This document shows positions 1 through 42,306 of a DNA stretch of 42,306 nt, one piece after another (the first letter of the stretch is position 1; the number at the start of each line of letters is the position of its first letter). Source of the stretch: a virus; IMG/VR virus record IMGVR_UViG_3300023179_000205, positions 1-42,306 of that record, one strand, 5' to 3'. Made by a program: the position numbers and the translations under genes. The notes under the pieces were generated by a model, which did no database searches, was not told the origin of the DNA, and saw only the letters and a program-made list of their open reading frames with translations.

Positions 1-270
1 ATAAACTTTCATATCATAATACTTATTACCACTAATAGATGGTAAAATACTTACAGGTGATGAATTTAAAGTTAGTGTTTGAGCACTTGTTACCGTCACC
101 GCACTATAATATTGATACCCACCAATTACAGGTGCAACTTGATTTAATTGAGCCTTGTATGATGACCCACTTTGACTTTGCGAAGTGTCTCCCGTTGTAA
201 CAATATGTATTAATGTTGTTAAAGTAATTGCCGTTGATTGGGCTAGTGTTTTGTCTGTTAGTTTTGCCAT
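1..270 (-). CDS. Tail fibre protein, N-terminal 90 residues (cut by window edge)
   Basis: The frame starts at an ATG at 270-268 and stays open for 90 codons to the left edge, so the C-terminal part is missing. The first 47 or so residues closely match the N-terminus of the 782-residue fibre at 4346-6694: both carry LAQS-AIT-TTLIHIV-TGD-SQ followed by GSSYKAQL. This conserved head is probably the part that attaches the fibre to the virion (inference). After it the two proteins diverge, here into GYQYYSAVTVTSAQTLTLNS. The gene follows the 93-residue gene with an 18-19 base AT-rich gap and has no Shine-Dalgarno. The paralogy is visible directly; the fibre role is inferred from it and from the neighbourhood. 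Confidence 0.75.
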   Translation of the reverse strand, partial: MAKLTDKTLAQSTAITLTTLIHIVTTGDTSQSQSGSSYKAQLNQVAPVIGGYQYYSAVTVTSAQTLTLNSSPVSILPSISGNKYYDMKVY

Positions 271-293
271 CTTTTTATATTAAATATATAAGT

Positions 294-575
294 TTATTCA
301 AATTCAAATGGTGTATTATCCATGAATTCAAAAATTATTTCATCTTCAAATTGTTTGAAATGTGAGAATGAAGTGCAGAAAACACAATCATTGTCATCGA
401 TTATTTTTATAACGTATGAAATATAAGTTTCATAAATTGTGGGTAATGTGAAACTATATGGTAAAGTAGTTGTTGTATCGATATATTGGCAAGTACCGTA
501 GCATGTATCACAAACCCAAATATCATATGGAGATGTTCCTGAAGTTATAGAATTTATAGTTACTGTTGTTGCCAT
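294..575 (-). CDS. Small single-domain SprB-like protein (93 aa), fibre-associated
   Basis: A 93-residue protein read as one immunoglobulin-like or SprB-like beta domain, with the sequence order SITSGTSPYDIWVCD, a cysteine-containing turn, then YVIKIIDDNDCVF. Its C-terminal block FEDEIIFEFMDNTPFEFE is nearly repeated in the protein at 6716-7003 (FQDEINFNFMDGVGYIFQ). It is one of three paralogues in the window, the third at 7019-7306. The start lies 3 bases after the stop of the Pro-Thr-rich gene, so the two are probably co-translated. No signal peptide or membrane segment is visible. A small accessory subunit or cap of a tail fibre is likely, but this is inference from position and paralogy. 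Confidence 0.6.
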   Translation of the reverse strand: MATTVTINSITSGTSPYDIWVCDTCYGTCQYIDTTTTLPYSFTLPTIYETYISYVIKIIDDNDCVFCTSFSHFKQFEDEIIFEFMDNTPFEFE

Positions 576-578
576 ATT

Positions 579-2234
579 TTAACAATTTCCATTTTCATTA
601 CACTTGAAAGTTAATTTTCCGTCCTGACCAACTTCAAATATTTTTATTTGTGGATTACCTGTTTGATTTATAGGTGATTTTATGTATGTAACATTTGTAG
701 GTGTTGTAAGTGTTGAATCTTCATAAATATATACTCCAGTGTCTAAAGTATTTACACTAAATTCAGTATAGAATTCAATATGTCCACCGAAATCAGTCAA
801 TTCACAAACAGGACATGCTAATGAATATTCACCAGATGCTCTCCATAGTTTGAATGTTGGTGTAGGTGTAGGTGTTGGTTTTAGACAATCTAAACAGGTG
901 GTGAAAGTAGTTGCTGTTGTTGCGGTAAATTCATCGACATTTGCAACAATATAACCCGATGGTGGGATGTAGTTAATAAAGTTTCCTATGTAGTTGTAAC
1001 ATAAACCTGATGTTGTTTTAACTATATCTCCGATAACAACATTTGTTGGTGGGTATGTCAATTGTACAATCATAGAATTATTAGTACAAGACGTAAACAC
1101 AAAGCTAGTACCACTAGGATATATTATTGGAGTCGGTGTTGGTGTTGGTGTAGGGGTCGGTGTTGGTGTTGGTGTAGGTGTAGGTGAAGGATAAATACAT
1201 TGTGTGCAACCGCTGATATAAACGTCTAATATGTCAACAATACTTCTATTAGGTGATGCTTCTACGTTTCTTGTGTATGTTACACATTGAATTTGATTGG
1301 AGCTACTACCATATAAAATGGTTAAGAAAGTGGTTCCGGTCGAAATCGCAGAACCTGTATATATTAATGGATTATCAACATAATACAATGACCCATCTTC
1401 GCAATCTAACAACTCTTTAACTGTTGAACAAACAAAAGTACCACTATCAATCACAAAAGTTACGGTATTTGCTGATGGTGTAACGGTAACAAATGGTGTA
1501 GGGGTTGGTGTAGGTGTCGGTGTAGGTGTTGGTGTTACTATTTCTAGTACGTCTATATCAGCAGTAAATCCTGAACAAATATCAGTTGGTGTAGGGGTTG
1601 GAGTTGGTGTAGGTGTAGGAGTCGGTGTAGGAGTTGGTGTAGGAGTTGGTATATCACATTCTAGTAATATGTCAAAATCTAAAACCGAACATGGGTCTAC
1701 TGGTGTTGATGTAGGTGTTGGGCAAGTATTTTCTGTTAGTATAGTTTCATCAATATCGGGGCAACTGTATATTGTTGGTTCAGCACCATAAAAAATACAA
1801 GTTTGACTTAGTCCGGTACTTAAACACCATTTTGTGGTATCGAAATATATGTACCCAGGTAATGTGCCACCTGTCCAGTATGGGTTATTATTAATTTCAC
1901 CGGCAACATTATAATTACCTGTTATTGCGGTATAACCACTAATATTGATTGATATACAAACTTCGTTACTGCAACAATCACCTGTTAAACATAATGTGTC
2001 TGAACAATCTGTTTGTAATGTATATACACCGTCTAAATTTGTAAATGTGGTTGCAGTAAAACCTGAAGTGAAAGCAGAAACAATAGTGTAACAACCATTA
2101 GGAACAACAGGATCACCTGAAAAGTGATAAGTTAATCCAGTTGATGCAGTACCACCAGTAGAAACCCAAGCAGCATCATCCGTAACATATTGGTAAGCAT
2201 CATAACAACAACCCTGAAATCTTAAATTTGCCAT
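579..2234 (-). CDS. Cysteine-rich modular protein with Pro-Thr tracts, probable tail fibre/adhesin
   Basis: A 551-residue protein built of small cysteine-rich domains joined by four alternating Pro-Thr linkers. The N-terminal domain contains FQGCCYDAYQYV and the pair GDCCSNEVC. Later domains end in paired cysteines (SGCTQCIYPSP, TTCLDCLKPTP), and the last one includes CPVCEL and ends KCNENGNC. The linkers resemble extended, mucin-like spacers. It has no signal peptide and no recognisable enzyme motif. It lies directly downstream of two glycosyltransferase-type genes, which makes it a candidate substrate (inference). An ATAAATA element (plus-strand reading) at 2255-2261 precedes the start, and the gene is 3 bases from the next small gene. 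A virion surface or fibre role is likely; the receptor is unknown. Confidence 0.65.
   Translation of the reverse strand: MANLRFQGCCYDAYQYVTDDAAWVSTGGTASTGLTYHFSGDPVVPNGCYTIVSAFTSGFTATTFTNLDGVYTLQTDCSDTLCLTGDCCSNEVCISINISGYTAITGNYNVAGEINNNPYWTGGTLPGYIYFDTTKWCLSTGLSQTCIFYGAEPTIYSCPDIDETILTENTCPTPTSTPVDPCSVLDFDILLECDIPTPTPTPTPTPTPTPTPTPTPTDICSGFTADIDVLEIVTPTPTPTPTPTPTPFVTVTPSANTVTFVIDSGTFVCSTVKELLDCEDGSLYYVDNPLIYTGSAISTGTTFLTILYGSSSNQIQCVTYTRNVEASPNRSIVDILDVYISGCTQCIYPSPTPTPTPTPTPTPTPTPTPIIYPSGTSFVFTSCTNNSMIVQLTYPPTNVVIGDIVKTTSGLCYNYIGNFINYIPPSGYIVANVDEFTATTATTFTTCLDCLKPTPTPTPTFKLWRASGEYSLACPVCELTDFGGHIEFYTEFSVNTLDTGVYIYEDSTLTTPTNVTYIKSPINQTGNPQIKIFEVGQDGKLTFKCNENGNC
854..880 (-). repeat. Short Pro-Thr coding tract (about 4 hexamers)
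   Basis: Plus-strand GGTGTN-type hexamers encode the last Pro-Thr linker of the 551-residue protein. It is the shortest of the four tracts. Confidence 0.8.
1131..1190 (-). repeat. Pro-Thr coding hexanucleotide tract
   Basis: About ten near-identical six-base units (GGTGTT, GGTGTA, GGGGTC and similar on the plus strand) encode alternating Pro and Thr. Differences between units fall at third codon positions, so the amino-acid pattern is kept. Confidence 0.9.
1494..1535 (-). repeat. Pro-Thr coding hexanucleotide tract
   Basis: About seven six-base units encode a Pro-Thr linker between two cysteine-containing domains of the 551-residue protein. Confidence 0.9.
1583..1650 (-). repeat. Pro-Thr coding hexanucleotide tract (longest)
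   Basis: About eleven six-base units encode the longest Pro-Thr linker, around residues 195-217 of the protein. Gain or loss of a unit would keep the reading frame. Confidence 0.9.
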
Positions 2235-2290
2235 TAAAAATTAGACTTTATTATATAAATAACTAAAAGTTCATTTTATTAAAGTTTATT

Positions 2291-3073
2291 TTATCCGAAT
2301 AGTTCAAAATATTGCCTCCAATCTGATTTAACTATGTTAAATTCATCTTTATTGTCTTCATAACAAAAATCAAAATACTTTTCTTCGCTACCAACGTATC
2401 CAAAATCAAAATATTTTTCTAATAATGTTTCAAAATAATTTATTAAAAAATTTAGGTTTGATTTTTTTGGAACAAAAAAACAACCTCCATGTATATACCT
2501 ATATTGTGATAGTAAATGTAATTCTCTGTTTGTTATTTTAAAATTTGTATTGTGACTAAAAAACGTTATTTTATTTAAATAATGTTCTTCTAATTTTTCA
2601 ATTTTTGGAAATACTTTACCTTGGTTACTATTGTCTCTCAATAATCCAGCATCACACCAAACATAAAAATCATAATCACTTTCTTCTATTGCATTTTTAA
2701 TAAAATAAAACTTGTTAAATATTATAGTATTGTATTCTGCATACAACATTTCTGGAACTTGGAAGTGTATTTTTTTTTTAAACTCTTCCGATGACATTAA
2801 GTTTACTATTTTTTGATGGAATTTTTTATAAGAATTAAGATCTTCAAAATTTTGTATAATTATTTTAGTTCTAGATAAATCTTTATCTATTTTTTTTCTA
2901 CTTTCTACTATCCTATCTAAAAACTTTTGTTCAGTATAAATAATAAAATCAGAATCGACATTCAAAATATTATCCATCCAAAATAAATAAGTATTATATG
3001 ATTGATTATAATTATTCCATTTATCTCTTCCGATATCAAATAAAGCGGTTACAATCACTGACCTTTTTATCAT
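2291..3073 (-). CDS. HtrL/YibB-family protein, putative glycosyltransferase
   Basis: A 260-residue protein that fits the HtrL/YibB family. It opens with VIVTALFDIGRDKWNNY, a typical start for the family, has YDFYVWCDAGLLRD around residues 134-147 with a likely metal or nucleotide-binding Asp at 141, and has HGGCFFVP near residues 195-202. Family members have a glycosyltransferase-A-like fold and occur in surface-polysaccharide clusters, but their reaction is poorly defined. The start overlaps the stop of the upstream glycosyltransferase by four bases (ATGA), so the two are translationally coupled and probably work on the same target. Neighbours on both sides are fibre-type genes. Family assignment is fairly sure; the donor sugar and the acceptor are unknown. 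Confidence 0.7.
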   Translation of the reverse strand: MIKRSVIVTALFDIGRDKWNNYNQSYNTYLFWMDNILNVDSDFIIYTEQKFLDRIVESRKKIDKDLSRTKIIIQNFEDLNSYKKFHQKIVNLMSSEEFKKKIHFQVPEMLYAEYNTIIFNKFYFIKNAIEESDYDFYVWCDAGLLRDNSNQGKVFPKIEKLEEHYLNKITFFSHNTNFKITNRELHLLSQYRYIHGGCFFVPKKSNLNFLINYFETLLEKYFDFGYVGSEEKYFDFCYEDNKDEFNIVKSDWRQYFELFG

Positions 3074-4308
3074 ACATTACCCGTATATTGTTTTATCCAT
3101 TCTTTTGTTTTAGAATGTACCCAAACAGACCATGATTTTGGTGTTTCTGTCACTAAAAAATTTCTACATATATTTACAAAACCGTTCTTTATATAATTTT
3201 TTATTTCATCTTCCGTACAATCTTTTCTATGTATTTCACTTCCTGTTTGATTGTGAAAAGTTACCGCCCAAAAATCATAGTCAGGTTCTTTAAGTTCATC
3301 AACTTCTAAATTAATACAATAATTAAAGTTTCTTGTAAAACTTTCTAACCATTCATTTTCTGTATCATACTCAGGGTTTGGTGGGTAATATTTATTTAAT
3401 GTGTGTTCTTGTACTGCTCTTTTTTCAAATAATAGTCCAGCATATTTTTCATAATCTCTTAGAGTTCTTACATTACCTAAACCATATTTTCCATCATGTC
3501 CTTTTTGTGTTTCACCATCCATACCAAATAGTTTTCTATTCAATAGATGTGCGTTTTCATTTAACTTCCACCATTCTTTATCATCATCCCACTGTTTAAC
3601 TCTTCCGTTTCTTGTGTATTCGTGCCATAAAACAACTCTATGTGGATGAAATAAATCATATCCATGTGTAAATGCTCTAACAGCAATTGATATTTCTTCT
3701 CCATGAAAATAAAAATCAGGATTGTGTTGGACTTCCTTCGAAAATTTTCCTAATGTGAAACAAAAATGTGCAGAATAAAATCTTGCAGGTACAGGTGTAT
3801 TTAAATCTTTCCAGTTTGGTATAATTTCAGGTAAAAAAAATACGGCACCTTCAGGTATAAATTTATCAAATACCATTCTCCAAGGAACTGTTACCCTACC
3901 ATTTGGGTCATTTTTTGGGTCATATGATGGTACATAAGCTGTTAATAATGGTTTTGGTATACCTGAATCTTGTAATTGTTTTATCATATCAATCAAAGTT
4001 TCATCCCAATCTTTTTCAAATCTCATGTGGGAATCTATTTGTAATGTATACTCTTCTTCTTTATAAAGTTGTTGTACTTTATTACGTGCCCAACAAACTC
4101 CTTTTGATTCTTGGTGTGGTATATTTAAAATTCTAAACCTACTGTCATTTTCATATTCAGTAAGATCATCAAATTTATCGTCAGGGTGAAATTGTCTTGC
4201 TATTCCAAATGTTAAATTTTGTGGGTATTTGGCGTTTTCTATACAAGATTTGATTGTTGGTAAAAGTTCAGGATCTCTATATGATGCAATTTGAATAAAA
4301 ATTTTCAT
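3070..4308 (-). CDS. GlcNAc-transferase-like glycosyltransferase (Skp1 GnT/GT60 type)
   Basis: A 412-residue protein resembling the GlcNAc glycosyltransferase family (GT60), known from the enzyme that adds GlcNAc to hydroxyproline of Skp1. The start MKIFIQIASYRDPELLPTI is characteristic. QIDSHMRFEKDWD around residues 90-102 supplies the DxH-type metal motif (D92, H94). FYFHGEEISIAVRAFTHGYD near residue 200 and the following HPHRVVLWHEYTR are further family-like blocks. Members act in the cytoplasm on protein acceptors, so modification of a phage structural protein before assembly is plausible (inference). It overlaps the YibB-type gene by four bases and follows the 782-residue fibre gene. An AT-only repeat leader lies just upstream at 4309-4345. 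Confidence 0.75.
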   Translation of the reverse strand: MKIFIQIASYRDPELLPTIKSCIENAKYPQNLTFGIARQFHPDDKFDDLTEYENDSRFRILNIPHQESKGVCWARNKVQQLYKEEEYTLQIDSHMRFEKDWDETLIDMIKQLQDSGIPKPLLTAYVPSYDPKNDPNGRVTVPWRMVFDKFIPEGAVFFLPEIIPNWKDLNTPVPARFYSAHFCFTLGKFSKEVQHNPDFYFHGEEISIAVRAFTHGYDLFHPHRVVLWHEYTRNGRVKQWDDDKEWWKLNENAHLLNRKLFGMDGETQKGHDGKYGLGNVRTLRDYEKYAGLLFEKRAVQEHTLNKYYPPNPEYDTENEWLESFTRNFNYCINLEVDELKEPDYDFWAVTFHNQTGSEIHRKDCTEDEIKNYIKNGFVNICRNFLVTETPKSWSVWVHSKTKEWIKQYTGNV

Positions 4309-4345
4309 AAAATAAATTTATAAAAATTTATAAATAAATGAAGTA
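4309..4345 (-). promoter_or_regulatory. AT-only leader with duplicated TTTATAAA element
   Basis: The gap before the glycosyltransferase gene is made almost only of A and T and contains two copies of TTTATAAA plus the TATTTAT element (4330-4336) found before many other genes here. It could be a promoter or a translation-start leader. No Shine-Dalgarno is present. Confidence 0.3.
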
Positions 4346-6694
4346 TTATAATTCTCTTACGTTTAATATTGGTGCTGTGGATTCTCCAAATTTAATACTA
4401 CCACCACTAATTTCATTTGCCTTTAAATAATACGTATAAGTTCCTGCCGCAGGAGCATCAATATAAGTAAAGGCGAACGGGCTATTCTCACTACCGGCAC
4501 TACCTTCTGTATGTACAATTGCGCCTATTTGTGTTGAGTCTCTCCATAATTGTAATTTAGACCAATATCCTGCACCTGTATTTTCAGCATCACCATAAGC
4601 GCAGACCATAACAGGATTACCATATGTAGTAATAGATACACTTAATATTGTTTGTGGTGTTCCAATTGCCGCTAATGTAACACTCGCACCTCCACCTGTT
4701 TGTGAATAATTTATATTACTTTTTACTCTTCCGGGTACGGTCATATTACCAGTATCACTCAAAGTGAAAATATTAGTACCATATGTACTACTAATTATTT
4801 CTACATCACCTACATTATTTAACCTGAATGATTTATTTGGATTTGTTGCACCTGATGCAGTATTTGTGACTCTGATGAAGTCGGTATATCCTGTACCTCC
4901 ATTCGTATTACTACCTGATATATTTATAAATGCTAATGAGGTCCCTCCGCTTATAGTAACAGAACCTTTTGATCCTGATGTAATATATGTTCCGCCAGTA
5001 AATGTTGTTGCAGATATCGTATTTGCTCTAAGTGTTCCATTAATTACCGCAGTGCCTGTAGTTCCCGTTCCACCAACTTGTAAATTAGCGGTTGGTGCTT
5101 CGGTACCATCAGGATTTAGCATTAAACCTAATTTACCGTCTTGTGGTAATGGCCCTCCTTTAAGGTACATTATACTATTACCATTCTGTTCAAACCATAA
5201 ATTACCAGTATTTCCTGTTGGTGAGATGTTTATTACCATTCCATTACTATTTGTACCAATACTTAGCACTCCTTTATTTTGGTAAAAATTAGAACCGTTT
5301 ACTGGTGTGGTGGCGGTTCTTATATAATTGTCTCCATAATAACTTAAAGACATGTTTTTATTACTATTTAAATTAGTACCAACAGTAACCTGACTATCAC
5401 CTGAAGTATTAGGATTATACAAAAGAGATGCTGTTGTTCCGGTATGTGAAAAATATTTTATAGATCCTTTAAAACTAGAATTATTTGACGATGTTATTAT
5501 GCTACTTAATGATAAAGTGTCTGATTGTGCATTAACATTTCCTTTAAGTAATATTGATTCGTTTACAATATCATATGTAAAACCACTATTTGATCCGACA
5601 TAAATATTTCCTTCATTCAAAGGATTTATATTTAGTGGTGAGCATGAATGTATATTTGTCACATATAAATCATCCACACAATCACCACTTGAGCCAATCG
5701 TTGTCGCTGATATTGTATTAGCACTTAAACCGTTTGTAAATGTTGTTGTCCCTGATACTGTTCCTCCTGTAAATGTTGATGCTTGCCACCTTGCATTTCC
5801 ATTAGCATCCGATGTTAAAACATATCCATTGGTTGCCCCTGATGTCATTTGGAAATTTGTTGTTTTTGTTTTTCCACTAACATCAAGGTTTGCTGAAGGT
5901 GTCTCGGTTCCGATACCAACGTACCCTTGAGTTGCTCCAGTTCCCTGAATGTACATGTCGGATGTGCCTGTTGCAATTTTTCCTGCATAAAATCTAATAT
6001 AATCTTCAGTTCCTGAACCAGGGGCAGATATTATGTTAATACCATTTGATTCAACACTTGAGTATACGTGTGCGTCTCCAACCTTACCATATCCCAGAGT
6101 TGTTGAGTCATTCCAAGCCCTGATACCAAATGAAGCACTTGAGGCTGATTTTGTTAAATATGCGGGAACATTAACCGCATATCTTGGTAAATTTGTAGTA
6201 CCACTAACCACAGCAACACCACCTGAACTAGTTGGGTTATAAAAAAATTGACTACCACCACTAAACGCATGTAAAAAATATTGTGGTCCATTTATACCAA
6301 TACCTAATCTAGTGTTTGTTAGATCTATTGTTATACCACTTGTGGACCCAAAATAAACATTTCCTTCGTTTAATGGATTAATTCTTAATGGTGAACATGA
6401 ATGTATATTTGAAACATATAAATCATCCACACAATCACCACTTGAGCCAATTGTGGTTGCCGATATTGTATTTGCACTTAATCCATTTGTAAATGTTGTT
6501 ACTCCCGGTACTGTTCCTCCTGTAAATGTTCCTCCACTAAATAGGTTTACAAGTTGCCCTAATTGCGCCTTATATGATGAACCTGCAGGATTTTGTGAAG
6601 GGTCACCAGTATATACAATATGTATAAGTGTAGTCGGTGTTATTGCCGATGATTGTGCTAATGTCCTGTCCGTTAATAATTGATATGTTGGCAT
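4346..6694 (-). CDS. Tail fibre/spike protein with internal duplication (782 aa)
   Basis: A 782-residue protein rich in Gly, Thr, Ser and Asn, typical of trimeric phage fibres. The N-terminal 47 or so residues (LAQSSAITPTTLIHIV, GSSYKAQLGQ) are shared with the truncated gene at the left edge. A module containing TTFTNGLSANTISATTIGSS, GDCVDDLYV and NIHSCSPL occurs twice (roughly residues 55-110 and 305-360), and part of it a third time (LRANTISATTFTGG). Between copies are segments of the type LGIGINGPQ and NLDVSGK, common in fibres. The last 120 or so residues look like a compact beta-sandwich head (WSKLQLWRDSTQIGAIVHTE), the likely receptor-binding tip. I see no S74-type chaperone motif. The two glycosyltransferase genes follow directly. 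Confidence 0.75.
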   Translation of the reverse strand: MPTYQLLTDRTLAQSSAITPTTLIHIVYTGDPSQNPAGSSYKAQLGQLVNLFSGGTFTGGTVPGVTTFTNGLSANTISATTIGSSGDCVDDLYVSNIHSCSPLRINPLNEGNVYFGSTSGITIDLTNTRLGIGINGPQYFLHAFSGGSQFFYNPTSSGGVAVVSGTTNLPRYAVNVPAYLTKSASSASFGIRAWNDSTTLGYGKVGDAHVYSSVESNGINIISAPGSGTEDYIRFYAGKIATGTSDMYIQGTGATQGYVGIGTETPSANLDVSGKTKTTNFQMTSGATNGYVLTSDANGNARWQASTFTGGTVSGTTTFTNGLSANTISATTIGSSGDCVDDLYVTNIHSCSPLNINPLNEGNIYVGSNSGFTYDIVNESILLKGNVNAQSDTLSLSSIITSSNNSSFKGSIKYFSHTGTTASLLYNPNTSGDSQVTVGTNLNSNKNMSLSYYGDNYIRTATTPVNGSNFYQNKGVLSIGTNSNGMVINISPTGNTGNLWFEQNGNSIMYLKGGPLPQDGKLGLMLNPDGTEAPTANLQVGGTGTTGTAVINGTLRANTISATTFTGGTYITSGSKGSVTISGGTSLAFINISGSNTNGGTGYTDFIRVTNTASGATNPNKSFRLNNVGDVEIISSTYGTNIFTLSDTGNMTVPGRVKSNINYSQTGGGASVTLAAIGTPQTILSVSITTYGNPVMVCAYGDAENTGAGYWSKLQLWRDSTQIGAIVHTEGSAGSENSPFAFTYIDAPAAGTYTYYLKANEISGGSIKFGESTAPILNVREL
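5607..5784 (-). repeat. Internal repeat of fibre gene, copy A
   Basis: About 175 bases that match 6359-6529 closely, for example around the shared plus-strand string ATAAATCATCCACACAATC. The copy encodes the second NPLNEG-to-FTGGT module of the fibre. Confidence 0.85.
6359..6529 (-). repeat. Internal repeat of fibre gene, copy B
   Basis: Partner of 5607-5784. The copies differ mainly at scattered third codon positions, and the encoded residues are largely the same. Confidence 0.85.
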
Positions 6695-6715
6695 ACTTTA
6701 TTTTATAAATATTAT

Positions 6716-7003
6716 TTATTGAAAAATATACCCTACGCCATCCATAAAATTGAAATTAATTTCGTCTTGGAATACTTTTTGAATTCCACAATCTATTTCT
6801 GTTAGATATATACAACCGTTAGTGTCAATTATTTTTAAATACAAAAAACTCTCATTTGGGAAATAATTTTGAGTATTTATTACTACCGTTGCAGGTATTG
6901 ATGTTAATCCTGAAATATAAAAACATCCAGTGTTTGTTGGATCGCATAGAAATATATCTAATGGCTCTAAAGTTCCGGTTTCTCCGGTGATATTAATTAT
7001 CAT
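6716..7003 (-). CDS. Small single-domain SprB-like protein (95 aa), fibre-associated
   Basis: A 95-residue protein with one SprB-like beta domain: INITGETGTLEPLDIFLCD, then YLKIIDTNGCIYLTEIDCG, where the IDTNGC segment is the hallmark late strand of such repeats. The C-terminal FQDEINFNFMDGVGYIFQ matches the end of the 93-residue protein at 294-575. It sits just upstream of the 782-residue fibre gene and 15 bases after the paralogue at 7019-7306. Two overlapping ATAAATA elements (plus-strand reading, 7004-7014) abut the start codon. No signal peptide or membrane segment is seen. A structural accessory of the tail fibre is the best guess, resting on paralogy and position. Confidence 0.6.
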   Translation of the reverse strand: MIINITGETGTLEPLDIFLCDPTNTGCFYISGLTSIPATVVINTQNYFPNESFLYLKIIDTNGCIYLTEIDCGIQKVFQDEINFNFMDGVGYIFQ

Positions 7004-7018
7004 ATAAATAAATATCGG

Positions 7019-7306
7019 TTAAAACCAAACTATTGAATCTCCACCTTCGGTTAATAAAATTAGTCCATCTTCTGTTAACATAAAGAATGATTCAGTAGGA
7101 CAAGAAATCAATTTGAATGTTTCACAACCATTAGAATCAATAACTTTAATTAATAGTGTTGTTGCCGTAGAATAAAATGTTGAGGCAGTATAGGTACCTC
7201 CTGTTGTTGCGAGCACTGAACAATTATTACCATATTCATCACAAATATAAAATGTTAATGGAGGTACTCCACCTGTGATCCCTGATATGGTAATAACTTG
7301 TGACAT
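7019..7306 (-). CDS. Small single-domain SprB-like protein (95 aa), fibre-associated
   Basis: Third member of the small paralogous family: ITISGITGGVPPLTFYICDE, then LLIKVIDSNGCETFKLISC. Its C-terminus differs from the other two and reads FFMLTEDGLILLTEGGDSIV, an internal repeat of LTEDG/LTEGG that could form a short beta-hairpin stack. It begins 3 bases after the stop of the 774-residue SprB-repeat adhesin, so co-translation with it is likely. The domain is the same type as the repeats of that adhesin, which suggests a detached single repeat acting as a cap, adaptor or competitor (inference). Confidence 0.6.
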   Translation of the reverse strand: MSQVITISGITGGVPPLTFYICDEYGNNCSVLATTGGTYTASTFYSTATTLLIKVIDSNGCETFKLISCPTESFFMLTEDGLILLTEGGDSIVWF

Positions 7307-7309
7307 ATT

Positions 7310-9634
7310 TTACGGTGATGGAATCAAGCAATAAATATCATATAAAATACTAACCCCTATTGAAATTACCAACCCACCTAATGGATCAAAATCACCAACA
7401 CAATTAGATTTTATTTGTATCTTATTATTTAATATATCAACAGTGTAACTACCAACATCAGTTATACCTGAAAGAATTTCCTCTAATGTATTTTGCCAAA
7501 TTATATCTTGTGGATAATCATTAAGTGTTGTTGCGGTATAAAAAGTTTCAGTAAAAGCTGATCCATTTATTTCTATTTCACAATTGAATGTTGCGGAACT
7601 TAAATAACAATTAGTTAAACCCGATGTTAAATCAACAAACCCTTCATTTAACATTTCAAAAAACCCTCTTTTATTACCACTCGTGGTTTCGAATTCATTC
7701 TTACATATATTAATAACCTCATATCCACTAATTAATGTTCCAGTACAAATAATTTGAAAGTTATGTATATTAAAACATCCATTACTATCGGTTACAATAA
7801 CACTATAAGTTCCGGCGGTTAATCCTGTAACTGTTGATCCTGTTTGTGAACAACAAACATTATTTGACCATTGATATGTAAATATTGGTTCTCCTTCGTA
7901 AATAATCACTTGAGCAGATCCGTCATTACCGTCTGTGCAGTTTGTTTTGTTAACACTACTTAATAAGGATCCTGTAGTCGCAATTGTAAAACTTTCACTA
8001 GAAATACATCCTGTTGAGTCTGTTACTGTTAGTGTATATGGTCCAGGACTGAGAAAATTAAATGTGGCAGAACTAAAAGGTGATACCTCAGAAAACCCAT
8101 TACTAAGATTATATGTTAATGGACTTGAGTATCCAGAACCTACAAAGATAGTAACCCCACCAGTCGCACTTCCACATGTTGCTCCTGTTGTTGTTGTGGA
8201 TAATGTGAATTTTTGTTCAGAATCTATTGTTAAATTACTACTATAAAAACAGTTTGTACCTGATCCTGAAATAGATAAGACGTAATTATCGTTTGGTAAA
8301 TTATTAAATGTATAAAACTGATCTTGACTAATATTACTATAAATTACACCACTTGTTTGTCCTGACAATGTATAGGTGTAAAATCCACCAAATCCTTGTA
8401 TTTCAACATATAAGTTTGCATTATCTTGGTTACAGTTAGAGTTAGTGATTATAGTATTAACCACATTAAATCCGTTTTGTTGTGATAAAAACCCATTGAG
8501 ATTTATTTCACAAAAATTAGCATCTCTTATGATAATAGGGTAAGACCCTGAACTTAAATTTGTAATTGTTACTGTATCACCTAAAGTGTACCCCACCTGT
8601 CCTGTGGATGCTGAAAAATATAAAGGTCTTGTTCCTCCAGTTATTGAATAGGTTATAGACCCATCTGAAGAAAAACAAGATGGTGTCACAGATGTTGTTA
8701 ACCCAACACCTAAAGGTTGAGCAGCATTAATAATTTCTGATTTTGTGGTACTACACCCTAAACTATCGGTTACTGTACAAGAATAAACGCCAGCAGTCAA
8801 ACCAGTAATTAATTGGCCAGTCTCACCATTAGACCAAAGATATGTAAATGGAGCTACTCCCGTTACTCCGGTTATTGCTAATTTACCTTTATCTATTACA
8901 CAATTAGATGTATCTACTTTCCAAAACCCAAAATCAACTGATGTACTATTATTAATAACAACGTTTTCAGTATTAGCGGTTGTGGACCCATAATCATAAA
9001 TGGTTGCGTAATAAATCCCACTATCTAAATTATAAAATGTGTATGGTAGATTATTTGTAGTTTGTAATTGGTTGAAATTTCCGTCTTTGTATAAAATTAT
9101 ATTATATGGTCCTGAATTTGATGTTGCTGAAACACTCAAAGTACCATTAGTTAATCCACAAGTAGTTCCGGATGTGTTGAATATATTTGCGTAAAAACAA
9201 TTAGATACGGTGACGTTTATATATAGCTCATTATTTTGTAAACCTAAGCTGTCATTTATTCTAAAAACATAAGTACCTCCAGTAAGTCCTGTATATGTGA
9301 ATGGTCCAAAACCAGTTTTAGTCGGTAATCCGCTACCTATAGGTGTTACCGGATCTATAGTATATGGTGGAGTTCCTCCAAATCCATTTATAATTACTGA
9401 CCCAGTAGCTGCTGAACATATTCCCGTAAGTTCAAAATTATAACTTAGTGGTCCTTGGTTACAATTTATGGTGCATGTCGAGCCAGAGTCCAAAATAACA
9501 CCTATCGCACTTCCCGAATATGTTGTATCAACACAAACATCCACTAAACCTGAAGATAGTCCTGTTTGGATCAATCCACAGCAATCGACATAATTATAAT
9601 ACCCACCTATTGTAAAACCACTAATACACGCCAT
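7310..9634 (-). CDS. SprB-repeat-like adhesin, probable tail fibre (774 aa)
   Basis: A 774-residue protein made mainly of tandem SprB/PKD-like beta domains. Clear copies include PFTYLWSNGETGQLITGLTA followed by GVYSCTVTDSLGC (about residues 260-295), and FTYQWSNNVCCSQTGSTVTG followed by LTAGTYSVIVTDSNGC (about 580-620). Weaker copies with PYT, GGTYVFRINDSLG, GPYTLTVTDSTGC and GSYPIIIRDANFC fill most of the rest. SprB repeats are known from the cell-surface gliding adhesin of flavobacteria. The N-terminus (MACISGFTIGGYYNYVDCCG) and the C-terminal 130 residues are outside the repeat pattern and may hold the virion attachment. The start codon overlaps the stop of the 981-residue gene (TAATG). 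A host-binding fibre is likely. Confidence 0.75.
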   Translation of the reverse strand: MACISGFTIGGYYNYVDCCGLIQTGLSSGLVDVCVDTTYSGSAIGVILDSGSTCTINCNQGPLSYNFELTGICSAATGSVIINGFGGTPPYTIDPVTPIGSGLPTKTGFGPFTYTGLTGGTYVFRINDSLGLQNNELYINVTVSNCFYANIFNTSGTTCGLTNGTLSVSATSNSGPYNIILYKDGNFNQLQTTNNLPYTFYNLDSGIYYATIYDYGSTTANTENVVINNSTSVDFGFWKVDTSNCVIDKGKLAITGVTGVAPFTYLWSNGETGQLITGLTAGVYSCTVTDSLGCSTTKSEIINAAQPLGVGLTTSVTPSCFSSDGSITYSITGGTRPLYFSASTGQVGYTLGDTVTITNLSSGSYPIIIRDANFCEINLNGFLSQQNGFNVVNTIITNSNCNQDNANLYVEIQGFGGFYTYTLSGQTSGVIYSNISQDQFYTFNNLPNDNYVLSISGSGTNCFYSSNLTIDSEQKFTLSTTTTGATCGSATGGVTIFVGSGYSSPLTYNLSNGFSEVSPFSSATFNFLSPGPYTLTVTDSTGCISSESFTIATTGSLLSSVNKTNCTDGNDGSAQVIIYEGEPIFTYQWSNNVCCSQTGSTVTGLTAGTYSVIVTDSNGCFNIHNFQIICTGTLISGYEVINICKNEFETTSGNKRGFFEMLNEGFVDLTSGLTNCYLSSATFNCEIEINGSAFTETFYTATTLNDYPQDIIWQNTLEEILSGITDVGSYTVDILNNKIQIKSNCVGDFDPLGGLVISIGVSILYDIYCLIPSP

Positions 9635-12579
9635 TATCCACAGTTAATTTGTACATTTATACCTATATTGAGATATAATTTTTTATTTGTAAAGTCATCA
9701 TAACAAGTACTGTTACTAACTATTAAAGTATTGCCTGAAAAATAGTAATTTAGTCCAAATTGGTATAAAACTGATAATTTATCATCTATAGCAGCCAATA
9801 CCTGACTATTAGATGGTATATCGTTTGATCCGTATCCAACATAAAATGGTTCTTGTACTAAAATAGTATTATCAAGTCTACAATCAACATACCAAGTTGA
9901 AACTATACTACTTAAATCACACTGAGATAATGTAAATCCACTAGTATTAACTATTTTATTAATAGCCGATGGTAATGTTTTAATAAATTCGCCACTTAAT
10001 TTACATCTTAGTGTTTGGTCAATACAATCATAACCAAATAATTGTCCGTTGAATTCGCAAGGCTTACAAGATACAGGTATGATTTGACAACCCCTTTGTC
10101 TTCTCCAAACAAACTTCTGCCTGTGAAAGATAGAGTTTTCATATTTTGCACCAGTTAACCAAAGTGTGGTTGCAGGTACAACCTGTTCTAATAAACGTTG
10201 CCAATGGTCACCTAAACCTAAAGTATAGTCTATCATTTTTTGATAAGTAAATTTATTAGAAGGTATCCCCACAGTTTCTTCGGATTGTAAATATTTCCAA
10301 TAAATTGATTGTAAAGCTGGATAACCGCCGGTTTTTCCATCATTTATGTATTGTCTATTTCTTACATTAATTAAATTATTATAAAATGTTTGAGCAAACT
10401 CAAAAAAAGTTTTTTCTTTTGGTTTAGGGTTAACAAATGTCCAATCTATCGCTCCAGGATATGGGTACGGTGATGTAAGTCCTGAATTTGGTATAGGGTA
10501 ATTATATTTTACGGACATGTCCCAAACATCATAAATAAGTCCTTGTCCAACGTTAACGTTTAACTCTATATTTTTTGAATTTATAACTAATTTATCGTTA
10601 CTTACATTATAATTAACACCATTAAAGTTAGAATTATTTTTTCTTGTTCCTGTTGATGTTGCTGGCCAAGATTTTTGGTTATCAGAAACTTTAGTTATTG
10701 TATAACCTTGATTTGTGAGTGGGAACTTTCTAAACCTATTTAAATAGTCTTGACCAAAACTATTGGGCTTTAGTTTTGTTACTATGTTTGGTTCATTTTG
10801 ATTCAATTGTGAATTTTCTAAATCTACTTCTTCCAAAGATCTGTGTTTTGGTGTTTTTTCAAACCATCCTGATCCTTTTTGAAAGAAATAATCTTGAGTT
10901 GGTTTTGGTGATTTAGGAAATCCTTCATCATCTATACCAAAATCATCTTTTGTTAATAGGTTTGTTTCAATGATTCCATCTGTGGTATAACCATTATAGG
11001 TTACTCCTTGAATTGAAAATGTGTTTGTTGGGTCTAAGACCGGTGTCTCAACATAAAAGGTCCCTCCTGTTAATTTAGCATAATCTTCTTTAAAGTCTTC
11101 TATATTTATTTTAGTATCAGCTAAATAAATTATTTCGTTAAATTCGGTTAACGCTTCAGGTGCACCGATAAACCTCATAATATATTCTAACGATTGTCTT
11201 GTTCCCTTCGTTTTAAACATATATGCCGCGTTCAATATCACATTCCTATAATATTGGTAGTTCAATTCTTGTGGAGTGCTGTCTTGTGATTGTCCGTCAA
11301 AAATTTTTGTAGTTGGTACTTTAAATAAAGAATTAAGTAAGTCCTCGTTATTGATTGGTGATATGTTTGTGTTTAAACCTAGTGTTTGAGCTAAATTTGT
11401 AAGTAAAGCAGAAGGAATATCATTTTTAACTTTATAATTTACAGAGTTTATAAACGCTAATGAATCAATAAATTTCTTAACCTCATCAAAACTTCTACCA
11501 TAAATTTGTAAAAGTTTTTCCATTTTTTTATCTTGTGTATCAAATTCTTTGAAAGATCCTGTAATTAGAAATCTAGAAATTAAATTAGTTTTAAATTCGT
11601 CTAGGTTTTCACTTATGCGATTTAAACTTTCCAAATATTGATCAAACTTACTTGTTCTTATATCTAAATTCCATAGACCGTCTATCGCCCAAGTTAACCT
11701 TTGTGTTTTACTTACATAGTCACCATCACTATCATATTCAGGATATGTGAAAGTGGAAGTATATTTAGGCGCACTTTCGGTATTCAAAAGGAACCTTTCA
11801 ACTTCATCAAAATCATTTTTTAATATTTCTTGTGTTTTTGTTTTATTTGGTTTAATAATAATTGTTTTTGTTGAAGATGTTAAACCAGAAAATGGGTTAC
11901 CTTTAACAATAATATATAAAGTTCCTTGCCCTAATTTTGTTGTTGGTTCTAACTCTAAAATATTATACTCATTGTCAAAATTTTCCACATATATTGAATA
12001 ATTTAGAAATCCATTTGTTAAGTCCCTATATTGTGAAACTTTCATGGGTCTAACTTCTAAATTTCTGCCAGCATTTATTGTATAATCTATTTCAAATGGG
12101 TTTCTTGCTAACGAACAATCTATTTCAAGTTCTGTTTCATCTTCTATTGAATTATATAAAATGTTAGTAGCAGTGAGACCTGTACTCAATGTTAGTGTCG
12201 TTGATACAACTTCCAATGCCGCAGGAAAATAATTTATTATTTTTGTTATAGATGCTGAGATTCTTTTTTGAAGTGATCCGTATAACGCAAAACTAGTGAT
12301 CTGTGAAATATCAAAATTAGGGTATACTTGAAAATTTTTTTGAATTAATTTTTTTGTTTCAAGAATATTTGTTATTTCTAAATTTTCTAAATTAAATTTT
12401 TTAGAAAAAACTCCTTGGTCAAATTGTCTATTTACCTTTTCATAAATGGCATTTGTAAAATCAAAAGTACCTAATGTAAGTCCTCCACCTGTAGTTTGTT
12501 GTACTCCTACAATATTTGAGAAAGCTGTATCACTACCTACTGGTGGTGCTGGTGGGAATTGAAATTTCTTTTTAGCCAT
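9634..12579 (-). CDS. Large baseplate protein with tail protein I-like region (981 aa)
   Basis: A 981-residue structural protein. Around residues 390-480 it resembles phage tail protein I: a helical stretch with SFDEVKKFIDSLAFINSV, SALLTNLAQTLGLN, then AAYMFKTKGTRQSLEYIMRF, where KTKGT is the family landmark. In P2-like phages that protein links the baseplate wedge to the tail fibres. The N-terminal part is beta-rich and starts with a Lys/Pro-rich MAKKKFQFPPAPPVG. The C-terminal part has a cysteine-rich patch (GCQIIPVSCKPCEF, YDCIDQTLRC). It is flanked by overlapping start and stop codons on both sides (12579 and 9634), and the adhesin gene follows directly, consistent with a fibre-docking role. 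The role is inferred from a short motif region and from position. Confidence 0.6.
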   Translation of the reverse strand: MAKKKFQFPPAPPVGSDTAFSNIVGVQQTTGGGLTLGTFDFTNAIYEKVNRQFDQGVFSKKFNLENLEITNILETKKLIQKNFQVYPNFDISQITSFALYGSLQKRISASITKIINYFPAALEVVSTTLTLSTGLTATNILYNSIEDETELEIDCSLARNPFEIDYTINAGRNLEVRPMKVSQYRDLTNGFLNYSIYVENFDNEYNILELEPTTKLGQGTLYIIVKGNPFSGLTSSTKTIIIKPNKTKTQEILKNDFDEVERFLLNTESAPKYTSTFTYPEYDSDGDYVSKTQRLTWAIDGLWNLDIRTSKFDQYLESLNRISENLDEFKTNLISRFLITGSFKEFDTQDKKMEKLLQIYGRSFDEVKKFIDSLAFINSVNYKVKNDIPSALLTNLAQTLGLNTNISPINNEDLLNSLFKVPTTKIFDGQSQDSTPQELNYQYYRNVILNAAYMFKTKGTRQSLEYIMRFIGAPEALTEFNEIIYLADTKINIEDFKEDYAKLTGGTFYVETPVLDPTNTFSIQGVTYNGYTTDGIIETNLLTKDDFGIDDEGFPKSPKPTQDYFFQKGSGWFEKTPKHRSLEEVDLENSQLNQNEPNIVTKLKPNSFGQDYLNRFRKFPLTNQGYTITKVSDNQKSWPATSTGTRKNNSNFNGVNYNVSNDKLVINSKNIELNVNVGQGLIYDVWDMSVKYNYPIPNSGLTSPYPYPGAIDWTFVNPKPKEKTFFEFAQTFYNNLINVRNRQYINDGKTGGYPALQSIYWKYLQSEETVGIPSNKFTYQKMIDYTLGLGDHWQRLLEQVVPATTLWLTGAKYENSIFHRQKFVWRRQRGCQIIPVSCKPCEFNGQLFGYDCIDQTLRCKLSGEFIKTLPSAINKIVNTSGFTLSQCDLSSIVSTWYVDCRLDNTILVQEPFYVGYGSNDIPSNSQVLAAIDDKLSVLYQFGLNYYFSGNTLIVSNSTCYDDFTNKKLYLNIGINVQINCG

Positions 12580-13487
12580 TAAGTAATAATATTTGTAAAG
12601 TTTTTACTAAAATCAATGTTATCTCCTCTATCTTGTCTAACCTCAAACAACAATTCATTAAAGTTATCCCTAATTTCAAATAAGTTATATTGTTTGTAAA
12701 TATTACCTGAAGTGTCATAAAGAGTATATATTCCATCTTCAATAGATTTAGTTTGATTACCATAAAGAGCAATTGCCAATGTATCTATATCATACTCCGC
12801 CATCTGTATATCTATGGTAATTGGATTAAAAAATGTGTTAGTTACGATAATATTTTGGTTTGGTTGACCAATAAATGGTGTTGCTGTTGGTTTGTTAGAA
12901 GGTGATGAAGTAGGGGATAGTGTTAAAAACAACAAATCGGTTGGGTTATCTACGTATCTATACCTAATGGCCTTTTGTGAAGTATTAGATTGGTCACTAA
13001 TAACTGGTTCACAATAAAAAGATGATGTTACAATTCTATAAAAGTTTGTTATTTTTGTTCCATCAGAGTTTAAGTATTCTATTCTAAAACCGACTAATCC
13101 TTGATTAACAAATTTGTTTCTATATTGTGATGGGACTTGGTTTATGTCAATTACTAAACCTTTAACATTTGGTAGTGCAGATAAAACTCCACAATCTAAA
13201 ATGGTTGTTCTTATTTCTGCTGGTCTTATCATTAAGGTATATATACCCTTTCTATTAAATTCTGTGACGGGTAATTTTAAATTGTATAATCCTCCTAAAA
13301 TTTCAACGTCAGCATTACCTCCCGTATTTGAATTATGAAAATAGGGTGTTAATATATTTGCTGAAGTTAATTTTTTTAAGGTAAAATTATCTGTTACGTC
13401 CCTTGATTCTGTGAAATGTAAATATATATCAACATCTTCAGGTGATACATCCGCAGGTCTAACAATACCATATGTTCCTAATGCCAT
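12579..13487 (-). CDS. Structural protein of unknown function (302 aa), baseplate operon
   Basis: A 302-residue protein I do not recognise by family. It is beta-rich, with blocks such as GTYGIVRPADVSPEDVDIYL at the N-terminus, NRKGIYTLMIRP, and a Ser/Pro/Thr-rich linker SPTSSPSNKPTATP near residue 200. The C-terminus (ELLFEVRQDRGDNIDFSKNF) is helical. There is no signal peptide or membrane segment. Its stop overlaps the start of the 981-residue gene. An ATAAATA element (plus-strand reading, 13499-13505) precedes it, so it may begin a transcript covering 302, 981, 774 and the small paralogue. A role next to the tail protein I-like protein in the baseplate periphery is inferred from this coupling. 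Confidence 0.6.
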   Translation of the reverse strand: MALGTYGIVRPADVSPEDVDIYLHFTESRDVTDNFTLKKLTSANILTPYFHNSNTGGNADVEILGGLYNLKLPVTEFNRKGIYTLMIRPAEIRTTILDCGVLSALPNVKGLVIDINQVPSQYRNKFVNQGLVGFRIEYLNSDGTKITNFYRIVTSSFYCEPVISDQSNTSQKAIRYRYVDNPTDLLFLTLSPTSSPSNKPTATPFIGQPNQNIIVTNTFFNPITIDIQMAEYDIDTLAIALYGNQTKSIEDGIYTLYDTSGNIYKQYNLFEIRDNFNELLFEVRQDRGDNIDFSKNFTNIIT

Positions 13488-13520
13488 TTTTTTATTTTAT
13501 AAATAGTTTATCTACCTTTT

Positions 13521-14609
13521 TTAAACAGTGTTAATTTTATAATAGTTATATCCGTATCTTGTAAGATCACCTATATTATCAATTTCACCTAATCTTTGTA
13601 AAGGTTCAAATGCGGTATATTTACCTCTTTCTACAAAAATATTTGATTGTATTTCTGGATCTGAGACAAAATCCAATAATCTTTCATTTTTAGTAATTGC
13701 AGAAATAACAATATTATCTTGCGTGAAACCAGAACTTTCGGCGATATATAATGTTTTTCCATTGGTTAAATCATAATATTTTATTCCATTAATTGTATAT
13801 TCAATGTAATCACTTGTTATATCGTCAACTTGCCCATATAGTTGTCCATTTTTAATAAATTGGTAACCTACAGTGTATTGTGTAGGCCCGTAACGTTTTA
13901 AATTAATTAATTTAGAATTTGTATATCCGCTAACCTGAAATGGTACTGTAGTGTATGTGCTTGATATTTGTGATATTAAATTATTCTGAGAGTCTCCAGT
14001 AAAAATAAAATCATACGATGTTGGTATTCCTGACCAACTACCCGATTGTGGTATAAATGTTACTGTCCCTTCTAAATTAGATATAGTGACACCTGTTGAT
14101 GGTAAAAATATTTGTTTTTGAATTACGGTTGTCCCCCATGTGTTGATTCCTGAAAAAGAAATAGTATAAACTTCAGGCGTGTTAGGATATATATGTGAAA
14201 TTGGTTGATTTGTTATTTGTGTAATCGGTGATAAATCTCCCCAATCAACAAAAAAGTTAGTAAATGTTAAATAAGATATTGTTAAATCGCCAGATGTGTT
14301 ATAAACAAAAATATTATAAGGGTTTTGTGTGTCAGCAGAATAAAGAAAATTAGTTATTACATCTTTTTGTAGTAAATCACCATCAAACTCAGAGTAAATA
14401 CCAATATCATTCAATGTTTGCGTAAACATTATTGGTATTGTAAGCCCTGTTAATAATGATTGACCATTTGTTCCTCCACTTAAAACTTGTGAAAAACCAG
14501 AATAAATACCAAAAATATCTAAACCACTATCACCACTAAAAGACTCTGTGAATATATCGCGATTTAAGTTTTCAGGTGAAACTACTATACTATATCTTAT
14601 CTCATTCAT
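13521..14609 (-). CDS. Structural protein with PKD-like domain (362 aa)
   Basis: A 362-residue protein with a PKD-like beta domain around residues 110-165: FFVDWGDLSPIT carries the DWGD turn (122-125) and SHIYPNTPEVYTISFSG the later strand. Phage and cell-surface proteins use such domains as spacers or for binding. The C-terminus, IFVERGKYTAFEPLQRLGEI followed by DNIGDLTRYGYNYYKI, is distinct and looks like a conserved docking tail. The start codon overlaps the stop of the 279-residue gene at 14609, and the gene ends a run of overlapping frames. No enzyme motif is visible. Likely part of the outer baseplate or fibre base. Confidence 0.6.
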   Translation of the reverse strand: MNEIRYSIVVSPENLNRDIFTESFSGDSGLDIFGIYSGFSQVLSGGTNGQSLLTGLTIPIMFTQTLNDIGIYSEFDGDLLQKDVITNFLYSADTQNPYNIFVYNTSGDLTISYLTFTNFFVDWGDLSPITQITNQPISHIYPNTPEVYTISFSGINTWGTTVIQKQIFLPSTGVTISNLEGTVTFIPQSGSWSGIPTSYDFIFTGDSQNNLISQISSTYTTVPFQVSGYTNSKLINLKRYGPTQYTVGYQFIKNGQLYGQVDDITSDYIEYTINGIKYYDLTNGKTLYIAESSGFTQDNIVISAITKNERLLDFVSDPEIQSNIFVERGKYTAFEPLQRLGEIDNIGDLTRYGYNYYKINTV

Positions 14610-15448
14610 TATGGGTTAACATATTCATACCATTTTATCGGATTACTCACATTACCAACCCTTAGTAATGATGGTGGTTGATTTGTTTGTGGTAATTCTT
14701 TATATATTTCATATTCATAATTATTGTAATCCAAGACCACTTTATAATAAAAATACTGACTTTTATCAAAATTGAACTTATCGTTTCCATTAAATATTGA
14801 CTGTGGTTCGTTCATCATTCTTATAAATTGTCCTGTTTTACCATTAAAAAATTTTGCAGTCATGTAAAATTCATTAATATTAATATAATCTCTTTCTTTC
14901 AACCAATATATGAAAAAACCTTCTTTATCGGCACCAATATAATCTAACACAAATGATGGTTTATTAATTTGTACCTGTGTAGGTCCAATTGTTCCTGTTG
15001 TTTTAAGACCTTGTTGTGTTGGAATTATAATGCTGAGGTATAATCTTTGGTTTTCATTTGTTTTTGTATCATACAAATCTAATTTAAAAAAACTATTTTT
15101 AAATGAATTAGAAAAATAGTATACTTCATTATCTAAAAATCCGGTATTATTATATGTGTCGGACCAGTCTGTTGAGTTTGCATTTAAAATATTAATATTT
15201 GTATCGAAAAAAGAAAATACATAATTAAGATCTGTTTTATCTGGTTGTATTTGATATGGTGCGTTTGCAAATTTAGTTGTTTCAAAATCATCAATACCAT
15301 TAATTATGTCTTTTAGAATTTCTTTTTCGTATTCAACAATACCATCTTCTCTTCCTTCATTATCAAATGTTATATTAATGGGAATATTTATCGACTTATC
15401 ATTTGGTGAAAAGGAGTATCTAAAATAATTGTTATTCACAGTCGTCAT
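14609..15448 (-). CDS. Structural protein of unknown function (279 aa)
   Basis: A 279-residue protein, beta-rich and aromatic-rich, that I do not recognise. Visible features are an N-terminal stretch NNNYFRYSFSPNDKSINIPI, a middle segment FFIYWLKERDYININEFYMT and a C-terminal YYKVVLDYNNYEYEIYKELP. It lacks cysteines, a signal peptide and membrane segments. It overlaps the 575-residue gene by 17 bases and shares its stop region with the start of the 362-residue gene, so it belongs to the same coupled set of tail genes. Structural function is inferred only from that context. Confidence 0.6.
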   Translation of the reverse strand: MTTVNNNYFRYSFSPNDKSINIPINITFDNEGREDGIVEYEKEILKDIINGIDDFETTKFANAPYQIQPDKTDLNYVFSFFDTNINILNANSTDWSDTYNNTGFLDNEVYYFSNSFKNSFFKLDLYDTKTNENQRLYLSIIIPTQQGLKTTGTIGPTQVQINKPSFVLDYIGADKEGFFIYWLKERDYININEFYMTAKFFNGKTGQFIRMMNEPQSIFNGNDKFNFDKSQYFYYKVVLDYNNYEYEIYKELPQTNQPPSLLRVGNVSNPIKWYEYVNP

Positions 15449-17159
15449 TTGTTATTCTATTTATCAACAATGACTGAACGTTATTGTCTCTTTGTATCGG
15501 GTATTGTAAAAATAATATATTAGAAAAGGGATAATGGTTCCCATTTAAAAATGGATAATCAACACCTATCCCGTCATTATCAACAAAACCATAACTATAA
15601 AGGTCTCTCCAAAACCAAGAATCATTAAATTCACTATACCAAGCATAACCAGGTATATTATCTATTAGATCTTTAGTTCCATTTTCTATATAATCACTGA
15701 ATGATCTGAGTTTTATTGGGTTATGTGGTGAATATAAATAACCTGAAGGTAAACTACTAGATGATGAATTAGAAAAATAAAGATCATTAAAAGAATATTT
15801 ATGATACATTTTAGATAAAATATATTCTTCTTGTTCGATGTCATTATATTCACAAAAGTCTCCTTTTATTATATCACCTTCATTTAAAAATTCATTATAA
15901 TTAAATGTTTGTCCATTTGCAATATAAGAACCTGATGGTATATTATCTTTATTCACTACTGAGTTTTTATCCCACCAATTATCAATACTATTTTTTAAAA
16001 AATTAAATTCCCAACCAATCTCAAGTCCTGTTAATTGACTATTTTGGTTTAAATACGGTCTATTGAACCATCCCATATACCCTCTTTGTATTAAACTAAT
16101 AAAAACTTCAGTTACTGGTTTCCCATTATTATCCGTCAACCCATCAATAGAAAGATCTGAGTCGAATGTGAATGAATATGTCTGTGTGTCGTCTTTTATC
16201 GATGTCCTTTCTGTTTGATTAGGTGTTAGTTGGGTATATTCAACTTTCCTTTTAACAAAAAATGGATTTTTTTCGAACCCAGCCTTTGATATATTACAAT
16301 CTTTAGGTGTTTTTAAAATCTTATGTAGTCTTATGTAATATCTTGATTTTGTTTCTGCTGAATTTATTATGTTTGAAATTCTTTTAAAAGTACCAAACGT
16401 ACCTGTTTGTATATCTGAAGGATTGAACTTAAGATTGTAAATTGAAAAAACATTAAGTTCTGATTTGTACGCACCATCGCCTATTGAATAAACCGGAAAA
16501 ACTGTTTTTCCGTTGATTGGAGTGGATAATTCTACGTACTGACCTACCTCTAAATTATGTTTTGTTGCACAATAAAAATAAACCAGATTTTTCCCATTAA
16601 ATGTTCCACTTTCTATAACATATGGTATACCATCACCACATAAAAAGCCATTATTTGTTACACCAAACTGTTCATTGGTATAGGACATTGTCTGTGCGGT
16701 AGTACTAGAAAAAGGATATGTTAAATAAAAAGACCAATTATAAGTTGATGCACTTTTATTGACAAATGTAATATGATTAGGTATACCTTCATTTCGACTT
16801 ACAGTAAATTCTCTAAACTGCGGGTAACCTTCCCAAGCAAAGTTAGGGTTCCCTATAGAAGCAATCGCATTAGAAATTGGGTTAGTGTAATAAAGTATGT
16901 TTTTATATGGATTATATGATGTTTTTCCTGTGACTGTATTATTTATAACATTTGTTATCTTACCCGCAATTCTAAATTTATCACTACTCTGTCTTTCATT
17001 GTCAAACACAACTTCTTGATCTACTAAAATAGTTCTATCGCCCTCAACATATTGTCTTATATCTGATAAAAGTGGAGGTTGTATCCAAACACTTTTGTTT
17101 GAATTAGACGCATATCTTAATGATCCTAATACTATTCTTATTTCGCTAGGGTTACTCAT
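15432..17159 (-). CDS. Structural protein of unknown function (575 aa)
   Basis: A 575-residue protein with many Tyr, Phe, Asn and Trp residues, suggesting a large extracellular-type beta fold. Recognisable stretches are SEIRIVLGSLRYASNSNKSV at the N-terminus, a Ser-rich loop SNSSSSSLPSGY near residue 465, and the helical IEQEEYILSKMYHKYSFN before it. No catalytic motif is seen. Its start overlaps the end of the 1645-residue gene by eight bases and its end overlaps the next gene by 17, so the four genes 1645, 575, 279 and 362 form one tightly coupled group. I infer a baseplate or fibre-base subunit. Confidence 0.6.
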   Translation of the reverse strand: MSNPSEIRIVLGSLRYASNSNKSVWIQPPLLSDIRQYVEGDRTILVDQEVVFDNERQSSDKFRIAGKITNVINNTVTGKTSYNPYKNILYYTNPISNAIASIGNPNFAWEGYPQFREFTVSRNEGIPNHITFVNKSASTYNWSFYLTYPFSSTTAQTMSYTNEQFGVTNNGFLCGDGIPYVIESGTFNGKNLVYFYCATKHNLEVGQYVELSTPINGKTVFPVYSIGDGAYKSELNVFSIYNLKFNPSDIQTGTFGTFKRISNIINSAETKSRYYIRLHKILKTPKDCNISKAGFEKNPFFVKRKVEYTQLTPNQTERTSIKDDTQTYSFTFDSDLSIDGLTDNNGKPVTEVFISLIQRGYMGWFNRPYLNQNSQLTGLEIGWEFNFLKNSIDNWWDKNSVVNKDNIPSGSYIANGQTFNYNEFLNEGDIIKGDFCEYNDIEQEEYILSKMYHKYSFNDLYFSNSSSSSLPSGYLYSPHNPIKLRSFSDYIENGTKDLIDNIPGYAWYSEFNDSWFWRDLYSYGFVDNDGIGVDYPFLNGNHYPFSNILFLQYPIQRDNNVQSLLINRITNDDCE

Positions 17160-20100
17160 CTAAGTTCAAAATGTATTTAGTTATATAACGATTTATTGCA
17201 CTTTTTCCTTTTCTTAAACCAAAATAAAAATGATATGGTGCACCAACAATAAAAGTGTCATTTTGAGATGGTGGCCATGTAGGTATTGGATTACCAGATC
17301 CATCTGTTTGGTAAATGAAACCTTGTTGTCCTGTTTGTGAATTATTAAAATATGGTGAAAATGGTGCCGCAGCAAAACTTAAGTCTTGGTATTTTTGTGA
17401 ATAATATGGTGGAGAAGTGTACCAATCATTAATATCCTCACCAAAAATGGTGGTCACATTATTGTTTTTCCATTTATAAAATGGTACTTCTTGTGTATTA
17501 GGGTATCCATAATTATCAAAAAGTGGTGGTGTAATAGAAAAAGTAGTAATACCTGGACTAATAACTTTTCTATTTATGGTGTTAGATGAAAAATAAATAC
17601 CCATAAGTGCACCACCTGAATTTCCTGGTCTGATGTAAATTCTAGTGTCGTCATAATTGTCATCAGAATATGCATCAACACCATATTCTGAATTTATACT
17701 AAACATTTGGACTACGTCACCATCCAAACGATTTTCACTTCTTGAAAACATCTTATCTATTGACGCGTCTCCTGAAGCTAATAACCCACCTAACCAACTT
17801 GTATTCATCAGTCTAGATATGATTGCCAATTGAAGAATATCTGCAGTGTCATTAAATGATGTTGACTTAACAGTATCAACAATATAACCTTGAAAAGATG
17901 GGTCTTCACATATTTCTTTTGTAAATTGATCTCTTGGTCCTAAGTCAGTAATAGTTGTTGGAAAAAATAAATTCCTATCATTTAAACCTTTAAACTTTGG
18001 TGCTACTGGTTGATATGTTGGATTAAAAAATGTTGCTTGTTCTGCTATTTGTCCAACAAAATTTGTTCCATCATATGGTGAAGATCTATAGAAAAATGAA
18101 TTTGTTGTACCTTCAGTATAAAAAACAGGTCCTTGACCTTCTCTATAGATTGAGTCATGTGTTCCGCAAAACTTATATTTTTTTGGTTGTCCTTGTACAT
18201 CGAAAATTGTTTGTTTTTTAAACGTAAACATATACATAGATCCATTTACCCAGTTATTTTGAAATACGTGTGAAAATACACCTCTACACGCAGCAAACAT
18301 AAATCTAAATCTTGTCTTCCACTCCAATAAGTTTTTAAAATCACTAACAAAGGTTATTATCGGAGTTTTAACTAATCTATAACAACCTCCACTTATTCTT
18401 TCGGGAGTTGTGTTTTCTGGACATGGGTCAAGAACTTGAATTGTTGTGTTTCCATTAACATCTGTTGTATTTTCATAACACTTAAGTGGTACCATTCCTT
18501 CACAACTAAACGAACCTAAAACACTATCAACATTACTTGGTGTATCACCTGATAAATCTTCCGCATTGTTTGTGGTGTCTGTTGCTTGTGTACCTGTATT
18601 AAATGTTTCAAATGACTCTCCACCATCAACTTTATATATTGCAAAATTATCGTTTTGGTGTAATAAAAATGAGTTGTTATTAGAAATTTGTGTCGAGTCA
18701 GATGTAGGTAATCTATCTGATCTTAAAATAAGTTTAGCATTATTAGATGTGTTATCGTATGATATTGTAACATTTAATGTTGGGTCTGTTTTGTGATACG
18801 CGGGAGAATAAACCCTAGCATTTGTACTTATTGTGTCTTGAAAGTTGCATGTACTTGGGTTAGATGCGGCAATTATACTTCCACCCTCAACTACTCCTTG
18901 ATATTGTATTGTAGAAGTCGATAACGCACCTCTTTGAATTATATTAGGTGAAGAAATATCACTCCATCCGCCATTTGTAAAATACCCTAAATTTGTAGCA
19001 GCATTATCTGGTTTAAAATTTGGGTGTGCTATGTCTAACGAAGAATAGTATGAAATATTATTTGTTGTAACGGATGTATAATCTACATTTGTTACTTTAA
19101 AGTCAAAAGGCTTATGATATAAAGATGATATTGGATATGATACTTGGTGTGATTCAGGTGTGTTTTGGTTCTTCCACCAATTAGATGAAATAGAACCTGT
19201 ATTTTTTTGTATCGGTACGTTCATATAAAATTCACCACTTATAGAAACTGAGTTGTTAAAAAATGAGTGTCCAAAAATTCTAGATAAGTCATATTTTATA
19301 TTTTGTTTTTTAGTCCAAACGTCAACACCTCTTACTAAAAATAATACTTCAAGATTTTGATAATCGTTAAGTATTGTTAATGGATTTATGTTTTGAAATT
19401 CCATATTACTTCCATCAGGTTTATAACAAATTTCTTGTCTAGAGTCTAAAATAAATCTATTCAATATACTAGAGTATCCGCCTGTTACTAAAGATGTAAT
19501 ATTACTTACACTCATACCGGTAAGTACTTGAAAGTACTCAATACCTGTTTTGAATTTATATTCTGATTCTGTTGTGTTACCAGTAATATAAACTTGCGAT
19601 GTTAGTTCAATACCTGAATTAGTTATGTACTTTACGGGAACCGCAAACTCACCAACACTAGTTTGACCAGTAATAGAATTACTACCAAACTGGTTTTGTA
19701 TTGGTGATCCACTTATATTAACGTCTATAACGTTATTTGGGTTATTAAAAGATATTACTGAACCACTGTTTAAATTTTGGCTAGTACCTTGTTCAACTAA
19801 TAAAATCATTATATTATCAGTGAAAGGTGTGGAAGGAACTGATGTTTGATTAATTACGGTCGTTTGAATAATATTAGGAGATATAGTATCGAAATATCTT
19901 TGTCTTAAATTCATTAAATTTAATGATTGAGAAAAGGTTATATTTTTTTGTAGTGTAAAACCGTCAGTAGGTGAGTATTTAATCTGTAAGGGTACTCCTA
20001 CATATACTGAGTTAACGTCTTGATAACCAGCAATTGCGTATCTAACACCTATTTGATCAGCGGAATATTTAGCACTCTTATTGGGGATAGTGTAATCTTC

Positions 20101-22089
20101 TTCATCTATGTTTGGTGGTTGGTAGTTAGCCCAAAAAGATGTGGAATTAACATCAGCTAAAACCGATCCATTACCTCTACTATATACAGTATATGGGCCT
20201 ATTTCTGTTTCGGTGTTACCTCCACCACCAAATAAATTTGTATTAATTTCTTCCACTTCAAAGTCAGGACTATCACAAGGACACGCTTCACAATCAGGAA
20301 AAGAAATCATCGGTAGGTTAATTCCTTTAAATTTTAATTTTTTTATTTGATCCCATTTTCTAACTATTAAAGTGGTGTAGGTTATTGCTGCTGCCAAAAA
20401 AACAGCTCCAGCAATAATATTTAATGCCATACTACCAAATGCAGGCCAACCGGCAATACCTTGTGCAATAAAATAACCAGCATAGTAATATAGTATACCA
20501 CCAATAAAAAATACAAATAACCATTTCAATAATGGAAATAAAAAGGCCAAAATGTGTATTATTGGTAATAAGGCCGCGATAATTAAACTAAAAATAGAAA
20601 CCGATAAATTCATCAAAAAAGTTAAAAAATCAAAATTCCTAACTCCATCATTTACTGGGAACCTATTATTTGTGGTGGTACAAGTTCTGTCTGTTATTTC
20701 TTTTATACCTAAATGTCTAACTCTATTTTTTCCCCATTTCCATCTATCAATAAAATTAGAAACAGTATAAACTTTATTATAATTGAACTCATAAAAGAAA
20801 TCATCGCAGTCAATACCCGCCTGTGGATCGGCATAATCATTCCAATCTAAGCTAAAAGCATATGATTTTAATTGTTGTGTTTGGTTTATAGATGCAAATT
20901 GACCATTTGATGTCCAACCGTACTCTCTAATATTAGGAACCAAATAATCTGCCCTTAGAATGTCATTTTTTAAACCATCTTCATTTTGATATTTTATTCT
21001 AAATCTATATTTTGCCTTTGTTGGTATACCGATGCTTGGATCGTTTGATATGACTTGATTACCAAATTCGTCAGTTATTACAAAATCTAAATTCATTGGT
21101 AACTCAACTAACCATGTTCCGTCGTCATTTATAACATCCCCTCCTTCAGGTAAACTAAATTGTTCCAATATTGGTTGTCCGTCTGCATCATAATTGATTG
21201 TGTGTCTAATTGCTAATATTTTACCAGAACCTGTTGTTAAATCACATAGATTTCCTGTATTTTTTTTTGGTTTACAATTTGACTTTAAAAAATCTTCCTC
21301 AGTTGATGAAATAACGGACCCCATGAAAATAGATTGTGGTTTTATTTCAATACCCAAATCTCTTAAATCAAAATCAACCCTTGTAATACCTATGTCACAA
21401 ACTTCTTGTTCTCCCCAAAAAGATGAAACGTTCACATCTTTTTTTTGATTAACTATTTGAGGTAAAGAATCTATGTCTGTTGATGATTTGAATCTATTCC
21501 CATTAAACTGTCCTGGTGCTCCGACACCTAATCTAATTAAATCTGATGGTGAAAGAGAGAAACAACCTATGTTAGATAAATCCAAATCCATCATAATTGT
21601 TTGTATACCAAGAGGTACCCCAATGATCATAAAATCACCACTTTCATTTGTTTTTACGGTATATTTATAATATTTTTCATACACTTCCAAAACTTCATTC
21701 CTTGTCAGTACGTCTTCTCTATCTGGAAATGTTCCTGTGGGTGTGTGTCCTTGATACTCTTGTTTATAGGGTAGTAAATTATATCTATATCCGTCTTCGT
21801 TTTTTTGTTCAATTGATTTATATGGATAAAGTGTTGATATTACTGGATCATTTTCATCTTGGGTTGATAGTGGCACAAATACGGACACATTTGCGTTTGG
21901 TATTCCGTATCCACCATTAGTTATAACCCTACCAACAACAACACCATAATCGGCACAAAACCTAGTATATACGTCATCTTGTCTAAGTTTAAGTGATAGG
22001 ATTTCTAAAAAATCAAAATCTTGATTTATATTTATCCTAATATTTTTATTTTCACCAGGCGTTGTTCTTATCCTATAGGTCTTGGTCAT
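17152..22089 (-). CDS. Giant tail/baseplate protein with central membrane-like segment (1645 aa)
   Basis: A 1645-residue protein following gp6, the position held by gp7 in T4. Near the N-terminus, GVVVGRVITNGGYGIPNANV and later GDFMIIGVPLGIQTIMMDLD look like a carboxypeptidase-regulatory-type beta sandwich. At about residues 487-578 there is a run of roughly four strongly hydrophobic helices (for example IFSLIIAALLPIIHILAFLF and GAVFLAAAITYTTLIVRKW), followed by a cysteine cluster FPDCEACPCDSP. The rest, more than 1000 residues, is soluble and beta-rich, with conserved-looking stretches such as FKNLLEWKTRFRFMFAACRG near residue 1250 and GPRDQFTKEICEDPSFQGYI near 1385. Predicted membrane helices are unusual in a baseplate protein. 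Family unknown; structural role inferred. Confidence 0.65.
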   Translation of the reverse strand: MTKTYRIRTTPGENKNIRININQDFDFLEILSLKLRQDDVYTRFCADYGVVVGRVITNGGYGIPNANVSVFVPLSTQDENDPVISTLYPYKSIEQKNEDGYRYNLLPYKQEYQGHTPTGTFPDREDVLTRNEVLEVYEKYYKYTVKTNESGDFMIIGVPLGIQTIMMDLDLSNIGCFSLSPSDLIRLGVGAPGQFNGNRFKSSTDIDSLPQIVNQKKDVNVSSFWGEQEVCDIGITRVDFDLRDLGIEIKPQSIFMGSVISSTEEDFLKSNCKPKKNTGNLCDLTTGSGKILAIRHTINYDADGQPILEQFSLPEGGDVINDDGTWLVELPMNLDFVITDEFGNQVISNDPSIGIPTKAKYRFRIKYQNEDGLKNDILRADYLVPNIREYGWTSNGQFASINQTQQLKSYAFSLDWNDYADPQAGIDCDDFFYEFNYNKVYTVSNFIDRWKWGKNRVRHLGIKEITDRTCTTTNNRFPVNDGVRNFDFLTFLMNLSVSIFSLIIAALLPIIHILAFLFPLLKWLFVFFIGGILYYYAGYFIAQGIAGWPAFGSMALNIIAGAVFLAAAITYTTLIVRKWDQIKKLKFKGINLPMISFPDCEACPCDSPDFEVEEINTNLFGGGGNTETEIGPYTVYSRGNGSVLADVNSTSFWANYQPPNIDEEDYTIPNKSAKYSADQIGVRYAIAGYQDVNSVYVGVPLQIKYSPTDGFTLQKNITFSQSLNLMNLRQRYFDTISPNIIQTTVINQTSVPSTPFTDNIMILLVEQGTSQNLNSGSVISFNNPNNVIDVNISGSPIQNQFGSNSITGQTSVGEFAVPVKYITNSGIELTSQVYITGNTTESEYKFKTGIEYFQVLTGMSVSNITSLVTGGYSSILNRFILDSRQEICYKPDGSNMEFQNINPLTILNDYQNLEVLFLVRGVDVWTKKQNIKYDLSRIFGHSFFNNSVSISGEFYMNVPIQKNTGSISSNWWKNQNTPESHQVSYPISSLYHKPFDFKVTNVDYTSVTTNNISYYSSLDIAHPNFKPDNAATNLGYFTNGGWSDISSPNIIQRGALSTSTIQYQGVVEGGSIIAASNPSTCNFQDTISTNARVYSPAYHKTDPTLNVTISYDNTSNNAKLILRSDRLPTSDSTQISNNNSFLLHQNDNFAIYKVDGGESFETFNTGTQATDTTNNAEDLSGDTPSNVDSVLGSFSCEGMVPLKCYENTTDVNGNTTIQVLDPCPENTTPERISGGCYRLVKTPIITFVSDFKNLLEWKTRFRFMFAACRGVFSHVFQNNWVNGSMYMFTFKKQTIFDVQGQPKKYKFCGTHDSIYREGQGPVFYTEGTTNSFFYRSSPYDGTNFVGQIAEQATFFNPTYQPVAPKFKGLNDRNLFFPTTITDLGPRDQFTKEICEDPSFQGYIVDTVKSTSFNDTADILQLAIISRLMNTSWLGGLLASGDASIDKMFSRSENRLDGDVVQMFSINSEYGVDAYSDDNYDDTRIYIRPGNSGGALMGIYFSSNTINRKVISPGITTFSITPPLFDNYGYPNTQEVPFYKWKNNNVTTIFGEDINDWYTSPPYYSQKYQDLSFAAAPFSPYFNNSQTGQQGFIYQTDGSGNPIPTWPPSQNDTFIVGAPYHFYFGLRKGKSAINRYITKYILNLDE

Positions 22090-22163
22090 TATTTGTTTTA
22101 AAATAAATAGTTATTTTAGTCTTTTTACAAAACTAATTATGAATTAACCTAAAATAAATAATA
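22090..22163 (-). promoter_or_regulatory. AT-rich gap with TATTTAT element before the 1645-aa gene
   Basis: A 74-base gap between gp6 and the 1645-residue gene, long for this window. The coding strand carries ACTATTTATTTTAAAAC (element at 22103-22109) 13 bases before the ATG. No convincing hairpin terminator and no Shine-Dalgarno are present. It is a candidate late promoter or leader. Confidence 0.35.
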
Positions 22164-24002
22164 TTAGCTGAAGTCAACGGTTCTTAATTGTTTAACTCTA
22201 ATATTGATGTCTCTAGAGTCAAATCTTATTTGGTATATCTGATTTGGTTCGGCAAAAACAGTATCATCTATTAATTGTATTTCTTTTGTTTCTTTATTTG
22301 AAAACCTTTGTGATGTTTCTGAAGAAGAGTACAAACCTCCAACCTTATTATATACTTTTAAATCTGTCAAACTAACAACACCCGCAGTGTTTTGTATTAA
22401 TTTTCTTACATCTGAAATATTAACATTTTGACCAAGATCTCTGTTTGATGGTAACATATATGTCGATATTTGTTCTATAACGTCAGTAATAATTTCACTT
22501 TGTGATGTGTTAATATCTATTACTATAGATACTTCAAATTCTAAGTCAATGACTTTTGCCACGTCTATTGATATATAATCATTTACCATTCTATATTTAG
22601 ATAGATATGTGGCTAAATTTGTTTTTAAACTATTTGGTACTTGTTGTGTTAGATTTCCGTCACTATCGAATGCTAATATCTGAATTGTAATTTTATTATC
22701 ATTTTCAACAATAGCAACTTTAGCAGGAGCTCCAAATTTACCAGGCATAGTATCAATTAATGATTTATAATCATTTACGGTTACTGCCCTTTTTTGAGCA
22801 GCGAAATTAAATGAAACCATATTTCTTACCTCCTCAGTTGTTGGTGGGTTAGCCCCTCCAACTGCACCTGTTACATTATTTATTGATAACGATTTAATTA
22901 CATTTGCGTTTATATTATCTGATGGCCCATTAACATTAAAATCAACAACACCTACTTGATTAATAACACCGACACCAACATTTGATGAGGTACCGCCACC
23001 AACCCTATATTGTACAAAAAGAGTTGTATTTGGTGTTACTGTAAGCCCTAAACCTATATTATTTTGATAATTTTGTATATTTAAATTGGTACCTAATCTA
23101 GAAAATTGTTGTAATTGTTGATTTGGTGTTGTTGTACCTCCACCAAATTGTAATTTCATATATCCTTCAGGTGTATATTCGGTAATAAATCTATTATCTG
23201 TTTTAATGTATTTACCCACTTTTATACCAGCTTTATCAACAGGTTTTGTTGGGTCTTCTATAAAAACGGTGTCTTCTGCTAATGCGTCGACTTCGTACCA
23301 TTTATTTGTCGATGTTACAAATTCTGTTGACTTTGGTGTTGATTGGTATTGTGTTCCGTCTTTTTGTATTATCGATGTAATACCTAAAACATTTTTTTCA
23401 GGTAGAAAAAAATTAAAAAAAGGTGTAACGTCTTGTGGATTAATTACTCTTTTAAAAACCTTAGTAGTACCATTAACGACAACCTCTCTTTTTGTTATTG
23501 TGTAATTAACTATATTGTTATTAGTATCAAATGTAGGTATTTTAGTTCTATTAACAATCCCTTCATTATTATATTGTGTTGAGAAGTCTACATCATAAAT
23601 TGTTTCAAAAATGGCCCCTCCACCATTAAATTGAGCACCAGCTCTAAGTATACCTAAATATCTTGTATCTTCATTGTCACCAAATGCAGGTACTGTTATT
23701 GATATATCGACTAAAGCAACTGACGGTCTAAAACCAGGTATTTTTAATCCATAAGTTCTTGCGATATTATAAATTGATGATCTTTGTTGTGCATACTGTA
23801 GCACTGTTTCTTGTATACTCCTATCAATATGAAAATGTAAATTATCACCTATAGCGGCATTTAAGTCCATTAAAACGGAGAAAATAGACGCGTCATTGAA
23901 ATTTTGTATTACATCAGGATAATACTGCTGAGTGTAATTTATTAAGTCTTGTCTAAGACTTTCAAAATCCCTACTAGTATAATTTATTCTATTATTTGCC
24001 AT
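22164..24002 (-). CDS. Baseplate wedge protein, gp6/baseplate J-like
   Basis: A 612-residue protein matching the T4 gp6 type of the baseplate J family. The N-terminus INYTSRDFESLRQDLINYTQ and the following FNDASIFSVLMDLNAAIGDN and HFHIDRSIQETVLQYAQQRS are classic for the family. The C-terminal half carries KRAVTVNDYKSLIDTMPGKF and KVAIVENDNKITIQILAFDS, as in J-like proteins. Length is close to T4 gp6 (about 660). In T4, gp6 dimers form the continuous ring that joins the wedges and rearranges on infection. The gene starts one base after the gp25-like gene, its usual partner in contractile systems, so the pair is translationally coupled. Confidence 0.92.
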   Translation of the reverse strand: MANNRINYTSRDFESLRQDLINYTQQYYPDVIQNFNDASIFSVLMDLNAAIGDNLHFHIDRSIQETVLQYAQQRSSIYNIARTYGLKIPGFRPSVALVDISITVPAFGDNEDTRYLGILRAGAQFNGGGAIFETIYDVDFSTQYNNEGIVNRTKIPTFDTNNNIVNYTITKREVVVNGTTKVFKRVINPQDVTPFFNFFLPEKNVLGITSIIQKDGTQYQSTPKSTEFVTSTNKWYEVDALAEDTVFIEDPTKPVDKAGIKVGKYIKTDNRFITEYTPEGYMKLQFGGGTTTPNQQLQQFSRLGTNLNIQNYQNNIGLGLTVTPNTTLFVQYRVGGGTSSNVGVGVINQVGVVDFNVNGPSDNINANVIKSLSINNVTGAVGGANPPTTEEVRNMVSFNFAAQKRAVTVNDYKSLIDTMPGKFGAPAKVAIVENDNKITIQILAFDSDGNLTQQVPNSLKTNLATYLSKYRMVNDYISIDVAKVIDLEFEVSIVIDINTSQSEIITDVIEQISTYMLPSNRDLGQNVNISDVRKLIQNTAGVVSLTDLKVYNKVGGLYSSSETSQRFSNKETKEIQLIDDTVFAEPNQIYQIRFDSRDINIRVKQLRTVDFS

Positions 24003-24003
24003 A

Positions 24004-24468
24004 TTATATATTAATTATTATAAACTCTCTTGACCCAAAAGAACTATTATTGTTTGTGTAATCAATCCTCAACTTAGCGGTATATTCCTGTGTGTTTCTT
24101 CCGGGCACTTTATATATATCTGATGTACCTAATAATTCAGTATTCAAATCTCCAGGAGCCTCATCTGATTGTAAGTAGGGGGTTACTGATATATTATCAA
24201 CAATTAAATTTGGGATATACTTTTCAACTTGTTCTTGTATATCTGATTTAATTCCTTCAAAAGTTTCTCCATCCATAGGGTCGAATATAAATTCATAAAT
24301 TCTTGTTCCAAAATCAGGTAAAAAATATCTACTTCCCTTTCTTGTTAGTATTAAATGAAGTAGGTCAGATCTTATTTCTTGATCGGTTGTTTCTGATAAT
24401 GAAAAATAAAACCCTAAAGGGCTATCCCTAAATGGAAAATTAACACCGTAAAAAGAACCATTAGCCAT
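24004..24468 (-). CDS. Baseplate wedge protein, gp25-like
   Basis: A 154-residue protein of the gp25/lysozyme-like wedge family, which contacts the sheath and nucleates its assembly. Residues 32-66 show the family core: IRSDLLHLILTRKGSRYFLP then DFGTRIYEFIFDP, corresponding to the usual T-x-x-G-x-R-x-x-P-x-F-G signature. Length is slightly above T4 gp25 (132) because of a C-terminal extension with RNTQEYTAKLRIDY. It is directly followed by gp6. Upstream is a TATTTAT element (24474-24480) five bases before the ATG, and further upstream the DUF5522 gene ends in a terminator, so this gene probably begins a new late transcript. Confidence 0.92.
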   Translation of the reverse strand: MANGSFYGVNFPFRDSPLGFYFSLSETTDQEIRSDLLHLILTRKGSRYFLPDFGTRIYEFIFDPMDGETFEGIKSDIQEQVEKYIPNLIVDNISVTPYLQSDEAPGDLNTELLGTSDIYKVPGRNTQEYTAKLRIDYTNNNSSFGSREFIIINI

Positions 24469-24508
24469 ATTAAATAAATATAGATATATGATATTTTATA
24501 TAAATAAA

Positions 24509-24536
24509 AAAAATCACTGATTACTCAGTGATTTTT
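24509..24536 (-). terminator. Rho-independent-like terminator overlapping a stop codon
   Basis: On the minus strand AAAAATCACTGA, loop GTAA, TCAGTGATTTTT forms a 12-bp perfect stem with a run of T following. The stop codon TGA of the DUF5522 gene (24516-24514) lies inside the hairpin, so the last codons double as one arm. Confidence 0.85.
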
Positions 24537-24744
24537 CTTGTAGGTTTGTATTACCTCTTTCGTGTCTTGGTTCATATGGACAATTTAAACAACCACTGCC
24601 GCAACATTTACCTCTTTTTTTGTGGTAATCCTCTGTCATAACTATTTTACCATCATTCCAATAAAAGTCGGTTGGTTGTAATTTTGGTCCGAACTCTCTA
24701 ACATATTGTTGTTGTACCCAATCTTTTGATGCTCCTACATTCAT
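24514..24744 (-). CDS. DUF5522-like cysteine-rich small protein (76 aa)
   Basis: A 76-residue protein with the core MTEDYHKKRGKCCGSGCLNC then PY (residues 36-57). This matches the DUF5522 pattern of small, mostly bacteroidetal proteins, in which a CCxxxCxxC cluster follows a His-rich lead; here C47, C48, C52 and C55. Such spacing suggests binding of a metal or iron-sulfur centre, but no function is established. The N-terminus (GASKDWVQQQYVREFGPKL) is helical. It follows the ribonucleotide reductase gene and is bounded by hairpins on both sides (24771-24800 and 24509-24536), so it may be a separate transcription unit and a host-derived accessory gene. Start ATG at 24744 is the only good choice. 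Confidence 0.75.
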   Translation of the reverse strand: MNVGASKDWVQQQYVREFGPKLQPTDFYWNDGKIVMTEDYHKKRGKCCGSGCLNCPYEPRHERGNTNLQEKSLSNQ

Positions 24745-24770
24745 TTTAATTATTCTTTCTAAGATTATAA

Positions 24771-24800
24771 AACGCTAACAAAACTTGGTATGTTAGCGTT
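24771..24800 (-). terminator. Hairpin terminator after ribonucleotide reductase gene
   Basis: A 10-bp perfect inverted repeat (TGTTAGCGTT / AACGCTAACA) with a 10-base loop lies 29 bases after the reductase stop codon. On the minus strand the second arm is followed by TTATAATCTT, a partly U-rich tail, so termination may be incomplete. Confidence 0.65.
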
Positions 24801-24828
24801 GTATTATTTCCCCATGTTACTTTCATCA

Positions 24829-26688
24829 TTATACAATTTCACATGCACCTCCAGCACAAGCAACTTCTCCTCTTAAATCAGTATTGTCTTGTAATTCAAT
24901 GACCTTTGTTAGGTCAATATTAGTTAATGTTTTTACTAAGTTTTCATACTCATCTTTTGTACAATCAGAAAAAGGAGCTTGGGTATAGGTTCCACCATTG
25001 TATGGTAATACTGAAAGTCCGTTATAGAAGTCTCTATTATTCCACATCCATTCACCAACTAATTCCCACTCATCTTCTTTAATTGAAACAGTTGCTGAAA
25101 CGTTATGTGTATTTTGTCCATTTCTATGTCCTGGTTTAATCCATTCTTGTGAAACTTTTTTAACTCTTTCTAACATCTGAAATACTGATTCGTGTCTCAC
25201 AATAGACCCTTCAGGTGCTCTTTGTGGTATTGTAATAACCGCAGTGTCGTGTGGTCTAAAGTATTCATCTTCAATTAATTCAGGGTGATTGATTGCAAGG
25301 TATGAATAAATTGATTCATTTTTTCCTACACGAATTCTTCTTAGGTAGTAATCATTATGCCATGCATGAATTCCTGATGATGTTCCCAATACCAATGATG
25401 AGGTCCCTGATGGTTTAACTGTAGTTGTTCTTGCTGATTTATTAATGTTAATAAGTCCTGCAACTCTTTCGTTTTCTTCTTTAACCATTTTGGCCGCTCT
25501 CTTCATGTCATAACCTAACACAACACCTGAACCAATACCTGTCATACCAACACCGATAAGTGCGTCTTTTTCGGTTGTTCTTTTCCAAATATCTCTCAAG
25601 TAATGGAAGTCAGTATATCCTGCCTGTAAAGTACCAATGAATGATGCTGCTTTAACTCTTTTATCAAAATCTTCTTGTGATTCAATATCTGAAGCATTTA
25701 CCTCACATAGGTTACAGAATTGGAATGGTCGTAGTGCAATTTCGCAACAAGGGTTTGTTCCCCAATCTTTATCGTTAGATAGATAAATTCCTGGTTCTCC
25801 TGCTCCTGATAATTCAATACGTTTCCACAAATCCATAAAGAATTCTTTTGTGATTTTGTGACGAAGAAGTACCGCTGAGTTATTTGCTCTACCTCTTTGT
25901 GCATTTTGTTCCCACCAATTTCCTGACTTACAAGAAATCATTTCTTCATCGTCAGCTGAAAACAATGAAATAAGTGCCGCTCGTCTGATACCACCTGCAA
26001 GAACTGCGTCTGCAATATGACAAACAATGTCGTGTGTTTCAATAGGTGTTAATCTTTCACCATCTTTTTTGTTATCCAAAACTTTAGTAATGTGGTGGAT
26101 ACAATCTTTTAATGGTTGAGGTCCCGGAGCCTTACCTCCTGATGTTACAAGCATCGCACCTTTTTGTCTGATGTCTGAAAAATCAAACACAGGTGTTGAT
26201 GACTTATAACCTAAATATGATTCCATCAATACTTTAATGGCATCTGCCCATCCTTCAATAGAGTCACCAATTAGATAACGTCTTGTTCTTTCAGGGTTTG
26301 GTTTTTTTATTTCTGGTAGTTTTTCAACATGGTGTTTTTGAACTGAGTAACCAACTCCTGTTCCACCTAAAAGTAAAAACATTGTTTCAGAAAATGCGTC
26401 TACATGATCGATTGGCATATATGCACAATTGTAAACTCTATTTGGTGAGATTTCAATTGGTTTTCCACCAAATTGTAATGACCTCATAGATGGTAAAACT
26501 TTCTTGTCATACACCATTTTATATACCTCTTCTATCTCGTCTTTGATGTGAGGGTATTTTCTTTGGTGCATTTCTTTGTTACGTGTTACCAATTCTTCCC
26601 AAGTCTCTCTTCTGTTTAATTCAGGTTGAAACTTAGCGTATTTCATAAAGACAGTAATGTCACTTAATATTTTTTGCGAAATATCCAT
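24829..26688 (-). CDS. nrdJ: Class II (adenosylcobalamin-dependent) ribonucleotide reductase
   Basis: A 619-residue reductase making deoxyribonucleotides for phage DNA. The monomeric class II (RTPR-type) layout is visible. An N-terminal Cys lies in VYNCAYMPIDH (C88). NPCCEIALRPFQFCNLCEVN (about residues 312-331) supplies the thiyl-radical Cys, the Glu two residues on, and a Cys eleven residues on. A C-terminal CAGGACEIV has the shuttle pair C611 and C616. PSGTSSLVLGTSSGIHAWH is also typical. There is no separate small subunit nearby, which fits class II and implies dependence on host B12. A TTG at 26697 could add three residues; I chose the ATG at 26688. It lies 24 bases after the helicase gene, so nucleotide supply and replication are linked. 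It is shorter than Lactobacillus RTPR (739). Confidence 0.88.
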   Translation of the reverse strand: MDISQKILSDITVFMKYAKFQPELNRRETWEELVTRNKEMHQRKYPHIKDEIEEVYKMVYDKKVLPSMRSLQFGGKPIEISPNRVYNCAYMPIDHVDAFSETMFLLLGGTGVGYSVQKHHVEKLPEIKKPNPERTRRYLIGDSIEGWADAIKVLMESYLGYKSSTPVFDFSDIRQKGAMLVTSGGKAPGPQPLKDCIHHITKVLDNKKDGERLTPIETHDIVCHIADAVLAGGIRRAALISLFSADDEEMISCKSGNWWEQNAQRGRANNSAVLLRHKITKEFFMDLWKRIELSGAGEPGIYLSNDKDWGTNPCCEIALRPFQFCNLCEVNASDIESQEDFDKRVKAASFIGTLQAGYTDFHYLRDIWKRTTEKDALIGVGMTGIGSGVVLGYDMKRAAKMVKEENERVAGLININKSARTTTVKPSGTSSLVLGTSSGIHAWHNDYYLRRIRVGKNESIYSYLAINHPELIEDEYFRPHDTAVITIPQRAPEGSIVRHESVFQMLERVKKVSQEWIKPGHRNGQNTHNVSATVSIKEDEWELVGEWMWNNRDFYNGLSVLPYNGGTYTQAPFSDCTKDEYENLVKTLTNIDLTKVIELQDNTDLRGEVACAGGACEIV

Positions 26689-26712
26689 TTTATTCAAATT
26701 TAATAATTTATT

Positions 26713-28095
26713 TTAAGATTCTTGTTGTTCTTTTTGTTTTTTTCTTTCTAACAGTTCTTTTATTCTGTTCCGATTCTTTTCTTCTTTTTGTTCTTCGTGA
26801 CCTAAGAATGTCACACTTTGTTCTGTATCTATTTCTAACATACCGTTATCGAACTTACAATTTTCAAATATAATTCCATCTTTACCGATCCTTGATTTTG
26901 TGATTGCGATTGTTGCCAAGTTCATTTCTTTTTGTTGTAATGATTTTGCGACCGTAATAATAACGTGTCCAACTTGTGCCTTTTTAATAGAACCACCCAT
27001 TTGATCTGTTGTTACAACCTCTGATGATATTGAATTTCTGTTACCTTGTGTTGCCGTCCATCCCGCTATATCCAACTCGTGACACATTGCTTCAAATCCT
27101 CGCATTACCGATCCTTCACTCTTCCATTCATCACCTAATGCTTTGTCAGGAACCACACAGTCAATATAGTCTAAAATAACCATATCAATTTTTATCCCTT
27201 CAGCAACCATCTTTCTTATTTGATTTTTAATCTGATTCATAGTCACAGTATCAGAAGGTAATTTTTTCAATATCAATTTGTTTTTTCTAGATGATTGAAG
27301 TTCTTTTACTTTTTCTGTTACTTCTTTTCTATTTTCAGAAAGATCGTCAGGGTGTATTCCTGTCCAAAGTGTAAAGTGTTTTCTTTGGATAATTTTTGGG
27401 TTGTCTTCAAAAAATATCTGAAGAACATTATACCCTAAGTTAAATGCGTGGTTAGCAATCTTTGTTGTGAACGTGGATTTACCAACACCGGTTGGTGCTA
27501 AGATAACACCGATTTCACCTTTAGCAAGACCACCTTTCAATAAGTTGTCAATACCAGGTACTCCAATTGGAATTGGATGTCTGTAATCATCATCCAATAC
27601 CTCATCAAGGTTAAAAAACACATCTGTTGTCCCCTTATCTACTTCACCAACTTGAAGTGCTCCCCTTACCATTTCTTCTAACTTATCATAACTTTCAAAA
27701 TCACCTTTATCGATGATTGATTGAGCCTTGGTCATTACTTTTTGGAGTTCTTGTTGTTTACAGAATTTAAGAGACTTTTCTTGAACAAATATTGAACCCT
27801 CGTCTGAAACGTTCTTAACCTGATCTAATGTGTCTAAAACGCTCTTTTGAGCCATCGGTGAACTGATTTCTGATTTAGTCAATTGTTCAAGGGTATCAAA
27901 TGTCGGTGTATGCTCATAATTTGAATAATATTCTTTGATCATTTGACAAATAATCTTAAAATATTGGTTATCAAAATAATGAGGATCAATAACTTCAATG
28001 ATGGAATTAGAAAAATCTTTGTAAGTAATTATGTTGTTTAGTAATTGAATTTGAAAAGTATTTCCTAAGTATCCGAAGTTTTTTTTGTCTGACAT
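26713..28095 (-). CDS. Replicative DNA helicase, DnaB/T4 gp41-like
   Basis: A 460-residue helicase. The N-terminal 150 residues are a helical DnaB-type domain, and the RecA-like domain starts with IGVPGIDNLLKGGLAKGEIG. Walker A is APTGVGKST (200-208) and Walker B is DMVILDYID with D309. GWTATQGNRNS near residue 350 corresponds to the sensor/H3 region. The C-terminus is a Lys/Glu/Gln-rich tail (RIKELLERKKQKEQQES), which may contact a primase or loader. No primase domain is fused and no primase gene appears in this window. An AACTATATTTATTAAAAC element (ATAAATA at 28124-28130 on the plus strand) lies 28 bases before the ATG. The gene is followed by the reductase gene. Confidence 0.9.
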   Translation of the reverse strand: MSDKKNFGYLGNTFQIQLLNNIITYKDFSNSIIEVIDPHYFDNQYFKIICQMIKEYYSNYEHTPTFDTLEQLTKSEISSPMAQKSVLDTLDQVKNVSDEGSIFVQEKSLKFCKQQELQKVMTKAQSIIDKGDFESYDKLEEMVRGALQVGEVDKGTTDVFFNLDEVLDDDYRHPIPIGVPGIDNLLKGGLAKGEIGVILAPTGVGKSTFTTKIANHAFNLGYNVLQIFFEDNPKIIQRKHFTLWTGIHPDDLSENRKEVTEKVKELQSSRKNKLILKKLPSDTVTMNQIKNQIRKMVAEGIKIDMVILDYIDCVVPDKALGDEWKSEGSVMRGFEAMCHELDIAGWTATQGNRNSISSEVVTTDQMGGSIKKAQVGHVIITVAKSLQQKEMNLATIAITKSRIGKDGIIFENCKFDNGMLEIDTEQSVTFLGHEEQKEEKNRNRIKELLERKKQKEQQES

Positions 28096-28133
28096 ATTGT
28101 ATAGATTTTTGTTCCTTGTTTTAATAAATATAG

Positions 28134-28586
28134 TTAAGCAAACGAATAATTAAGATAGTTGTAAGATAAATTTTTGTCTGATAAAATGTCAGTCAATTCT
28201 CTTAAAATGTTTTTTATGTCTGGTCGTATATCCAGCGTATATCTTACCTTTGGTGGGTATAATTTCGCGTCAATTACTCTATGACAAATTGTCTTATTTC
28301 CGACCTTTAAAATAATGTTAAATACTTCGGGTCCGTCTGTGTTTGATGTTTCTAAAACGCTTGGGTCTTCTTCAATTTGGTATCTGTTGTCTAACATATA
28401 AACCATACACTTGTTTCTCAATTTTGTTTGAAGTGACTCAGATAGATACTTAATGTAGTCGTATAATTCAACTGATTTTTCAGTCTTTTCTTCATATCCC
28501 TTTACATTAAAGAATCTTTGAACCACAAAATTGTTGTTAAGTGTAATTAGAAACTCAACCTTTGTTACATCATTCTGCTCTTTCAT
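28134..28586 (-). CDS. Unknown protein in replication module (150 aa)
   Basis: A 150-residue protein I cannot assign. It has two predicted beta-rich segments (VEFLITLNNNFVVQRFFNVK and EVFNIILKVGNKTICHRVID) and a C-terminal helix (PDIKNILRELTDILSDKNLS). It has no membrane segment and no nuclease, ATPase or zinc motif. It begins four bases after the exonuclease gene and precedes the helicase, so a replication accessory role such as a loader or a small DNA-binding factor is possible, but that is context only. Confidence 0.6.
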   Translation of the reverse strand: MKEQNDVTKVEFLITLNNNFVVQRFFNVKGYEEKTEKSVELYDYIKYLSESLQTKLRNKCMVYMLDNRYQIEEDPSVLETSNTDGPEVFNIILKVGNKTICHRVIDAKLYPPKVRYTLDIRPDIKNILRELTDILSDKNLSYNYLNYSFA

Positions 28587-28590
28587 AATT

Positions 28591-29598
28591 TTACTTTTTT
28601 GTTTTAAACTTTGTTTTTTCTTTTCTTGTTAACTTTAAAAATGGTTTTAAAAAATATACCCACTGTTCATCCCCTTTTGGTAGGTATTTAAACAATCCGT
28701 CGTCCATCATCATCCGAATTAAGTTCTTATACCCTCTTCCGTCAGGATCCAATGACTCAGAGTAATATAATTCAACTAATTCTTTTCCTTCTTCACTAAT
28801 AAGCGGTTCCGATAAATCCACAATCTTTTTATTGATTTCAAAAAACTCGTCACCAAAAATACCTTCTTTTGTTTTACCTGTTAATAGGTTTTTTAAGACG
28901 GTATTATCTTTTTGTTCTTTTAGTAATTTTTCACCTTTTTGTAAAATATCCGAAAAACTAACCTCTTTATCAAGTATCTCAGGAAATAGTTTAATTAATG
29001 TTTTTTCACCTAAGTAATAGATACCATCTATATTATCCGATTTATCACCCGATACTATCTTATATGTTTTAACATTAAAGTGGGGAATCTCTATTTCATG
29101 TAGTTTGATTTTATCTCCATTCTTATAATACTTTTTAGTGTTAGGCGAATAAAGAGTTACATCTTCCGAGATAAGTTGTGTAAGGTCTCTATCACCACTA
29201 AAAATGGTTTTAAATTCGTCTTTGGATATTTTACAATAATAGGCGATGAGGTCGTCCGCTTCAGAATTTTCAAATTCAATTTGTCTAACAAACATTTCCT
29301 CCAAGTATTGTTTTACTCTTTGTTTTTGTTTTCTAAATGATTCTTCTTTGAAGTCATCTGTCACACCTTTTCGGTTAAGTTTGTATTTTGGGTAAATTTT
29401 TCTTCTTTCCGATGTGCTGGTTTCTCCATCCCAAAAAACTATGACCTTATTGTAGTTATGTTCATCAATAAATCTACGTAAAGTGTTAAGGAAATGCCAA
29501 ATACCCCCTACATGCTCCAACCCATTGAAATATCCTTTAACACCGTGAAAACCAATCTTCAATAGGTTATTTCCATCAACCAATAAAGTTTTATTCAT
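28591..29598 (-). CDS. 5'-3' exonuclease / RNase H, T4 rnh-like FLAP nuclease
   Basis: A 335-residue FEN/PIN-type nuclease that removes RNA primers during lagging-strand synthesis. Acidic metal ligands occur at the expected places: D8 in LLVDGNNLL, D57 in VFWDGE, E113/D115/D116 in ENSEADDLIAYY, D136/D138 in FSGDRDLTQL, and D185/D188 in VSGDKSDNIDGI. The helix-hairpin-helix after the last block (YYLGEKTLIKLFPE) fits DNA binding. Length is near T4 RNase H (305). Its start overlaps the HNH endonuclease gene by eight bases, and it lies upstream of the unknown 150-residue gene and the helicase. Assignment rests on the complete motif set. Confidence 0.9.
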   Translation of the reverse strand: MNKTLLVDGNNLLKIGFHGVKGYFNGLEHVGGIWHFLNTLRRFIDEHNYNKVIVFWDGETSTSERRKIYPKYKLNRKGVTDDFKEESFRKQKQRVKQYLEEMFVRQIEFENSEADDLIAYYCKISKDEFKTIFSGDRDLTQLISEDVTLYSPNTKKYYKNGDKIKLHEIEIPHFNVKTYKIVSGDKSDNIDGIYYLGEKTLIKLFPEILDKEVSFSDILQKGEKLLKEQKDNTVLKNLLTGKTKEGIFGDEFFEINKKIVDLSEPLISEEGKELVELYYSESLDPDGRGYKNLIRMMMDDGLFKYLPKGDEQWVYFLKPFLKLTRKEKTKFKTKK

Positions 29599-30313
29599 TT
29601 ACCACACTAATTAATGGTTCAACAATTTTGTTTCCTTTTTTCATATTTTCAACAGCCCACAGAGGTTGTAAGTTAGTATAATAGCATAATTTGTAAAGTT
29701 CTTCTTCTGTTTTTGCCGAAGACAATGGGATTATATGATCTATGTGCCACTCACTTCTATTATCCCAAGTCATTCCTCGACTAAATTGTTTTTCTAAGTG
29801 TTCTTTTAATTCTTGAGGTGTACATCCAATAATTTCAAAAGTTTTATTTTTTTTAGTGATGTTACTTTTCTTTAAATAATTACATAATCTTGACCTCATA
29901 CCACATAATAATGAATAGACTGTGTTGTTTTTTTTCTTGTTAGATTCATAAATATTTCTAATATTTTTAGTATTTTTTCGATACGTTTTATTTTTATCAA
30001 GTATTTCTTTTTTATTAATATTATAATATATTTTTTTTCGATCATTAATTTTATCTAAATTTTCTTGTCTATATTTTTTTTGATAGTCTAAGACGGTCTG
30101 TTTTGTTTCTTGATAATGTTTTTTAATTTTTTCTTTATTACTATTTCTCCACTTTTTTTTTCTCTCTGAGACATTGTCACCCACATATGTTTTTTCAATA
30201 CTATTCCGGCATTTTTTACAAAAGTATCTATACCCATCTTTTGAAGATTTCAACTTACCAAATTCGCAAATGTTTTTTTCAACATTACATTTAGTACAAA
30301 CTTTTGTCTCCAT
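29591..30313 (-). CDS. HNH endonuclease with N-terminal zinc finger, free-standing
   Basis: A 240-residue nuclease. The N-terminus has a CxxC...CxxC zinc ribbon (C6, C9, C32, C35). The middle is a very Lys/Asn-rich helical arm with a repeating pattern of Tyr, Asn and Lys that probably lies along DNA. The C-terminal HNH core is EWHIDHIIPLSSA (H190, D192, H193) followed by TNLQPLWAVENMKKGN (N214, N223). Such genes are mobile in T-even-type phages. It overlaps the RHH gene by 23 bases and the exonuclease gene by eight, so it has become translationally tied to both. Its very low GC and Lys content differ from the neighbouring replication genes, in line with acquisition. Confidence 0.88.
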   Translation of the reverse strand: METKVCTKCNVEKNICEFGKLKSSKDGYRYFCKKCRNSIEKTYVGDNVSERKKKWRNSNKEKIKKHYQETKQTVLDYQKKYRQENLDKINDRKKIYYNINKKEILDKNKTYRKNTKNIRNIYESNKKKNNTVYSLLCGMRSRLCNYLKKSNITKKNKTFEIIGCTPQELKEHLEKQFSRGMTWDNRSEWHIDHIIPLSSAKTEEELYKLCYYTNLQPLWAVENMKKGNKIVEPLISVVNE

Positions 30314-30455
30314 TTTTAATATACTCTTTTAAAAGTTTATTAACAAGAGAAGATAGGTTTATAGATTTATCTTTAAAGTAATGTGGTAATTCGGGATCAA
30401 TAGATACCGCTAATTTTACTTTCTTTTTTTCTTCTTCAACTTTTTTTCTCCCCAT
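30291..30455 (-). CDS. Small ribbon-helix-helix-like protein (54 aa)
   Basis: I place the start at the ATG at 30455. A TTG 18 bases upstream would add MVIFIN, but those codons are the TATTTAT leader element (30460-30466). The 54-residue product has a Lys/Glu-rich head (GRKKVEEEKKK) and then VKLAVSIDPELPHYFKDKSI and NLSSLVNKLLKEYI, a beta strand plus two helices as in Arc/MetJ-type ribbon-helix-helix DNA-binding proteins. It overlaps the HNH gene by 23 bases. It may repress its own transcript, including the endonuclease, but that is inference. Too short for firm family assignment. Confidence 0.6.
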   Translation of the reverse strand: MGRKKVEEEKKKVKLAVSIDPELPHYFKDKSINLSSLVNKLLKEYIKNGDKSLY

Positions 30456-30504
30456 ATTAATAAATATCACCAAATAACTAAAAAGTATAATTATTTATAT
30501 TTTA

Positions 30505-31491
30505 TTATTCTTCTTCATTGTATTCTGTAGACTCATCTAAAGAGTAATTAGTATCCCCCATTTTTGTAATCCAATAGTCTGAGTATTCTTTTTTGTATTT
30601 ATCCAATGAATCTTTCGTGTCAGAAATGTATCCATGAGGAACCGCAATAATTTTACTATCCTTATAACCAATACCATTAACGTGATTTTTTAAAATTGAT
30701 ATCTTAGTCCTAATAGCAAAAGATACTTTTCTACCGTTTTTAGTTGCGTCTATGTGACTAATTCCCGCCTTTTTCTGATTACCAAAAAGAAACACTAAAC
30801 TACTTGCTAACCAAACCGCAGTTCCACCTTTAGCCTGAATTTCGGGTTGCCCGAAGGGGTTGTCGGGTAATAGTACCCAAGGCTGATTTAAAATCACTAA
30901 AGTATTGTAATAAGGGTAGTCTTCTTTTTTAGATTTTGAAATTCTTGAGTGTATACCCATTCCTATTTTATCCGCTAAAACTTTAGCGTTGTGCATCCCT
31001 CCTCCTTTACCATCAAAAGTCATTTGACAAGGGATACTACCAATACTGTCCCAAAGAAATAACAAACTATATGGTATGTCTCCCTTTTCTTGAGCATCTA
31101 GTATGTCATTAATAAAGTCAGTTGCTTGTTCAATCACATCAAAAGAATCATTAAAAATAAACATACCGTCATATTCACCGTCTTCATTTTTCTCAACTTC
31201 TAATCCTAATTCTATTGCATGCTCCCAACTCCATTTTTTTTCAGTAATTATCAATACAGGTAAATGGCCTTTACGTTGCGCATCAGCGGCGGCTAAAATC
31301 ATAGCAGTTGTTTTTGAAGTATTTGAATGACCTAAAAACATATTTATTCCGCCCATTACCGGTCCCGGTAAACCACAAGCATCCATAAAAGCATCACCAC
31401 AACTGTAAAAAGATTCCGGTTTATACTTTGTTTTAGTTGAAAATTTATCTTTAATGCTGTCTAATGATATAACTTTTTTTTTAATTGCCAT
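30505..31491 (-). CDS. uvsX: Recombinase, UvsX/RecA-like
   Basis: A 328-residue RecA-fold strand-exchange protein for recombination-dependent replication and repair. Walker A reads FLGHSNTSKTT (54-62), where the usual GKT is SKT; T4 UvsX also has an atypical P-loop. Walker B is SLLFLWDSIG (142-151). LVILNQPWVL and the glycine-rich EIQAKGGTAVWLASSLVFLF match loop 2 and the following strand. The acidic C-terminus (SLDESTEYNEEE) resembles the regulatory tail of RecA proteins. It overlaps the 97-residue gene by 11 bases and lies downstream of gp32, the expected partner. The 54-residue RHH gene follows after 49 bases. Confidence 0.9.
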   Translation of the reverse strand: MAIKKKVISLDSIKDKFSTKTKYKPESFYSCGDAFMDACGLPGPVMGGINMFLGHSNTSKTTAMILAAADAQRKGHLPVLIITEKKWSWEHAIELGLEVEKNEDGEYDGMFIFNDSFDVIEQATDFINDILDAQEKGDIPYSLLFLWDSIGSIPCQMTFDGKGGGMHNAKVLADKIGMGIHSRISKSKKEDYPYYNTLVILNQPWVLLPDNPFGQPEIQAKGGTAVWLASSLVFLFGNQKKAGISHIDATKNGRKVSFAIRTKISILKNHVNGIGYKDSKIIAVPHGYISDTKDSLDKYKKEYSDYWITKMGDTNYSLDESTEYNEEE

Positions 31492-31774
31492 CCTCTTCTT
31501 TTTGTTCGTTTAAAATTTTTAACATGTCTTCAGTTACTTCAAACTTTTCATCTCTTTTGACATTGTATTTGTAAACAGTTTCCAACATTTCAAGCTTATC
31601 TTTTGCGTTTGTCATTTTCTCAACAAACCTATCCATTTCCTCTAAGTGTTGTGGGTGTTCTCCAATACCTACAGAATTATTAAAGTAAACTAAAAGTGTT
31701 GCTTCGGCTTCAGCCATTTCTGACCTATATTTCAAGGTCAGGGCTTCATACATTTTTTGTGCTATCTTATTCAT
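31481..31774 (-). CDS. Small helical protein between gp32 and UvsX genes (97 aa)
   Basis: A 97-residue, mostly helical and charged protein with AQKMYEALTLKYRSEMAEAE then VYFNNSVGIGEHPQHLEEMD and a coiled-coil-like DRFVEKMTNAKDKLEMLETV. A similar GIGEHPQH segment is familiar from small conserved proteins of T4-like phages, but I know of no function for it. The position between the single-strand binding protein and UvsX would suit a mediator such as T4 UvsY, yet I see no sequence evidence for that. It overlaps the uvsX start by 11 bases, so it is translationally coupled to it. Confidence 0.65.
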   Translation of the reverse strand: MNKIAQKMYEALTLKYRSEMAEAEATLLVYFNNSVGIGEHPQHLEEMDRFVEKMTNAKDKLEMLETVYKYNVKRDEKFEVTEDMLKILNEQKEEDGN

Positions 31775-31785
31775 AATATTTTAAA

Positions 31786-32637
31786 TTAGAAAGGTAATTC
31801 TTCTGATGGTTCATCATTTGCTTGTGGGTCAACAATAGGTGTTTCTTCTTTTTGTGTGCCACCTAATGAGATTTCAGCCTCTTCACCATAAACATATTTT
31901 TTAAGTTCTGAGTTCCACATAGGTGTTTCACCTACGGCAACAGCTTCTAAATACTCAACAGGTTTTTTAGAGTATGCGTCATTCCAAGTTAACTCATCTT
32001 GTAACCAACCTTCCATGATTTCTTTATCTGTGTGTAATGGAGCCGGATCATCATACATAATTGTTTGAACAACAGTGTATTCTTTTCCTTGTGGTGTTTT
32101 TGCTTTGATTAGTTCAATAATAAGGTCTCTACCTTTTTCTGAATCTGTTACGTCACCTTTTGCTTTCCAAATAGGAAGGATTTTATCTAAAACACCTTCT
32201 TGTTTGTAGTTGTGTTTAAATCTCCAAAATTTAACACCGTCTTGTTCATTATCTCTATCAATAACTTTTACGATGTAAAATAAACGTGAACGGTATTGTG
32301 AAGCCAATTCTTTATCTTCTTTTTTACCTGTTGAAATAAGTTCATTATAAACTTCTGTTAAAGGAGATCTTTCGTTGTCATTTTTTTCAGGGTCATACAA
32401 CTTAACCCACTGCCCATTAACTTGAATTTCGTGATACCAAACCTCAACAAATGGTGATGAACCGTCTTTTGTAGGTAACACTCTAATTCTTTTTTGTGCT
32501 GATTTTTCATTTTTTTGAAGAATTGCAGAAAAATACTTTTTCATTCTGTCTTCTTGTGAGATGTTTTGTCTCGGTGACCCACTTGGTTGTGAGTTCTTTT
32601 CGTACTGTGCAAGTACTGCGTCAATTGAATTTGCCAT
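31786..32637 (-). CDS. Single-stranded DNA-binding protein, gp32-like
   Basis: A 283-residue protein with the layout of T4 gp32: a basic N-terminus for cooperative binding (KSAQKRIRVLPTKDG follows a polar lead), a central OB-like core with aromatic residues (FVEVWYHEIQVNGQWVKLYD, VKFWRFKHNYK), and an acidic tail. It contains no cysteine at all, so it cannot form the zinc site of T4 gp32. It ends SEELPF, reminiscent of the acidic-PF tip of bacterial SSB rather than the gp32 tail. A strong promoter lies 38-68 bases upstream, and a terminator isolates it from the preceding gene. It probably coats single strands and recruits UvsX and helicase partners. Confidence 0.85.
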   Translation of the reverse strand: MANSIDAVLAQYEKNSQPSGSPRQNISQEDRMKKYFSAILQKNEKSAQKRIRVLPTKDGSSPFVEVWYHEIQVNGQWVKLYDPEKNDNERSPLTEVYNELISTGKKEDKELASQYRSRLFYIVKVIDRDNEQDGVKFWRFKHNYKQEGVLDKILPIWKAKGDVTDSEKGRDLIIELIKAKTPQGKEYTVVQTIMYDDPAPLHTDKEIMEGWLQDELTWNDAYSKKPVEYLEAVAVGETPMWNSELKKYVYGEEAEISLGGTQKEETPIVDPQANDEPSEELPF

Positions 32638-32674
32638 AGATTTTGTTTTTAATTTTTAACTCTTTTATCTATAA

Positions 32675-32705
32675 CAATTATAAGTGAATTTGGTAGAATG
32701 TCAAA
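32675..32705 (-). promoter_or_regulatory. Strong promoter for gp32-like gene
   Basis: On the minus strand TTGACA (32704-32699), a 16-base spacer and TATAAT (32682-32677) form an almost ideal sigma-70 promoter. The same bases also read TTTG, 19 bases, TATAATTG, matching the Bacteroidota consensus TTTG-N19-TAnnTTTG with one mismatch. The predicted start is about 30 bases before the ATG. Confidence 0.75.
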
Positions 32706-32710
32706 TAAAA

Positions 32711-32730
32711 AAGGGACCTTGTGGTCCCTT
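32711..32730 (-). terminator. Rho-independent-like terminator after the Ala/Pro-repeat gene
   Basis: Minus strand AAGGGACC, loop ACAA, GGTCCCTT, then TTTTATTT: an 8-bp GC-rich perfect stem followed by a U-rich tail, seven bases after the stop of the 248-residue gene and just upstream of the gp32 promoter. Confidence 0.85.
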
Positions 32731-32737
32731 ATATTTT

Positions 32738-33484
32738 TTACATTTGTTCTTCTTCGTCGTCGTAAATATTAAATGTTTTCTTTACTTCATTTGGAGAAAA
32801 GTTTTCCACTTCATCTGCGGTTAAAACATATTCATTTTTTCCTGATTTATCCATTTCTACTTTTTTATCGTCAAAAAAATCAGTTAATTTTTGATTATAT
32901 GGATATGAATCTAAAGATCTTAACATAAGTTTCTCTTCTGGTGTTTTTTCTCTATATCTATCTAACTTTGTTTCTAAATTTTCAATCTTGTTTATTATTT
33001 GATCCATGTTTTGTAATTTAGATTGTAAGTCATCAAGTTTTGCAATCATATCATCCATGAAAGAATCTTGTTTATCTTTAATTTCTTGTTGTGCTGTAAC
33101 TAAATCTGTAATGTCAATTTCTTCTGTATCCTCTTCACCTTCTTCACCTTCTTTTTCTGCACCAACTTCCTCAACATCTGGATCATTTGCAATATCAATC
33201 GGTTCAGGAACTTCTGTTCCACCAGCGGCCCCTGCGTCAGCTCCTGCTGCTGGATCAGCGGGTGGTTCTGCACCTGCTGCTGGATCAGCGGGTGGTTCTG
33301 CACCTGCTGCTGGATTTGCTGGTGGTTCTGCACCTGCTGCTGGATCTGCTGGTGGTTCTGCACCTGCTGCTGGATCAGCGGGTGGTTCTGCACCTGCGGC
33401 TAAAGGGTCTTGTTCATTAAGAATGTAACTGTTAATTTGTTTAATTCTTTTTATTTCTTCTAATATTTTTTTTTCTGTGTTCAT
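32738..33484 (-). CDS. Ala/Pro-repeat acidic coiled-coil protein (248 aa), possible internal virion protein
   Basis: The N-terminus MNTEKKILEEIKRIKQINSY followed by ILNEQ is a short amphipathic helix ending in L22-N23-E24, which fits the T4 prohead protease rule (L/I-x-E). A capsid-targeting propeptide is therefore possible. Next comes a run of AEPPADPAAG repeats (about residues 28-85), then an acidic stretch rich in Glu, then a coiled coil (TAQQEIKDKQDSFMDDMIAK, QSKLQNMDQIINKIENLETK), then a compact C-terminal domain (SLDSYPYNQKLTDFFDDKK). There is no enzyme motif. It has its own terminator at 32711-32730. An internal head or scaffold protein is a plausible reading, not proven. Confidence 0.6.
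   Translation of the reverse strand: MNTEKKILEEIKRIKQINSYILNEQDPLAAGAEPPADPAAGAEPPADPAAGAEPPANPAAGAEPPADPAAGAEPPADPAAGADAGAAGGTEVPEPIDIANDPDVEEVGAEKEGEEGEEDTEEIDITDLVTAQQEIKDKQDSFMDDMIAKLDDLQSKLQNMDQIINKIENLETKLDRYREKTPEEKLMLRSLDSYPYNQKLTDFFDDKKVEMDKSGKNEYVLTADEVENFSPNEVKKTFNIYDDEEEQM
33241..33400 (-). repeat. 30-bp tandem repeat (five units plus a partial) in coding sequence
   Basis: Five full 30-base units (plus-strand period beginning CACCTGCTGCTGGATCAGCG) and a 10-base partial encode the AEPPADPAAG decamer. Units 3 and 4 differ from the rest at a few positions (TTTGCT or TCTGCT for TCAGCG). It is more GC-rich than its surroundings. Confidence 0.9.
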
Positions 33485-33495
33485 ATTACATTTTT

Positions 33496-33723
33496 TTAAC
33501 CATTCAATAATGTCTTAACACCGGTAGGTGTTTCAACTCTTAATGTTCTATTAGTTTTCATGGTGTTGTCTACTCTCTCAATAAGACCGTCCTTCATTCT
33601 AATCGTATAACAATCACCAGTATCCAAGTCACAAACTTGTTTATGGTTATCATCTATTTGTTTTTCAGATATTCTAGTATCTTTTCTCAAATAGTCGTCT
33701 AATAAATTTTTTACATTACTCAT
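33496..33723 (-). CDS. Small protein of unknown function (75 aa)
   Basis: A 75-residue protein, LLDDYLRKDTRISEKQIDDN then CDLDTGDCYTIRMKDGLIER, with a short helix followed by a beta-hairpin-like region with two cysteines seven residues apart. I do not recognise it. An ATAAATA element (plus-strand reading, within TATAAATATAG at 33735-33745) precedes the ATG by about 11 bases. It lies between the giant hub-type gene and the Ala/Pro-repeat gene. Confidence 0.6.
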   Translation of the reverse strand: MSNVKNLLDDYLRKDTRISEKQIDDNHKQVCDLDTGDCYTIRMKDGLIERVDNTMKTNRTLRVETPTGVKTLLNG

Positions 33724-33746
33724 AGTTTTTTTTATATAAATATAGA

Positions 33747-36700
33747 TTAAGGGAAAAAAGTATCAAAAGAGTTCTGAAATATTTTTTCATAAGTATTATA
33801 AGCCTGATAAATTGAAACATTAGACGGTATTACTTTTTCATTATATCTTAATATAAAATCATTTTTACTTTTTGGTAATTCACCGTAATAACCGTTACCT
33901 CCACCTTCTTTAATGTATCTTGCTTGATCCCAAAATAAAGTAAAGATTGTATAAGCCTCGGCATATTTTTCTTTTGTTGTTGTTTTTGTACTACTTTCTT
34001 TCAGTTGTTCAATAACAGAGGAGTATGTTTTAACTAATTCATTGTAAAAATCAAAACAATTAGAAAAAGATTCAAAAGTAAAATACGGATAAGGTACATC
34101 TTGATTTTGTAAAGATGTTGTGGCACACACTAAACCTTTTACATATGAATTTACTAAATCCTGATTATATTCATTAAGTGCTGAAATATTAAATAAATTA
34201 TAATTTGGTGTTGACCAAACCACACCATTTTGTGTGTTTAGATATTTTGTTTTTATAATACCATAATAAAGTGGTTTTAAAATTTGGTTTAATCCTTGTT
34301 TTGTATTTATAAGATCGATAATTTCGCTTTCACTTATATTTGTAATATTAATATCGAAAAACTCTTTATCATTATATTTTGTATTTTGTACTTTTTCTTC
34401 ACAAGTTTTTTCAGACCCTTGTAACGCACCGGCATTTGTTTTAACGTTGACATCGTTCAAGTTTACAATATTTGGTTGTTCGGTGATTTTTCTTCTATTT
34501 AAAATTAATTCCTTATAATACTGTGTATAGTTTTTATTAACCGACTCTAAAAGTGAATTTGGTTCAGGTAAAGAGAATAAAGGCATTCTAACCCCTTTAA
34601 AAGTTGTTTCAAATTTTCCAGGTGAGATGTCGTGGTTTACTGACATAATCCAATATGGTCCATAAAATAATGGAACGTGTCTTAAATTAAAGTACATCGT
34701 TGGTTGTATCATAGCATTACCCATACTTTTAACTGTGGTTGTATATGATCTTGCTTTGTATATACTATAAAGTGATACTGTTTGTTGTGACACTTCGTTA
34801 CCCGCACCTCTATTAGCCAATTCAGTTATTAATCTATTAGATTCTGCAGTGTTCTTTTTTTCTGACATATCTAAATCAATTCCTTTAAAAATACTTTGAT
34901 TTTGTATTCCATAATCCACCGCGAATCCAACGACCCTATTATTTTTAGAAAAATCAGTATCAGGTCCATAGGATTTTTTAACCGGATTGTCGTATTTTCT
35001 TAAATCAAATGCATCATCTTTATATCTTACGTATTTTGCATCACTTGCCGGATGTTCTGATGGTTTACCAATATAAACACATAGAAACTTAGGTCTAGAG
35101 TCAATATAGTCAACGTCTAAGTATGTACCAAACAACGAATTAGGGATATCCACAGGTATGGGTGTTCCCTTTAGAATCGCCTCTTGTAGACCGAAAAAAT
35201 TAAAATAAGCCGGCATCGCAAAAAATAAAAATCTATTTTTTTCTAATATTGTACTTATTAATTGTAGGTAACTTTTATTAGGATCCTCTAACAAAGTTGA
35301 CATTTCACTAATATCTATTGTTACTTTATCACCAATATCTCTGTTAGCCCTATCTAAAAATAAAAAATCTTCAAAAATAGTTTTATTTAAAAAATCAGTA
35401 CCAGAAATCCACTTATCATTCATTGTTTTTAATGTTGTGTAATATTCTAATTTTGTAACATTGCCTGCTAATTTACTATTAATACTATTTGTTTGTATTT
35501 TAGTGTCATCTAAATTATTTTTTAAGTATCTAAGGGTGCCTTCCAATATGTCAGAATTGAAAGATCTCTGTTCTAACATAAAAGATTTAATTTTTCCATT
35601 AAATTTAGGTCCGTTAAAATTATTATCTAAAAGTTTTTCTTTAGCATATAGTCTTATTAATGGGTATAATACTTCTATATTATTTTTTGAAAATCCAATG
35701 TTATTTTTTATGAAAAAGTCAGTAATTGCCGATCCACTATTACTATATACAATATCTTTTTGATTAAATTCTCCGACATATTTTCTCAATGTTGCCCATT
35801 CATCAGGATATTGGGATTGGCTTTGTAATAAACTTGTGTTCAAGACATCTCCAGGTAAAGATCCTTTAACATATTGTGTTGGATTAGTAAAGTTTAAGGG
35901 TTTAAATTGGTTGTCTTCTGTGAAATAATTGAATGATTTTCTTTCAAAGTTTGATGGGTTACCCATTTTCAACACACAGTCAAAAGTTAAAAAATCTTTT
36001 AAAGATGATGCGAAATTATTCATTTGTGATTTTGCAATACTTTTTCCATCACTTATGTCGTCACCCGATAAGTCAACACCATTTTTAGGTATTAAAAATA
36101 AGGATTCTATTTGATCATATAATCTTTTTTGTTTTACATTTTTAACTTGACCAATGGTTGTTATTGTTGCGTTTGTTTGTTCCTTTTCAAGTATTAATTC
36201 GTCGGCTTTAGGTTTTGGGTCACAAAATGTTAAAAACAGTCTTTCAAATTCATCTAAAATATTTGGTTCAAAAAGTGCGAAAATTTCTTCAATACTAGAA
36301 TAACTTTCTTGGTTACCTATTAGTTCAAAAGCAGTTGACCATCCAATATTTTTTGCTTTAATGTATTCATTATATGCTGGTTTTTTAATTAAATTATTAT
36401 TATAATAACCAAAATTAGGTGCCGACCATAAAGATCTTACCGAACCGTTATAAACAGAATTGTTATTGAACATTTCTTCTGTTTTTTTATTTAAATTATT
36501 GAAACATTCAAATTCGCCCTGATTAAAAGTTAATGCACCCATACTAGGTATTACTAATATTTTAGTATCATCTCCGTTTGGTTTTTCAAAATATTCGTGA
36601 TAATTTTTTATTGTTATAGTTCTACCTGTTTGAGTATTATCAAAACCTTTATCATAAAATCTATTGTAGGAATTAACCACTTTAAACCCATAGTCATTAC

Positions 36701-39700
36701 TTATTTTAACAAAATTATTATAAGTAGGGGATTGGAGTATATCTAAATCTTTATTATAAAAAAACCTATAAACGTCATTTATTGTCTTCAAAAAGAAACC
36801 GGTAGTTATAGTGTCAGCCGTTGTTGAAGTATTTGTTACGGATGTGGTTTCTTGTAGTACTATATTTCCTACCCAATCACCAGAATAAGAAGTTGTCGTT
36901 GCTGAGTTTATCGGGTCATAATTAGTTTTGAAATCAAAATCTTTCCAAACATCATCTAAAATATCGACTTGTTCTTCTACTACTTTTTTATATCTATGCC
37001 ATATTGACCCGTATTTTAAAACCCAGGCATATGGTAATTTGTGGATTGCTGAAAATTTATTAAAAGTTGCTGCTAAATAATCTAAATCAGTTGGTTTGTC
37101 ATTACTATTAATTGTTTGTTTTAATTTTTCTTTTGTTGTTATAAGTGGTAATGAATTTAAAAAAAGGTATCCTAAAGCGGTATATGGTGTCTTTTCATTT
37201 ATGTTTTTAGATTTTTCGACACCTGATTGTAGTGCGTTTATAAAATAAGGGGTATTTAAAAAAGATGTTGTCTGATAGTTTTTAACATTTCCTGAGTATT
37301 CATTTCCGTATTCAACATATGATTCGGTTAAATATAAATATTCTAGTTTTTTATTTCCATAATAATTTGATAAACTGTCTCTTGATGATACTATAACTTG
37401 ATTTTCTTGATCAACTAGATAATTTGCTTCACTATAATTTTCAAATCCATATTTATTAACAAACAAATTTATATTTTGTATATTTTCATTTTCATATAGT
37501 CTTGCGATTGTTTTTTTATCGTCTAAATAAATTAATGATTTAGTTTCATAAAAATCCCTGACGCTAGTTATATTATTACCATCTTGTAAATTTTCTTTTA
37601 ACCAATTAATGTCATTAAATGGGTATGGATCTAAAAAATATTCCTCACTTGATTTTGTATTATTAATGAAGTCTTTTATTTTATCTTTTAATGGAATGTT
37701 ACCAGCTACGGCAATAGAAATTCCATCGAGAGTGTCATTACTATATACTTTATTATACCCTCCGTCTATATAATTTTTTATTTGTTGAGTATTATATGTC
37801 GAATTAGAATAATTAACCCAGCTAGGTCCTGTTCCATTACTTGAAATTGTTTTCAAATTATTCAAATATCCCACAAAACTTGCATTTATATTTTTAAGCG
37901 TATTTACTAAAAATGGATTAGTATTCAATGTTAATGAATTTTTAATATTTTCACCTTCAATATCCGATAAAAATTTATCTATTTGGTCATTTTTATATTT
38001 ACCTCTATTAAGTTTATTATAGTTAGATCCTAAATATGATCTTTCGAAAATTTCATATAAAAAACTAACATCAGAAATAACACCATAAGGTAAATCATTA
38101 AAAGGAAATTCTATTGCGGATATTGATACATAATCAGTATTAGTATTTTGATTTCCTGTGACTTGTGGAGTTACAGGTGTATTTTTTTCTAAAGACGCGG
38201 CAATAAATTCTTCAGTAAATGAAATCTCAGGCCATGTTGTTGCGTTGTATGCCTTTGTTTTTTGTATTGATGTTGCATCTCCAGGGTATTTTATAGTGTA
38301 TTGTTCTGTACCGTCCTTATTTCTTTCTAGTTCATAATATTGAGGCCAAGGATAAACAGTGTTTTCTTTATTTAACTCAGCACTACCATTAACTATATTT
38401 ATCGCATCCGTACCAACATTGTTTCCGCTTGGTAAAATAGTACTTAACCTTATTGGGTTTTTTCTTTGTTTCCATGCGTTTGTGTGCACATCTTCCATCA
38501 TTCTGTAAAACGCGTCTAATCCTGCAAACAAAACAGCAAAAACGTTTCTCATAGTTGGTTCAAAACCTAAACCTCCATTGGGGTCATTGACTAAAATGTT
38601 TTTTAACTCTTCAGATAAAGCATTTTCTATTATTTGTCTTTTAGATTCTAACAGATTAGACATTTTATTTAATTTATCTAAAAAACTATCACTATAATAT
38701 TCTGTTGGTGAGTCTACTTTGTCACCAAAAAACCAAAGTTCTGGATTTTGCTGTATTGGTTTTCCACTATTATCATATATTGTTGACTTAAATTTATTAG
38801 TCGTTTTAAAATCTGTTATAAATTTGTTTAATTGGTCTGTAGTTGGAACAGAACCATAATTAATTTCATATGTTTTTTCAAAATCAGATGTACTAATACT
38901 ATTAAAATCTAAATTAACAGTTGTTAAATCACTAAATTTTAGTGTATTTTGTATTTCCCCAGATTCCTCTCCTTTTTTACCTGGAAGTTTGTATTTTCCA
39001 TTTTTACCAAAACTAGTATTTGAGTCTAAACTTTTTATTAGAATATCGAACTCCCCTTGAGTAAATTTTTTCTTATCAATTCTTTTTTGGTAGTCTAGCG
39101 ACTCTAAGTATGGGTAATATACTTTTCCGTTAGAATATATTCTTTCAGAGACATCTAAAAAATCATCAATAGTGTTTAGATAAATTTTTTGTTTTAATTC
39201 ATTTAATGTATTCTGATAATCAGTAATATCGTTTATAACATCAAAATCACCTTCATTAATTTTTTTAGCAACATTTTCGTCATATTTATTCGCCCTATAA
39301 ATAAATGTTTCCATATCTATCTCAGGAAAGGTTTTATCTATTAACCCCTTACTTTTATAAATTGAATAAACCTCACTTAATTTTTGTTTACCTATAGTAG
39401 TACTATTAATATTCTGAGATGTTTTGTTTACACCTGTTGAACTTGAATTTGATGTTTTTTTTGTTGTGGTAACTTGTGTTCTAAACATTTTAGGGCTATG
39501 TCTAGCAAAAGAAACAATACTATCAGCAAGTATAGCACTATTTCTACCCATCAAGTTTAATGTTATTTCGAAGTTACCTGAATCTGAATTAAATTTAGCA
39601 TTAAATTTTAAAAGGGTTAGTTGATACCTAACCGCCTTACCATAGAATCCTTTTAAAACTAAATAAAAAGTTGGGTAAGGTAGGTTAAAAAAAACCGAGT

Positions 39701-40277
39701 ATAGTGAATTTTCACCTTGTTCAAATAATGCCCTACCTCTTACATCAGTTAATCTCATATCAACTGTTGGTACTCCGATAGAAGATATTTTAACACTTAT
39801 CGAGGTTATTCCTAGTGTCTGCGTATCTTCAAAATTTAAAACTCGACTTTTGAAAACTTTATTATTGTTAGGTCCGGTACTATAAGTACCATTTTGATTA
39901 ATACCCTTACCTTGTCTTGAACCTCTACCTGTAAATTCGTCAGACCAACTAGTATCAAAATAATCTTTCCCTTTTGGTTTTAAAAAATTTAAGTTTAGAT
40001 CGTCATCACCTGACACTAAAGAAGCTATTGTTGTATTGTTAACAGGACTATCAAAACTTTCACCTATCGCTAATTTTGTTCTTGGTATTATTTTTGTTTC
40101 TAGGTTTGCGTACATAACTAGATTTTCTTGTTGCACAAACCTATCTACCGGTTGATTATTACCGTCTAAAACTTTATTTGGGTCAATAATAATAATATTA
40201 TCATAATCAGATTCTACGTAGATTTGATTTTCTAAATTATAAATTTGTCTAAATTTTTCAGGATCATTAACGGCCAT
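33747..40277 (-). CDS. Giant baseplate/hub protein (2176 aa) with gp27-like C-terminal region
   Basis: A 2176-residue structural protein. The N-terminal region (about residues 145-270) has LGITSISVKISSIGVPTVDM and SLYSVFFNLPYPTFYLVLKG, a beta-barrel-like pattern seen in hub and tube proteins. Around 1785-1896, GFAVDYGIQNQSIFKGIDLD, SYTTTVKSMGNAMIQPTMYF and IMSVNHDISPGKFETTFKGV fit the gp27/late-control D type hub domain. Between these lie about 1500 residues of Asn/Tyr/Lys-rich sequence with no recognised motif. A 280-residue C-terminal domain follows, also unknown. No lysozyme motif is evident. It overlaps the gp53-like gene by 11 bases. The size is far above T4 gp27 (391), so hub and other functions may be fused. 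Structural role likely, details inferred. Confidence 0.7.
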   Translation of the reverse strand: MAVNDPEKFRQIYNLENQIYVESDYDNIIIIDPNKVLDGNNQPVDRFVQQENLVMYANLETKIIPRTKLAIGESFDSPVNNTTIASLVSGDDDLNLNFLKPKGKDYFDTSWSDEFTGRGSRQGKGINQNGTYSTGPNNNKVFKSRVLNFEDTQTLGITSISVKISSIGVPTVDMRLTDVRGRALFEQGENSLYSVFFNLPYPTFYLVLKGFYGKAVRYQLTLLKFNAKFNSDSGNFEITLNLMGRNSAILADSIVSFARHSPKMFRTQVTTTKKTSNSSSTGVNKTSQNINSTTIGKQKLSEVYSIYKSKGLIDKTFPEIDMETFIYRANKYDENVAKKINEGDFDVINDITDYQNTLNELKQKIYLNTIDDFLDVSERIYSNGKVYYPYLESLDYQKRIDKKKFTQGEFDILIKSLDSNTSFGKNGKYKLPGKKGEESGEIQNTLKFSDLTTVNLDFNSISTSDFEKTYEINYGSVPTTDQLNKFITDFKTTNKFKSTIYDNSGKPIQQNPELWFFGDKVDSPTEYYSDSFLDKLNKMSNLLESKRQIIENALSEELKNILVNDPNGGLGFEPTMRNVFAVLFAGLDAFYRMMEDVHTNAWKQRKNPIRLSTILPSGNNVGTDAINIVNGSAELNKENTVYPWPQYYELERNKDGTEQYTIKYPGDATSIQKTKAYNATTWPEISFTEEFIAASLEKNTPVTPQVTGNQNTNTDYVSISAIEFPFNDLPYGVISDVSFLYEIFERSYLGSNYNKLNRGKYKNDQIDKFLSDIEGENIKNSLTLNTNPFLVNTLKNINASFVGYLNNLKTISSNGTGPSWVNYSNSTYNTQQIKNYIDGGYNKVYSNDTLDGISIAVAGNIPLKDKIKDFINNTKSSEEYFLDPYPFNDINWLKENLQDGNNITSVRDFYETKSLIYLDDKKTIARLYENENIQNINLFVNKYGFENYSEANYLVDQENQVIVSSRDSLSNYYGNKKLEYLYLTESYVEYGNEYSGNVKNYQTTSFLNTPYFINALQSGVEKSKNINEKTPYTALGYLFLNSLPLITTKEKLKQTINSNDKPTDLDYLAATFNKFSAIHKLPYAWVLKYGSIWHRYKKVVEEQVDILDDVWKDFDFKTNYDPINSATTTSYSGDWVGNIVLQETTSVTNTSTTADTITTGFFLKTINDVYRFFYNKDLDILQSPTYNNFVKISNDYGFKVVNSYNRFYDKGFDNTQTGRTITIKNYHEYFEKPNGDDTKILVIPSMGALTFNQGEFECFNNLNKKTEEMFNNNSVYNGSVRSLWSAPNFGYYNNNLIKKPAYNEYIKAKNIGWSTAFELIGNQESYSSIEEIFALFEPNILDEFERLFLTFCDPKPKADELILEKEQTNATITTIGQVKNVKQKRLYDQIESLFLIPKNGVDLSGDDISDGKSIAKSQMNNFASSLKDFLTFDCVLKMGNPSNFERKSFNYFTEDNQFKPLNFTNPTQYVKGSLPGDVLNTSLLQSQSQYPDEWATLRKYVGEFNQKDIVYSNSGSAITDFFIKNNIGFSKNNIEVLYPLIRLYAKEKLLDNNFNGPKFNGKIKSFMLEQRSFNSDILEGTLRYLKNNLDDTKIQTNSINSKLAGNVTKLEYYTTLKTMNDKWISGTDFLNKTIFEDFLFLDRANRDIGDKVTIDISEMSTLLEDPNKSYLQLISTILEKNRFLFFAMPAYFNFFGLQEAILKGTPIPVDIPNSLFGTYLDVDYIDSRPKFLCVYIGKPSEHPASDAKYVRYKDDAFDLRKYDNPVKKSYGPDTDFSKNNRVVGFAVDYGIQNQSIFKGIDLDMSEKKNTAESNRLITELANRGAGNEVSQQTVSLYSIYKARSYTTTVKSMGNAMIQPTMYFNLRHVPLFYGPYWIMSVNHDISPGKFETTFKGVRMPLFSLPEPNSLLESVNKNYTQYYKELILNRRKITEQPNIVNLNDVNVKTNAGALQGSEKTCEEKVQNTKYNDKEFFDINITNISESEIIDLINTKQGLNQILKPLYYGIIKTKYLNTQNGVVWSTPNYNLFNISALNEYNQDLVNSYVKGLVCATTSLQNQDVPYPYFTFESFSNCFDFYNELVKTYSSVIEQLKESSTKTTTKEKYAEAYTIFTLFWDQARYIKEGGGNGYYGELPKSKNDFILRYNEKVIPSNVSIYQAYNTYEKIFQNSFDTFFP

Positions 40278-40584
40278 AATAAAAAATATGTGTATCTATA
40301 GCACTTTTGTAGTCTTTCAATGCATTTATTAATGGAAAAGGGATAGTTAGTACGGCATTATCAGGTATTTCACTTTCTAAACCACCAAAAGATGGATTTG
40401 CGGCCATAATTAACCAACCAAAATATGGTGAACCATATTTTTCATTACTTATTTTATCTAATCTAGATTTATTTTTTATATAAACATAATTTTGATCTGT
40501 GGTTCTAAAACCAATGTTTACAAATGGTACAACAGTTTGTTGACCATTTATTAAAAAATTTTGATATCTATTGAAGTATTGCAT
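40267..40584 (-). CDS. Baseplate wedge protein, gp53/LysM-like (105 aa)
   Basis: A 105-residue protein whose core (residues 42-63) LDKISNEKYGSPYFGWLIMA followed by AN is the signature of gp53-type baseplate proteins, which share a LysM-like fold. NAVLTIPFPLI near residue 77 completes the domain. T4 gp53 (196 residues) bridges adjacent wedges; this version keeps only the core. It starts two bases after the neighbouring large gene and overlaps the 2176-residue gene by 11 bases, placing it in a tight baseplate group. The assignment is supported both by motif and by position. Confidence 0.8.
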   Translation of the reverse strand: MQYFNRYQNFLINGQQTVVPFVNIGFRTTDQNYVYIKNKSRLDKISNEKYGSPYFGWLIMAANPSFGGLESEIPDNAVLTIPFPLINALKDYKSAIDTHIFYYGR

Positions 40585-40585
40585 A

Positions 40586-42306
40586 CTATTTGAAACCTTT
40601 ATTTTTAAAGTTATAGGTATTTCCTGGTGTGTTGTCGTCTGATTTTATTTTTTCCAATACTTGTGCATCATTTTGATTTGTTGGTACTTGTGTTGAAAAA
40701 TTAACAATTCTTTTTTTACTTTTATTGTATGGGTTGTAAATATTAAACTTTTGTGTAAAATACTCATCATCAAATTTTTTGAATCTTTCTTTTAAGATAT
40801 CATTTTGTTGTGTGTATTTTTGATATATTTTTCCATCTATTGTTGTATTATTTTCATAACCCAAATTAACTCCAAAATAATCTTTCCATTTTTGTTTTTC
40901 ATTTGCGTCTATTGGTTCTACAATTTCGTCTATAAATTTATCAATATCTTTTATTATATCTGTGCCAAAAACCATATTTGTTCTTTTGTCCGCATTAGTT
41001 ACATTTGATGTCCCGATAAATAAATCAAAATCAAAATTATCTTTCCATGTGTTATTAATATCTATTATTTTATATTCTTTTAATTTTGTTATGAAAGTAT
41101 TCATGTCGGTAGCAACAATAAAATAATCGTTTTTCAATTCTAAAAGAGTATTCGCTAAATTCTCTCCGGGATCGACATCAGTAGTTCCTGTTAGTGTGTA
41201 AATTGTTGCCTTTCCTCTCTCGTTTATAAATCCATCTCTAGCAGATCCAACAAAATTTAATTTATCAACCGATGACCCATTTTTAACACTTATTAAATTT
41301 TTTTCTTCTAAAGATATTTTATTATTATTTTCATCTATTAAGTTAATATAAGATGATTTTCTTTTGTCAACCATTTTCTTTAGTTGTCTTTTAATTTTTC
41401 TTTTATCGGAGTTATTGAAATTTTTTAAATTTAGTGATGCCAATAATGGTGTTGTCTCATTTTCAATATCGTCTTTTGTTTCATTAAATAATAAATCTAT
41501 TTTATTTTGAAATTTTGAAGACTTTCCGTATATTTTTGTGGAGTTGACATCAAACTCACCGTCCTCAAACTGTCTATCTGTATTGATTATATATAGAGAA
41601 CCCAAACCGAAATTATCAGAAATAAGACTTAAACTATTTCTTGTTTGTTTTACATATGTTTCAGACTTAGTTATTAATTCGTCCATTATTTTTTCGTATG
41701 ATATTGTTCCACTTAGATTACCATTTGCATCTACTGTGGATGTTTTAATGTCACCTATTGGTGGTAGATTTGACGGGATATTATTTTGTGGTTTTATTTG
41801 TGGACTAAGATTTCTTAATTCGTTGAACTCTAAATCATATTTTTTTGTTAGGTCTTGTTCTGTAACTTCAGCTCGTTCATCGTAAAGTTCAGTATTAGCA
41901 TAATAATTAAATGATAATGCATTTTGTAATCTAGAAACAGGAGCAGCAATTCCGTGACCACCAATAAAATTGAATGATAAATCTATTGAAACACCCATTG
42001 GTTGAATTCCTATACCTTCTGGATTTATGTCATAATTAGCCACTTTATCGAATTTTATAGATAAATTAGTTGGTACAATTTTAGTATGCCAAAAATCACC
42101 AAATCTTAAAACCAATATTGGTGGTGAACCAAAAGCACTATTGAAAGCATCTTGATAATTATAACTTAGTGTTCCGGCACCTGTTTGGGTGACAGTAGGT
42201 ATTGTGTCACCTGGTCTCATGCACTGTTGTAAAAATGTCAATCTAGAGTTTAAACCTTCTGGTGTGATAGAATGAAAAGCAGGATGAAAATTTTTAAATT
42301 TACTTT
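40586..42306 (-). CDS. Large tail/baseplate structural protein, C-terminal part (cut by window edge)
   Basis: The frame stays open to the right edge, so the start lies outside the window; a TTG at 42241 could be read as a start but is internal. The 572 visible residues begin KFKNFHPAFHSITPEGLNSR then LTFLQQCMRPGDT, a conserved-looking block upstream of that TTG. This is followed by PPILVLRFGDFWHTKIVPTN, NPEGIGIQPMGVSIDLSFNF and VSRLQNALSFNYYANTELYD, a pattern I associate with tail-tube or baseplate-tube proteins of contractile phages (similar in kind to gp48/gp54). The C-terminal 350 residues are polar and partly helical. It lies directly before the gp53-like gene. Family is uncertain; structural role is likely. 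Confidence 0.7.
   Translation of the reverse strand, partial: SKFKNFHPAFHSITPEGLNSRLTFLQQCMRPGDTIPTVTQTGAGTLSYNYQDAFNSAFGSPPILVLRFGDFWHTKIVPTNLSIKFDKVANYDINPEGIGIQPMGVSIDLSFNFIGGHGIAAPVSRLQNALSFNYYANTELYDERAEVTEQDLTKKYDLEFNELRNLSPQIKPQNNIPSNLPPIGDIKTSTVDANGNLSGTISYEKIMDELITKSETYVKQTRNSLSLISDNFGLGSLYIINTDRQFEDGEFDVNSTKIYGKSSKFQNKIDLLFNETKDDIENETTPLLASLNLKNFNNSDKRKIKRQLKKMVDKRKSSYINLIDENNNKISLEEKNLISVKNGSSVDKLNFVGSARDGFINERGKATIYTLTGTTDVDPGENLANTLLELKNDYFIVATDMNTFITKLKEYKIIDINNTWKDNFDFDLFIGTSNVTNADKRTNMVFGTDIIKDIDKFIDEIVEPIDANEKQKWKDYFGVNLGYENNTTIDGKIYQKYTQQNDILKERFKKFDDEYFTQKFNIYNPYNKSKKRIVNFSTQVPTNQNDAQVLEKIKSDDNTPGNTYNFKNKGFK

Follow-up and report, generated by a model that had tools for sequence, protein, structure and literature searches.

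Why would a large protein encoded beside viral baseplate genes carry a long stretch that resembles a membrane segment? The question is raised by a 42,306-base stretch of virus DNA (the window), in which the gene call and the homologues place the gene of a 1645-amino-acid tail-cluster protein with a hydrophobic block, P0001, at 17152 to 22089; a preliminary description had the coordinates right, and the strand is minus. On the same strand lie the genes of a gp6-type baseplate wedge protein (22164 to 24002; phrog_219, E-value of 4e-23) and a gp25-type baseplate wedge protein (24004 to 24468; PF04965, E-value of 3e-11). Flavobacterium phage immuto and two others encode the closest named relatives of the window's gp6 (25 to 28% identity). 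On longer contigs of relatives there is a sheath-type protein and, where the tube gene would be expected, a short conserved gene, so this is a contractile-tail phage. Both gp25 and gp6 consistently accompany the P0001-family gene (177 and 184 loci), and from gene position and this synteny we infer that P0001 is part of the baseplate or virion. By synteny, then, P0001 is a putative baseplate protein, and it has membrane-type helices.

The window has several other features of its own. Between the tail genes, 24829 to 32637 contains genes of the replication and nucleotide metabolism type, most of which match those of the relative G001 at 83 to 96% (the RecA-like one at 59%), far above most tail proteins. 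A protein with tandem PPADPAAGAE repeats is encoded at 32738 to 33484, between a 2176-amino-acid hub-like gene and a 283-amino-acid gene, and the overlapping open reading frames there look like repeat artefacts. A fibre-like protein with long PTPTPT repeats is found at 579 to 2234.

Hydrophobic block and domain layout

The strongly hydrophobic stretch that had been claimed at about residues 487 to 578 is present, at residues 486 to 577 of P0001 (20359 to 20634, minus strand), and is evident from hydropathy, insertion energy, and the hydrophobicity kept in homologues. The best 92-residue Kyte-Doolittle mean in the protein is 1.64, compared with a maximum of 1.18 in 2,000 shuffles, and 4 of the 92 residues of the block are charged. 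An approximate re-implementation of the dG insertion-energy scale gave three segments in the block, at residues 495 to 517 (−1.4), 520 to 541 (−2.1), and 554 to 576 (−0.4), and a best segment of +0.96 in all other proteins of the window. In the 124- to 203-kb region of G001, no other protein of at least 150 amino acids has such a segment (dG of <0.5). The block is real and exceptional in the window. The about four helices of the preliminary description are unsupported, as the dG scan gives three segments and both AlphaFold2 models contain two long antiparallel helices, predicted at residues 486 to 546 (helix 1; 20452 to 20634, minus strand) and 551 to 583 (helix 2; 20341 to 20439, minus strand). 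Helix 1, with 61 residues and a length of approximately 90 Å, exceeds one bilayer. In structure, this part is matched best by seryl-tRNA synthetase, in its hairpin of long antiparallel helices (Z of 6.7 over 69 residues), a likeness that may be no more than a common arrangement.

AlphaFold2 predicts the protein as a whole to be mostly β-strand and coil, in a large β-rich architecture. Its domains, all on the minus strand, begin with a conserved N-terminal region (residues 1 to 482; 20644 to 22089), whose halves have mean pairwise identities of 76% and 66%. Within residues 47 to 250 (21340 to 21951), where model confidence is moderate, the predicted structure contains a transthyretin/Cna-B-type β sandwich (VIA-align Z of 8 to 9 to unrelated proteins), a common fold that gives neither family nor function. 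Just after the block lies the cysteine cluster noted previously, which holds up as an invariant CxxCxC motif (C600, C603, and C605; 20275 to 20292) kept in 62 of 62 homologues. It is followed by a variable β-rich middle region (residues 606 to 1244; 18358 to 20274), which is reduced or missing in short relatives; a second conserved cysteine group, C1196, C1204, C1223, and C1236 (18382 to 18504), is retained in 53 to 62 of the 62 homologues. The conserved C-terminal domain (residues 1245 to 1645; 17155 to 18357) abuts the N-terminal region in relatives that lack the block. Cysteines at positions 45, 231, 272, 282, 470, 600, 603, 605, 1196, 1236, 1268, and 1308 are invariant across the 62 homologues and could possibly form metal sites or disulfides.

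Relatives of P0001 and loss of the block

P0001 belongs to no family in Pfam, PHROG, or NCBIfam, its profile (A1) matched no PDB chain at an E-value of ≤1, and tblastn against named phages returned no match. In GTDB genomes the same profile yielded 55 pattern matches and no relatives. Around the gp6 gene of Flavobacterium phage immuto, Microcystis phage Mel-JY01, and LR756508, no gene has homology to P0001 or carries a comparable block. Foldseek, for which long multidomain models are weak queries, matched the C-terminal model to nothing in PDB or BFVD below an E-value of 0.001, gp7 included. The family is uncultured and abundant in IMG/VR, where the plain P0001 query identified 70 loci, the profile at least 574 relatives, and a profile of the N-terminal region at least 582, the latter two each among 600 stretches listed; the three lists overlap.

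The assignment of P0001 to gp7 in the preliminary description is probably wrong: besides having no family or PDB match, P0001 only adjoins gp6. A better candidate for a gpI/gp7-type wedge protein is encoded at 9634 to 12579 on the minus strand. This 981-amino-acid protein, which bears the motif KTKGTRQSLEYIMRFIG, is the window's sole Tail_P2_I candidate, at an E-value of 0.012 that falls below the cut-off, and the weak match recurs in its orthologues; in 6 of 13 related records, the best Tail_P2_I match was a protein of similar size with the same motif. Searches of Pfam, PHROG, and PDB with the 981-amino-acid family gave no support for gpI/gp7 identity. We regard the protein as a probable wedge component, a lead that rests on the weak Tail_P2_I matches. 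In the lineage of G008, the gene of the P0001 relative that lacks the block stands well away from gp6, on the downstream side of the 981-amino-acid gene's homologue.

How well is the block conserved? In the 62 window-like homologues it consists of at least 61% AILMFVWC residues (mean of 68%, compared with 34% for the whole protein). In pairwise comparison the block is on average 35% identical (24% in residues 521 to 584) and the C-terminal domain 54%. Block identity is low next to the 66 to 76% of the N-terminal region, and the AILMFVWC content stays at ≥61%: hydrophobicity is kept while the sequence drifts. Block length varies from 55 to 96 residues, and in more distant clades the N-terminal region is likewise followed by one to three segments of this kind. 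The conservation check proposed earlier thus found the block in nearly all homologues, and its absence is confined to a few distant lineages rather than close homologues. L149, L201-L205/L208 (about 810 to 829 amino acids), and L247 (773 amino acids) are without both the block and the following cysteine-rich stretch, and in L149/L202 and L247 the N-terminal region is fused straight to the conserved C-terminal domain; L304 (811 amino acids) retains only a weak hydrophobic helix remnant.

In the phylogenetic tree, the lineages lacking the block nest in clades that have it, for example L149/L202 beside L206/L207/L216 (98% SH-aLRT), and the simplest reading is that an ancestral, removable module was lost. 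The tree rows L130, L308, L311, L291, L271, L280, and L293, labeled as lacking transmembrane segments, are artefacts of domain-boundary scanning, and the segments are present; because of these labels, a tree count of 10 block changes was set aside. As the N-terminal region continues straight into the C-terminal domain when the block is missing, its two ends should be close in space, and its clean loss with retention of the flanking domains argues against a role as the core of a soluble fold. In 132 nonredundant sequences, the mean net charge was +1.1 in the 30 residues before the block and +1.2 in the 25 residues after it, compared with −0.9 in random windows. The flanks are positive in 85 (before) and 81 (after) of the 132, a modest bias among related sequences. 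Positive charge before and after the block fits a hairpin whose two ends face the same side of a membrane.

Tape measure proteins of the group

A 612-amino-acid protein is encoded between the tube and baseplate genes of G001 (213,924 bp), and some members of its family (A5) match tape measure families: phrog_167 in two members (best E-value of 7.8e-18) and TMP_3 in one (0.0022). We rejected P0001 itself as the tape measure protein, because it is mostly β-strand and coil and the separate family A5 fits better by its phrog_167 match and position. Across 25 genomes that have the block (11, G009, and another 13, a few of which have borderline blocks), the tape measure protein contains no predicted transmembrane segment (dG of <0.5); some of these proteins have glycine-rich hydrophobic stretches. 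The tape measure protein of the lineage G008/G010/G024/G025, which lacks the block, has seven predicted transmembrane segments. These four genomes are near identical and count as one event, and theirs is the sole lineage without the block in which the tape measure gene is readable. G023 and G004 yielded no tape measure gene; the contig of G004 starts inside the gp6 gene. On L237 (1081 to 3873), of the lineage that lacks the block, the seven predicted transmembrane segments lie at residues 509 to 820 of the tape measure protein and are absent from its relatives. L223-L239 and L325-L338 form a divergent tape measure family. A paper on the moraphages (PMC12619734) reports that group to be without an identified tape measure gene.

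Did the helices move from one tail protein to another? A general rule by which loss of the block goes with a gain of helices in the tape measure protein is not upheld, since G042 (the contig of L304) has neither strongly: no transmembrane helices are predicted in its tape measure protein, and its tail cluster showed no other strong transmembrane candidate. The exchange is one suggestive case and no rule. We consider it rather unlikely that the membrane-crossing part of the DNA injection machinery moved between tail components of this group, residing in P0001 in most members and, in at least one lineage, in a tape measure protein with seven segments.

Possible roles and comparison with known tail proteins

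The reading that we favor, with less than even confidence, is that the block is a helical hairpin module able to insert into membranes, which the tail protein would keep covered until infection sets it free. The hairpin module would be inserted in an otherwise soluble tail or baseplate protein, followed by the conserved cysteine cluster, and would be shielded within the baseplate in the virion. Upon infection, a rearrangement of the baseplate could free the hairpin to insert into the host envelope, where it might anchor the tail or help to line the DNA passage. Were P0001 a peripheral component of the wedge, it would reach the outer membrane more easily than the inner one. The more specific suggestion of the preliminary description, insertion into the host inner membrane during DNA delivery, is speculative. 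The hairpin proposal is supported by the hydrophobicity above that of shuffled sequences and the three negative insertion energies, as well as by the hydrophobicity kept under sequence drift, the presence of the block in divergent clades, its removability, its positive flanks, and its being the sole such segment in the G001 region; the megatrons of RcGTA and R4C and pb2 of T5 are precedents. The tape measure proteins, without helices in the 25 genomes with the block and with seven in the G008 lineage, are counted in its favor; that this exchange comes from one lineage, with G042 having neither, counts against it, as does a helix 1 longer than the bilayer.

The same long helices, which AlphaFold2 does not pack into a compact membrane bundle, would suit a hydrophobic bundle that several subunits form within the baseplate, away from any membrane, and the best structural match is a hairpin of this kind, that of seryl-tRNA synthetase. 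Burial in an oligomer would also permit the sequence to drift while hydrophobicity is kept. However, with so few charged residues the block does not resemble a bundle that has a solvent-exposed side, its flanks are net positive, and the whole module is cleanly lost in some relatives, and we regard such a bundle as somewhat unlikely. The preliminary description had proposed that packing of the helices inside a soluble fold would refute a membrane role; clean loss makes packing within one fold less likely, and burial between subunits remains compatible with the data.

By the positive-inside rule, the positive flanks suit insertion from the cytoplasm no less than insertion from outside, and they do not discriminate between roles in infection and in assembly. 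With cytoplasmic insertion, both ends of the block would in most homologues lie in the cytoplasm, where the protein is made, and from there the block could tie P0001 or an assembly intermediate of the baseplate to the inner membrane of the infected cell, aiding tail morphogenesis. We consider such an anchor improbable: the charge bias is modest among related sequences, and the structure would still have to leave the membrane to yield a free virion. It is very improbable that P0001 is a nonvirion phage membrane protein merely encoded among tail genes. The lack of a family or fold match to a known virion protein would fit this idea, but gp25 and gp6 are consistently found at the same loci, the architecture is large and β-rich, and the N terminus of P0001 shows no evident signal peptide.

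To our knowledge, little is understood of how contractile-tailed phages bring their DNA across the inner membrane once the tail has contracted. A hydrophobic module that is conserved yet removable, in a tail protein other than the tape measure protein, is a concrete candidate for this step, and the hundreds of environmental sequences, with lineages that have or lack the block, provide a natural comparison.

One true relative of P0001 came from BFVD, the uncharacterized protein A0A8S5LA66 (Myoviridae sp. ctPuP5), a database entry with no assigned function. The model of residues 1 to 1190 matched it with an E-value of 7e-24, at 38% identity across 456 columns of the alignment. T4 gp7 and P2 gpI resemble P0001 in that their genes are directly downstream of a gp6-type gene; unlike them, P0001 has no sequence match, and the weak Tail_P2_I motif is in another protein of the window. 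The earlier statement that baseplate proteins normally lack membrane-like segments was too strong, as the megatron proteins of RcGTA and roseophage R4C have predicted membrane-penetrating helices, in an iris-penetration domain proposed to enter the host outer membrane (PMC7296036, PMC10276861). P0001 showed no PDB sequence or fold match to the megatron or to a gp27-type hub, although absence from match lists does not settle homology. The tape measure proteins of T5 (pb2; PMC10038345) and diffocin (CD1366; PMC10996793) have two to five predicted transmembrane helices, for which a channel was proposed. P0001 at most works like these proteins by analogy, as no homology to any of them was found. 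With the megatron it shares a hydrophobic helical part in a large baseplate protein, and with pb2 and CD1366 it shares predicted transmembrane helices in a tail protein. However, pb2 and CD1366 are tape measure proteins, and the group of P0001 has its own tape measure protein in a separate gene. The megatron segment is short and N terminal, in a hub-type protein of noncontractile tails, whereas that of P0001 is a multihelix insert in the middle of a protein from a contractile-tail phage and is followed by a cysteine cluster.
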